This document shows positions 1 through 64,000 of a stretch of DNA of 64,000 bases, one piece after another. The position numbers and the translations under genes are program-made. The stretch covers positions 13,785,702-13,849,701 of the forward strand of contig OX579642.1 of assembly GCA_951230915.1 (NCBI GenBank). The letters run 5' to 3'. Source of the DNA: Antitrichia curtipendula. Lineage: Eukaryota; Streptophyta; Bryopsida; Hypnales; Leucodontaceae. A model generated the notes under the pieces. The model ran no database searches. It worked only from the letters and a program-made list of their open reading frames with translations, and had not been told where the DNA came from. Numbering within the stretch: the stretch's first letter is position 1; each line of letters begins with the position of its first letter.

Positions 1-736
1 TTGTCTTTCCATTTTCTCTTGTTCTTTTTGTCTCTTCTCAACAGCCTTGTGTACTTTGTTGAACTCTTGTTATGACTTGCTCGTAACACTTGGATTGAAC
101 AACAAAACGACAATTAAATTGAAAACAGTTACAAGCAGTTTGGTTCATCTTCCGATTGTATGTAAATGCCATTGCGGAGGGATTAATCCTCATGCAATCT
201 CCTGTAATCAAAGGAAACATGACAAGTCTACCTGCTCTATCTCTTTGTGGTTTGTATCGTCCTAATCCATGATTTGATTCTCCATACTGATTGATATTTA
301 TTCTGATCCATTGTTTACGGAATCCCATGTACAATTAATTGAACTTTGACCTACTCGATTTCTAGTTGCAACTGGAGTGTCAATAATGATCCTGAACCGT
401 GGCATTGAATTGCAACATTAGATTGCGTCTTAACTGTCCATGCTCCGGAAAAAATTGGAAAGTTACAATAAGTCCATCAAAGGTTCACGATGTGTAGCCT
501 ACACATTGTTCTGTTTAATTAGAAAAAACAGAGTTTCATTGTCATGGATCGAGAGAGGCCAGATATTGAACGAGGACCTTGAGTGCCAGAAGAGTTGGGT
601 TTCGGATGGGCTGAATTTATTTAGCAACAAATTCAAACTGTATTCCAAGCAACGCTTCCCTATATGATGCGACAAATTTCTAAACGGGCAATTACAATGT
701 TGCCGCAAGCCTTGCCTTTCGCCACCATCCACATAG
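1..736. other. No gene recognised; left flank of a retrotransposon remnant
   Basis: Short open frames occur on both strands but none shows a recognisable domain, splice structure or consistent codon bias. The stretch lies directly upstream of degraded gag coding sequence, so it may include leader or LTR sequence of that element, but I see no clear LTR ends. Confidence 0.4.
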
Positions 737-1225
737 TTGAGCAGGATCAGCAGGGAACCGGAAGATATAATGACCATGGAAGTGGGGAGAGGGAGTCGAA
801 GGTTGCCAAACCAGAGAAGTTTGCAGGTAGAAGGGGTGGAGAGGTGTATCGCTGGTTTGCTCAACTCCACTTGGTATTTTGTAGCAAACCACACATTTAT
901 AAATAATATGAAGATAAGGTAGCATATCCTCTGTCTTATATAAGCGGGGCTGCACAGAATTGGGCAATGCCACTATTGCAAGCCCTCAATGAGGGACATT
1001 GTCATGATTTGTTATTGGAATACAATGCATTTTGGGAAGTTGTCATTGCTGTTTATAGTGAAATTGATCAGAGAAAAAATGCGGAAGACTGTCTGGGAAG
1101 AATCAAACAAACGGGCTTGGTGGCAATTTATATTTCTAGTTTCAATGAGCACGCTGCATAAGTCAATTGGAATAAGTCCGTTTTAATAGCGCGATTTTGT
1201 GGAGGGCTTAAGGATGAATTCTTGA
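737..1225 (+). pseudogene. Ty3/gypsy retrotransposon gag remnant
   Basis: Several plus-strand frames together give a gag-like (Retrotrans_gag) stretch. Visible blocks are KPEKFAGRRGG (about 804-836), YRWFAQLHLVF (847-880), GAAQNWAMPLLQALNEGH (about 946-1000) and LIARFCGGLKDEF (1178-1220). These match the usual order of plant Ty3/gypsy capsid, where the gag protein packages element RNA. The blocks lie in different frames and stops intervene, so the copy cannot make a full capsid protein. A zinc knuckle and a protease-like stretch follow in the right order downstream, which supports the call. Assignment to gypsy rather than another LTR group is from family knowledge. Confidence 0.7.
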
Positions 1226-1409
1226 CTCCGTTGCTACAGCAAAGAACCAGCCTCGCGGGCTTAGCAAGTGGATGACAATGTCATCACGGATTGATGAGAG
1301 GTTGTGGGCTCGACGCCAAACTCCAAGGCCCCAAGGTCCCTATTCAAACCCAAGGTCATCACCCTTTGCTGCGAGGAATCACGCTTGCCGATCTTAGACA
1401 CTTCTAGAA

Positions 1410-1643
1410 ATGTCGAGGCCAGTGCCGACAGAGCTGGATGCTGCTCGGGTGACCACAATGCTCGCCAAGACTGCAACAGAGCGGCTAGAGTATCAACAAC
1501 AAGGAAGGTGTTGGGATTGTAGCCATGTAGGGCATGTTTGGGCAAAATGCTCAACTAATCCATCAAAACCCTTATCGTTGGCAATGGTAGAAGGAGTTGA
1601 AATGAATAGTGCGGAATCAAGAGAAGGCCAAGCCCGAGACTGA
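1410..1643 (+). pseudogene. gag zinc-knuckle (CCHC) segment of the gypsy remnant
   Basis: An open stretch contains CWDCSHVGHVWAKC at about 1509-1550, an exact CX2CX4HX4C zinc knuckle like that at the C-terminus of retrotransposon gag, where it binds element RNA. It lies between the gag blocks and the protease-like segment, in the expected order. The frame closes about 90 bp later, so this is a fragment. Confidence 0.75.
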
Positions 1644-1669
1644 GGGATCTGACTTGGTACCCGGGCACG

Positions 1670-2182
1670 ATGCAGACAACAGCCGCCACTATTGCAAAGG
1701 AGCATCAAATCGACAAGTGGGGGGAGGATTTGACACTCATAAAAACAAGAAATATGCTTAGCCCGTTATCCTTGCGAGCTACCATCGACCCTGGGACTCA
1801 CTTGACCTTGGTCGCTCACATCAATTCTTTGGCGGCCAAACCATTGGTGGATTCCAGAGCCACTAGGGTGTTCATGCATCCTGAGTTTGCTTCCAAAGGT
1901 GTAGCTATCATCCAACCCAAGAAGGTTTCTCGAGAAGTTCGAGTTATTAACAGGAGAGTAATTAACTTGGGGCTCATTACTCACGAAGCTACAGATTACT
2001 GCAGTGCAACGTGCATGCAACAGGAGATCAGAGATGACGGCAAGGAGCCTAATACAAGTGTTGGTGTTGTCAGCACCCAAGCTGCAATTATTTGTTCTTT
2101 GAAATTATTCAATATCTTTAATAAGGCAATTGAACTACCAATCCTTAATTTATTTTATTTTGTGGACACCTATCCACTTTGA
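1670..2182 (+). pseudogene. Aspartic protease segment of the gypsy remnant
   Basis: A 170-codon open frame contains KPLVDSRATRVFMHPEFASK at about 1837-1896. It resembles the active-site block of plant gypsy proteases (LVDSGATxxFIHPxFA). The catalytic DSG/DTG is DSR here, so the enzyme would be inactive. No reverse transcriptase follows: after about 2.1 kb the sequence is AT-rich non-coding, so the element is truncated. Function is inferred from the single motif plus its position after gag. Confidence 0.6.
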
Positions 2183-4493
2183 TTAAAATGAACCCATCTT
2201 GGCTCTTATTGCATCCACTGCTGAAGTAAGAAACAACATTTGTCAAATCTAAAATCGCTTTCATAGTGTCCACAATGCATTCACTAGCTAGCAAGTGTCC
2301 ATTTTACAACCACTTACTGCCTATTCCTCACCCTCTCGTAGGGAGGATTTCAAGAAGAAGGTCGCTTTAACAGCCCCCTCATATATCTTGACAAGTATGA
2401 TTGTCTTATGACCCTCAATTATGGTAGAACCACCCATTGTCGACCAGGGGCCCATCTCCAACAACTAAAGTGTACTATTTCCAACCAAGGTTGCAATAAA
2501 TTTTCAACCAAGCTTTGAATGTGTTTATTCTTCTTTTCAAAATTAAGACTAATTGAGTCATGACACATGTCCCAAAGCAGTGAGCAGAAAATAGTTCTTG
2601 AATGATCGGCATTAGAAGACTTTACATATCAGCTATAGGTTTGGACCAGCTATCGGCTTCCGAAATTCGTAGTAATTTCAATTCGAGGCATAAAATTACA
2701 AAAAGAATTGCAATGCCCTTGATTTCTATCTTCCTAAGGTAGAGACACTTATACCCAACTAGGGTCCCATACCCGACAAATAGGGCATCAATATTCTGGG
2801 CCATGGGAGGGTGTGATTTGTGGTTGTAATGAGGTTCCAAGCAGGACCACTGAAAGATCTATGTGTAGTGTTTTGTGAATGCCAAGTGTGATGATAATGA
2901 TAATATGTCATCACACATGCATGTGCTTTTTCAATGCAGAAGTGAACAGTTAGTATGCTCTTCAAAAGTGAAATTAAAAAACTCTATAAACTGACTATGG
3001 GTTCAGTCTACATTTGGACTCCCAAAAATCACAATAATTTCAGTTTTGGAAATAAAATTACTGAAAAATTGCAGTCTCCATATTTCCAATCCTTCTATAG
3101 GGGAAAAATATGCATCCCCTCACACTGCTCATCATATGCTCGAAAACAGCTTAGATGATCAGGTATGGGTGTCTCCACCTTACATGGCAGAAAATTCACA
3201 TGCCTTATAGTGCTCCAAAACATGCACAAATTGCTTAAGTGGTCGACAATGGGTGGTTCTACTATACAACTTGCCCTGCATTGCAATGAATTGAATGGTG
3301 TAGCCCCAGCTGGGCAGACCCAGACATTAGAATCCAGTATCTGAGGTTCAATCTTGGACACACGTGTTCGCGCAACATACTTTGACCTGCTTGCTGTGTA
3401 CCAAACTTGCAATTCTATATGGAAATAGGAATTCATGCGTGACGGCCAGTTTTACAAGTTGATCCTTTAGCTTTGAATTGAATCAGTTGTAGTGACACAG
3501 ATGGTCATGATGGGTATTTGTGGGTTTCAGACTTTGACGAGTACAAAGCATTCCACATTTGAGGAAATCAGCCTTCAAAATGTATGGTCCATGACATAAA
3601 AAGGCACGAGAGATTCCAAATCCATAGTGAAAATTTTGTCAACACCTTCACAACAACATCATACACTCTTCTCCCTTGAAAGTCAACATTGCATTGTTAT
3701 CATAGATAATTTACTTCTTGTTTATACACATGTGGACATGTATGAATTTTTTACAAAGATGATTTAATGGGAGATTCTATTAAGAACTCGAGGACCAAAG
3801 GTCATTAGGTGGCTTCTACAACTATAGTTGCATAAAGTTTCAAAATGTGAACAATTCAGTAACAACAAAGAGACCCTAGATGAATTTTTTTTGTGGAATT
3901 CAACAATGCAATCCAATCAAGAAATGATTGGTTGTGCGATTTTTGGTAATTTCCACAAAAATGGAGAAGGCTTTAGGAATTGTCAAGGTCTGGTTGTGTA
4001 TTAGTATAAGCAAGGCTCAATGTAACCACACTTAGACTACATAATTCTATGCAATTGCTTGCAAGAGTTTTGAGCATTTTGGACAATTTAATTTTGAGTT
4101 GGATCAATTCAATTTTTTTTTCAATATTTTGGCCCAATCTCTTAAATAAGTTGCTCAAGATCCTCATATCTTTTTTTCCACACCTCAAATTGATTTGAAA
4201 AAAAATCATCAAAACCATAATGATACATACATGTGGAAACAAATCAAAGTTTGGGAAGCACTTTTGAGCAATCTAATTTCAGCATATGTACAAAGTACCG
4301 CCTATCCAAACACCTTTCATCAATGTTGTTATTGGTGGCATTTTCTCAAAACTTGTGTAATAAAAAAAAATACATAAGAAAAACAAAGGCTATACTCACC
4401 CACCCACCCCTAGTCCTTTAGGGATTAAGAACTCAAGGTTTATGACTTCTTCAAATGCAGAGAAAATTTCCATCAATAGAAGTATATGCAAAA
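2183..4493. other. Intergenic; no gene recognised
   Basis: AT-rich sequence with short open frames on both strands, none with a domain or splice signals I can defend. A repeat-family terminus (ending CCTTTAGGGATTAA) is visible near 4416-4430, matching ends seen at 6.5, 20.6 and 38.2 kb. Confidence 0.5.
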
Positions 4494-4948
4494 CTACACT
4501 AAAGATGATATTTAGTGTCTTGTACACTAAATACGAAGGCATACACTAAAAGCCAATTACCCTATGAAAGTAAGTAACATTAAATGTCAATTCAAACACT
4601 AAATGTGAACCAGAGTTGTCATATCAGACGGAATATCACTGTTCACGGACAGAATCGGACCGATTAGGGCTAGGCGGCTGCAAACTTCAGAGCCTTGTAA
4701 CTTTTGCAAAAATTCTTCAAATCAGGAAAATGAGATGTTTTTCGGCATCTAAAGTTTTTGTAGATGCCGAAAAACATCTCATTTTCCTTATTTGAAGAAT
4801 TTTTGCAAAAGTTACAAGGCTCTGAAGTTTGCAGCCGGCACATTCAAGTCTAACACTAATTGTGGACAAGTTCAGATTTAGTGTTGTAGTTAGTAGGGGG
4901 GTAAAAACACTAAATGTCACTCAACACTAAATATCATCTTTAGTGTAG
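4494..4948. mobile_element. Fold-back MITE with nested inverted repeats
   Basis: The outer ends are inverted copies of CTACACTAAAGATGATATTT (left 4494-4513; right arm ends at 4948). Inside lies a second, much longer inverted repeat: arms 4676-4751 and 4761-4836 are about 76 bp, nearly identical, separated by a 9-base loop. Several subterminal CACTAAAT-type motifs lie between outer and inner repeats. Subterminal repeats and CACTA-like ends suggest a non-autonomous relative of CACTA elements, but I see no exact 3-bp target duplication, so the superfamily is unsure. Transcribed RNA would form a long hairpin. Confidence 0.8.
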
Positions 4949-6470
4949 TAATTTGGAAGTGCTTACTGATTTTTATGTTAAACTTGTTTTTCATTTCTCT
5001 CACTTTAATAATGACAAGTTTTTTATTTCAATATCAAGTTGTATATTATTTATGCCTTATATGGTGCATCAAGATGAGCTTTTAATCACCGGTGTTAACA
5101 AAAACAAATCTAGTTCAAATATGTAAGTTGGGGTGTCTTAAAACGTCCTTCAAAGCATTCATTGGATTTTCAAAGGTTTCATATTTCCTGCATTTTCCAA
5201 GTTAATTTTCGTCTGAATTAACATAGAAGTTGCACTTAATTCATTTTCATTCATATGTTTCAAACCCTTCTTGAATTAGTTAGAAATTGGAGGGTTTTCT
5301 AAAAGGTCGTTGTCAATACATTGAAAACTCTAGTATGAACTCTAATGTTAATGGACACTTCAAATGTTGGAGAAATTAAGCACATCCCACCTAGTTTCTA
5401 TGTTCATTGCTAATTTTATTGGCATTATTCTTGACACTTCATGAGAGCATACATCGTTCATCTAATTTTCAATAAAATAAGTACCATTAGCAAGGTCTCT
5501 ATACTATTGTCAATAGTAAGTACAACTACATTCCCTCTTAATTCCTACAATCCCAAGGTCTCTTTTCCATCAAAAAAACAGTCAAAACAGTCATTTTTTT
5601 AGCAAAGAGCAAAAAAAATTAAAATATTTTTTTTTCATATCTAACCAGAGGATCTTGTACTATACTAGTTTTAATAATGTGTGGAACTTTCACAAACCTT
5701 GACCATGTAGATTGCAAAATATTGGTGTTTAAAGTGGAGGAATCAAGTTTTTTGGCACTTTGCTCAACTACATTTTATGGCTTTGAACCTTCATAACTTA
5801 TAATTTTTGCTCTAATGATTTTAAATTTCTAAATTTATATGATAAAGAATTGAATTGAGAATCTAGGAATTATATTTTTTTTAAAAACACTTAATTTTTA
5901 ATCCTTAAAAAATTGTTAAGTAGAAGTAGGCTCAAGATTGATGGAAAATATAAATTGCTCTAAGATGGAATTGAAATACACTAATCTCAATGGTGAGATT
6001 GTTCTAGTAAGAGACCTTAACCTTATGAAACTTTTTTTTTTTAAATTCTGAAAATAGAAGTAAAAAATGAATCCTACAAGTTATTTTTCAAGAAGATGCT
6101 CTAATTATTGCCCAAAAAACAAGATTGTCCATAACTTTCACATAATAGATCCAAATGGCATAAATAAAATCTTTCCATGTCAATAAAAATATAATCTATA
6201 CAAAATAAATAAATAAATTTAAGAAAAATAATAAATTTTAATTTAATTTTTTTACATTAATTTTTTTTGAAGTTTTTTTTCTGCCTGCTGAACTAAAAAA
6301 AAGGCTTTTGTGCTATATCTTTTGCCCATAGGCTCTGATTGAAATAAAAATTATTTTTTTGGAAAGATAATGTGTTTTTCTATCTTCACTAAAAATTTCA
6401 GAAAATCATGACAAATATTGAGACCGTAAGAGCTTGCTAAAAATCCGTTTTGTCCCCCAAGGGGACAATG
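4949..6470. other. AT-rich repeat-derived sequence; no gene
   Basis: Very AT-rich with long A and T runs. The part from about 5820 to 6120 resembles 18480-18850, and about 6250-6487 resembles 20350-20585, including the terminal block ACTTTAGGGGTTAA. These are diverged copies of a dispersed repeat family rather than genes. Confidence 0.55.
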
Positions 6471-6479
6471 GGACTTTAG

Positions 6480-8310
6480 GGGTTAACACCTAATTTGGAA
6501 CATAAAGCTTTGATATAGGCTATATAATTAGAGTGGTCAATTTTTAAAATTAATTTCAAAAATTACAAAGAGATTTTAATGCAACTAAATATTCCTTATT
6601 TAAATACTAAAGGCAATTTTAAATCTTGAAAGGTTCATTTTTGCATAAATGACATAAAACACACACAAATTGTGATGATAATGTTGTGTGCATTCCCATA
6701 TTCAATTTGTGCTAATCCTTGAAGAATGTCATGATGTCCATTTAGGGTGTTTGTTTAAATAAGGTGAAATTACCTTCTTCAAGGATTAGTTAAATGAATT
6801 TGCTTGTATGAATTGCTTGCCATGACGATGAAATCATACACATTCTGAGTAACTTCCAATGAGCTTTGAAGAGAGAAATATAAATCACTCAAACTCAAAA
6901 ATCCATATCCTACAATAACTATTTAATCATGAAGTCAAAAGTTATAAAAAATTGTTGGGCCTTAAAGCTACACCTCAAGCACATGTCATGTGACAATTTC
7001 AAAGAAATAAAATAAAAATTCCATTTGGAGTGAACTGCCAAAAATTGTTATGTTTTCAAAAAATGCAGTTTGGTGCTTTAAGTGTTATTGAGAATACACA
7101 TTGTTGGTCTATTGTTTAATTAGCACGGTCTACAAGGATTTTTTCTTAATTATTCTCAATAGCAAGTTGATCTACATCCTTCCTTAAGACCCATTAAATT
7201 GACAACACCTAATTTGGACATGTAAAACATTGGGTTTAGGTCCTATAATTAGAGTGGTTTGAAATTTTTTTAACTTAATTTCAATAGTTAGAATAATACT
7301 TTAATCCAACTAAATATTCCTTATTTAGATATACTAAACGCAATGTTAAACCTATGAAGATTTATTATTTTTTTGTATAAATAACGTAGAGCACACATAA
7401 ATTGTGATGATAATGTTGTGCACATTCCCAAATTCTATATGTGCTAATCATTGAAGAATGCCATGATGTCCATATACGGTGCTTTTTTTTTGGGTGTGGG
7501 GGGAAGGACGGTGGAAATTAAAAGGGAAAAGAAGAGAAACAATCGGTCCAGCTCACACGGACTCCTCAGCCTGTGCAGCAGGTTGAGGGACAAGTGCCAC
7601 TCAGGCTTGTGGAGAGTTAAGGTAAACCAGCCTATGACAGGCAGATTGCCTGGTTTGCCTTGTTGACATATTTGAAATTTTGAAATTTTTTTTCCATATA
7701 AAGGCAAACATGAAAAATTGGTAGAACAATTGAAATTTTATTTTTTTGACAAAGTATGAATTTGTTACAGATTTTTGAAGTGAATTGGCCAGATGGCTCA
7801 AAACAGTCTGTAGACTATCCCACAACCATCAAAAACTATACCCATGGTGGTCATCAAACCACCCAATGCAGTTACAATATTTCCTAACATGGTTGAAATA
7901 TTTTCTAACATGGACATGACATAAAGGAATAAAAAAAGTTAGTTCATGTAATGAATTACACTAGAAAGGGACGAGTTCCTAAAACAGTCTCTAACATCTC
8001 CATCACTATCATACAAAACATTGATTTCAGCCATCCACCTACCTAATAAAGTTTTGCTTACATTAATTGGAAAAAACCTGGCACAGATTGATGGAAAACT
8101 GTAATGGGTCATCTTATAGATGTCTGTATTAGGCACTTGACCTGTCATAGGCTGGTTTACCTTACAATAGGATGCTTGTTTGAATAAGGTGAAGTTACCT
8201 TCTTCAAGTTTTAGTTGAGTTAGTTTGCTTGTATGAATTGCTTGCCATGACAATGATGAAATTATACACGTTCTGACTAACCTCCAGCAAGCTTTGAAGA
8301 GAGCAATTTG
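6480..8310. repeat. Diverged tandem duplication (6480-6890 and 7200-8310), second copy interrupted
   Basis: Two similar stretches follow each other. Shared landmarks include AACACCTAATTTGGA (6486 and 7205), AATTGTGATGATAATGTTGT (6669 and 7399), TTGCTTGTATGAATTGCTTG (6801 and 8225) and GCTTTGAAGAGAG (about 6862 and 8291). The second copy is split at about 7483 and resumes at about 8165. The inserted block holds a MITE (7620-8162) and about 135 bp of unidentified sequence before it. Confidence 0.75.
7620..8162. mobile_element. TA-flanked MITE, copy 1 of 3
   Basis: Ends are perfect inverted copies of AGGTAAACCAGCCTATGACA (left 7620-7639; right 8143-8162). Each side is flanked by TA, consistent with a TA target duplication as in Tc1/mariner-type elements. 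The interior matches two other copies in this window (34795-35261 and 58758-59180), with shared blocks around TGAAATTTTATTTTTTTGACA and GTCTGTAGACTATC. No transposase is encoded. Confidence 0.85.
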
Positions 8311-8435
8311 GATCATGCAAACTGAAGGTATCACACAAAATTTGGAGGCATGGATATGGATATGAACGACGTGTAAAATGAAATCACAATGGAGTCTACC
8401 GTATTCATGAGATTACCTTAAGTTCATGTTCAGAG

Positions 8436-8566
8436 CAGGGTTTTTTTTTTTGGCGACAGGCCACCTTGCGTGCCCTCCCAGCAGAGGTCGATATCGGGAG
8501 GGAGCCGGGCCCAATGGCCAAATGCTCTGACGGATTTGGCGAATATCGCCAGAAAAAAAAACACTG
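8436..8566. mobile_element. hAT-type MITE, 131 bp, with 8-bp target duplication
   Basis: An exact 8-bp direct repeat GTTCAGAG flanks the element (8428-8435 and 8567-8574). The ends are inverted: CAGGG, a T-run, then GGCGA on the left; the right end read on the minus strand is CAGTG, a T-run, then TGGCGA. CAG-type termini with an 8-bp duplication are the hallmark of hAT elements. The GC-rich interior has no coding capacity, so it must have been mobilised in trans. Confidence 0.88.
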
Positions 8567-8574
8567 GTTCAGAG

Positions 8575-9937
8575 AAGACTCACTAGCTCTTATCACCAAA
8601 ATTGTGACACAAATCTGTACCTCTCAAAACTAGGACAGGTATAGATGTAGCTTCAGTGTACGTCCTCAACATGGCAAAGTCGAGGAATAATGTCAATTGA
8701 ATGAAATTGACCTTTAGTCCTTAACATTTGAGAAGGAAGCATCATTTTGCTGTGCCCTCTGCTAGTGAATTAATTTCAAAGGTACCCAGATGTTTTGAAA
8801 TAAAACTAGTGTCAGACTCTATCCAGAGTGTGAGCCCATATCCTGGGCCAGGTTCAGGGTCCCCAACTGCTGAGAAAACACAGGAAGCAAGAGACTGAAG
8901 AGAGCCAGGGGAGCAGGAGGGGTTTGATGGGAGACCTTGTCTAAGGTAGCCGACCTCTTTCCTACCGCCACCTATTTTTGCTAGTTGTGGTTCAGGGTGA
9001 CAGCTCACATGGTTAGGTGACAGCTCATGCAGTACAAATATCCAGGAGGTGTACATTGAAAGCATACAATGATCACAAGATGTACATTGGAAGCCATAAT
9101 TATCACCCACATTGAAACATGGTTGATTTTGTAATTAGCCTATGGTTGGAAATGTAGTGACCTATATAACAATATAACAAAAGTTGGTTGAATGAAATCT
9201 TTATGAAAAAAATTCGTAACCATCTCTAATTGTATGCATCTGCGTGCTTGAACATGTTTCATCCATGAGCATGATAGTTTGTTCGTAACCACACTATACT
9301 CATCCACAAAGTTATTGATGAGAACAATGGTATTGAGTGGGTTTCAAAGTAAGGCATTCCGTTATGTTGCTGCAAGGTTGGTCATTGGATAACTTAAGGT
9401 AGGAGGCTCTGAAAGCGAGCATCTAAGGGCTGGTCTGCTTTTTTCATGTGGTTTCTTGGATGGGATTAGTTTTAGCTCATTTTTTAGACAAAGAAAAATA
9501 GATTTTGATTGTAACAAAAGTTGTTTCCTTTTTTTTGAAGCATTTTGAATTACTTATGAATTTTTAAACGTGATGAGTCATAGGTCCCTATTTATGACCC
9601 TAGGTCTTCCATAAACCGTTCACATGCAATTTCTAGAGAGAAATGGGAAAAACAAAAAGAATGATTGGCTCTTGCAATAAATAACATTTTTTATACCGAC
9701 CCATTCAATGACTACAGAAGGTCCATTTAAAGACCACCTTACGTCCATTTCAGGCGAGTCTATATGGGCAGTTCTAAATGCCCGCATGCTTTCAGAGTTT
9801 TTTACCTTAGATGAACTTGCTATGTGCTGCACTCACATTGATTTCTTCAACAACTCTATCATTGCTTGTCCCTCTTCAAGGAGGTGAATGATAAATAACT
9901 TATATAATTTTCAATATGGAAAACCAATTAATTGAAC
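8575..9937. other. Intergenic; no gene recognised
   Basis: A minus-strand open frame at 8742-9110 has no recognisable domain or splice context and I do not call it a gene. The rest is AT-rich with no clear structure. Confidence 0.45.
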
Positions 9938-10520
9938 CCCTAAAGGACCAAACATCGTTTTTTGACAACATAGCGAGTTTGGGCAGCTCACTACGACCGG
10001 AATTTTTGTATTTTTTTCTTTGAAATTTTTGCACGAGATGTACATGAGGAGTAGCTTTAAGGTCCAACAATTTTCTAACTTTTTACTACGTGGTTAAAAA
10101 TTTATTGCATGATATGTCATTTTCTTTGGTCGGCGGGCAGCCCGGGCAGTTGAAAAATTCTTTTAAAAACACTTTAAAAATAAAATAAAAATGTGAAATT
10201 GGTTCTTTAGATTTATACATACATTAATACATGGGAAGCTTTGAATCATTCCATTTTGATTAATGAGATGAAGTTATGAGGAATTTTAGTTTGAGGATAG
10301 TTGTAAAATCTCTACTCTAAGATAAACTTTGAAATCCTTTATTTAACTCAATTTTCAATATTTTTGAAAAAAAATAAAAACATTGGGTGTAGATTGTTTT
10401 TTACAACATTACAACAGTTGGGATTGGAAATTTTCAATTCCATATTTCAATTCTCAACAATTTAGTGTTTTGAACATTCTCTACCTCTTTTTACTTACTA
10501 TTTTTTCCTAAAGGCCATAT
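9938..10520. repeat. Dispersed AT-rich repeat family, copy at 10 kb
   Basis: This stretch starts with a TTGAACCCCTAAAGGACCA-type terminus and shares long blocks with 19262-19830 and 62580-63130. Shared landmarks include CATAGCGA, GGGCAGCTCACTACGA, TTATTGCATGATATGTCATT and GGCGGGCAGC-CGGGCAG. It carries no coding sequence. Confidence 0.7.
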
Positions 10521-10744
10521 TCATTAAAACGAGACGATTTGGAATCTCATTTTGTTCATGATCCTAAATTTAGTATGCAAAAGAGTCCATTAAATTGAGA
10601 CAATTCAATAAAGTGAGACATGAATATGCCAATAGACTTATTAATTTAAGCATGTACATGAAATTGCTTACCAATTTTGGAGTAAAGACAATTCAAAGAT
10701 GATTTTAAAATTCGAAGTCTAACCACTTCAAAGTAAATATTGAA

Positions 10745-11269
10745 AGTTTTTTTTGAACAAATGGAAGACCCACTGCATTAAAAGAAAATACCACATTACA
10801 CGACAGCCAAGCCATGAGCCTGGACAAATGAAGAGAATAAGAGCAAAAGGGAACAAAGAGAGGGAGCGGAAACGCTAGAAAAAACTACAACTAAGAGGCC
10901 CACACCCTTGCCACCTGATAATGTTACCCTCTCTTTGTACTAACAAGTTCGAGCGGAGCCAAATTTTATTAAAATTGAGCCGAATGGAAGGCGCTTTGTG
11001 AGGATTGAGCTTAGATGACCTTTGGGCTTTAAGACACGCCGCTCTGCCTGAGTCAAGGAGAGAGTCCCAGAAGCTTGTTGGAAAAGGCCACGCGGCCAAA
11101 GTCTATGCGCAAAGACCTTTTGATTCCTAGTAATCCAAATTAACCAAAGCGAGGAACCTCGCAAGAGGGACCAAATGATGGGGCAGCGAAGAGCCGAAGA
11201 TGCAAAGAGTTGGTTTGAATCTCACGTGGGGGCCCATTACATGGTGGTCATCCTGCAAGTGGTGCATAA
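10745..11269 (-). mobile_element. 5'-truncated LINE with 11-bp target duplication
   Basis: An exact 11-bp direct repeat TAAATATTGAA flanks it (10734-10744 and 11270-11280). The minus-strand 3' end is a short A-run (plus-strand T-run at about 10747). The minus strand encodes a fragment containing WLIWITRNQKVFAHRLW, typical of the region downstream of reverse transcriptase in plant L1-type LINEs. Length is about 525 bp, so only the 3' end was copied, as is common for LINE insertions. The frame is disrupted. Confidence 0.85.
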
Positions 11270-11280
11270 TAAATATTGAA

Positions 11281-11710
11281 CTTAAAGATAAAAACAAACG
11301 CTTGTGGCATATGCTTAGGGTTTAGGGTTATAGAAGAATTCATCATACAATGTGGTAATGCATGTAGTCTTACAAATCCATGGTGATGGACCAAAAAAAT
11401 ACAATTTACAACAGAAAAATACACAATGCAACACATAAAACAAATTAAAAAATGTATTATATTGCACACCGCCTACAACATTAAATTCTAAAATACCAAG
11501 AAAAATAAATGAACATAATGGACTAAAATAATTTGCGGACTAAATCTATTTCTTCTTTCCAACCTCTTTCTTTATCTTTTTTTCTGTAAATATTTTTAAG
11601 AAAAGCACCTCCACTACTACAAGTACTTCAGTTACATTTTTTCTCTTAAAATATAAGAAAATACACTACAAACTTCTAATCACTTCCCTAAGCCTACAAT
11701 CTATCCACCT
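11281..11710. other. 3' flank of the DUF7869-like gene; short TTTAGGG stretch
   Basis: AT-rich and non-coding. It holds CTTAGGGTTTAGGGTT at about 11311-11328, about two plant telomere-type units. A minus-strand AATAAA-like signal would be expected here for the gene at 11711-14554, but several A-rich candidates exist and I cannot choose one. Confidence 0.4.
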
Positions 11711-14554
11711 TCACTCAAAAGATGCATTGTTGTCTTCTCCACACACATAAGCATCCACAGATGCCTTGATTATAGTAATTTGATTTTTGGGAATTTTGAT
11801 TCTTGGATTAGAAGTCCCTACTTTCACACGTGGCTTCCAAGCAGTCATGATACAGTCCGTGTGCGTCCAGCTTGGAGAAATCGCCTTATCCTCGCACCAA
11901 GAATTCCCTTGTTTTGTGTCCCAACCTCCGTATGTATCCTCCATAACGTGTTGAAAAGATGTAGGCGTCCAATATTGCAACTCAATTGAATTAACATGCC
12001 CTGGATCTGGATTAGGATTTGTAAGTGCACGAGCAAGCCAAAATGGGCGGAGGTCATCATCAGCAGGTCGCACTGCAACAAAATAACCTGCGTACACATC
12101 ACGGCCAACACGGAATGAAGGTGCTGGACGGTCACACCTACGACCAACAAATGGTGCATCTTCTGCAAATTCCTCACGCATTTGACCATCGTCAAGGTAT
12201 TGGTCTTCCACTTTCTCAGTGATTTGAGAATTTGGCCAAAAGCCATCCCGCAATTTCTGACGCATCACAAGAGGTGCGTTCAGAGCGCTTCTGACACCTT
12301 CCCAGTATTTCCGCACTGGCTCATTCTTCCTTCGGAATTCTCCAGACAAGTCTTGATTAGCCATTGCACCCCACAATGCAATATATCCTTCTAAACCCTT
12401 GCAAACCTCATCAAAACAATGCATATTTTGTGGAGCCAAAGGTGGAGGTGTACCCCTTGGCACTTTAGGACCTCCATCTGTTGTCTCCTTCCACAAGCGA
12501 ATGCCTCCACCGTCCTTTGGAAGCCAATCCACATCAATACACAAGATCTTGTACTGCATCAAGGGCCATCCATTAGAATCCTTGTAAAATTTGAATTGCT
12601 GCGCTTGAGAATGGCCCAAGAGAGAATCATCACCTGTATGTAAATATCCCTCTACAAAACACTTGAAATCAGGAACCTCTTCAATGAGATGAGGAATCAC
12701 AGGCTGTGTTTCACAATCCATGAAAGACTTCATTAACCTTGGAAGTGTAGGGTAATCGTTTGTCTTCAATTTGCTACTCCATCGACCAAAGAGAGCATCA
12801 ATGTCCTCATGAGTGTGTCCAACAATGAGGAAATTGATGTAAATCTCTCGAAAAATAGCTCTATAGACTAGGAGAGAGCAAAATGCAAAAACCCAGCGGT
12901 TCTTGTTGTCACCAGAAGCATTGTCAAGTTGAAGAGTCAATGTTGGAGGAAGGGGTTTAGCTTCCACCAACTCATCTGGAGGTGACCCAAGAGAATCCGT
13001 ACAAGTTTGTGAGCCTAATAACAAAGCCTTTGTCAATTCAGAACGATCACCTCCTGCAAAAAGTTCACGAGATGAATGTTTGGGTTGCACTTCCAAATCT
13101 CTTAACAATTTTGCAAGTGATCCTATGGTATGGTTGGAGTCTGTAGGGAAGATGTCTAAGCCATAGTGCGCATATCGCACATCTCCATGCCCATGAGCAA
13201 TCATGCCCGTAACTGCCACGGGCATCTTCATGAATGAATCGTTTCCTTTGCTCTTGTGAGAGAAATGGGGAGAAGCGGTTTTTGAGTGATCCATCTTATC
13301 ATGGATAATGGTCAAAACTTTGTCAGGAAACATCTCCGACATTCCACGATTTCCATAATACAAATCCCTATGCGCCTTCTGTCCACCAAGGTGCGCCTTC
13401 AATTTGCAGGCCCACACTTGTTGTGCACGTGAACCAGGAGTGCAAGCACTCTTCAACTGCTTTAACCTATCGCAATATCCACAATGTGCAAAACTATCAC
13501 CCCTAGCCTTTGGAGCAAACTCTGGAAAAGATTGACGTCGAATGTTGCTCAATCCACTAGCTGAAATATGTTGCAATTGAAATGACGAATTGACATTGTT
13601 AATCTCAGGTAACTTGTCTTTCCAGTGAAATCCAGATGGTAAAACCATAGAGGGAACTTTCTCCCCAGAGTCAAGGGTCTTCGTTTTATGCGGCATTGCG
13701 TCAGCTTTGTTGTCCACTAATAATCGAAGAGTGGCCGCAGCTTGTAAAGTATGGGTCCGAGGCTTCTTCATCCCCAAATTACCATGATGCTCTGGTTTGT
13801 CCTCCTTTTTGACTTTCCCTTTGTATCTGTAAAAAGTAGCCCTGGATACTCCATGAATATGGCACCAAGCCGTGGGACAAACTTCATGTTTTGACAAGGT
13901 GATCATATCCCTTCCATTTTGATCATGGTGGATTTGTCCGTGTACATCGAGCAAACGAGACTTCCGAGTATATACTCCTCCATCAACATACATTATGGAC
14001 CGAATGGCTTCAATCTGCCCACGTGGAAATGGTTGTACACAATTTTTGGTGCAACACTCCTTGCTAGACACCTCAGCCACTGACTGCGGGGTCAGAAGGA
14101 CATCTTTTCTCGGGAGGCTGTTTGGCTCCTTCCTCTCTCGCGAGCTTTCATAGGAACGAACTCCAATTCGTTTTCGCCGCCCGGTCCCGTTCAGAGCGGA
14201 TCTGTAGAGATGCGTTTGCTCATGATCATACAAACTAGCACCATTCAAATAGACCCTCGAAATGGGCCAGGAATGCATTGACCACATCCACTCCGAAGGA
14301 ACTTCTTCTTCGCATAAAGACTCTGCAATATGAATAGCGACGCGATCGTCACCAAGGGGCTCCCCATTCATGTCAATGACAAGATCCGCATCTATGTTGT
14401 GGCAAATCCCTTTAGCCACTTCCACTGAGCTTTCATTTCTGAGGATGACACACTTCGTATACCAAGAACCACGTGGTATTCCCTCGTAAGGTGCAACACC
14501 CTCGGGCAATACTGGAACCGGAACTGTAAACTCATTGACATCATGAGTATCCAT
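11711..14554 (-). CDS. DUF7869-like, transposase-type protein (947 aa, main exon intact)
   Basis: An intact 947-codon frame. I start it at the ATG at 14554, one base after a strong splice acceptor (TTATATTTCTTGCAG), not at the ATG 72 bp upstream, which lies in the intron. Visible in order: CCTKNC (about 167-172); an HTH-like stretch around GVSRATFYRYK (235-245); a Cys pair FAHCGYC (356-362); HDKMDHSK (418-425); LQLDNASGDNKN (541-552); and GHTHEDIDALFGRW (579-592). The last three resemble DUF7869 proteins, widespread in transposon-rich plant and oomycete genomes. The acidic residues D419/D422, D543 and E584/D585 look like the catalytic triad of an RNase H-fold (DDE) nuclease; that activity is inferred. 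Upstream lies a leader intron with seven 21-bp palindromes. The absence of stops suggests a young or constrained copy. Confidence 0.75.
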   Translation of the reverse strand: MDTHDVNEFTVPVPVLPEGVAPYEGIPRGSWYTKCVILRNESSVEVAKGICHNIDADLVIDMNGEPLGDDRVAIHIAESLCEEEVPSEWMWSMHSWPISRVYLNGASLYDHEQTHLYRSALNGTGRRKRIGVRSYESSRERKEPNSLPRKDVLLTPQSVAEVSSKECCTKNCVQPFPRGQIEAIRSIMYVDGGVYTRKSRLLDVHGQIHHDQNGRDMITLSKHEVCPTAWCHIHGVSRATFYRYKGKVKKEDKPEHHGNLGMKKPRTHTLQAAATLRLLVDNKADAMPHKTKTLDSGEKVPSMVLPSGFHWKDKLPEINNVNSSFQLQHISASGLSNIRRQSFPEFAPKARGDSFAHCGYCDRLKQLKSACTPGSRAQQVWACKLKAHLGGQKAHRDLYYGNRGMSEMFPDKVLTIIHDKMDHSKTASPHFSHKSKGNDSFMKMPVAVTGMIAHGHGDVRYAHYGLDIFPTDSNHTIGSLAKLLRDLEVQPKHSSRELFAGGDRSELTKALLLGSQTCTDSLGSPPDELVEAKPLPPTLTLQLDNASGDNKNRWVFAFCSLLVYRAIFREIYINFLIVGHTHEDIDALFGRWSSKLKTNDYPTLPRLMKSFMDCETQPVIPHLIEEVPDFKCFVEGYLHTGDDSLLGHSQAQQFKFYKDSNGWPLMQYKILCIDVDWLPKDGGGIRLWKETTDGGPKVPRGTPPPLAPQNMHCFDEVCKGLEGYIALWGAMANQDLSGEFRRKNEPVRKYWEGVRSALNAPLVMRQKLRDGFWPNSQITEKVEDQYLDDGQMREEFAEDAPFVGRRCDRPAPSFRVGRDVYAGYFVAVRPADDDLRPFWLARALTNPNPDPGHVNSIELQYWTPTSFQHVMEDTYGGWDTKQGNSWCEDKAISPSWTHTDCIMTAWKPRVKVGTSNPRIKIPKNQITIIKASVDAYVCGEDNNASFE

Positions 14555-14651
14555 CCTGCAAGAAATATAACTGACATTAGTATATAATGGAAGATCAAAT
14601 CCACGAGTGCAAGATACATTATACACGAAATTCTAAAAATTCATTGCCAAA

Positions 14652-15665
14652 TTATCTTCGAGCCGAAGATATAAATTTATAGAATTCATCGTACAAGGAT
14701 ATGAAGTCCCTCACAAGGGTGAGTGAAATGCAGGGTGAGTTACCTGACTATCTGAATACCCTGAAATTCATTCATTCTATATAATATACATAAAGATAAT
14801 AACATGAGAATCATTCAAATCAAACATGTCACAGACGAATCAGTAAAATACTAAAGCGTAGATTATTACCATCTAAACGAACATAAACATCTAGAGAACA
14901 AGAGATATGATTCTATTCAAATGAATATGTCTGAAGTGATACCGCCAAAGACGATATCCAACCACCTCACAAATACTCAGAGTGAAAGGAAAGGATCACT
15001 TCATCATCGACCTGAAGATAACTAAAATGTCAATAAATTCAAAGAGTAATACATTCATTTTCAATTACCAGAACTCAAACCAAACACGCCAGCTAATACT
15101 TAAAAGAAGTATTATCCTCGATACGAAGATAAATGTGTATAGATCATTTACTAATGAATTGATTCAAATGATATATTTCAGGTCTTTGTGATGTATATTA
15201 CGAATTTGTAAGAGATACATATAAATGAATACTACCACGAATACCAGTTCTAACTCCGATTGGAGGATAAGATTCTTTGAATGCATTCAGAATAAATTCC
15301 AAACAAAAATTGGATAAATGTAATGAAATCAATTTGAAATAATTGATCTTTGACAATTTATCATCGACTCGAAGATAAAAACAAAAAACAGAAATTACGA
15401 GAATCTCTCCGAGAGTGAGGAAGAAGAATCCGGGTGTCCGTATTGGGAGAAAGTGAATCCAGTAATTACTAGTAACTAAATTATTTATCTTCGTGTCGAA
15501 GATAACTGTATGTACTCGAGAAAGTAAATTTGGCCTCTTCAAGTTTTACATTATTCTGATGTATTATCATAATGTGCATTATCATAAACTACTGACACTT
15601 ATCTTCGACCCGAAGATAAATAGAATAGGGATTGTTGTTCATGATTATTCTCGAGCCGAGGATAA
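14652..15665. repeat. Seven dispersed 21-bp palindromes in the leader intron of the DUF7869-like gene
   Basis: Each is TTATCYTCG, three variable bases, CGARGATAA. Copies start at 14652, 15001 (degenerate), 15112, 15358, 15485, 15599 and 15645. All lie upstream of the splice acceptor at 14556-14558, so probably in the 5' intron or leader region of the minus-strand gene. Spacer triplets differ (AGC, ACC, ATA, ACT, TGT, ACC, AGC) while arms are conserved, which argues for selection on, or recent spread of, the arms. The same motif clusters again at 25.8-32.8 kb. Confidence 0.9.
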
Positions 15666-15699
15666 ATATGATCACTCTTGCCCTGGTACTGACGTTCTC

Positions 15700-16475
15700 T
15701 CCGGATTCTTCGGCGTAAAAATAGGGGAGATCAAACCACGTGAAATTCGACACAGACCTTGGAATCTTTGGCGTCTGAGTGCTTACCGCTCAACACTATC
15801 ATTTGTAGTTGACAAATGGAGAACAAAAAACTGTACCTTGAACAACAATACGGTTTATAATCAAACAGATCTCAATGAAAGACACCAAACACAGAAACTT
15901 TGACAAGAAATACTGAAAAAAGAACCTGCAATTTACGAGAACTCAAGCGATACTAAGCCGCCAAGACACTACTAACTTCGCAAAGACAGAATGCTTTGAA
16001 AATGCACACGTTCAGAAGCCGCGCCGTAACAATGCATACAGGAGGCAAAGGAGGAACAAAAGACTGGAGACAAGAAATGAGGCAATATGGGAAGCTCACG
16101 AGAGAGAGACGAAGAAGAAAGTGGCGGGATGACTAAGCGGGAAGTTTGAACGTTCCAAAATTTCAGGAAGTAGGGGAGGAGTATCTCCCTACTTTGGGGG
16201 CGTTGACATTCCTATCCCGCAAGTGTTGATAACGGGTTGCAATGGAATCCAACGTTCCACCGACCTCTATTCTTATAAATAGGCGAACTTTTACCATCGA
16301 AATTATTGCTAGCCGACTCTTGTCAGGGAATGAGGTATTTACAGAAATACTGCCACATGACATTTGTCATGGAAAGTAAGATTTTTTTGAATGGAATCTC
16401 ACGTGCAGGAAATCCCTTACTTTAGAAATCGATTTCAGTGAAATAATTTTAAAAATTGTTGAACCTGTAAAGGTG
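15700..16475 (-). promoter_or_regulatory. Probable leader/promoter region of the DUF7869-like gene
   Basis: Less AT-rich than its surroundings and free of 21-bp palindromes. A TATAAATA element at 16269-16276 lies in a nearly symmetrical context (TATTTATAA on minus), so it could serve either strand. Given the intron acceptor at 14.56 kb and no gene to the right, a minus-strand promoter is the likelier use. The transcription start and first splice donor cannot be fixed from sequence alone. Confidence 0.4.
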
Positions 16476-16477
16476 CT

Positions 16478-16520
16478 TTTAGGGTTCAGGATTTAGGGTT
16501 TAGGATTTAGGGTTTAGGGG
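16478..16520. repeat. Short plant telomere-type repeat stretch
   Basis: About five TTTAGGG-like units (TTTAGGGTTCAGGATTTAGGG and following). It is too short for a relict telomere. Read on the minus strand it gives AAACCCTAA telo-box motifs upstream of the 11.7-14.6 kb gene, which in plants can act as promoter elements. Confidence 0.7.
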
Positions 16521-16739
16521 GCTCATGGTATAGGAGCAAAAGCTATGCCACCAAAATCTCAAAATAGTGAAGCTTGGTCAACAAAAATAATCATAAGGAT
16601 TTGAATTTACAAATTATAAAATTATTTTGTTATAGATTATATTTTGGACTATATATGAATAGATTGATTCATTTCATTTGGATTAGTATGGATAAGATGT
16701 AGAGCATCTTGGTCAGGACAGTTATAGCGTATTTTTTAA

Positions 16740-17375
16740 CCCCTAAATGCCCAAGGCCTGTTTTGAGCTGCTTGAAATTTGCTCTAAATTGAACAAAATG
16801 CCAACATTTTGATAAGTTGTATCAATTTTTTTTGAATTATAACCGTACAAATTCAACCTAGACATGTTAGAAATCTCATAGGAAAAAAAAACACAGCAAT
16901 ATCACTTATGGAATGAATGATTATAATGTTTGACTATGAGGGTGTTAAAATTGCACAAATCTTTCAATCCTCTTTTCACAAGTCAAATCTAAAAAGTTGG
17001 TGACCAAAAAAATATGATGTTAAAGGGCCTAACATGTATAACCCCAATCAATTTATGGCTTCTTAAAATCTACTCTATAACTTTTTTAAATGAATTTGAA
17101 TGTGATTTTTTCTCCAAGATCTAGTGTATTTGAGGCTCATTTCCAAGAGCTCTCAACACTACGGGAAGTCAAGATTGCAATGGGTACCCTTGCACAAAAT
17201 CTTGAGTAGAAAAATCACTATCATTTACTTTCAAGATCAGATTTTTAATGCTGAAACTAGACTTCAAGAAGAACTTTCCAAAAATATAAACTATTAAAAA
17301 TAGCAACTTGGTTAGATTTTATTTAACTTCAAAGTTTTGCAAACACCAGATTTGGGTGCCTCGGGCATTTAGGGG
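16740..17375. mobile_element. TTAA-flanked MITE-like element, 636 bp
   Basis: Inverted ends read CCCCTAAATGCCCAAGGC on the left (16740-16757) and CCCCTAAATGCCCGAGGC from the right end on the minus strand. TTAA flanks both sides (16736-16739 and 17376-17379). TTAA duplication and C-rich first bases are as in piggyBac-type elements, but the superfamily is uncertain. The interior is AT-rich and non-coding. Confidence 0.72.
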
Positions 17376-17379
17376 TTAA

Positions 17380-18850
17380 AGAACATCATATTGAATCTAT
17401 TTTTTAGCTTTCAATTCAATCCTTCAATCTAATTTCTAGAGTAATTCAAAGTGTATAGTGGAAAAATTTAATGTTGAGCATTCAAATTCTTATTATCATG
17501 TTTAGTAAGGTAAGAAAACCGAAGCTTGTTTTTATTAAAATAATTATAAAATAATGAACAAAATACAATTCTGGATGAATGGACACAAAAATTATTTGAA
17601 TCAATAGAATAAATTATAAATTAATTTGTGCCTTCAAATACATCTTCAACTCTCGAAGCTTTAATTATTTCTAGTTCTTAGTTTTTATTAAAATACTATC
17701 TTTGTGGGTGAAGGAACACTCAAATTATTTGAAACAATAGTTCTCTTGGCACTTTGTGTGTCTTCATTTTTTGGCCTCAATTGTGTGACATCATGAATCT
17801 ATTGATTCCTTATTTATGTTGTGGTTTCATCTAATGACTTCAGTCGTTTGGCCACAGAATTTTATAGTGAAGCTATGTCTTTATTTCATAGCCTTAGTGA
17901 AATGGCCTCAAAATTCTATTGCCTAATCTCGTATATTTGTCTTTTCACAAGTTGTATAGCATACATTCGGCAGTACACTGATACATATTACCATATATCA
18001 ACTAAAACAATTCCAACCTATGTCAAGTACATTGGAAGATATTTGCATTTAAAGTGAATTTTTTTTTTCCATCTTCCTACAATAAATTATAAGACTTGAA
18101 TACTCTTTAACTTATAATTTATGCAATTGAATTTGGATTTTGAATTAATTTTTTTTAATGGAGACATGAATTGATAATTTAGCCTCTACAGGACCAAGGC
18201 CATTTTGGGGGTCAAAATCACTCGAAAATGTCATTTCTATTGCATTCATCCAAAAAAAAATTTGTTTTAAAGAATCTAATTGTAAGATCTTGTACTTCGC
18301 TTCTTTGAGATCGTGTGGTGAAAATTGCATAAAGTTTGACTATACAAATTGAAGATTATCAGCATTTGAAGTTCAAAACTCTTTTTATTTTTAACATTGA
18401 CCTGCAACTGTAGATGACTTTGACTATTATTTCTGGAATTTTTTAGACGAATCTAAACTTTGAATTAAAAAAACATTGTGGTAAATAATTGATTTGATAG
18501 TCTTGGAATATTTTTAAAAAAAACACGCATTTGATTTTCATTCTTTAAAAAATTGTTAGGTAGATGTAAGTGTAAGATCGAAAGAAAAAATAAATTATTA
18601 ATAGCTCAAAGATGGGCTCTAGATGCACAAAGAAATAGCTGGGGATTTTCACAATTTTTTTATTTCTAGACTGCTCCAAAGTCCAGAAATAGTTAAATGT
18701 GGCATGATTGAAACACAATAATTTCAATGGTATTACTAAGATTGTTTTAGCAAACAATCTTAAACTTTTTAAACAATTTTCTTGAAAAATTATAAAAAAT
18801 TTCATTCAAAATGAATCCTCCAAGTTAATTTTTTAAGAAGATGCCTAAAT
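17380..18850. other. AT-rich repeat-derived sequence; no gene
   Basis: No coding signal. Blocks around 18480-18850 match 5820-6120, including ATTTTTTAAGAAGATGC. A plus-strand frame at 17821-18057 has no recognisable domain and is not called. Confidence 0.5.
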
Positions 18851-18854
18851 AGCC

Positions 18855-20586
18855 CTTTAACCCCTGAAGCCCCAATGGTCCTACTAGGGTCAAAATGCGA
18901 CTTTGAGTACTAGGCTCATACGGTTTCAATATTCATTATTTACAAAAAAAAATTCTGAAGCTAGAAAAACACACAAGTTTCTTGGCAATATGATTTTTAT
19001 TTCAATCAGTGTCCGGAAATAGAAGTTATTGCACAAAAAGTAAAAAATAGAGGACAGCTGCCAAATAGCCCCCAAAAAATCACAAAAAATCAAAATAATT
19101 TAAAAACAATTTTGTAACACATTATAATTTTTTGAATTATTTTGTTCACGATGTAAAAATTTCTAACACATTAATGTAGAACTCCTTAACACATTAATAT
19201 GTAAAACTTCTTTAGTTAACACATTATGTTCTTGATAAAAATCCTTTTGTCCAACTTTGAATGTGAATTCCTAAAAGACCAAAGTGTGTTTTTTCGCAGC
19301 ATAGCGATTTTGGGCAACTCACTACGAATGGAATTTATATTTTTTTTCTTTGAAATTTTCATACAACACGTGCTCGAGGAGTACCTTAAAGGCCCAACAA
19401 TTTTCATAACTTTTGACTACATGGTTAAAAAGTTATTGCATGATATGTCATTTTCAGTCCTTGGCGGGCAGCACGGGCAGCAAAAAATAATTCTTTATAA
19501 ATCACTTCTTAAGAAAATAAAAATTTGAAATTGGTTAATCAGATTTATATGTACATAGAAAGCTTTGAATCATTCCATTTAGATCTATGGGTCCAAAACT
19601 ATGAGGATTCTTAGTTTAAGGGTAGTTATGCAATCTCAACTCTAAAATAAACTTTGAAGTCCTTTATTAAACTCAGTTTTCAATTTTTTTGAAAAAAAAT
19701 AAAAACATTGGGTGTACATTGTTTATTACAACATTACAACCGTTGGGATTGGCATTTTTCAATGCCATAAATAAATTCTTCAGAAATTAGTATTTAGAAT
19801 CATTTTCTACTTCTTTGTACTTACTATTTTTTGTCAATTCAAACACTATTATCTTGCAATCCACATGGTGGAGAATTCTGAAATTTTTTCCACATCTTCT
19901 TAAACAAGTTTACTACAAGATCCTATAGTTACATGTGTCCAAAAATGTTTTTTTTTCTAAAATTTGGCACTAGTATTAGAAATGGCAGTTTTGGAGCGTT
20001 TCTGGTGAAAACATACTAGTCAGAAATATGTAAGAGTTAACATCTTCCAATCCGTATGGAAAATTTTGATGAAATTTTTCTCACATGACTTTAGACAAGT
20101 GAAGTATACAATCCTATGGTTAGATTCTAAAAAAATGTCTTTTTGCTGTCTTAAGTGAATGCAACGCAAATGGCAATTTTGAGTGTTTAGGGCAATAAAA
20201 TAACCTTCGGGCTTTAGGGATTAAACAAGATTGTCCTTATCCTTTTCATCACCAATCCTATTTGAATAAATTTTATCAATTTATATGAAGAAGAAATATA
20301 ATATTTATGAAAAAACATAATGACTAATAAATATGACATAAGTCATAATTATTATGACTTTCTGCGATTTTTTCTGCATTGCCCATTAAGTTTAGTTTTA
20401 GGCTTTTTGTGGTATGACTTTTACTCCCGCGCACCAACCGAAATAAAAATTATATTTCCACAAAGCTAATAAATGTTTCTATTTGCTCAGAAAGTTTTGA
20501 AAATTTTCACCAAAAATGGAGGCCATAGGAACCGAACCAAAATCTACTTTATCCCCTAAAGGGACAATGGTCCTTTAGAGGTTAAG
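18855..20586. repeat. Composite element with long inverted ends
   Basis: The left end reads TTTAACCCCTGAAGCCCCAA. The right end, read on minus, begins CTTAACCTCTAAAGGACCAT. About 200 bp inside each end is similar in inverted orientation (both include a diverged GAAATAAAAATTAT-type block). A copy of the 9.9-10.5 kb repeat family (about 19262-19830) and a block shared with 34435-34625 lie inside. A further terminus-like TTTAGGGATTAA at about 20214 indicates nesting. No transposase frame is visible. Confidence 0.55.
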
Positions 20587-20589
20587 AAA

Positions 20590-22330
20590 AATTAATTGAA
20601 AACAAATATATTCATTTTTCAAAGATCTACAAAAATGTAATCTACAAGAAATAAATTTTATAAAAATTATTTCAAATTAATATTGTGATTTATTTATTGC
20701 TTGTGGTTGACTACTTTGAGCTTTGTGCAGCAAAATTATTGCAATTTTATTAAAAACTATATTTACAAAATAAAATTTCAAAAAACTTGTTCCCAAAATT
20801 GAGATAATAGGATTTGCACGGAACCTTCAATTGTCACCCAATGAGACGCTTGGGACTTGAGGGGTTATGGAGTTAATCAAAATAGAATGAATACAAACCT
20901 TTTGAACAAACATCAATCCATGTAATAAAATACAAAAATTTAGTGAGTTTTTTAAAGTAAATTTACTAAGATGATGACTTTGGAATGTAAATTGAAAAAA
21001 TCTTATCATTTGCAGTAATTCCCTTTTTGAATGTTTTTGTTTATAATTGTGAAGAAAATACTTTTAGTTTGTATTTGTTTAAGTTCATTGTTTCGTTCCT
21101 TATTTTTGCAAGAAGGTGATCTATTTTGTCAACCATTCTTCAGATTCTCACATTTGTGTCATTGTGTGAGGATTGAATTTCTACTGCCAAGGTCTTCAAA
21201 GCTAGAAAGGGTCCCAAAATTTTCATTCTTCAATATATAGAAAATAAGGGAGCTCTAAATTCAATGCCTATTTTTATACCATTAAATAAAAATGATAGTA
21301 CAACAATTGAACATACATTTTATATAAATCAAAATGTTGTTTTGTTAATAATTTAGTATGAATTTGATTATGCCATCTGCGAAAGGTTACATCTCTTCGT
21401 GTTTATGGTTTTGATTTTTTTTGCATGATATGTATATTTGAATGTTTTGTAGTTTATTCATGTATCTCTCATCACTTTCATATTGAATTCCAAATATATT
21501 CACAAAATAATTTTATATAAGATACATGAAGATATCATATTAAAAATGTAAAATCATGTGGAAGCCATTGACTTGGGCACGAAGGTGGATCATACTTTAG
21601 GTTGCTTAAAGGTCTTCAAATTATTAATTTGATTCGTGGTAAATAATATTATTAAATCCAATCATTAAACATAGATTTTTATTAAAAGCCACTATTCATA
21701 CCAAGTCTTTTTGTAAATATTCATGAGTTTGATGCAATTTTATTCTTGTAGAATTTGTTCTCCTTACATCCATAAAAATGTTATTATTTTCACTTTGCCT
21801 TCCAAACAATGTAGTACTTCACAAGTTATGATGATAATAATTAAAATGCCGAAAGCAATGAATTTGAGAATTAGGTGAAGTGCATATTTTCATATCAAAT
21901 GACAATGTTGAAATGCATGGAATGCCTTTTATGAATCTATTATTGCATTCACATGACTATTTGATTGATATTATAATGGAAATTTAATCACTTGTCATGC
22001 ATCTAGAATCTAAGACAAACAAATCTTTTATCTATTACAAAATCACATGAGCATTACATACTAGAGAAGACTTCGTCTATGCAATAAAATTAAATTTTTG
22101 TAATTATAGCATTAAGTCATTCAAATGAATTTGTGTGTCATAGCTTTTGCTCCAACAATTAACAAGGTGACAAAACAATTTATTTTTCGAATAACCGACC
22201 CGTTGTTCAATGGTTAAAAAATTTCAAACACCAAAATATAAAATAATTCACTTCATGAATGAGTAAATAACTGGACTTGGTACTTGAAAAAACGGTTTAG
22301 TATGGGTATTGGAGGAAATTAGTCAGTAAA
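20590..22330. other. AT-rich intergenic; no gene
   Basis: No convincing coding region. Another terminus-like block (GGGACTTGAGGGGTTA) is visible near 20850-20866. The rest shows no structure I can name. Confidence 0.5.
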
Positions 22331-23035
22331 ACTAAAAACTACAACTTGCCGAACACTCGTGTGGAGAAGGAACTTAAAATTGCAACTTTGGGGTCCCGGA
22401 CTACAAGTTCGGAACTGGTCCGGGAGGTCAACGCAAGGCCGGAGGAGGTTTGGATAGAGGTTCGGTTACAGGCCTGGGAGGTTCGGGAAGAGGTTTGGTT
22501 GCAGGCCTGGGAGGTCGTCACTCCCGTTTGGCGGCGCAGCTTCATTTTCCGTGACTTTGCAGGTTGTTCTCGTTAGTGGCGCGAATCACTAGGTTGTTGG
22601 GTCGATTCTTGAGTGTCGTTGTTGAAGTTCAATTACTCGTGTGCTTCAATCTCTAGGTTCTTGGATTTCGAAGTCTCTGTGTGTTGCGCGAGAAGTGTGG
22701 TGCGTGAGAAGCCACCGAATTCGGAGAAGCTTGGTTCCTCGATCCCCACGGTGCATTCTCCAACCACACGTTGTCTGCGATTTGGGGTGTGCGCCACTTG
22801 TTTGTGGGTTTCGTGTGCTGCGCGGAGGAGGTTGGTGTTGGTGTGCTCAGTGTGCTGCGCGGTGTCGGGTAGAGAGGAGCGCGCTTAGGGAACACACGAG
22901 GTGTCTGGCTGCAGGTTGTGAGTGTAGATGAAAGGTAAATAGCAAAACTTGAATCTTCACTTAATCTTTTCTTCAATCTTCGCTTGATCTTCACTTCAAT
23001 CTTTCGTTGACCTATCATGTGGTGGTTCTATAGGG
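22331..23035. other. GC-richer island with a 33-bp tandem repeat; gene not recognised
   Basis: Noticeably richer in GC and CpG than its neighbours, with open frames on both strands but no identifiable domain. A repeat with 33-bp period (about 22457-22515) contains GGCCTGGGAGGT twice. It could be a decayed promoter or first exon of a gene or retroelement. I cannot choose. Confidence 0.35.
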
Positions 23036-24350
23036 CCAAAGATAAGGGTGTGTTATAAAAACAAGGCCTCGGACGGGTAAAACGGGACGGCCAAACCACG
23101 AGTTGGCCGTCCAAAAGATTGGCTCCTAAAATCAAACCCACGGTGACCAGGAAGCGCCTTTCACCGGTGGGAACAACAAATAAGATCAACCATGTGGGCC
23201 ATTAACCCCACTTCGTCGCCACAAACACGAAAAGGAGCGCTTACTGGATAACCACGGCTCGCAACAGGTTTACAATGCAGAAATTGAATTGCAACTAGCC
23301 TCCAAATCCGGCTAGGAATAACAGAAATGAAAACGAACCACAAGCCACAACACACTGGAGACCCTCAAAGCTCCTCAAATCTTCATCTTCAAGTCTTCAA
23401 GTCTTCAAGCCTTCACATCTTCAAAAATATCTTCAAAACTCTAAAAGAACTCCAACTTCACCCTCAAACTACCTAAACTCCACTCAAAAAAAGAAGGCAG
23501 CAGACCTTCCTATGCTTCCATATTCATAACTTTTGCATTTCTTCTTCAAATTAAAAGATTGATAGCTTTTCTGAGAGCTAACAAAACTTCCTATCACTCC
23601 TACAACTTTCAAGTCATTCCAAAACTCTGTCCAACTTCTATGACCTCTCAAAGTTTCGGTCCATATATGGTAAAAACAAGAGACTCTCTCACCTTCCCAC
23701 ACTTACAACTCACTCATAAATGCACCAAATTGAATGAATGATAGCTTTATAAAAAGCTAACAACATGTACTACACTCCATCGAAGTTTCATTTTAAACAA
23801 AGGACCTGTCTGTTTTCTATGGTCGGTCGAAGTCTTAGCCCCTCTTCATAGGAGGTAGCAGACCTCCCTCCACTCAAACAAGCATAAATCTCAACTTGCA
23901 ACTTCAAATAAAGCAAGAGAGAACAATTTGGAAAGCTAACAGTATGATAAACAACTTCTTCAATTTTCATTACCAAATTCCAAAAACCCAATACACCATG
24001 AGCTTCCAAACACTCGGTTCCCCCAAAACAACATTGGGAGAGAAGATGAATAGTGTCCATCTTTTCCTCCCCTTTTCCAACACCTTTTGCCCCACCTAAA
24101 CAAGTGTACATCAGCCCTTAACTCCCTCCTAAAGTCAACTTACACCTAATGGCCTTCATATTTGGCCCCACATCTATATCTTTATCTTTAACTTAGAAGG
24201 AAAATCACTTCAAAGTCCAAACTATTTCCATTCTTTCCTTCTACAACTATAACCAAACAAAATAGTTTCAACAAAATACTTCAAATATGGATTGAAGTAC
24301 TAACATTAAACCAATGCCTATTAGAGGTAAAAAACTAGAATTCCAAGACT
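23036..24350. other. Unidentified repeat-like stretch with CTTCAA microsatellite
   Basis: Contains a perfect 9-bp inverted repeat, GACGGCCAA (23086-23094) with TTGGCCGTC (23103-23111). A run of CTTCAA-type units follows at about 23376-23450. Two similar blocks begin TGATAGCTTT (about 23561 and 23739). The look is of an LTR or retroelement fragment, but no TG/CA ends or target duplication were found and no protein is recognisable. Confidence 0.35.
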
Positions 24351-24354
24351 AGTT

Positions 24355-24813
24355 TTACTCCATCTGCAAGAACTTGAGAATGCGCTTGATAGTCGCAGCG
24401 ATGTAATCAACACGACCCGCCTTCGTTAAAGGATTCATTGGCCCTTCTAACCAACGATGGTGACCACGACTTCCTTCAGTAGGCTTCATCATACAGTAAT
24501 ATTGATCGACGTTGAGACCTTCGAAACATCCTTCAAATGTCACATCTCGACTGCCAGGCTCAACACATCCAACCTGCAACAAAATCATCAGTGCTCGAGC
24601 GTCACGTTGAAGATTCCCGTGCCCTTGCCGCTCCACACGAGGTTGCTTTGGCGGACGAGAAGGCCCAGCTTCTTCTTGTGGACGCTCATGCGGCGGCGCA
24701 AGACTTAGTGGCAGAAGAGATTGATCCGGTAGTTGTGACAATGAAAATTCAAATCCAGGCTCCGATTCTACTTCTTCCTCTTGGGACTCTGAAAAAACCC
24801 TCCAGTTCGACAT
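24355..24813 (-). CDS. Small hypothetical protein, about 152 aa
   Basis: An uninterrupted frame starting at MSNWRVFSESQEEEVESEPG. It has an acidic start, a Pro-rich basic middle (ERPQEEAGPSRPPKQPRVER, about 40-60) and a C-terminal half with hydrophobic-plus-polar patterning ending ATIKRILKFLQME. I recognise no domain. A possible TTTTGTTGCAG splice acceptor lies inside the frame near 24574, so the exon structure could differ. It lies divergently about 1.7 kb upstream of the ParB-like gene and might belong to the same unit, but it carries no 21-bp palindrome. Function unknown. Confidence 0.45.
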   Translation of the reverse strand: MSNWRVFSESQEEEVESEPGFEFSLSQLPDQSLLPLSLAPPHERPQEEAGPSRPPKQPRVERQGHGNLQRDARALMILLQVGCVEPGSRDVTFEGCFEGLNVDQYYCMMKPTEGSRGHHRWLEGPMNPLTKAGRVDYIAATIKRILKFLQME

Positions 24814-24849
24814 TTTGACTATAAAGTGGAAAATTAATATCACTAATGG

Positions 24850-25839
24850 ACTTCAATGAAACTCTAAAGCAAAGCCGTCCTTTTAAATAGATAACATGTA
24901 CCTCCACGAAACGTCATCTTGAAGTTATTCAACAAAATAGCGTCACCATGAAGCTATTCAACAATACATATTATAATATGTTTTTGTACTATGAACAAAT
25001 TTACAACAGGACAGCGGAGAAGCTTCGCGGCGGTTTTCACTTTCTTCTGCAAGTTTGCGGTTGCAATTGCGCGCTTCTTTCTCCTAGGTTGTGAGTTCTC
25101 TACCTCATCTGTATTGCTGTATTGGTCATGATATTATGTAAATGCTCTTGTGTTAGAATTGTTTGGGGTGTTTAGATGCAAGTGAAAGTTCGTTGTCAAA
25201 ACTGAAGCTACAGATTTAAACTTTGAGCAAACTTGCTCAGGCTGGGGTGTATGTGTTGATGCAAGAACGATCGATTTGCTCCGATGTAACGAACTTGATT
25301 ACGAACTTTGAGCGAACTTGCTTGTGCTGTATCTGTTGATGCAAGAATTTTGTTTGTTGCGTGGAGAAAGTACTTGCTCAGGGTGTAGGGGTCACTGCAT
25401 AAATTCGGATTGTGGCTAGCCAGGGTTCATTCCTTTTGATGCTAAGGTTTTGAGGTTTAGGGTGACTTCACAAGCTTGTTGTTTTCAAGATTTTCAACTT
25501 CATTACTGTGTTGTGTTTCTTCAATGTGTGGTTTAGTTTTCACTAGTTTCTGTTACTTGTTCCTTGAATTCATGCAGTGTTTGTCCAAGTTCTCGTGAAA
25601 TGTGACATCATTTCTAACGATCTAAGTCTTCTTATGTGCAGATTTTGTAGTGCACAACACTTGAGTTGCGATTTAATTTTGTGTAGACGAAGCAGTCGAA
25701 GATAAGAAATTCCTGCTTCCAAACTCTATCAGTCTTTTTTGTTTGTTTTTGGTAGTTCACATCATGCAATAGTTTTGGGTAAGAACTTAGGGTTTTGAAC
25801 TCGATATTCACAATCTAAAACCGTCACACCTGTTTGAAA
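24850..25839 (+). promoter_or_regulatory. Probable promoter/leader region of the ParB-like gene
   Basis: About 1 kb of non-coding sequence upstream of the palindrome array. A more GC-rich patch at about 25010-25090 could be a 5' UTR. The coding exon begins only after a splice acceptor at 26478-26484 (CTACTTGCAG), so transcription should start here and the leader intron should span the palindrome array. A palindrome half-site (CGAAGATAA) is seen at 25697-25705. Confidence 0.4.
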
Positions 25840-26107
25840 CCATGCTGGAGCCGGAGATAATTATCTTCGGACCGAGGATAATCGTGCTCGGACCGACGAT
25901 GGTTATCTTCGTCTCGAGCATAGAGATGCTGGAGCCGGAGATAATTATCCTCGGTTCGAGGATAATCATGCTTGGACCGGTGATGGTTATCCTCGGCACG
26001 AGGATAATTGTGCTCGAACATAGTTATCCTTGAGCCGAAGATAACTATCACCAGTCCAAGCATGATTATCCTTGAGCCGAGGATAATTATCTCTGGCTCC
26101 AGCATGG
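25840..26107. repeat. Head-to-tail array of 21-bp palindromic units
   Basis: Units follow each other every 21 bp, starting at 25840, 25861, 25882, 25903, 25924, 25945, 25966 and 25987. One shortened unit (26008-26023) follows, then 26024, 26045, 26066 and 26087. Alternate units are near-consensus (TTATCYTCG, three bases, CGARGATAA); the others are diverged versions such as CATGCTGG AGC CGGAGATAA. The last third is inverted relative to the first, so the block is also a large imperfect palindrome beginning and ending in CATGCTGG/CCAGCATG. It lies about 390 bp upstream of the ParB-like coding exon, probably inside its leader intron. Confidence 0.92.
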
Positions 26108-26206
26108 GTGAAATCCTCATATACATCAGAAACTACAAACACAATATCCAAAGACAATCCGAACCATTAAAAACCCAAACCAAAATACAAAACAACACAA
26201 ATAATA

Positions 26207-26444
26207 TTATCCTCGAACCGAGGATAAATATACAGGTCCGCAGAAATACATACTAATCACGGGCGACAACAACCATGATATATAATGTAAGTAACCTAAG
26301 GCAAGGGATGACTATCCTCACAAAGAAGATTATCCTCGGGTCGAAGATAACCCAAGGCAATGTAGATTCTCCTAAAAGAACACAATCTACCGTAGAAAAC
26401 TGATGAGAAGGTTGTTACGACAATTATCCTCGGACCGAAGATAA
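26207..26444. repeat. Three single 21-bp palindromes upstream of the ParB-like exon
   Basis: Copies at 26207-26227, 26330-26350 and 26424-26444, with spacers AAC, GGT and GAC. All lie before the splice acceptor that precedes the ATG at 26497, as in the leader of the 11.7-14.6 kb gene. Confidence 0.9.
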
Positions 26445-26496
26445 TCCTACAGAAAATCGCTAACGTGATGTTCCACTACTTGCAGATTACCTCAGA

Positions 26497-29400
26497 ATGG
26501 AAGGGAAAAAGGAATATGACTACTCAACCACAGCCCCGTTTCTCGAGCCATTTAACAAATGGGCGGTGGAGGATCCATTCATATTCGACATGCCGGAGGT
26601 CTACGGGGAGCTCTGGCAATTCAAGCCCATTGTCGACTCATGGACCTTCGGAATAAATCTGTCAAAGGACTACGTACTTCTCCGCTACAGGGTGAAGAAT
26701 TCAGGAATCTACGTGAATTGGAACCTGGACGAGAAGGTCGCACTCGTGGAGCTCCATCAGGAGAAATTCATTGTCCTAACACTTCATGCGTGCGATCCAT
26801 CTGGAAAGGAAACAATGCACACGCACTCCATTGTCATGCATGAAGAAGACGATGTGGGAGCATTTGATCTGGACAACCTCATAAGGGGTTTGCACGAGGG
26901 AAACCACGATGAACTGGCGGACGAGTTCCAGCAGAGATTCCATCCATGGATACGTAAGAGCGCCATCTTCATGGCAAGAAGGATTGGATACATGTTCAGC
27001 AGACTGAAGGAGTATGCAAAAGATCATGTAGACAGGCAATCTCGACTCAGCCTGGGACGTGGACAAGTGAGATGCAAAGCAGATACCGAAACAAAGTCCA
27101 TTTCCGGGGCACGTGCCCGAACTGGGAGCAGAGGAAGTGGAAGGGGAACAACGCGAGCACAACTCCCAAAACGGAAGAACCCGGAATCGGAGATCTCTGC
27201 GGCCATTGAGAAGCGCCAGAAACCCGTGGCAGACAGTCGGGTAGTAACTGTTGGAAGTTCAGGATCCGCGCTAACAAACGTACATAACGGAAAGACGGGC
27301 GAATATGAGCCCATCCAGAAATTTGAAGTGGTAGGCGCATACCAGAAAGATTTATGGGAGAAGCACGCGTCATGTTTTATTTTTGATCCCAGTACATACA
27401 AGGTGAACATCTCCAAATGTCACTTGGCACCTCCACGATACATTATCCGGAAATTGGAGATGAAGATTGTGGAGGAAATGAAAGAGACCCTTATCCATCT
27501 AGGGTCAGTCCAACAAAGGCAACTAATATGCTTGACTCCGATTGACGCCAACAAAAGGCTCCTCAAGGAACGTCCATCCAAGTGGGACGATATTAAGGAA
27601 GGAAATTTCTATATTATTAATGGCCAACATAGCATCACCGCCTCCAAGATGCTGCAAAGTGGAGGATGTTGCGAGTCTCGGAAGGTGGAGTTGCAGACGT
27701 GGGATGCAATGATCGTCTACTCGCTTGACTCGAGGAAGCTGACCGAAATATCGAAGTGGTACAACTCCTCAAATCACCTCGTTCATAGTCAGCCAACATG
27801 GGGGAACCAGATTTCGGCTTGCAGGCAGGTGTGGAAGGAACTGAAGCGGCCAACTAATGTTGAACGAGAAGGACTGGCAAGACTGAACAAGGCCATCTTC
27901 AATCCAACTGTTTACAAGGTATGCTATGTTTTTTCATTTATCTTCGAGGCGAAGATAAACTGTGTGTAGCAATGGTAGGTAATGAAATGGTGCATTGCTT
28001 CTGCCTTTTTATGTATTCGTAGAACACCGTCAAAAGTCATGCCTACGTTTATCCTCGGGTTGAGGATAACTTGCTCTCCTCTATTGTCTAGGAACTGACG
28101 ACTGTTTCAATGACAATATTGCTATGCAGGAATTTGTAGACGCTGTTTTGATACGGTATTGTAGCATAAATCCGGACAAAGAAGGAGCTAAGGTGAAACT
28201 CGCGTCGGATGTGAAGAATGAAATTAGAATCATAACATTGGCAGATGAGACATACCAGTTGTGGGAGGAGTTCCTCCGGAAACACACTGACGGAGAACTG
28301 GTGGATCCGGTGACGTGTACTGAATACAAGGTTTCCACAAAAAACTTCAATCCCAAGAATTTCTTGCTGAAGCGAGAGTTCTTCAAGCACATGGGGCATT
28401 TTACGGACAAGGATCTCAAGGAATATGTCCTCCATCTGCTTGGACGAACTAAGGGGCGCAAGTGCGATTACCCAAAAGTCTCCATGGCTGCTGCAAGGAT
28501 TTTGTGCGTGGACAACTATAAGGCCGAGCACTGGGTGGAGCGTAGGAAGCGCAAGAAAATCGTGATGGAAGAGTTCATGGCCATCGACAAGTCCTTGAAG
28601 TTCAGGGACTCACAAGGAGAAGTGATCGATGAGGTATGGAGGAAATGGAAGCGCACGAACAAGTTCACTTCCGCTTCGTGGGATTTTCTATTGACTGCCC
28701 CGCCCAATTCGTTTTTTGTGAAGCGTCTAACCAACGAAGCAAAAAAGAAGTCAGCCGTTGACTTTAAGGACCACCCAAAACTGTCCGTTGTCTATCCCAT
28801 CTTCAAGAGCTTCTTGAAGTTGAAGAAGCAAATCGCGGGAACGGATGGCAATGTGTACATCCGGGGGCACCAATGCTATCCACAGGCTCTTGTCACGAGC
28901 CACGATTGGCCCTACCAGAATAGAGAACTAAGGCTCGCTGTCGTAGACTTCAGAATCCTGCCCAGACCGAGAGCTGGATCCAATGACGGTCCTCCCTGTA
29001 CTCCACTGCTCAATTACTTGGCTGCTCATTTGAAGCCCGTAATTACTACACCAGACGCCTGGTTATGGATTGTGGGAAGTCAATACGACTTGGAGGCGAC
29101 CAAGAAATTTGCTGCTTTGCGGCTCAAGGGCTACGAAGTCAAGGTTTCAACCTATCAGCCCAGCAAGGCTGAGAGGTTGGACAACACGACAACACGAACC
29201 ACGCCTTCCCTGGTGAAGCTTGTGTTTGTGTTGAAGAAAGGGACCGATGGCGAGCCCAAGAATGCGGATGCAGTGAAGAGAGTCTACTCCACGGACGACA
29301 TTCCATACTACAAGGAATTCCAGAAGAATACGGAGGCCAAATATAGGATCCATGCCAACGAGCTGAGGATGGAGTTCTACATTGACATTCTTCATAGTTT

Positions 29401-30073
29401 CTGTGTGAAGGGAGAGAACGTCATCGGCATCTACACGGGGTCGAAGTTCATGATTGCAGCGAAGGTATAAAACTTACTCCTGCTATCCTCTATCCTCGTG
29501 CCGAAGATAACACTTTGAGTTCGATGGTTATCTTCGGCATGAGGATAACCATCCATGATCAATAGTTAGCCTTGGTTGTGGAATAGGACTTCAGTATCAA
29601 TGCGGATCTCGTAGCTGATCTCATATATCTTCCCTTCATCGTAATTCCTGAACATTTATCTTCGGCTCGAGGATAAATGTGCTGGAGTTTGTCTTCGGTT
29701 TAATGTGAGAATTGGATACTAAATTGTCTTGTTGGTCTTGCAGATGTATGGCCTCTTTTATTATGGGATTACCGAGCGGCATATATCTGAGAAGCATCGG
29801 GAGATGGCGACGTTCGGCAAGTCCTTGGACATCAACGACTTCTGCCATGAGAATTCGCCATACCTCCCAAGATATGAACGTCCAAGCAACCTATCAACAC
29901 CGGAACTAGATTCCGTGTCCACACCGTCCTTAGCGGATCCCATTGAAATTGCAGAGAGGAATGTCGACTTAGGTGGTCACAGTGGTGCCTTGGAACTTGG
30001 GATAAATGAGTTCGGGACGAACACTGATATGGTCGGCGGCGACAACCTGGAGGTTATTATATCTGGTGTCTAG
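26497..30073 (+). CDS. ParB-like plus methyltransferase-like protein (three exons, 1028 aa to first stop)
   Basis: Exons 26497-27918, 28130-29464 and 29744-30073 join through AAG/GTATGC...ATGCAG and AAG/GTATAA...CTTGCAG sites, all in phase 0. A leader acceptor lies just before the ATG. Residues about 200-230 are basic and NLS-like (PKRKNPE). A ParB/sulfiredoxin-like block follows: NFYIINGQHSITASKML at about 370-386, where the family's GxHR is GQHS. The end of exon 2 and start of exon 3 resemble N4/N6 DNA methyltransferases. There is a strand with VVDFRIL where DPPY is expected, DAWLWIVGS, and FCVKGENVIGIYTGSKFMIA where DPFxGSGTT is expected. Both catalytic motifs are missing, so if the fold is right the domain is probably inactive. 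Bacterial and phage proteins combine ParB and methyltransferase domains; a plant version is unusual. The TAG at 30071 may be a mutated Gln codon, since the same frame stays open beyond it. Confidence 0.65.
27919..28129 (+). other. Intron 1 of the ParB-like gene with two 21-bp palindromes
   Basis: GTATGC donor and ATGCAG acceptor give a 211-bp phase-0 intron. Palindromes lie at 27938-27958 (TTATCTTCG AGG CGAAGATAA, a perfect arm match) and 28049-28069. Confidence 0.8.
29465..29743 (+). other. Intron 2 of the ParB-like gene with three 21-bp palindromes
   Basis: GTATAA donor and CTTGCAG acceptor give a 279-bp phase-0 intron. Palindromes lie at 29490-29510, 29528-29548 and 29656-29676. Confidence 0.8.
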
Positions 30074-31119
30074 GTGATGAACCGGTTGCCCGAATCGACC
30101 CCGCCATCAGTTGAGGAAGAGGTAGAGGACACGGCGCAGGTGGAGGTGATGGTAGCGGCAGAGACGAAGAAAAGAGTGAAGGGCAAGATGCCCATTGAGG
30201 GGTCAGTAGCCATACACGATTTGAGTGAACTCGAGGAGTCGTACTCGAATCTGAATGACATTGAATATGGGGATGCGGAAGCTGACGAGGGGGGGCCATC
30301 AAGTGCCAACAACGAAGTAGAATCTGCTTTGGAGCTGCAACCTAAGCCTGCTGCGGAGTACTCTGCACATCCAGTTCAGGGTCAAACAGTTCTGCTTCTG
30401 GTGAAGCAAGAAAACAAGGACTTTTGGAAGGAGAGGGCGGAGAGAAAGGCCCTGAAGCGGGCAGAAGAGGAAGCCAGATGGGCAGAGCAGCAGTTGGAGA
30501 AGGACATGTTGAAGGCGGAACTAGAGAAACTCAGGAAAGAGAATGACTCTCTCAAGACAATGACGCAGGACCCGTCAGTCTCTCGATCCATTCAGCAGAT
30601 GAGTTCCGGATCTCCACAAGGCTCCGTTCAGAAGTCGACTTCCGCCAACACCCAGCATTACCCTCGAGGCGAAGATAATGCGGCTTCACCTTGGGACCAT
30701 GTTCGGCGAACAACCTCGACCGATATCCCGAAGGATCTTCGGGTCGAAGATAATGTTGTCTCTCATCCTACCTTGGAGGAGGACAGTACCAGACCCACGG
30801 CTGCTGAATCTGTACTACCGGATGTTCGACGGGAGGAACAAGGGCATGACGAGATCCCGGACCAGCAAGACCTGATGCTGAATTGGGTTATCTTTGATGC
30901 GAGAATAACTTGAGCCGGCTCGCTGATATCGAACTCCAAGGGGAGTCAGTGCCGGAGACGCAAGAGGAAGGTGAGATTCCAGCGGATCCGGTACTGCTTG
31001 CAGTTGCCTCTCCGAACCACAATATGGTCATTGAATTCGAGAATCCGCCTGACGAAGAGGAGAGCTTGGACTACGGGGGTTACATGGACGAAGAAACAAC
31101 CAACGTCGATGTCGGTCAG
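30074..31119 (+). pseudogene. Acidic, coiled-coil continuation of the ParB-like gene
   Basis: Directly after the TAG at 30071 the same frame stays open for 279 codons. It encodes an acidic low-complexity part (EEEVEDTAQVEVM) and a coiled coil (about 30404-30560; WKERAERKALKRAEEE, EKDMLKAELEKLRKENDS). A Ser/Pro-rich tail follows, containing two exonic palindromes. A one-base shift between about 30753 and 30888 and a TGA then break it. Coding resumes in a neighbouring frame (LADIELQGESVPETQEEGEI) up to CAG/GTACAG at 31119/31120, a phase-0 donor whose acceptor is at 31650. The quality of the frames on both sides suggests this was once one protein with the upstream gene. Role unknown; coiled coils usually mediate self-association. 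Confidence 0.6.
30658..30908 (+). repeat. Exonic 21-bp palindromes encoding a recurring heptapeptide
   Basis: Copies at 30658-30678, 30733-30753 and 30888-30908 sit inside coding sequence. The first two are read from their second base, giving YPRGEDN and DLRVEDN. The third gives YL-stop-CENN in the frame that continues downstream; its TGA is one C-to-T change from CGA (Arg). A degenerate fourth copy at 33645-33665 gives PSRREDI in the same phase. Of the three possible phases on the plus strand, only the first would produce a stop (the final TAA) from the consensus. Confidence 0.8.
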
Positions 31120-31650
31120 GTACAGTCTGTCGCATCTTCAGATCCCTACGATTATTCATGAGTCTGTCCATTGGGATGTAATGGATGTTCGTGTTGTGGG
31201 TTTCTCATGAGGGATCTCTTATGTCGATTCATTCTGATTGACAGGAGGGAATGGGCAGTCTCTGATTGTTTGGCGTCGACAAACTGCTCTCTGTGACTTC
31301 GTCTTGTAGGATAGTGTACATACTCAAGCGAAGTGTAGTGAATACTGTAACCAAATTGGATAGTAACTCATCAAAACCGGTAGACCGGATGTATCTTAAT
31401 TACTTGAGAAATATATATACGGGACACTCTGCTTTCGGTGAATTTCGTGTCTAATGGATTCATTTTGACCATGCTTGTGCTCAGCGCAAAAAAAATATGA
31501 GTGTGCTTTGACCGTTGCCACTCAAACTACCATTTACTGGAGGGGTTCTGCAGTCGCTTAGTGGAATTAAGTACTGTTCGCCGTTTTATGAGTCACCTGA
31601 TTCCGCATTTCAACAAGTAACTACATATCTTTTCTGTTTTGTTTGATCAG
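31120..31650 (+). other. Intron between the acidic and phosphatase-like exons
   Basis: Donor CAG/GTACAG and acceptor TTTGATCAG/GAAGTA are both in phase 0 with the flanking frames. The 531-bp sequence has no 21-bp palindrome, unlike the other introns of this locus. Confidence 0.65.
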
Positions 31651-32493
31651 GAAGTAGCAAGGAAGCGCAGAGAGAGAGTGCCGCGAAGTGTGTCCACGCT
31701 AGTTCCTCAACCGCGGCAGAAGTGGTTGAACCTCGTATTTGATTTGAACGGAGTACTGTGTGAGTGCTTGTTTCAAAAGTCATTTTTGAAACAACGGCAT
31801 CACACAGTGCACGATAATATCTTTTCCGATCAAATCCCCACTATCATTGATCCCAAGGCCGTCTTCGTTCGTCCCAACATGAGGGAGTTCTTAGACGAGC
31901 TTTCTAGGATCACGAATCGCATTGTAGTCTGGAGCTCCATGTTGAAGAAGACTGTGGAACCTGTCGCTGGTTTCCTGTTCCAAAACAACAAGGCGCCCTT
32001 CGATATCCTAGGCCAAGAACAGTGCAAGACGATAGAAGTGTCCAAAGGGCAACACCTTAAACAGATTGGGAGCCCTTGGAAGTACCTGCTTCTCAAAGTG
32101 CTTGAAGAGCAATTGTTCTAAGACCCGGATGATCCAACGTCCTTTAACAAGGACAACACTATTCTCATTGACGACTCTCCGCAAAAGAGCATCCTCAATG
32201 AGAACGGGAATGCGATATTCCTTGAGAGTTGGAATCATGAGATCCATGGGGACAAAGTATTGTTGGGCAGTTTAGTTCCGTGGTTGAGACGACTTCATGA
32301 GGAATGTCCACTTGGTTGCTTGCGCGAGTTCGTTGATGCGAACCGCATTGGCGTGCCCCCCTTGTCTCTTGAGTCCCATCATGCGTATGGACTGTTAGGT
32401 GGCATGAAGGAGTCCGCCAATAATTTTGGGTCCCGTTTCGTCTTGCCGGGAATGAAACTAGTGATTGAGCCAGAGAGACGTAGGAAGAAATAG
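31651..32493 (+). pseudogene. FCP1/NIF-like phosphatase domain, interrupted by one stop
   Basis: After a phase-0 acceptor the frame encodes a HAD-type FCP1 homology domain, related to RNA polymerase II C-terminal-domain phosphatases. Motif 1 is LVFDLNGVLC (about 31735-31764). The DxNG form, with Asn for the second Asp, is common in plant NIF-like proteins and casts doubt on normal catalysis. Next come VFVRPNMREFLDEL and IVVWSSMLKKTVEP (motif 2 area), then ILIDDSPQKSILNENG (about 32161-32208, motif 3). A TAA at 32119-32121 lies between motifs 2 and 3, and the same frame continues cleanly for 124 codons. TAA is one C-to-T change from CAA (Gln). As it stands only a truncated domain could be made. 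A basic tail (EPERRRKK) ends the frame. Family call from motifs is strong. Confidence 0.75.
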
Positions 32494-32804
32494 TACTTCT
32501 GCTTATACTCGTCGATCGTAGAAAGCGTTGTACATAGTGTGAATACAAATTATTATGTAAATTTCATTCATGGGTATTAGTAAAATTTTGAAGTTTCATG
32601 TTTTGATTCCATGTTTTCTCTATGTTGAGTTATCTTTGGATCCAGGATAAGTTTTGCTCTTTGAGATCTTGTTGTTTTTGGTTGGAGAATAGTTGTGGAG
32701 GCTTTGTCTTATCAATGAATTGAAGATATTAACTATGCAAGTAGTTTGTTATCTTTGGACCGAGGATAAATTGTGTAAGGTTATGTACTCTCCGTTTTCT
32801 TCAG
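32494..32804 (+). other. Likely intron or spacer with two 21-bp palindromes
   Basis: Palindromes at 32630-32650 and 32749-32769. A strong acceptor (TCCGTTTTCTTCAG) ends at 32804. The matching donor is not certain: the phosphatase-like frame ends in TAG at 32491, and a phase-0 GTGATT at about 32460 is one candidate. AT-rich compared with the flanking exons. Confidence 0.5.
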
Positions 32805-33750
32805 GTCGGAGGGTCCGTATTGCACCTGTTGCAACAGAGACAACCGCTCACCACTAGGAGCTTGTTGTCTGGATCGGATGCACCCATGTCTAAGAAATCC
32901 GAGTCGGTTGAAGGGAGCTTCTTGCCGTTCTCTTATCCTAGGCCTTCTCTTCTGGGCTCTGCAACCGACGCGGCTTCCGCAGCCATTGACTTCTCCAAGG
33001 GGAATGTGGAAGAAGGCGTGGTCGACAGCCCACCGAGTAGAGGATCATTGAGGACCCCGATTTGCTCGCCTTCACCTGTGAAAAAGAGTGACTTCATTCC
33101 TAGTCGATTGTGCTCGCAATCGCCAACTTTACGGACTTCAAACACCCCACACAGGAAACTATATGTAGATGAAGAACACCAGGCAGTGGATCCTCACCTT
33201 GAAGATGGTTTAAAATCACATGCAGCAGTTGCATATCACCCTCTACAGGGTGATGATTACAATACAGATTCGACAAGAGGAGGTTGCAAGAGGAAGGTCC
33301 CATCCGGTGCATGCAATGCAGATCAAGTCCCGCGCATTGCAGAGATTATTGGCTCCATTCCTCCGAAATCCGTGGGAGGTGGATCTTCACCTTCTGGAGT
33401 ACCTATATCCCACCGAACAACTCTTCGAAACTTTCGAGGGTCAAATTACACACGATCAACAACAACTGCTGATTTGTACATAAGTACTACCAATAGACCA
33501 TTTCCAAGGCCGCCTTGTCGAAGTTGCAGGTCTCTTTCAAATGATGGCACAGGGCGGAAGTGAACGCAAGCAACGAAGAGAAGTGAAGGAACTAATGCTG
33601 ATGGGCATGTTTGGCCGTGTCCTTTCTGCAAGTGAAGATCCAAGGCCTTCTCGACGCGAGGATATCCTTAGAGGGTTGAGCAAGTTGAAAGCAGTAGAGG
33701 CTGCCAATGAAGCAGCAAAAAATTGTTCCTCCACCAAAAATGATGGCTAG
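32805..33750 (+). pseudogene. Ser/Pro-rich C-terminal region of the palindrome-linked gene, broken
   Basis: After the acceptor at 32804 a frame runs through a Ser/Pro-rich stretch (SKKSESVEGS; SPPSRGSLRTPICSPSPVKK). At about 33330-33370 the better frame shifts by one base to LLEYLYPTEQLFETFEGQIT. It then meets a TAA (33481-33483, one C-to-T change from CAA) and continues in the same frame to KAVEAANEAAKNCSSTKNDG. The region contains a degenerate palindrome at 33645-33665. No known domain; it looks intrinsically disordered. The decay matches the upstream segments, so I treat it as the tail of one broken gene or the last gene of the same unit. Confidence 0.5.
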
Positions 33751-34430
33751 TGGATTAGTTCCCTTTTGGAATGCAATGAATTTTGTATAGCATCCATTAC
33801 TATTAATAGAATATTCATTCACAAAATTTTTTTAGAAAAGGCAAAGGCTTCATGTGCACATGGCCTTCATATTTTTACACTATCATATTCAATCATTAGA
33901 ATTACGGCAGTGATTTTAGTTACTAGGCATTACGGTATATGTAAATGAGATAAATTGGTTCATATGTAGATGGGATCTCAAGTAGATTCATGTTCCTGAA
34001 CGTAAATTGACTACTTCACTTGTTATAAATGTTACATACTTTTTGACCACCCATTTGCAATTCCATTTTGCATTGTTTGAGCTTGTGCTTGCTCTAAGCT
34101 TTGACAAAATGTAACAAAAATTTATCTTCATGGCCATTTAAAAATAGCAATCTCTGGACTAACTGTTGGTAAGGGTGTCCATATTTATCTTTGCCTCCAA
34201 CAACTTATCTTTGGAAAGAAAGGACTTAGGTTCTCATACTGACCATTTCGTCTCATTTTAATGAAAATGGCCTTCCTATATGTTTTACAATTCCAAATGC
34301 TCTGAATTTTTTCATTCATGTAGCCACTTGCTTTGAAGAATGAATCCAAAGAGTAACCACCATTTTGGACATATTTTCATACCAATGTGACCTTGTGAAG
34401 TGCAACTGCCCGGATTTTCGAAAGGACAAG
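33751..34430. other. Intergenic; no gene recognised
   Basis: AT-rich 3' flank of the palindrome-linked gene. Weak TTATCTTTG half-sites near 34184-34215 may be the last traces of the 21-bp motif. Confidence 0.45.
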
Positions 34431-34650
34431 AAAAGGATTATTGTCAATTGAAACGCTATATCTTGCAATCCATATTCTGAAAATTTCTGAAATTTTTTCC
34501 ACAACTTTTCAAGCTAGTTTAATACAAGATTCTAGGTTCCATTGTCCAAAAATGTTTTTTTTCTAAAGATTGGTACTTCTATTAGAAATAGTAGTTTTGG
34601 AGCGTTTTTGGTGAAAACTTTGTCTCTGACCTTTACGGGTTAAGCTGATC
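34431..34650. repeat. Dispersed repeat fragment shared with 19.84-20.0 kb
   Basis: Matches 19838-20010 over blocks such as TATCTTGCAATCCA, TGAAATTTTTTCCACA, TCCAAAAATG with a T-run, and GTTTTGGAGCGTTT-TGGTGAAAAC. It ends in a terminus-like CCTTTACGGGTTAA. No coding content. Confidence 0.7.
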
Positions 34651-34794
34651 TTTTCATGCTGTGGGATGCTGGAAGTTCATCTTCAAGCTTTGTTTGTGAT
34701 GGGAGACTAATCTTCATGTTACTTGTCTAAGTTAGAAAATGATCTACTGTACAGTTAAAAAATTTAGATTGGAGTTTAAAAGCACTGGTCACTA

Positions 34795-35261
34795 ACATAA
34801 ACCAACCCATTGTGGTCAGAATTAGGAGTTTGACCTCATATGGTTGCTGAAATTTTTTAATTTTTTTTCTACTATAATACAAGTGTGAGAAATAGTAAGA
34901 GAAATTGAATTTTTTTTTTTTTAAGTATGATTTTGCTATGAATTTTTGAAGTTCTCAATGCATCATGGTCCAAAAGAGTCTATAGACTACCTTAGAACCA
35001 ACAAAACCTAAATCCATCGTACTCATTTTGTTCACCTAAAGCAGTCGTAGTATTTTCTAACATAGAAGGCCTAAAAAGTCAATTCTTACAATCAATTCTC
35101 ATTGAAAAATTAGAAGTTCTTAATGAAGCCACTAATCACTCCATTAGTGTTGTGTAAGACATGTATTGAAGCCAAAATCTCACAAACTGAAAAAATCCAT
35201 AATGGGGGCAATTCCTAGATGTCCACTATGGATCATCTAACTACAATGGGTTGTTCCACCT
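34795..35261. mobile_element. TA-flanked MITE, copy 2 of 3 (diverged ends)
   Basis: Interior and ends match the 7.6 and 58.8 kb copies (CCCATTGTGGTCAGAATT; GTCTATAGACTACC). Terminal bases are diverged: ACATAAACCAACCC on the left and TTGTTCCACCT on the right. TA lies on both sides (34793-34794 and 35262-35263). Oldest-looking of the three copies. Confidence 0.75.
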
Positions 35262-35731
35262 TAGGGCCGCTTTACACTACAGCACAAGATGGAGAGTCTT
35301 TCGATATCAACCAATGAAATTACAGAAATCCCAAAGTTTGGCTTCTCGAGCCTTCACACTAGGAGGCACAATCCAAAGTCTACTAACCTCAAAACTGACA
35401 ATATGTCAGAAAAACGCCTACATGGCGACGGACTCTTGTCATGAGTTTGGGTCAAGCAAAAATGGAAATCCAAACTCTAGTTGAGAGGCCGTTGAATTTT
35501 GAAGAAAAAATAAATAAAATAAATAAAAACTGACAAGATTTCAGCCGTTAGATCTGAACGGACCGTTTCTTTAAGGCAACAAATAAGATGCACTTTCTTC
35601 TCTCTCTCTCTCATGCATCTTGATAGAAATTGCTCAATTTTTTTGCAGCTCTTTGTTGTTTGTTAGCTCTCTCATTTTTTCGCAAGTAGAGAAGATGGAC
35701 AATTTTTCTCAAAATCCTTTTTTTTGCAGCC
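35262..35731. other. No gene recognised
   Basis: Holds a CT-rich microsatellite (TTCTCTCTCTCTCTCATG near 35599-35615). Short frames without domains. Confidence 0.4.
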
Positions 35732-35734
35732 AAT

Positions 35735-35920
35735 CACTAGAAGAAACCTGTGTTTTTTCTGACGTCCCAAAACTGGACGTCAAATTTTTTGGACATCAAA
35801 CATAACATTAGGATGCTAGTTTTGATGTCAAAACTAGCATCCTAATGTTATGTTTGATGTCCAAAAAATTTGACGTCTAGTTTTTGAATGTCAAAAAAAT
35901 CCCATGGGTTTCTTCTAGTG
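35735..35920. mobile_element. 186-bp hairpin MITE with CACTAGAAGAAACC ends and AAT duplication
   Basis: Starts CACTAGAAGAAACC and ends with its inverse GGTTTCTTCTAGTG. AAT is duplicated on both sides (35732-35734 and 35921-35923). The interior is almost entirely palindromic, with repeated GACGTC/GATGTC blocks and a centre at about 35825-35830. Related ends occur at 38035-38072 and in the 73-bp element at 41532-41604. CACTA-like ends with a 3-bp duplication fit CACTA elements; the nearby PIF/Harbinger remnant, also a 3-bp-duplication superfamily, is the alternative source. Confidence 0.88.
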
Positions 35921-36647
35921 AATCGCCTTTGATTGGGTCAAAAAAAATTCTGACTCCAATTTCTTACGGAGCATTTCAACCGTTTTCAACTGAAGTTAGA
36001 GAGAAGAGAGTAGAAGAGAGTAGAAGAGAGTCAAAAGACAAATGTTGTAAGGATAGAAGAGAGGGTTGTCAAGGGAGGCGATTGTGAGATTACAGGATCC
36101 TCCAAAAAGAGAGTTGCTCCTAAGCAAAAGGTTGTTTCAAAGAAAAAAGAAGCTCCAAAAAAAAAGGGGGCGGTAAAAATTGAAGGAGAAGTCAAAGGAG
36201 AGAGGCAAATTGAATGGGGGAGGACTCGGAGGTGTTTCAATTGATTGCATTGAAGGGGGAGATGGAGACTAAATTCATCAGAAACGGCAAAAAAACAAGG
36301 TATGTAATTTCTACTCTAATTTAGATTTTTCTACAAAAAATTTGGATTGAGGATTGGGGCCAATTAGGGTCCTAAAGGCCTTTGCTGCGCGCCCGTGCCT
36401 GGCCACACGGCCTCCCTTTTCCCCCATTGTATATGCAAATGGGGTGTTGCCGGTGGGGTTTGAGACCTAGTCTCCACCACCATAATGCAAGAGCCTTTGC
36501 ATGATATGAACAAACCCTCCACCTACTTCTTCTACTTGATGAATGCTACCTTCTTTTCTCATTTACATCCTACAAAGTCCTTATTTCACAATGAGAGCAT
36601 GTGTTGTAATTGTTCTTCCAGTGCTGTTTTTGACTCCTTTATGATTT

Positions 36648-37133
36648 TTGAATCTTTTGCTTGCAAGAATTGATACTTGGGTGAGGCTTCATGTTCAAAT
36701 GCTTGTCATGCTATCTAAATTCAACTGCACTATTGTGGCATGCCATAAGAAATTCAAGGCCATTTTTAATTCTTACATAGAAGACAAAATGGCTAATGGC
36801 ATTTCAGGCAATAACCAGCAAGAGAACAAATTCTACGATACTTTAGATGAATGGTATCACCAAGCTGGAAAAATCATGAAGCATGTCTTGTCTACAATTA
36901 TAGATCATGTCTAAAATTAGACCAATTCAGCCCCGGATGTGGAGAGTGCAACAACTCCAACAACCATTTCTACAACACCGTCAAAAGATAAACAAAACTT
37001 TCATGACAGAGCCATTGTTATCTTTGAGAAAATGGCATAAACTAGCACATGTTTGATGAAAAACTCTGAGAGAACAAATGAGCTACTAGAAAGAGTAGAC
37101 TATCAATTTGATCGTTTGATCAACAAGCTCTAG
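36648..37133 (+). pseudogene. Myb/SANT-like companion protein of a PIF/Harbinger element, decayed
   Basis: Contains KKFKAIFNSYIEDKMANGISGNN and ENKFYDTLDEWYHQAGKIMKH, typical of the Myb/SANT-like protein encoded next to PIF/Harbinger transposases, which helps the transposase bind DNA. The frame meets TAA at 36912 and further stops, yet the same frame keeps coding character to LLERVDYQFDRLINKL (about 37080-37130). A possible upstream exon ends at AAACAAGG/TATG near 36300. It converges on the transposase remnant on the minus strand. Confidence 0.7.
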
Positions 37134-37379
37134 AATATGCTACTCCTCATGTAAGCTACAATCATTGTCATCATCATTGTAGGTACAATTTTCAAATTGA
37201 ATGTCTAAATTTCTAGCCAAATGACTTTGGTAAAAAGTCTCGGCTAGCAATAGATGAACTCAAGTTGAATTAGCCAACATGTTCTTCATTTTTTGTATAT
37301 TTTTGTTCTTGTTTCTTTACATGCAGGATTTTCCTCATTCTTGATTTCTTCTTCTTCCAATTCTATGAATGGAGTTTCT

Positions 37380-38030
37380 TTATCTTTTGGATTTTTTTTG
37401 GAGTTCTCTCATTTGCCACAATGATGATTCCAAAGTGTGAAACATATCAGTTTCTTGCAGTTTTCCAAATGACACATTGGCTTTAACTTGAAGCTCTTTT
37501 TCTGCTTCTTTAGCCCAATCCATAGAGAATTCATCATTCTCTAGAATGCATAGATTGTAAAGACATAGAGATGCTGTAACAATGTCAGACAAATTTTGAA
37601 GTGACATGTCAATTCTTTTCAATAATATGCACCATCTTCCTTTCAGAATTTCAAATGCTCTTTCCACAGCCATACAGGTGCTTGATTGGATAAAATTCCA
37701 ATGTGATTTTTTTCTAGGCAATCCTTCTCCCTTGATGGTGAGTAAAACCAAGGTCTCATAGGATACTCAGCATCACCATGAATTTGTAAGGTAAAAATGA
37801 ACCTCTTATAGTCTTCTTTCCAATTTCAGATTTCTAAAATAAGGACCAATCATAAATCCATCCAACCCATCCAAAATCACAGTCCCAGAATTTGCAGTCA
37901 GCATCTACAACTCCTTGTAGTAAACATGAATAATTTCACTTTTGGCAATAGTATGCAACATGGTCATGAGATGGTGCTATAATAGAGATGTGGCTACCAT
38001 CTATTGCCCTTAGAATAAGCATTTGAGACC
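37380..38030 (-). pseudogene. PIF/Harbinger transposase remnant (DDE_Tnp_4)
   Basis: Reading leftwards on the minus strand: AIDGSHISIIAPSHD (first Asp, about 38000-37960), GVVDADCKFWDCDFGWVG (second Asp, about 37915-37860), EIGKKTIRGSFLPYKF, YPMRPWFYSPSRE (about 37765-37730), and MAVERAFEILKGRWCILLKR (Glu region, about 37670-37610). These are in the order and with the wording of plant Harbinger nucleases (D, D, E). Frameshifts near 37790 and 37720 and internal stops make it non-functional. The N-terminal part is missing beyond 38030. Confidence 0.85.
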
Positions 38031-38034
38031 ATTG

Positions 38035-38072
38035 TTTTTTTGACATAAAAAAAACACAGGTTTCTTCTAGTG
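38035..38072. mobile_element. Single MITE terminus (CACTAGAAGAAACC type)
   Basis: Ends in CACAGGTTTCTTCTAGTG, the inverse of the left end of the 35735-35920 element. It abuts the point where the Harbinger coding sequence stops, so it is either a truncated MITE or the outer inverted repeat of the Harbinger copy itself, paired with the matching end at 35735. Confidence 0.65.
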
Positions 38073-38619
38073 AAGGCACCGATTGAGAAAAAGAAATAAT
38101 ATTTCAATCAAGCTAATTAATTTTTCTATCTTCAAGAAATGTTTCAAAAAATAATGAATAAAATACAACCCGTAGGTACCTGCCCAAAATCCCATTTGTC
38201 TTGTGAAGGAACAATGGTTCTTTAGGGATTAAAAATTTGCAAAAGCACTCATTGGAAGTTAAACTACTATAGAAGACCTCCCCTTTTTACAACAAAATTC
38301 TAAAGATGAATCAGTGAACTTTTGTCCTATTAGAAGAATTATTTATCATCCATCAAACGCCAAACGTCCATATTGATGTTTAAGATTAAGGTTGAAAAGG
38401 TAAAGGTGCATCCACTTTTTGGATGTGTGGATCTTTAGGGGTTATCTCTATAAAAATATTGTGGATCAAAATGGTCCAATGGATGACTTCACAATTAATA
38501 GTAGACAAAGAGAATGCACCTATTGGACGAGCTATTGGAGAATTTTGTTGGCTACCTTGGTCATGGGGGCTGCCTCTTTGCATGGTTAAAAGACCATGAG
38601 GGATGCTCTACTAATATAG
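38073..38619. other. Repeat terminus and short intergenic stretch
   Basis: 38100-38232 is another copy of the dispersed-family end (AACAATGGTTCTTTAGGGATTAA). No gene is recognised up to the LINE target duplication at 38620. Confidence 0.5.
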
Positions 38620-38965
38620 TATCTTCTATTTATTTATTTATTTATTTTGACACAAATGAAATGGAATTTCATTGCAAAGAAAAAATACAAACTAGCTAGC
38701 CACAAGTGGCCTGGCCGGGAGAGAATTCAACCAACCAACCAAAGACAAGACCACGATCCAACCCAACCCGACCCAAGACAAAGAGCATCAAGCAAGCAGA
38801 GTGCAGCGGAGAGCCGTGAGGCCCCCTACAGCCTACCACCTCAAGTTGAACCAAAGCCCCGATCTGCCGGGCCACCCTTCAAGGCGGTTGAAACACGAAC
38901 CCCACCCTTGGCCCAGCCATCACCCACCGGAGAAGACCCTCAACCATGTCAACAAAGAAACCAAA

Positions 38966-41900
38966 TCAATACCTCCTATCTAAAAAGTTCCCCCGTAACT
39001 TCTGTTTCTCCTTAGGGGAGCGACGCTTGGGGCTGATCACATTAGCCCATTTGACTCTACCATAATCAATCATCCCTCGCCAAATATGATCAATCAACCG
39101 CTCCAAAGTCCACACTTGATTGTTAAAAACGAGGTCATTGCGTTGCATCCAAAGAGTCCACAAAACTGTAGAACAAAGTTCAAGCCAAATCCTCTTGACC
39201 TTATTGAAACGTCGGGGGATTGCCACCAAAAAAGTCCCTTGGTGCCACGTGAGTGGCTGCTACGGTCCTTGGACCTCCCGCCCCTCAAGAGCGACGTTCA
39301 AAATGTGAATAGCCCATTGCTATGCTCTCTGTGTTGAGAGACACTCCCAGAATTGGTGGAGGACAGTCTCTTCTGATCTTCACGGGCACACATGGCAAAG
39401 AGTGTCCACCGCCCCATCAATCCTTCCTTGCCATTGGTTGACAACAACAGCATGGTGCCAAATAAGCCGTAAAAGCCCTGCCTCTTTTCTAATCCTCTCT
39501 AGAGGCCACATTGTGCACCACTTCAATTGAAAATCTTCAGGCAAAATACCACCCCATTTCCGCGTGACAGGGTTAGAAACCTGGTGGTGTTTCAAGAGAA
39601 GCTTGCGACCAAGTTTAGCAGTGAAGTTCATCAAAGCTGTATTGGGTTTTGTTGTGTTCCACTTGAACTTATTGGGGTCCAAGCCAACTAATCAATGCGA
39701 CCGTAGAATAGTAAGACTTCAATCTTCTTTGGCCCATATAAAATTGATGTCACCCTGACCCGATGAAAGATCCTAGTGATGGCCCAATCTTTGGAAGGAC
39801 GAAAAGAGGGAGGCTTGGGTCTTAAGATACAAGTTGTAGGGAGGACCAAATAACCATCATGTTTCCATGTATGGGGCCATGTCTGTGCGGGAGTGCCAAG
39901 CATGATATTACTCCGTTCCAGGGCCTGAATAACGATAATGGGGACTCAATGATTGTCTTGATGGTACCACCCTATCCATTCTCCATCCCTCACACAAGGT
40001 TGCGGCTTATCCAACACATCTCCCCACCGCGCTTGAAGGGCTCTTGTGGCAGCTAACCAAGCTCTTGACTCCTTGGGCAGGAGGCCATTGCCCTCAATCA
40101 CCTCCTCGGGGGAAAGAAAATTGCCATCTTTCCACACGTCTTTGATCTAGCAGACACCTTGGCGGTGGAAGCTTGTAGCCTTGATCTTTGAGAAATCAGG
40201 ACCAAGGAGTATGAGGTTGGGAGACCACCAAAGCGACTCCACACCAATTTCTTCTAGCATTCTTGGAGGGACCGATATCACATCCTCTCTAAGCTTTCGC
40301 TAGGATGTGCCAACCCGGTTCCACACTGTGGATCCCCTATATGCTTGAGAATGTGGAAGCGTAAAGTACTTTATGCTAGGGGCCCACCGTCCACCTTTAT
40401 ATGGTTGAAAATGGCTCAAGCGGTGTTTCAAAAACATATGCAAGCTGGAAGACCCTGGCTCACAGGCCTTGAGAATCCATTTGGTCATGAGGGTAGTGAG
40501 AGCATCATGGAGGTGGATAACATTGATTCCACCATTTTCCTTTGTCTGCCACAGCATTGAATCCACGAGCCTTTGGTTTGGGCTCAATGCATAGAGCCAA
40601 ACCACATGTAGTTCTAAATAGAGGAGGTCACTTTCCTGCTTTTGTGTCTGCCCAAATGGAGACAAAGTATAGTATAGAAGATAAAAGCACACTATTGACG
40701 ATCACTCCCTGTCCGGTGGAGTTGATTCTTGCAGTGCACCAATATTGGAGCTTCTGAAATATCCCGTCATGTAATAATTTGTCCACAGAGTGTGTCCCTA
40801 AGTTGATGCCAAATGGTGTCCCTAAGAGCTTACTAACATTGGGGCCATCAACCCACGTAATGCTAAGTTGACCCGTCCCTTGAGGCTGTGCACGCACGGC
40901 CCCAACATGCTAGTAACCGCATGATTTGGTCCAATTTAGGGCCAAGCCAAAGGCCAAGCAGAAACGGTTCATTAGTGCCACTCTTGTCACTAGTGTACCT
41001 TCTTCACCCTGTAGTGTGAAGGACATGTCGTCAGCATATTGGGCAAGGACTTGTTGCCGATCCCCCCCATGGAGACTTATACCTTTGATCGTGCTGATGG
41101 TGACCTTGGCCTTGACCATGGTGTTTAGTGCCTCAGCCACAATCAAAAAAAGGTAAGGTGCTAGTGGACAACCTTGTCTAACTCCTCGCTCAATTGCAAA
41201 TTGCTGAGATTGAGATCCATTGACCTTGACTGTCGCTGTAGTATTTTTAAAGAGTAGCTTAGTCATAGCCACAAACTCGAGGGGCATACCAAGTCTTTCC
41301 ATGGCACGGAAAAGAAATGACCATTCAACCATATTATACGCCTTAGAAAAATCAAGTTTCAAGAATATGAGGGGTTGTTTGGAGTGTTCTGCCCACGCAA
41401 TCGTCTCATGAGTTAATAATATGTTGTCTAGGATAAAATGCATAGGCAAAAATGCTAACTAGTCAAAATCAATAACTTTCATCAAAATGGATTGAAGTCA
41501 GAGTTGTAGTGCTTTGACAAATAACTTGTACCACTATAGAAAACCCATATTTTTTTTTACGTCTAAAATTTGGACGTCAAAAAAAACACGGGTTTCTTAT
41601 ACTGTACGCAACATTGAGTAGTGTGACAGGCCTCCAATTTGTTAATTTGCTCCCCGAGTCTTCTTTGTGTAGCAGTGTGATCAAACCCTTAGTCACTCCT
41701 AGAGGTAGTTGTTGCATATTAATAGATTTGGTGATCATTTGCCATTAGTCATCCTTAATTGTGTCCCAATATTGTTTGAAGAATTCTAAGATGACCCCAT
41801 CAGGGCCTGGAGCTTTGCTTCTATTCAAATCTAAGACGACTGCATCAAGGACCTCAAGTGTGATTGGTTTACTCAGGGAGTGCTTCATGTCTGCCGTAAG

Positions 41901-43258
41901 TTTGTTCCTCAAGCATGACAATGCTTTCTCAGCCGTTGCCTCCTTTTCTGCTGAGCGGGGGGGGGAGGAGGTTGTGTATAATTTTTGATAATACCTTGAG
42001 CAAATTGCTTCAAGGTTAGGTTGGTCAGTAAAAGTACTCCCTTGCTCATCTTCAAGCTCTGTGATGTTCAATGCCCCTGTGTGAGCCTTGGCAGCTTGGA
42101 AGAATTTTTTAGTGCAGCCTATCCAACCTTCATCCATTTAACACGGCTACGAATCCTTTGTCCCTCTGCTAGGTGTTGTTCAAATGTGGAGAGTTGGTCT
42201 CCAAGAGCGCCAATTTGCTCTTGGATGTTTTGATTTTGTGGGTCATTTTGAAGGCCTTGGTGCAGATCAACTAGTTGACCATGCAATTCTGACTCCGTTT
42301 TCCTTCTCTCCTTTGTCCTTTGAATGCAAAAGCCTTTATAAAATTTGACCACTTTTCTTAATTTGCCCATGAATTCCAGCCTCAGAAACTGGTTCTAGAT
42401 ACGGACTATAGTGATTTTGACCTCAAGGTCTGATAGATAGTAACTAGACATTTTATACAAGAATTAACGTGGGCTAGATTCTAATAATTGAACCGTATGG
42501 ACCACAGGAAGGTGATCGGAGAAGTTACAATTACCTTGAATAAAGTATTCAACTATAAGGTTGGGCACTGCTCCAGCTTGGTGGAACGCATAACATTGGT
42601 CTAGTTGTGCTAAAGATCTCAAGCCACTACAATGTCGGTTGTCCCAAGAGTATTTCAACCTACATTGTGCTGAAAAATTATCAGCTACCTTAAAAGCGTC
42701 TTTAAGTAATGAGAAAACCCAACTTTCCCCCACTGAAAAAATCCTTCCATTGAGATTGGATTTGTCTTCTTGCCTCTCCACAAAATTCCAATCTCCACAC
42801 ATCAACTAGCGGCAATCTCGGGGAAGAGAGTCAGTCAATTCTTCCCATAAGGCACATCTAGCTCTAGCACTATTTGATGCATAGACATTTAAAATGGAGA
42901 GGTCACCCCCCGATAAACCTTTTAGCTGAACCCATTGTGCTTGACCACAAGGGGAGTGCCCCCTATCTGCCAATAGATGGGAGATGCGAAGGGAAATCCA
43001 CATACGGATGCCCCTTGTACCTGCTCCTACATCCCCTTCTCCATATCCAAAGCCCATTGTTACTTTGTGCCCTACAAAGATCGTCCGGGGCCAAATTCTC
43101 CTATCTAATGTGTCCTCTTTGGCACCTTGCAAGTAGTGCTCTTGGAGGCAGAGGATGTCTAATTCCTTGAGCACTGGTTGATAGTAATTTCTCACAACGT
43201 CTACCTTCAAAGGGTCATTAAGGCCTTGAACATTTTGCATTAGAAGTTTTACCTTCAT
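38966..43258 (-). pseudogene. LINE ORF2: endonuclease, reverse transcriptase, zf-RVT region
   Basis: Starts MKVKLLMQNVQGLNDPLK at 43258. Endonuclease marks are QNVQGLND, DILCLQEHYL and, after an in-frame TAG at 42806, CGDWNFVE. Reverse transcriptase marks are SKAPGPDGV (about 41800), WRPVTLLNVAYK spanning the MITE site, LDFSKAYNMVEW (about 41350), GVRQGCPLAPYLF (about 41180), and the catalytic QYADDMSF (about 41030). KLLGTPFG follows near 40810. The C-terminal part (40.3-39.0 kb) has zf-RVT-like sequence (WGGILPEDFQLKW) and LWTLWMQRNDLVF. Such proteins nick target DNA and copy element RNA onto it. Frames change several times, so this copy is dead. The stop after DCR could be a CAG-to-TAG change. 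Confidence 0.88.
41532..41604. mobile_element. 73-bp MITE inside the LINE reverse transcriptase
   Basis: Ends are CACTATAGAAAACCC (left) and, from the right on minus, CAGTATAAGAAACCC. TAC is duplicated exactly at 41529-41531 and 41605-41607. The interior is a hairpin around GACGTC/TACGTC, like the 186-bp element at 35735. Removing it with one TAC restores the LINE reading frame across WRPVTLLNVAYK. Confidence 0.92.
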
Positions 43259-46200
43259 AATGGAGATGACGTGGTGGATGGCTCATGACTGAGTGCTGCT
43301 TGACTTAGTCCGTTGCCCTCCAAATTCCTCCGTGGAGTGTCCCGCTTTTGGTGTAAAGTGGTCGCACGTTGTCTTCTTGCTGATTCTGATAATTCTAGCC
43401 TACGAGTCCTCTGGTCGGGAGTCAATTGTGATTGGGGTGTGTGCCTATTTCCCTCTTTACAATTCCGCATAAACTCAAGAAATTTGATTCTCAAGTCAAG
43501 AGGTAGCCCTGCAAAAAATGTTGGAGTATGGGGAGTGGTCAGTCCATCTTGCATTTGTTTGGGCGGGGTTGTGATGACTCATAGGGTAGGAAGGCAAGCT
43601 TAAGATGTTTCCCCGCCGCTTGTGGTGTGTAGCTTTGATCCTGAAGCGGCTGCTACGTAATTGAGGTCTAGTGGTATGAGAGAATTTCTTAATGTGTGTC
43701 TAGATTGTGGTTCCACAACTTGCATTGAGACCCCTAGAGCCTCCTGTTGGACTAGTCTCATTGCTTTGCACAGAAGAACTTGGGACTCACTTTTTGTTGG
43801 CGTCATCAATGTGTCTCCGTGGCCTTCCAATGATGCCTTGCAGTGGAAGTAACACACACTTGACTCTCTGCACCAGGAAAGGCCGCGTCTAATCCCTCTC
43901 CTACAATGGGCATTAATCCATGTCCCTGTAGGCTTGGCATTCCACCAGATGCCAATCTACATCTACCATCTTCTCCACTCTCGATCAACATCCCATCGAG
44001 CACTTGCCTGCTATTGCTGTTGGAGCCCTCGAGGCCGTCTTCACCAACTTCAATCAACTTCATGTTGGATGCAAGCTTGCTCTACTCAATGTACATAGCC
44101 TGGTCCAAGTGTCCCTCATGCGCTTGGTTCCCCTCTTGCAACTCGCGGCCTGCGATTGCCTTGGTCCTCCCGTCACCATTGTTTTGTCCTTCTTTATTAG
44201 CCACCACTCCTAGTCCGAGTTGGTCTGTACCTTTTTCCCATGTGATTGCCCGTTGTCTAGGCATTGATGGGCCTCAGTTAGCTTCACCATCCTTCTCTCG
44301 TTGACGTTGTTGCCCTCGTGCGGAGACTTGGTGAGTGTTTGCTGTTGGGGGGCGCCGGTGGGTACTCTTCTCCTCTGACATTGCTTTCCCATTTTTCTTA
44401 TGTTGCTCATTAGTTGCTTGTCTTTTCTTACTGACCACCTTCCAACCCCCTTGCTCATCTATTGTCTCAAATTCCTCGTTGCTACTTGAGTGAAGAGTAG
44501 TGGTTGCGAGAGATCCACACGCCTTGGTGGAGTCGGTACTAAGCAAGATTGTAGGATTTTGGCCATTAAGTGGAAGAGGTGTGTGAGTGTTTTAATCTCC
44601 CCCCTTCAGAGGTAAAACGTGAACACGGATTCTAGCAGCATAAAAAGTAATCTCTAGGGGATGAAATCAAATGTAGTGTTCTTTGGCCTTCCAAGCAATG
44701 GACACTTTGTTATGTTGATTTTACCTAATTTAAATGCTTCAAAACACACTAATAATTAAGAAATAAAGGTTGTTAAGGATTAGTTAAATGCGATTAAACT
44801 TCTAGCTAAACTAAAATTCTACCTAATCTAAATCAAAGAATACAATTTGCCCTTTCCGAAATGGTAAAGCAAGTTGGATTCTGATATTCCTAGCAAAAGT
44901 TATGCGTGGATGAAATCTGGCCCTAATTCTATCCTAAAAACTTCATCCGTCAACTAAAAATAGCAAAATAATGTGAAATAAATCTAAATTTCAGGGTTAA
45001 AAGTTTGATTAAGTTAACTAATGGAATTTTGAGAAAAAACTAATTTTAACCTATTTTCGGAATTTTCATCCAAATTTAGGTCAAATCTTCATCTACACTT
45101 TTATCCTTTTAAATTAAATTAATTTTAAAAGTAAAAGATGGATTTGGAATCTTCAAAGGATTCTCTAAAAGATTATGGTTTCCAAAGATTCCCTAGTTGT
45201 TCCTTGAGAATATTCCTAATTGTTCTTTAATTAAGCCTAATTCTAAGTTATTATTCTAAATTTAGTGATTTTCTATAGTTTAATGGTTTTTATGGATAAA
45301 GTGATAAATTACTTTTTTATAATGGTAAAAAATAAGAATTTTGGACTTCTAGATAAAAACTTATGAATGAATGGAAATTTTCCTTAGTTGGGTGGAATTC
45401 GGTTTCAATAAGTTTTATGTAGAATTTAAGGGATAAATTAGGGTTTAATCTCCCCAATTATTCCAATATTCTCTAGATTCCTAAATTACGTTAGATTCCT
45501 TTTGAAATTCCTTTGGATGAAATTACTATTTCGGTTTCCAAATTAACTCAAAGTTAATCTAATTATTACTTTCACGGTTATAGTTAAGTTTTTTAAGGTT
45601 TTCTAACGATTTTAAATTCTAACTAGCTATCGGATTCCTAATTGTTAATTTTGTTAGTTTTAGTTTTCTAATCTAATTTTTAAAGAATGAAAGCAAAAGA
45701 AAAGACAAAAGACAAGTTTTTAAAATCATACCTCGGTATCAAGAATGTCGATCGTCCCGTTGTCGCAATACACGAACATGATCATTTCCTTGTTGTCCTC
45801 CATCGTCTTAATTGTTGTTTAATCATCGAAATTCTTCACGTGTCGACTTCGCCCTTCTTATTCTTTTTTGTCTTTCGATTGTTGTATTATTGTTGTTGTT
45901 GTTGAAAGCTTGGCAGAGTTTGTAGCTTAATTTTTGGGAGTTGAACTCCTGGACTTGCTTGAATTTGAACCACCCTGGAGTCAACCTCCCTGTGGCTGCC
46001 CGAAGTGGCTAACTCGTCCCCTTCCTGTCCTCGCTGGGCGTCCCTGGGCGTCCTGGTTGCTCCCTACGGCGTTCCCGGGCGTTCCTTGTGATTGTTCCTG
46101 ACTGCGTTCTTGGCAGTTTTGACTGCGTTTCCGACAGTTGGTTCCCTGCGCGTTCCCGATTGCATTCCCGGTAGTTTTGACTGCGTTTCTGGCAGTTGGT

Positions 46201-46607
46201 TCCCAACGGCTGGTTGACCTCCTTTAAAACTGAAATTTTTGGAAAATCCAACAATGACTGAATTTTTGAAAGTCTGATAAAGGAATGAATTTTCAACTTT
46301 TAAAGAAACCAAGCACTTTAAAAGGGAATGACCACGAAACTAGAATTCAACATAAAAGAAAGTTAATTTTTGTAAGTTTAACGAAAGTACAGAATGCTGA
46401 AACGAAACTATTTTCTATGAAATTTCAAAGTAATAAATCTAGCAATTTGAAATGAAAACAAAGCAATAAATGATGAAATTAAAAGCAAAAAAATGGCTAC
46501 TTGGAGGCAAAAATACCTTCACCAAGTGTCCACGCAAAAGAGAAATGAAACAACGAACTTTGGACTTTAAATAAGGTTCAAAAGAATCTTATTTTGTGAT
46601 TCCAAGT

Positions 46608-47050
46608 CAAAGCTTCGCCGTATGAGGTAAATCTGAGTTTCAAATGGCAAATTTGAACTTCTAAGGGGCAAAGCTTCGCCGCACGAGGGCAACCTCAAGA
46701 CAAACGGAGCGATTCAAGCAAATCTTAAGTTTCAAGTACCCGTTTTCAGGTTTCAAAAAGTCAAAGCTTCGCCGTGCGTGGGCAACCCCAGGACAAACGG
46801 AGCTTCTTAAGCCAATTTAAGTATTTTGAAAGTTAGATTCTAAAGGAGGTACACATGACAGTGTTTAACCGAACATTAGAAACGAATCTTCCAAAATTTC
46901 AAATCGAAGTCAACGTTTAATCGCTAAAGGAGGTACATATGAAAGTGTTTAACCGAACATTAGCAACCAAATTCCCAAATTCCGTTATACAACGAACTTT
47001 GAGTGGGAAATTGGTCTAAAACACTTTTGGCAAAGTCAAGCTTCGCCGCC
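46608..47050. repeat. Repeated motifs inside the LTR-type insertion
   Basis: AAAGCTTCGCCG recurs near 46612, 46673 and 46763, with a variant (CAAGCTTCGCCG) near 47038. AAAGGAGGTACA-ATGA-AGTGTTTAACCGAACATTAG occurs twice (from about 46842 and 46925). Such irregular internal repeats are common in long LTRs. Confidence 0.75.
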
Positions 47051-48580
47051 TTAAGTATTTTAGTACCAAATACAGTTCACGTGTCACAATGTATTAGTAT
47101 TCAAGTAATCCAAAGCAAATTTCAAAGTTTTGGGGCTTTAGGCCTCCAAATTCAAACAAAAAAAGCAAATTGTTTTGAAGGGACCCTCCAGTCCTTCAAA
47201 ACAACACAAGAAAATGAAAGAAAATCAAGGAAATAAATAAAATAGCCAAATGCTGGCTTAAAAGTACCCCAACGATGCGTTGGTAGTACAACAACAAAAT
47301 AAAAGCAAGAATGAAAATAAAAATTGGTCCGACGATGCGTCGGTACCAAGAAAACAAGAAAATAAGGGTTTGGTCTGACAGCGTATCAATACCAAGAAGA
47401 AATGCAAATGAGGGTACCAACAACCTTCAAGGGAGGCCTTTTATACTCGAGCCAAGGCCTTCTCCGGTAAGTTGTCGGTGGAAAAACAATTTACAAACTA
47501 CCTAATTAAAACCTAAACTACCTAAAGATATTTTGCAAATAATCTTTGTTTAATCGGAAGGAAGGTCCTCAAGCGCCTTCCTTGGAGGCCTTAATTAGCT
47601 TTAGAATCTTAGCTAAATCAAATCCCCGATTTTCCCAAAGATATTTGTGAAAATAACCCCTAATTACTAAGATATTTTGCAAATTAATCCTAGGTTAATG
47701 TCCAAATGGTCTTTCTTTAGCTCGTAAGATGGTTTGCCAGGTGTGAAAGGAATCCTAAGCAAATCCAATCTTCGATTTTCCAAAAGATATTTGTAAAATC
47801 ACCAAAGATTAATCACAAATTACTAATAAAAGTCAAACTAATGAGCTGACCCTGTCTAACTTTTAGGGAAAAACTCAAAACTCAAAACAAACTGTGCCAT
47901 TGTGTTCAAAAGACCCCAATTAGTCTAGTGGATCCCTAACCCCTGCTTACCAGGCCATCCGTATGCGTAAAAATCATTCACGGTAATTCCAATTAAAAGT
48001 GAATTTTCTAACTTTTGGAATTTCCGCCTTTTGAAGATTCTATCTGCATAGGATTGTCTGGAAGGTTGATTATAGTCAAAAAAGACCCCTTGTTCACTTC
48101 GTTCGGACATCGCACACTCCTGGCACACTGGTCAACCCGTTGCCACGTTGTAAATTCTTTAAAAACTTGATGTCGTTGCCGATTCGGGTACTTCTGACTA
48201 TCAGAAAGTCTTCAAACTTAACAGGTCGCTTATCCAATACATAAAACTCTAATCTAATTTTTAGTGAGATTTTACTGCACTCTGGATAATTTCTAAGAAA
48301 TTATCATCAGTTTCAAAGGCGGTTGACTTCCCATGGAGTCATTGTGGAGTTTTGTAAAATCCCGAAACTTTTGAGCCATCTTTTGGGAAGTGTCCAAAGG
48401 CCAAGGGCAAAATCAAACCTCCAATAAGGATGCTAATTTTAGCAATTCCTTAATAATTTCCGCCCGGGGTTGTTGTGGATGATTAGCTCTGCTGTTGATC
48501 TCTTGGCATGCTTTTACCCTAAAAGCACCTTTCTGTAGCTCCAATCACCTCGCCCTTCTTCTACTTTGCATTCTGATTCA

Positions 48581-48736
48581 TATTCTTCAACATTTATAGG
48601 TCTTCATGTAACTAGTCCATATTCTTCAACATTTATAGGTCTTCATGTAACTAGTCCATATTCTTCAACATTTATAGGTCTTCATGTAACTAGTCCATAT
48701 TCTTCAACATTTATAGGTCTTCATGTAACTAGTCCA
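48581..48736. repeat. 39-bp tandem repeat, four identical copies
   Basis: Units start at 48581, 48620, 48659 and 48698, followed by a partial fifth. Each begins TATTCTTCAACATTTATAGG. Copies appear identical, so the array is recent or kept homogeneous. It lies inside the LTR-type insertion. Confidence 0.95.
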
Positions 48737-51232
48737 TATTCTACATGAATTGGATCGAGATACTTCTAAACCTTGATATAGACTCTTGCACTTTAGCCAG
48801 GATGTCACATATATTCACATGTCAAGTGTTACATGGACAAGACACTAGAACTAGCTAACTCTCACTTCATCACATCTCTCTAATACGTTAATATGGACTC
48901 TAAGATACTGAACTTAAGACATAAACATAGAAAAGCAGAGTATTTTGTGCTTTCCATGAATTTAGGAAGGCTCCTCACTAATCTGGTAGGGACTTCTACC
49001 AAACTCCTCTCAACTACTAATTCATGCTATTTTGCGTGAATTAACACTAAAAACTAACAGTAAATCGCGAAAAATAAATCCAAAGCTTCAAGTGCTAACT
49101 TGAGGGCTCACAAGGTGGGGGGAGTGTGTCACCTCCTTCTTCTAGCACAGTCCTTCTTGTGAAATCCTTGTTGAGAGCATTGTTCCTCCCGCCCCTTGTC
49201 GTGTTTCCATTTGCTCCAAAGATATCGCTACCTTCTCTTTTCTTTGCCCCCATGCAGTCATTGATCAAGTGCTCAGTAGTGTGGCATAACCAACACCGAA
49301 TGGGAAGGTGGCAATTATCCACCGCGATCATTGGGTTTTTTTTGTACCCTCATTTGTGATTGAGAGTTAGATCTCCTACCTCTTGTCCACTAGAATTGCA
49401 ATGTAGAACTGTTGATCCGTTGAAACATGATTTTTCTTGTCACTACCAAGTACCTCACCAAGGTTGCCTGCAATTTCCTTTGCCACAGCAATGAACTCGT
49501 CCAAGATTCCTATCAAAGTTATCCATATTAGAACCTTCAAACGTGAGGGTTGATTAGCATTGAATCCCGTACCCTACGGTTGTAGGATGCATGCACCCCA
49601 CTGCGAATGGTGCAAAGAGAGTGTGAGCACTTTTTGTGTTGCTTTAGCCTTTTTGGTTACAATTTGAAAAAACCCTTTGCCAAGATCACACCCTAACCCT
49701 ATCCATTCACCCACTTGGGCCTATAGAGATGCAGTCCATTGAGCAAGATCTGTCGAGTTTTGGCGACTGCCAACAAAGTAGGCTATGACAACATAACCCT
49801 TGAGTCATTTTGTGGTTTTTCGGACGACCTCCTGATTAACCTTGACTTCTTTCAATGTGGTGCAAAGAAAGAAGCATGCGGCACTCCTAGGAAAGCCATC
49901 TAGAAAGGTCTCACTGCACTTGGCGATGGTAGGGTGTATCTCCGCGTGCCACCCCATGTTGAACATAGCAGCGACTAACTCTGGCTCCACAGTATTGTCC
50001 CGGTTGCTTGTCCACTCTTTGCTTATTTCCAGGCGCTGCAGAGTGACCGACGCATGCTCGAGCTTCTCCCGAAGAGATTCAGCATACGTTAACCTCTCCA
50101 TGCCACCTCAATCTCCCGAGGTTGTGATTGCTTTGTGTTTGTTTTACTACTGAAATCCTAATTTCACCCTAAACAAACCTGAGATAATCCCTACCAGATC
50201 TGATCCCTTTAATGCTCCTACATTAATCCTAAAGCACCCTAAATGATCCCACCCGAATCTGATCCTTTTGTCACACACAACACAAAGGAAATAGATGTTT
50301 ACCTAAAGCCAACATACAAACACGGATTGGAAGTAGATGAATGCAATAGTGACAGTGGATCATCGATCACTCACTAAAGCTGCAGATCTTCACCAAGACG
50401 CCTCCAATACTACACCGCGGCCACCATCGCTCTCCACTAGATCGCTCGTGCTGCTCCTCAAGCTCAAGATCACCGTCCCCGTAGTGCTCACAACCACAGT
50501 CTCTCTCCTCAGCCCAAACTTAATGATTCCCCCGCATCCCAAGGCTAGAGAGTGAACCGTGCTTCCCATTTGCCAAGCAGTGCCATCACCCTTCTCCAAC
50601 CTAGTCTTTCCACTGAGGGCAGTTGTTTCCTACAGACGGCGTCAGTGCACCCCTCTCAAGATTCACTTAGACACACTTGTACGATAAAATGACTGCTACC
50701 CGGTGCAGGACTGTAGATGAGCTGTCTCCGTAGCACAGATACCTCAATCCAGATACCTTCTCCGCCCGGATACCACAGCCACCATCAATAGGCCCTGCTG
50801 CTCAGACCCTTGCTGCTCCTTCCGCCTCAGTCACCCCGTCTCGTCTCCTCCCACCTTCAACTCCTGGAGATTCCTTCTAACTTTAGATTCCGTCGCGCAG
50901 ACCGTGTCGACCCCATTGCTGCTCCTTCCTCCGCAGTCACCGTCGCCTCAGAATCGATACCACATCAGACCTCGTCGCTTTTCCTTCCGCCCTCAGCTCC
51001 TGGAGAAGATTTCCTCTAACTTCCAATGCATGTCGGTGATCGGGACGAAATTGGTATGTCTAGGTGCGCGAGAACAAGAGCTACATGAATCCAAAGAGAG
51101 CGCCCAGAGGAATCCCCAACCCAAGCGAGAAGATCAAAAAAACTAGGTGACCCCTGCACTAAACCTAGATCCGGAATTTACGAAGCACCTCATCGCTCCC
51201 TCCCTTCCACCCACCATTATAATATCTTCTAT

Positions 51233-52418
51233 GGGAAAAAAAAATCAAATGTAGCCCCAAATGGAGGCTACCAATTCAGAGCAGGAACCAGAATGTCAGT
51301 CTTTCAAAATCCGGGCCTCTAAAATCTGTACATCGGCAACCGATCCCAGCTGAACTTTGGAACCCAAACACGCGGTTTCGCATAGCGCTAAGTTTGTGCA
51401 TTTAGCTTCTTGATTGCCCTAGACCCCCAGATCTCATTGCAGTCTTGTCCGCGACCCAGTTTCACTTTCTCCAATTCCATAGACTCCGGGTCCTCTCTAA
51501 CTTAGTTGTGCTTGATTATGTCCCATTTGGTTGATGCAGGAAACCTCGGGAAGTCCGCCAAGGTTTAGGGTTTTAGATCAATCTCGGAAGGAAGGAAGTA
51601 AGCTCTTGAATCGCTTCACTCGTGGTTGCACATCCTTCTTGCCGAATTTGTTATGCATGTTTGAACCCTTTATCCACAATGCGATAGCCTTTCAAAACGA
51701 TCCTTGACTCTAGACTTTACATGCCTCTAGCTGGAAGCTCACTAGTAAACCTAATTGTATATTTTTCAATCAATTTTAAGCTACTCAGATTTTCCATCGC
51801 TACATTGTTAGAGGAACGTGACGAATGTATATAACCTTTGAGCATTGTGCGGACTTTCACGTTTGGCCCTTGTTAGGAAGCTTACAAGTAAGCTCGCAAA
51901 TGTCGTTGTACCTTGGTTTTGGTGATTCTATTACGCCGACTTGAAAACAGTTTCTATACTATGGTGCTGTCAACGGTGCTTTGTGTTCGTTCTAGTCACA
52001 TGCTTCTAGTGGATAATAGCTTTATGAATATCAATGCCAAGCGTACCCAACTTCTGATTGCGGAAACTGTTACCTAACCCTCTAGCACTGTGCAAACTTC
52101 ATGTTTTGGGCCCCTGTTAGGAAGTTCGCAAGTAAGGTTGCAAATGTTGTTGCACCTCGGATTTGGTGATTTTATTATGCATATTTTGATACATTGTCTA
52201 TACTATGGTGCTATCAATGGTGCTTTGCGTTTCATATTTGCGTCCTTGGAGTCGTCTCCAACTTTTCGGAATTAAGGTTTAAAGTTTTGTACAATTTTAG
52301 AGCCCGATCACCGACGCGACAAATTTGCGTTTTGAATGAGTTTTTGTGTATGTGGTTTTTGAATTTTGCAGAGCTTTGTTGGTTTCTGGTCATTTAGTGT
52401 TAAATTAAGTTAGATGGC
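51233..52418. other. No gene recognised; some local duplication
   Basis: Holds two related blocks of about 190 bp: TGTTAGGAAGCTTACAAGTAA (51870) against TGTTAGGAAGTTCGCAAGTAA (52107), and ACTATGGTGCTGTCAACGGTG (51959) against ACTATGGTGCTATCAATGGTG (52201). This is a diverged tandem duplication. It may be the promoter side of the broken coding region that follows. Confidence 0.5.
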
Positions 52419-53142
52419 ATGGGGGACTGCACTGAGTACTTTCGCCGAGTACCAACATACGACGGGGACAAATTCAATTATTCCAAATTTTCCTCAACGT
52501 AGGCACGAGTGACGACTCCAAATGCAGATGCTTATTGTGTTTTTGAAGAGATATTGGGTCTTCTTGCGAATCCTCAAGCGGATCATGTTGTGGTGTACGC
52601 TTCTCCCAAACTTCTCCCAAACTTGTAGTCGACTCCTAAGTTCCCCAGCTCATCGAAAAGTCATCCAAATGGGATACTTCAACGAAGTCTGCCCAATTTC
52701 GCAATACCGATGCTCAGGGTAGCTAAGCTTATGAAGAAAATTGACTGATATTTTACTGAGAAGCTTAACGCTCTCTTGTTACGAGAGGGCCTGGGTGAAA
52801 TGGATCATGTTTATGAAGCAATCTCTTTGGAGAGAAATAAGCACACTGATGCAACATATCATACAAATTTGATGTTAGCTTTGTCTAACGCCTTCAAGGC
52901 TTTAAGCCGTTTGTGGCTAACGAAATGGAATCGGTTACTGCCATGAAGCAATGGTTTCTCTGTTGAGCTTGGATGCACAAGAGGAACATAGAAGGACATA
53001 TGACTTCAACAATATTTGTGACATCACGTTGGCAGAGTTTAAAATAGATGTGCTACAAAATCCAAAATACGATTCTACGAGGGCTGCAGTGCTTGTGATG
53101 GTGAATGTGGCAGAGGCCATGGTGGCAGATAGTGTCGCTTAG
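52419..53142 (+). pseudogene. Unrecognised coding region, broken
   Basis: From the ATG at 52419 one frame encodes GDCTEYFRRVPTYDGDKFNY, meets a TAG at about 52500, and continues to NADAYCVFEEILGLLANPQA. After frame changes, coding-like sequence resumes as LNALLLREGLGEMDHVYEAI (about 52765-52824) and AISLERNKHTDATYHTNLML, then FKPFVANEMESVTAMKQWF. It ends in the frame LDAQEEHRRTYDFNNICDIT to 53142. I do not recognise the family; a retroelement gag or a decayed host gene are both possible. At least one stop and two frame changes are needed to connect the pieces. Confidence 0.45.
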
Positions 53143-54430
53143 TGGTCAAATTGTTGGTATGTAGCATGATCATTTTACAGGGATCTTTGTGAAAAATGTG
53201 ATATTTATTTTTGAAAACCAATCTAGAATACTATAATAAATTATCCCGACCTGGACAATTTCTTGATAATTTTCAGACAACTTCTGAGCTTGGATACTTT
53301 GTCTATAGGTTTGATAGGTCCAATGAGTTGCTTCATATTATTCACTGATATCTACAACACCAGAAGCTTGTAGGATTTTGTATGAGCACGAAAGGTGGTT
53401 ACATATCATTTTGGAGATTTGAGGCTATTGGTTTTTTCTCACCTTTGAAGTCTAAGTCATTTTTTTTTCTCATTTCCTTATGAGTCTTGACTGAGTCTTG
53501 TGTGGAGGTAATATAGAAAGATAATCAAATTGTAGTTGCACCAAGAATGTTGCTGACCACCAACTTTAGATGTTCATACCAATGCTATGTATACTGATTC
53601 AATGGATTGTAGAATCTTATGTGTATTCCAAATGCCTCGAAGGAGGATTGAAAGTAATGCACAATTTTTTGACAATATTTCAGTGGTTGGTGATAATATA
53701 TTGCAAATCGTCTATTCAATTAGTAAAACTTTTTCTTATGCCAGCGTTACATGTGGAGAAATAGAGCAAAGCAACAACTTTGATACATGTACTATACTTT
53801 ACAAATATGACTAGTAGATTCATATGATTCAGCCAGATTTAGACTCGCTCAAATGACTCTTATTTTTAATTTAGTGCTGAGATTTTCATTATTGATCTAA
53901 ATCTGAAGGGCTTAAAACGTGTTTGGTGTCTTCTGTGGTTTGTGGCCACGGTTTGGCTTTTGTTCCCTAACGAAGGCCACAAGATGTTTTCTTCAATTCG
54001 TGCAACTTTTGGGTACTTTCAAGATAGGGGGTTGATTCCCACTCAGTGCTTCTAAGGTTTGGTTCACACTCAGACTGTTTAATTGTGCGATAGGAAGGAT
54101 CCATGGAGAATTCACGAGTTGGAGACAGATAATGCTCATGGAATGTTTCGAAAACAGGCAATTCTGGGTTTTCACTCGACGTTCTTGGTGCTTTCCAGTT
54201 TTCAATCGGCGAGGAACTTCCATGCAACTTCATCTCCGGTATTTAAGAAGTAATATAACATATTCAACCATGTTCAATAAATCACAAGAAAGTGGAACTC
54301 AGTCAGAAAAATATCTGGAACAGAAGATCAAGACCAGTCCTGGAGATTATAGGTTACTTACAGTGCCGCTCTAAGCCATAAAAGAATACAATTGCAATAA
54401 GATAACACAAATTAGAAGCAAAGTTTCATG
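53143..54430. other. Intergenic; no gene recognised
   Basis: AT-rich, with a minus-strand frame at 53967-54233 that has no recognisable domain. Part may be 3' flank of the Cys-rich gene on the minus strand. Confidence 0.45.
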
Positions 54431-54439
54431 AATTATTGT

Positions 54440-54445
54440 TTTATT
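54440..54445 (-). terminator. Candidate polyadenylation signal AATAAA of the Cys-rich gene
   Basis: An exact AATAAA on the minus strand about 250 bp after the stop codon. Plant signals are loose, so this is only a candidate. Confidence 0.35.
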
Positions 54446-54693
54446 AAATACGGAATCAATTATAGTGGCCAGCAATAAGAGATCGATCCTTCGGCTGGTA
54501 CCACATGAAAACAATCAAATCAAATCTCTAAAATTCTACTCGCAAATGAAAAATCAAGCAGGTAGCACACAGCATGCTAATAGTTGCCAAGCTAAATCAT
54601 GATCTACTTGTCAAGTATCATGAGGGCTCGATAAACCATGGAGACAAACAATTTCAGTCTCCAACAATCGCTACAAACTCCGCAATAGGGAGT

Positions 54694-56460
54694 TTAATGC
54701 CATCCTCCCTTGCCACCACCACTCCCCTTGCCTCCGCCCACACAACAGCTCTTGCTCCTCTCCCACCTCCATCCGCTCTTGCACGACTGCGACTCACATC
54801 TCCCATAACTGCCAAACCACAACAGCAAATACTCGTTCAGGTAAGACGTTTCAAACAAGGAGCAAGACGAGCTGAAAACTTCAGGCTCACGTGAACAATG
54901 TGCAGAAGAAATTTAGGAAACTTACGTGCACTTGGCTTCACCGCCGGCGTACTTGGGTGTGGGACACTTGCTGCCGCATCGTCCACAATTGTAGACATCA
55001 GTGGCCTGCTGACTCTCGCACCCATTCTTCCAGCTCCAGTCGCAGTTGTTAAACCCAGGCTTGCAAGCATACACACACTTCCCAAACACGCACTTGCTCC
55101 ACACGTTCGGAAGCGTCTTGCATTGCACACCACAAGCACCACAGTTGTTGGGGTCAGAGCTGCAGTAGCCCTCACACCCATTCGACCAGTCGCCGTCGCA
55201 GTTGGAGAATCCGGGCTTGCAATAGTAATCGCACTTCCCGTTGTAGCATTTGGTTACTGCGTTCGGCACGTTCGGGCACTTCACCCCGCAAGCTCCGCAG
55301 TTGATTACATCAGAGAGACATGAGTTCTCACAACCGTTGGTCCAGTCGCCGTCGCAGTTGAAGAACCCGGGCTTGCATGTGTACTCGCACTGCCCGCCGT
55401 TACAGTTGGTCACTGCGTTTGGCTTATCTTCGCACTTCACACCACAAGTACCGCAGTTGTAGGTGTCGGTTTCCGTGCTGGCTTCACAACCGTTAATCCA
55501 ATCGCCGTCACAGTTGGAGTATCCGAGTTTGCAAGTATACTCGCACTTCCCCCCATTGCAGGTCGTCACAGCGTTGGGCTTATCAACACACTTCACACCA
55601 CAAGCACCGCAGTTGTTTACATCTGAGCCACAGGAACTCTCACACCCGTTGGTCCAGTCTCCGTCGCAGTTGAAGAAACCGGGTTTGCAAGTGTAAGCGC
55701 AATTACCACCAGCACATTCCGCGTCTGCATTCGCAGGCGCAATGCAGTTGTTCCCACAAGCACCGCAGTTGGACATGTCCTGACCGATGTCCGTCTCGCA
55801 CCCATTCTCCCAATTGCCGTCGCAGTTCTTCCATCCCGGCTTGCAAGTGTAAACACACTTGCCGCTGGCGCAGGTTGCTGTGGCGTAAGGTGGGGCAATG
55901 CACTTGTTGCCGCAAGAGCCGCAGTTGTTCATATCGCTGCTACCGTCGATCACGCAGCCATTCTTCCAGATGGAGTCGCAGTTCAGGAATGGCGACTTGC
56001 AAGTAAACTCGCACTTGCTCGACTTGCAGGCGGGAACAACGTTGGCACCGCAGAGGGATCCACACTTGTATCCACAGTCGCCACAGTTGTTGACGTCGGT
56101 GTTGATGTTTACTTCACAGGCATTGAGGGGCCAGTTTCCATCACAGTTCTTGTACCCTGGAGCACAAGTCCACGCCTGTGCAGCACCTGCGATATATTCA
56201 CAAGCATTACCATTAGCACATGGATTCCCAAACTAAAATCAATCACAGCACATGATCATCAAAATGCTGCAACCACGATTTTGGTCAACAACATCTCACA
56301 GCTAAAACAAAGACAAACACTACCTCTGGACAATTTCGAAATGTTCATTTCAACTCAGACATAGCTACACCAACAGCTAATTGAGAAGATTGTGAGTCAG
56401 ACGAGTACCTGCAAAGAGCAGCATCACCAATGCAGCGAAGGCATGTCGAGAATTCGCCAT
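54694..56460 (-). CDS. Secreted Cys-rich eight-repeat protein, three exons, 475 aa
   Basis: Exon 1 (56460-56409, start ATG) encodes a signal peptide MANSRHAFAALVMLLFAG and ends at CAG/GTACTC. Exon 2 (56186-54926) starts after ATATCGCAG and ends at GCAC/GTAAGT. Exon 3 (54808-54694) follows GGTTTGGCAG and ends in TAA. The joins are in frame (phases 1 and 2). After cleavage near AQA/W, the mature protein has eight copies of an approximately 46-residue repeat. The pattern is NCGxCGxxC, then CxxGxCxYxC, KPGxxNCDGDWxNGCE. Even Cys counts imply disulfide-bonded extracellular modules. A basic, Gly-rich tail (CCVGGGKGSGGGKGGWH) closes it. Similar repeats are common in secreted proteins of myxobacteria and resemble the Cys spacing of plant STIG1-like proteins; an orthologue cannot be named. 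No stops or frameshifts: probably functional. Likely role at the cell surface or wall (inference). Confidence 0.88.
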
Positions 56461-56599
56461 CGCTAAGCAACAGTCAATGCAGAACAAAGTACTGTGGAGA
56501 GTAACAGAAGGTGAGCAGTCACTGGAAGCTTCGGATCTGAACCCCTCTTCAGATTGAAGACGGAGAAAGCCACATAGAATGCCTCCACTTTGACTTCCC

Positions 56600-56605
56600 T
56601 ATATA
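56600..56605 (-). promoter_or_regulatory. Probable TATA box of the Cys-rich gene
   Basis: TATATA on the minus strand (context AGTATATAGGGAAG), about 140 bp upstream of the ATG, leaving room for a leader of roughly 110 bases. Confidence 0.6.
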
Positions 56606-57350
56606 CTAGAATTTCTACCGTCATTTCCTATCTATTTTTCCCCATTTCTGTGTGACTTTGTATCGTTGACCTCCGTTTGTTACAGCGTCACCATAGCTGG
56701 GTGTTACAAATCCGTTTTAATAGGGAGTCTTGTCAGTGGATTTTATCGCAATGAGCTGGACTAGAGCAACGTATGAAGAGCTGGTGGATAATATTTTGTA
56801 ATTTTTGAAATGGACGGTTGTTTCGCCAATGGCATCAAAGTTTCTGAAGGACGCACCATCAGGATCTGATTGATACCTGTATTTCATCAATTGAGGCAGC
56901 GTGCAGGAACATATTTGCATGTCGAGCACTTGCACTGGTTTGCTTTAAAACCAGAATCGTAAACGTTCGAGCTGCGTGTTACTTTCAAGATTCATAGACG
57001 AATGCCTTAAAAACTTCAAATTCGTTGTGCTGGCAGGATTCAGATCGCCAAATTTACAGAATTTACTCTACCAACCAAAGTTCCTCACAACTGGAGGGTG
57101 GCCTAAAAGCTTAGGACTTACCTTCCAAAGCGGTCGGTTTGGAGATATCTCCTTGAACTGAATACTTCGATCAAAATTACATGTATGGAAGGTTTTAACT
57201 AATAGTAATCGATATTGGAACTTGTGATGACATGCAGATCTCAAACGAACGTACGCCCCCTGCATTATCCTCGTGAGTCTTCGCAGGTCTAAACTTGCGG
57301 CATCAGAAAACTGTAGCCGTCCGAAACTCGGAACCCTGCCCCTATCGATC
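56606..57350. other. Upstream flank of the Cys-rich gene; no other gene seen
   Basis: Short frames on both strands without domains. It probably holds upstream promoter elements of the Cys-rich gene. Confidence 0.4.
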
Positions 57351-57558
57351 GGGGTGGATTGACCCCCTTGCTCGGCCTTACCAGGGGTGCATGAAAAAAA
57401 ATAGCCTCCTAGTTTGGGCCGCTCCAGGATATATTGTTGACTGCACTAAACAAATTTGGCGTCTCTGATCGCAAATTTGAATTCAAAATTTGCAAAAAAA
57501 ATCATGTGCAGAAAACAGGGGTTGCCCGCAGGGCCGAGCGAGGGGGTCAATCCACCCC
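57351..57558. repeat. GC-rich 27-bp inverted repeat pair around an AT-rich core
   Basis: GGGGTGGATTGACCCCC plus TTGCTCGGCC at 57351-57377 is mirrored at 57532-57558 with a single mismatch. The core (57378-57531) is AT-rich with no coding. It looks like a MITE or fold-back, but I find no clear target duplication. Confidence 0.8.
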
Positions 57559-58757
57559 GGCCCCACTATCGGGTCGTCCAGAGATTGCTTGTCACATGAA
57601 TAGCATCATATTGTTCGGTAATTCGATTTGGAAAGAAGCAAGACGAGTTCTAAATGCAGGGTCGGGGCTGGGCAAGGCTGCAAAGCTGCAAAGCTGCAAG
57701 GACAAACTTTCAAGAAATGGGAACTTTCCCAGAGAATCCTCACCAAATTTATCCCTGTCCGAGTTTTTACAGCTCTCACTTAAATGTTGCAGGATTGGTG
57801 CTCGTTCAATAATAGGCCATTGTCACAACATAGTGGCCGGAGCTACTGCGGGAGTCCAGGGGCTGAAAATGGATAGCCTCGAAAGTGGATGAGGACGTGT
57901 TGCCTGTGCCCTGTAGTGGTCGATGGTTTCACGTCGAGATCGGAATGCCATGCCACCATAGCCTACTGTGCCAGCGAGTCCAGGTCTGCATCTGCTGGAC
58001 CCTAAACTAAACCCATGCTAAACCCTGCTAAAGTCTTGCTGATCCCTGCTAAACCCTTTGTGTAGCATGGCTGATCGCACCACGTGCGTTCATTTGGCAT
58101 CACTATGGTTCCTCGGCCACTTGGTCTCCATCCACATTCATTTGTTACAGGCGTCGTTTCGTTGTTACTTGCCCGTGTTCCGAGTTCAGACTTCAGAACT
58201 ATGGCTACAGTTAGCCCAGGTTTTTCCATAGTGTGAATCCCACAGCCTTCAATTTCGAGTTTTTAGCTCAGTTGTAGACCGTGTTTCTGCAACTTGGCTC
58301 CGTGTGAAAACCAAATGTTTGATCTAGCCCTGGAGTCTGGATGAGAGTTACTGGCGTAAGCTTCATGGACTTGCTAGAGTAACTGCAAGACTGCAACTAC
58401 CATTACGCGGAGAATAGATGGCGCCATCCAAACATGGATCCCAGATTTAGTGGGAAGAATTGTCAGAACTTTACCGGGATAGAATAGAGGGACCTAGTTA
58501 CATTACTGGATGGAGGCATATACAAATGGGATTGCTGAATCTCAAAAAGGTCGACCTAATTAGTGCCTTTTCTTCCATGACTTGCTTCAAGGTAGACAGG
58601 GGCCAAAGTCTCAGCCTCCTCCAGCGTCATATTCTGCAAGAATTGAAGGACATGCTTCCGAATAGAACTCCACAAAACGGAAATCTCTGTACAGGCTACA
58701 CAGGAGCTCGACCGTCCAGATGATCGATCATCCATCTCAGAGTTCTGGAAGTTAGTA
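57559..58757. other. No gene recognised
   Basis: An uninterrupted frame at 57434-57892 spans the GC-rich repeat and shows no domain. A short run of TGCTAAACCC/TGCTAAAGTC-like units lies at about 58015-58055. Confidence 0.4.
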
Positions 58758-59180
58758 AGGTAAACCAGCCCATTGTGGTCAGAATTTCGAATTTGCCCTT
58801 ATGCCATTGCTGAAAATTTTCAAATTTTTTCTCACTCAAAGATAAGTGTGAGAAATTGTGAGAGCAATTGAAATTTTATTTTCAGACAAAGTGTGAATTA
58901 GTTATGTATTTTTGAAGTGATCTTCCCAACATGGTCTACAGGCTGCCCCATAACCAACAAAAAGTGTATCCAATATGCTCATCTTAATCACCTAAAGTGG
59001 TCACAATAATTTCTAATGTGGAATGTCATAAAAAGTCTTTTCCTACAATGATTTACACTGAAAAAATTGGGTGTCCCTAATGAGGTCACTAATCACTCCA
59101 TAGGTGTTAGGTTAGATATTGATTGTAGTCTGAAAAACCATCATGGGGTTATGAGGTGACCACAATGGGCTGGTTTACCT
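58758..59180. mobile_element. TA-flanked MITE, copy 3 of 3
   Basis: Inverted ends AGGTAAACCAGCCCATTGTG (58758-58777) and its complement at 59161-59180, flanked by TA on both sides (58756-58757 and 59181-59182). The interior matches 34795-35261 closely and 7620-8162 more distantly. Confidence 0.9.
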
Positions 59181-59182
59181 TA

Positions 59183-62100
59183 GTGCCTCACAAAATGAAA
59201 AAAACATAGCGTTGTCAAAGTTGTGACTTGGGAGCGGATTTTACTTCTAGTTTGTTTGTTTTTATTTGATTTTAGGAAGAGCAAAACGCGATCTTCACTG
59301 GAGCGATGAGCCTTTTTACATCCACAAAAATGGATGAAACCTGTAATGTATGGATGAATTTTTTTATTCATCTAAGAAAGTGTACATTTATCCAAAATAG
59401 ATAAATATTATACCAAGATTTGGTACCATTTTGCGATTTCATCCACTAAAAAAAAAGAGCATCTCGCCAAATTTTTCCTATTAAAAAATTTCATTGCTTT
59501 TTAGCAAAAAATTGCTCAGAAGAAATCCTTAGTTAGTTTTATCTTTTTTACCTTCACTTTCCCCCAAGGTAGTGAAGGTACCTATCTAATAACAATTTTG
59601 TTGCTTTGCAAATGACAAAGAAGTGAAAGAACTAAAGGATTTCTATCACCAAAACATTGCATTATAGAATGGATAAGGTAAAATTGGATTTTAAAATTCA
59701 TTAATTTAAGAAAGAAAGAATTTATTTTATTTTTTATTTGTAAACTCAATATTTTGCTATTTTAATTTTAGAGCAACCCCAAATCATTCACTAAAAATTC
59801 TATATTTTTCAACTATGTAGCGTCGTGTATAAAGTTGGAGACATTGCACACTTGAGGCCTTGAGGGTGGTTCAGAAAGGTCATATTGGTAAGACTTTAAC
59901 ACACTTCTATTCGAAGACAGATGTAATAAACTAATCAAGTACCTATGTATACCTTAATTCCTTGGGGTTTATGACTATTATCACAAAAAAAAAACTTCAA
60001 AATCTTCTATTTCTAGTATGAAGATCTATGCTAAAAAGAAACTATTTTTGTTTGGCATCTCTTGCTATAGGATTTAGCATGAGACTTGCATGACAACTTG
60101 TAAAAAACTTTCAAAAACTTTGACTATGTAGATTGTGAGGCATTAGTATTCAATTTAAAATGTATGTATGTTTTGAAATGTATCATATTACCAATAGATC
60201 CTTTTAATTTTAAAACTTTTCACTACAAAGTTTCAAGGTTTAAATGTTCATGGTGGAGAATTAAGCTGGAAATTTAAGAAAAAAAATAACAAGAAAAAAT
60301 GATTATTTTCTTTTCTATAATGGCATACTTTAAATATCATCAAGTAGAAGAATATTCAATATGGAACTAGGTGATTGTAAGAATCACCTGCCGATTTGGA
60401 TGTATTTTGAATTGTTTTCACAATTTTTAAAATAATTTAAAATTAGAAAAATAATTTAAACAAAATATGGCTAATATATACACCTTTAAGATGAAGGCAG
60501 TCACTAAAACAAATGCATAGAAAAAATCACTAAGTAGGAGAACTTGAAAAATGCCAAATCTCAGGAAAATACATATTTAGATGGAAATTGGAAACTAAAT
60601 AAAATAAAATAGAAAATTACGTTTGTAATAATTCAATGGAGATGGTCATTCATGGAAAAAACGACGAAAATAATATTTTATATGTTTCAAAATGCAAGCA
60701 AAAACAGTTAGCTTTGTAGATTTCCACACCACAATCAACTATCTATTTTTAAAATTACTTTGTATAGTAGCCACAAGTCTATTAGAGGACTCTTTATTCA
60801 AATTTCAGCTCAAAATTTGTTTTTTTCAATACTAATTAGTACCTAAAAACCCCAAATTGACAAGTGTGACAAAAAATTGGGAGCGTTTTTTGGATAAGAT
60901 TTTTTTTTTAAGAAAGAAAAAAATAAGCCAAAGTGTATAATAGTCATGAATACCTTATCTAGATATCTTAAGTCATTTGGAATTAGAATGCAAAAGTATT
61001 GGCCAGAAAACAAATTAACACATAGAGTGTGATGCAAAATAGGATAGGCATTTCTTGCAATCCCCCAACTTATGGAAGGAGAAACTACTGAGAATTCTAA
61101 AATGGAATTGAGACATGCCAATCCAAATGGTAAAATGTTTATAGCATGTAATCTACACTCCATATACCTTTTCATTGTGAAAAATTGTAAAAATTGTATT
61201 CATAAAATAATTCAATATCATATGTTTTTATAAATCCCCACGGAGTAAGATTCTTCACAACTTTCACGTCTCTAACCTAAATGGATTGAATCAAATCTTT
61301 CCATGTAGAAATAAATATATTCTATGAGGAAAAAGAAATAAAAATATTTCAAGTTATTGCGGGGTTTCATTTATGTTCAAAATCAAGAATTTTGAGCTTA
61401 GTAGGGCATAGATTTTTTGGTAGTTGCAAGAAAGACCAAACAATTTTGGTAGCATTTTGCCAAAACTGTAGTTTCTATGCTCAATACTATGAGTACTATG
61501 AAACAAAACAATCTCAACCATTGATCTGAAAAAATTGACAGCTACTAGTACCACTAACTACTTGCAAGTACTTGAAAAGTATTATTCAAAAAAAAAGACA
61601 GTTTGTCACATAAAATAGACACAACTAGGTACAAATTAATAAGAAGAAAATCAAGAACACAACAAAAATAAAAAGTAGCCACTTGTGAAGACTTGATACT
61701 GATCACATTTCACAAAAAAATGGAAGTCAAACCCATCTTCAATGTTTAAAATTGCACATGCAAAGGAGCCCTATTTTTACAAATATAAAGGCCATAAAAT
61801 AATGTATTTCTAGATTTCCATTGATAGGCACATTGCCCTCTACTATGGAATTAGATTACAAAAGTTTTAGCTCTAGATCATTCATTTTGGCTACTCCCCA
61901 ATACTAAAAATCCTTAAAATACAAAGTGTGACAAATTAGCTAAATTGAAAAAAATTTACAGAATTTTTTTTCAATTTTTTTGAAAAAGAAAGAATCTCAT
62001 AACTTCCAAATCAGCCGTCTCCAATGGAAAAAAATTCAAGTATGTCAGCTTCATTTTCCAAAAGTTATGGCTAATGACATCTCCGTCACTCCAATTGTGA

Positions 62101-62579
62101 CGGAAAATAGTACCAATCTTTCTTGCAATCACCCTTTTCTCTTGGGCACCAATTGAAATAAATATTGTTTTACTCAAAATATTATACATTCCCTTACCTT
62201 CAATTTAAAAGAAAATCTAAGTACAAATTGACATCCTAGGAACAAACCTAAAATCCTTAAAATTCATTCCATGAATTTGAACCGGTAAATAAGGGTTAAT
62301 TAATGAGTGTGGATTGAATCAAAATTACAATTATAGATTAATATTTATTTGCAAGCAACTAGAAATCATAAGTTTTCAATTAAAAAATATATAAATATCA
62401 TTTGGGGGGAGAGTTTATAAAAAAATTTAGGTTTCCAAATCCAAGACTTAAAAACACCTTTAAGGGTTAATAGGAACATCAAATTGTCTTCAAAATCACT
62501 CAAAATCCATTTACTAAAAGTTTTGTTACTTCTCACGTTTTTCTATAGTAAATCAGTAATCCCAGTGGTCTTTGTACTT
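59183..62579. other. AT-rich repeat-derived intergenic DNA; no gene
   Basis: Long A/T runs. Short minus-strand frames (60843-61175, 61354-61554, 61971-62189) have no domain. The stretch 61020-61260 recalls the 5.9 and 18.7 kb blocks (AATGGAATTGAGACATGCCAA). No clean element ends seen. Confidence 0.5.
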
Positions 62580-63500
62580 CAAGTTGTCATCTTGTGATTG
62601 GGTCAGCTTTTTCCATTTTCCAGTGGAACAGCATTCGTTTGACATTAGGAAAAACCCTGAGCACTACCTTTAGGATTGCAAGTTACCATGTAAAATATGG
62701 TTTAAAAGTTCATTATCAGTACATGGTTCAAAAGTTATTGGATGATGTGTACTTTCTTTTTCAACCTAGGTAGTCTGGGCGGATAAAAGAAAGTCACTTT
62801 TTTAAGAAAAAAATATTGAAATTGGTTTTCTAGATTTATATATATGTGGGAAGCGTTGAGTCATTTGACCATTTTGGCATTTTCATTAATGAAGTGAAAG
62901 TTACGAGGAGTTTTAGTTAGTGGATAGTAATGGAATCTCTATTCTAAAATATATTTTGAAGTCCTTTGTCTAACTCAATTTTCAATATATTTGAAAAATA
63001 AACAAAATCATAGGATGTAGATTGTTTGTTACAATATTACAACTATTGGGATTGTCATTTTTCAATTATCTAATTAAGTTTTTTAAAATTTAGTGTTTAA
63101 AGTAGTTTCTACTTCTTTCTCCTTACTATTGTTTCAAACATGATTATGAAATTGATTTTTTTGAAATTTTTTATGTGTATTTCCAACTTATTTCTTCAAA
63201 ATATTATGAAAAGTTGCAAGTTGTAGTATCTATACATTTCTTAGTTAAATATTGGAAAAGATGAAATCGAGCCATTTAGGAAGATTTTAATCTACTTCTT
63301 TTTGAAACCTAATCATCATGATCTTGCATTTGGTAAGGTTTTTAATTCTTAAAAATTAGGAGGGTGTATTCTAACAAATTAACTAAAGGATCCTATAGTT
63401 GGATTCGCTAAAAAATATATATAGATGATGATTTAGCCTTGCTTTTGGAGACTAGTATTTTGAAGCATTTATCGCCCTCTAAACATGAAAGAACTTTAGG
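62580..63500. repeat. Dispersed AT-rich repeat family, copy at 63 kb
   Basis: Shares ordered blocks with 9938-10520 and 19262-20220: ATGGTTCAAAAGTTATTG, GTCTGGGCGG, ATTGAAATTGGTTTTCTAGA, TTGTTACAATATTACAACTA and GGATCCTATAGTTGGATTCG. It ends in a terminus-like CTTTAGGGCTTCTT. Diverged, non-coding. Confidence 0.65.
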
Positions 63501-64000
63501 GCTTCTTCTAGTCTTCCGATCCATTGTTAAATAAATTTATAATTAGAGTATTTCTTCTACCAAAGTTATATAGTTTTGGTATTGATCACTCACAGTAGAT
63601 TCTTGGATTTTCTTGTATGACTCAAAAGAAACTTTACATCACGTTAATCCAATTATAAGGGTTGGAGTTATTTCTCCGTCTATCTTTGGTCTACTTGCTA
63701 AACTCTTAAAGAGAAAGACTCTCTTTCAACATCCTTCCAAGTTGCCACAACCCAATTGTCTACTAAAGAAGGTAGACCCATTATAGAGCTCAAACCAATT
63801 GGAATCCCTAATTCAAACTCAAGTTTGCTCACTTCTATCCTAATGTAGTAATAATTGCACTTAGTGTAAAATAAGGGTTCAAGGGATTTTGGTTTGGGGC
63901 TCAAAGGATTGCACTTGGGTTGAAAAACTATCATATTAGGCATCCAAAGTATACCACTATACGACTTCTACACATGGCAAGAAGTTCATTCATTAACATG
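63501..64000. other. No gene recognised at the window edge
   Basis: A minus-strand frame at 63698-63943 has no recognisable domain and is not called. The window ends here. Confidence 0.4.

Follow-up and report, generated by a model that had tools for sequence, protein, structure and literature searches.

A giant moss transposon with arrays of a 21-bp palindrome, a candidate site for an element-encoded protein

We asked why one palindrome should crowd around two dissimilar genes in the genome of the moss Antitrichia curtipendula. The window analysed here comprises 64,000 nucleotides of the forward strand of contig OX579642.1 (positions 13,785,702–13,849,701; assembly GCA_951230915.1). The 21-bp motif, TTATCYTCG followed by three variable bases and CGARGATAA, was found at 26 places with up to three mismatches, seven at 14652–15665 and 19 at 25861–32769; 11 of the 26 are exact. 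A scan of the whole 64 kb yielded no further place within this limit, and dinucleotide-shuffled controls contained 0.07 places on average and one at most. The initial annotation had counted about 26 palindromes in just two clusters, and this description holds. When perfect 9-bp arms separated by 0 to 8 bases were sought without using the motif, a spacer of three was the commonest (8 places, six of them the motif), and all other spacers occurred at 0–4 places each.

A giant cut-and-paste transposon

The window carries one member of a family of giant (~20–34 kb) cut-and-paste DNA transposons of this moss. The terminal inverted repeats are 27 bp long. The left one (AAGGCCATATTCATTAAAACGAGACGA, 10511–10537, + strand) is the same in copies A, B, C and D, and the right one (34248–34274, − strand) has one mismatch in the window copy. 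They are flanked by the target site duplication CCTA at 10507–10510 and 34275–34278. Duplications of 4 bp were present in six out of six full copies, i.e. the window copy, A, B, C, D and the element at C4:46.65 Mb. The inverted repeats, the constant length of the duplications and a DDE/D transposase with a predicted RNase H-like fold are those of a cut-and-paste transposon. Two genes in divergent orientation, both under purifying selection, lie inside the element and are linked in 29 of 47 copies. The suggestion that one large mobile element holds both genes is thus confirmed by inverted repeats, duplications and linkage; alignment of several loci gave both shared outer boundaries and target duplications.

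Three contigs are apparently common to the lists of DUF7869 relatives and of relatives of gene 2 exon 2, and none is shared with the exon 1 list. These overlaps are an indirect indication that the genes are linked elsewhere, too. Scanning the window for Rfam families and tRNAs gave no match. We rejected a viral origin, as neither the transposase nor exon 2 of gene 2 has a relative in IMG/VR. A single palindrome match in that database (L031, 251 bases read) has a GC-rich context and appears fortuitous.

The transposase gene and the ParB-fold gene

The first gene is encoded on the − strand by an intact coding exon of 947 codons plus stop (11711–14554) and matches DUF7869 (PF25273, E = 4e-45). 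Its predicted structure has an RNase H-like fold, with retroviral integrases, Mos1, Metnase and Sleeping Beauty as the best matches. A Foldseek search with the transposase gave a best E-value of 0.54. Residues Asp445/Asp448, Asp570 and Asp610/Asp612, candidates for a DDD catalytic triad, are conserved in A1 and could be placed on the predicted fold. The fold strongly indicates a DDE-type transposase, and the open frame, the Pfam match and the fold agree with the earlier description of an intact DDE-like gene. The dN/dS ratio of the window copy against four other copies is 0.12–0.32. We found no mention of DUF7869 in the literature searched. Upstream of the frame lies a leader region (14557–16000, − strand, delimited from the sequence, with a provisional 5' limit), which is probably a leader intron because an acceptor-like CAG adjoins the ATG. 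It contains the seven sites of the first cluster (14652, 15001, 15112, 15358, 15485, 15599 and 15645; 14652–15665). The palindrome fingerprint occurs in 0 of 92 DUF7869 relatives, an uninformative count since their frames start below the leader.

The second gene lies on the + strand. Its leader contains nine palindromes (25861–26444), the first four of which are 42 bp apart. Exon 1 (26497–27918, 474 codons) encodes an N-terminal domain and a ParB/sulfiredoxin-fold domain (residues 297–432). Intron 1 carries two palindromes at 27938 and 28049 (27938–28069), the first only 19 bp past the donor. It is followed by exon 2 (28130–29464, 445 codons; splice sites of both exons inferred) and by intron 2 with three palindromes at 29490, 29528 and 29656 (29490–29676). 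Exon 3 (29744–31158, with an approximate 3' limit taken from the frame of copy B) encodes a coiled-coil region; its frame is open in copy B, but a TAG at 30071 and a gap of 13 bases near 30857 interrupt it in the window copy. The last exon (31651–32493, start inferred) contains an NLI/FCP1-like phosphatase domain (PF03031, E = 2.4e-10) and, in the window copy, one internal TAA (32119). The palindromes had been described as filling leaders and introns. This is mostly true, but three are located within coding exon 3 (30658, 30733 and 30888; 30658–30908) and two after the stop codon of the exon with the phosphatase-like domain (32630 and 32749; 32630–32769). Those in exon 3 translate in frame as (Y/D)(P/L)RxEDN. 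The corresponding YPRxED frame is present in 0 of 48 exon 2 relatives, and a third-frame pattern was left uncounted, being near the shuffle level (2/21 and 2/48 vs. 0.6 and 0.9).

Structure prediction strongly indicates a ParB/sulfiredoxin fold in the opening part of gene 2, the hallmark of that superfamily, in agreement with the initial ParB-like assignment. Canonical ParB CTPases have an arginine-rich nucleotide motif of the GxRR type. The near-invariant motif in 22 aligned sequences is INGQHSI instead. Exons 1 and 2 of the window copy had no Pfam match and no match in a PDB sequence search, and the exon 1 profile gave chance-level matches. Among the relatives, Pfam matches were scattered and weak; the best ('Tugs', 2 of 41, E = 3.6e-4) we take as chance.

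The methyltransferase-like part of the same assignment stays weak. The end of exon 2 shows a faint, degenerate likeness to motif I of N-methyltransferases. This bears on the idea that the palindrome is a substrate of this part of the protein, the array being a self-methylation mark more than a binding site. In algal relatives, ParB-like domains are combined with DNA methyltransferase domains, and these proteins were proposed to modify their own transposon (PMC12477816). In the moss protein, a profile comparison with E. coli YhdJ (hhalign) aligned, of the catalytic motifs I and IV, the motif I stretch alone, with a probability of 0.4% and differing residues, and a Pfam methyltransferase is absent from 41 out of 41 relatives. 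The enzyme may be dead, and we regard a methylation mark as very improbable.

Gene 2 is more diverged than the DUF7869 gene among the same copies. Older alleles may explain this uneven divergence better than hypermutation around the palindromes, because the transition share is lower in exons 1–2 of the three copy pairs examined.

The palindrome as a candidate recognition site

The genome contains 825 exact palindromes, of which 50 were listed and classified, the MITE-like ones by eye. All 50 lie within the element family or within MITE-like elements. An even spread with the two genes never associated is thereby excluded for the listed sites, the genes being linked as given above, and a host regulon was rejected, as none of the 50 sites falls outside these elements. 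This also weakens the view that a host transcription factor of the GATA or I-box-MYB type uses the palindrome as promoter and intronic enhancer. The sites do gather on gene leaders and introns, and the half-site ends in GATAA, which we take to resemble the sites of such factors. The fixed 3-bp spacer and drift within one element lineage would, however, be unneeded for them, and we consider a host factor quite unlikely.

Each full element has 25–32 palindromes, in arrays at fixed places. These places are kept in a second lineage, whose gene 2 exon 2 is 44% identical, and the motif drifts together with that lineage. Set side by side, the site types of the lineages are TTATCYTCG and TTACCCTCG. 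The MITE-like elements are ~250 bp long, have ends related to those of the element and carry the same palindrome. They fall into three end types and consist of little beyond their ends and 1–3 palindromes, one of them ~42 bp from an end. Positional conservation, lineage-specific drift and carriage by MITEs give good, if indirect, support to the palindrome as a candidate recognition site of an element protein.

The lack of co-variation between the arms and the presence of three sites in a coding exon favour a protein site over a hairpin in RNA. A hairpin acting in splicing or small-RNA production would suit the sites close to the splice donors and acceptors of the first two introns of gene 2. 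The variable paired positions show no co-variation, though (37, 27, 33, 35; P = 0.30; 6, 6, 7, 5 for 24 of the 26 sites in the window alone), and on the + strand T-G (33) is hardly commoner than C-A (27). Further sites lie downstream of the coding exons and in MITE-like elements. We therefore rejected the hairpin, to which we give hardly any credence.

Which protein would bind? The palindrome could be an enhancer-like or subterminal site of the DUF7869 transposase for transpososome assembly, needed by the MITEs to move. The sparse content of the MITE-like elements would agree with this, and helices ahead of the catalytic core in the DUF7869 model might bind DNA. In full elements, however, kilobases separate the palindromes from the ends, and the leaders and introns of the two genes are where they crowd; gene 2 and its surroundings hold 19 of the 26 sites in the window, and the lower divergence of the transposase gene also speaks against it. 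We thus judge a transposase site unlikely.

We consider it probable that the palindrome is a binding site for a protein encoded by the element itself, the ParB-fold product of gene 2 being the likeliest candidate. In the mechanism we propose, the palindrome would be a double-stranded site for a dimer of this protein. After loading on the 25–32 sites, the protein would cover the two gene leaders by spreading or bridging and thereby control the element's own expression. Bound palindromes might mark element and MITE DNA as self, with a role in chromatin protection or synapsis, the MITEs being recognized via their 1–3 copies. The array would then be parS-like within a eukaryotic transposon, and protein and site regions may form an old, shuffled module within otherwise recently spread elements. 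The wider proposal, a family carrying its own ParB-parS-like system that moves with the element, shifts its site preference between lineages, recognizes MITEs as self and is an old shuffled module, we regard as evenly balanced.

If true, a bacterial-type site-array system would be at work within a plant transposon, DUF7869 would gain a function, and possible self-regulation or self-marking of giant plant elements and control of MITEs would be explained. With 25–32 palindromes per element and further ones in MITE-like elements, the binding protein could be identified by one experiment. Judging by titles and abstract openings, we found no report of such a site array, which does not establish its absence from print.

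Comparison with known systems

In contrast to the ParB-parS partition systems of bacteria and plasmids (ParB, Noc, KorB), the moss case is a eukaryotic DNA transposon. No ParA gene was seen among open frames of at least 150 codons; those outside the two genes (24355–24852 and 32745–33563) had no Pfam match. The canonical ParB nucleotide motif was not seen in the moss protein, and we take the palindrome to be unrelated in sequence to parS.

Accessory proteins combining ParB and methyltransferase domains are already known from algal transposons. Sola1-1_Ec32 from the brown alga Ectocarpus is a giant DNA transposon of 21.5 kb with an accessory gene for ParB-like and methyltransferase domains on the strand opposite to the transposase (PMC12477816). 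The moss element is similar in its size class and in having a transposase and an opposite-strand ParB-like gene. The available part of the algal account names no palindrome array, no MITEs carrying one and no phosphatase-like domain (PMC12477816). It also names no target site for the ParB-like proteins, whereas in the moss the likely target is visible. Given this ParB-like/methyltransferase gene, the initial claim that no known element combines these features is only partly true. The Sola superfamily, as far as the available description goes, has a DDD transposase and 4-bp target duplications, includes some elements above 15 kb and is reported from the moss Physcomitrella (PMC10741241). The element described here shares the 4-bp duplication and exceeds the usual Sola size of 2–9 kb (PMC10741241); membership would further require a transposase homologous to those of Sola.

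Two-component PIF/Harbinger elements also encode two proteins and share their type of ends with MITEs, according to the parts of the accounts available (PMC2836001, PMC2213677). The moss element differs from them in its 4-bp instead of 3-bp duplications, in its other proteins and in its internal palindrome arrays.

Element boundaries and gene content

We compared the window with two further loci on contig C1 that carry both palindrome clusters. By homology with other copies, the element begins at 10511 and ends at 34274 (23,764 bp). The sequence AAGGCCATATTCATTAAAAYGAGACGA is present at both ends in inverted orientation, with one mismatch at the right end of the window copy, and CCTA flanks the element on each side. 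Four other full copies from the same genome (A–D) measure 19,965–27,831 bp, and a diverged element on contig C4 approximately 34 kb. Duplications are CTGT, GAAT, AAAT and TATT in the other copies and CAAA in the C4 element. The locus comparison proposed in the initial annotation, a search for outer boundaries and target duplications, yielded common ends and 4-bp duplications in six of six copies. The end sequence occurs at 436 genomic places with up to two mismatches; among 100 matches listed, many form facing pairs approximately 20–45 kb apart, as judged by eye.

The DUF7869 gene (11711–14554, minus strand), a predicted DDE-type transposase, has named relatives in two mosses, Ceratodon purpureus and Physcomitrium patens, which makes a moss the most likely source. 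Gene 2 (plus strand) comprises exon 1 with a predicted ParB/sulfiredoxin fold, exon 2, a coiled-coil exon 3 and a phosphatase-like exon. On the evidence of dN/dS, both genes are under selection. For DUF7869 the ratio is 0.12–0.32 between the window and the four copies; nine of the ten copy pairs have values of 0.12–0.31, and the remaining one, the closest (B–C), has 0.60 with few changes. The values for gene 2 are 0.11–0.20 (exon 1), 0.08–0.14 (exon 2), 0.11–0.53 (parts of exon 3) and 0.21–0.55 (phosphatase-like exon). Unlike the intact transposase frame, gene 2 of the window copy contains stops at 30071–30073 and 32119–32121 and a 13-base gap near 30857. Past the phosphatase-like exon lies an extra open frame (32745–33563, plus strand, 272 codons) with counterparts of 326 codons in copy B and 335 in C, broken in A and D. 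Its product is weakly periodic and had no match in Pfam.

The suggestion that the two genes are associated holds genome-wide: for 29 of 47 DUF7869 copies, a match to gene-2 exon 2 lies no more than 40 kb away in divergent arrangement (32 in any orientation; 18 without a divergent match), compared with a mean of 0.73 such divergent pairs and a maximum of 4 over 500 trials of random placement. Contigs of three sizes (46,150, 80,586 and 493,283) turn up among public relatives both of DUF7869 and of exon 2, an indirect hint that the genes are linked in other genomes as well. Twenty of the 47 DUF7869 copies are on contig C5, which makes up 37 Mb of the 400-Mb genome and may be a sex chromosome or rich in repeats.

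Inside the element, at 16478–16519, six TTTAGGG units with 82% matches form a telomere-like tandem repeat. Outside it, a reverse transcriptase fragment occupies 40910–41458 (minus strand; PF00078, E 1.3e-22), and the open frame at 42806–43282 may be part of the same retroelement. The window also contains a perfect 39-bp tandem repeat (48579–48742, 4.2 copies) and a long open frame with cysteine-rich repeats of the NCGxCGxxC type (54922–56232, minus strand) across a 156-bp tandem array.

Distribution and nature of the palindromic site

The initial annotation was exact in the number and places of the 21-bp palindrome: 26 sites, seven within 14652–15665 and 19 within 25861–32769, counted with up to three mismatches, versus 0.07 expected from shuffled sequence. 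Genome-wide (400 Mb, 303 contigs searched) there are 825 exact sites; the backward-read pattern gave none across the 400-Mb genome. Fifty sites among the matches listed, all on C1, were classified by context. Large elements hold 33 of them (13 in copy A, 14 in copy B, one in a copy at 1.29 Mb and five in an old copy without recognised ends at 1.03–1.05 Mb), and MITE-like elements, a class assigned by eye, hold 17. By these 50 of 825 sites, the palindromes belong to the element family and the MITE-like elements.

The ends of the MITE-like elements open with AAGGCC or AAGGTC and are of three types; the elements carry one to three palindromes, one of these approximately 42 bp from an end. Among seven measured at both ends, six are 252–256 bp long and one 378 bp; all except one (L019) have a clean 4-bp duplication.

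Across the five copies, palindrome positions are retained despite drift of the neighbouring sequence. Invariant columns number 216/256 in the arms, 39/80 in degenerate and spacer positions and 1007/1683 in other noncoding sequence, a comparison in which site picking favours the arms and not the spacers. Arms in the 3' part are not better preserved than the sequence around them (28/32 vs 216/255). A hairpin was considered and rejected, because the paired variable positions of the arms combine without co-variation: C-G 37, C-A 27, T-G 33 and T-A 35 (132 of 142 sites in five copies; P 0.30, with sites of different copies not independent), and 6, 6, 7 and 5 in the window alone (24 of 26 sites). 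Of the window's palindromes, three are within a coding exon and another two lie 3' of the coding exons. Both the pair combinations and these locations favour a putative protein site on double-stranded DNA over a hairpin.

Uneven divergence and lineage-specific drift

In the window copy (W) and A–D, segments 14541–15900 and 26497–30600, the palindrome-bearing parts with gene-2 exons 1–3, are several times more diverged than 11711–14554, 17379–22266 and 31000–34200 (transposase, middle and right end). For B–C, divergence per synonymous site is 0.03 in the transposase, 0.35 in gene-2 exon 1 and 0.27 in exon 2; the middle noncoding blocks have 0.04–0.05, the right end 0.07, the DUF7869 leader 0.18 and the introns 0.15–0.20. 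The dS of exons 1–2 (0.27–0.63) exceeds that of both DUF7869 (0.03–0.15) and the phosphatase-like exon (0.05–0.14) in all ten pairs. In W–C a young intron 1 (0.049) lies between old exons, which points to an exchange of segments between copies. The picture resembles an old allele pool, made up of the ParB-fold protein and its putative sites, that was shuffled into recently spread elements. Four further elements (C4:28.86 Mb, C218:1.44 Mb, C10:12.56 Mb and C2:29.69 Mb) have a transposase 77–84% identical to that of the window and a gene-2 exon 2 only 57–58% identical, which is consistent with different histories for the two genes.

The element at C4:46.65 Mb, with a gene-2 exon 2 only 44% identical to the window's, carries palindromes at matching places (both leaders, introns 1 and 2, exon-3 region and 3' part). 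They have C at position 6 and often at position 4. T at position 6 occurs in 66/131 sites of the window subfamily vs 0/17 of this lineage (P 3e-5), and C/G at positions 4/18 in 2/267 vs 11/36 half-sites (P 1e-9). The extreme form TTACCCTCG..CGAGGGTAA occurs 21 times in the genome. Sixteen occurrences lie at most 5 kb from a match to gene-2 exon 2, always of the 43–45% class and at distances consistent with introns 1 and 2 and exon 3, where arithmetic predicts approximately 0.06 (93 matches, 400 Mb); none of the other five is near an exon-2 match among the matches listed. In a third lineage (DUF7869 83%, gene-2 exon 2 57%), 11/16 sites show T at position 6. Translations of the palindrome were found in public relatives (5/21 for exon 1, 4/48 for exon 2; practically none in shuffles), mostly immediately past the donor. 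Taken across lineages, the palindrome evolves together with the element.

Proposed mechanism and known systems

The element, its genes, the sites, the linkage and the co-drift are observed; as to mechanism, we propose that a dimeric, element-encoded protein binds the palindrome. The ParB fold family is known to bind clustered palindromes. For this reason, and because the majority of sites lie in and around its own gene and site drift follows its clade, the ParB-fold protein would be the first candidate binder and the transposase the second. Binding would likely control both leaders and mark the DNA of the element and of the MITE-like elements.

The literature searched contained no mention of DUF7869, and its titles and abstract starts no report of such a palindromic site array. 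Sola elements are described as encoding DDD transposases, making 4-bp duplications and occurring in Physcomitrella (PMC10741241). The moss family is like Sola and the giant algal kind, with its ParB-like/methyltransferase gene (PMC12477816), in its size, the length of its duplications and its accessory gene; we do not file it as Sola, an assignment that would require homology of DUF7869 to Sola transposases.
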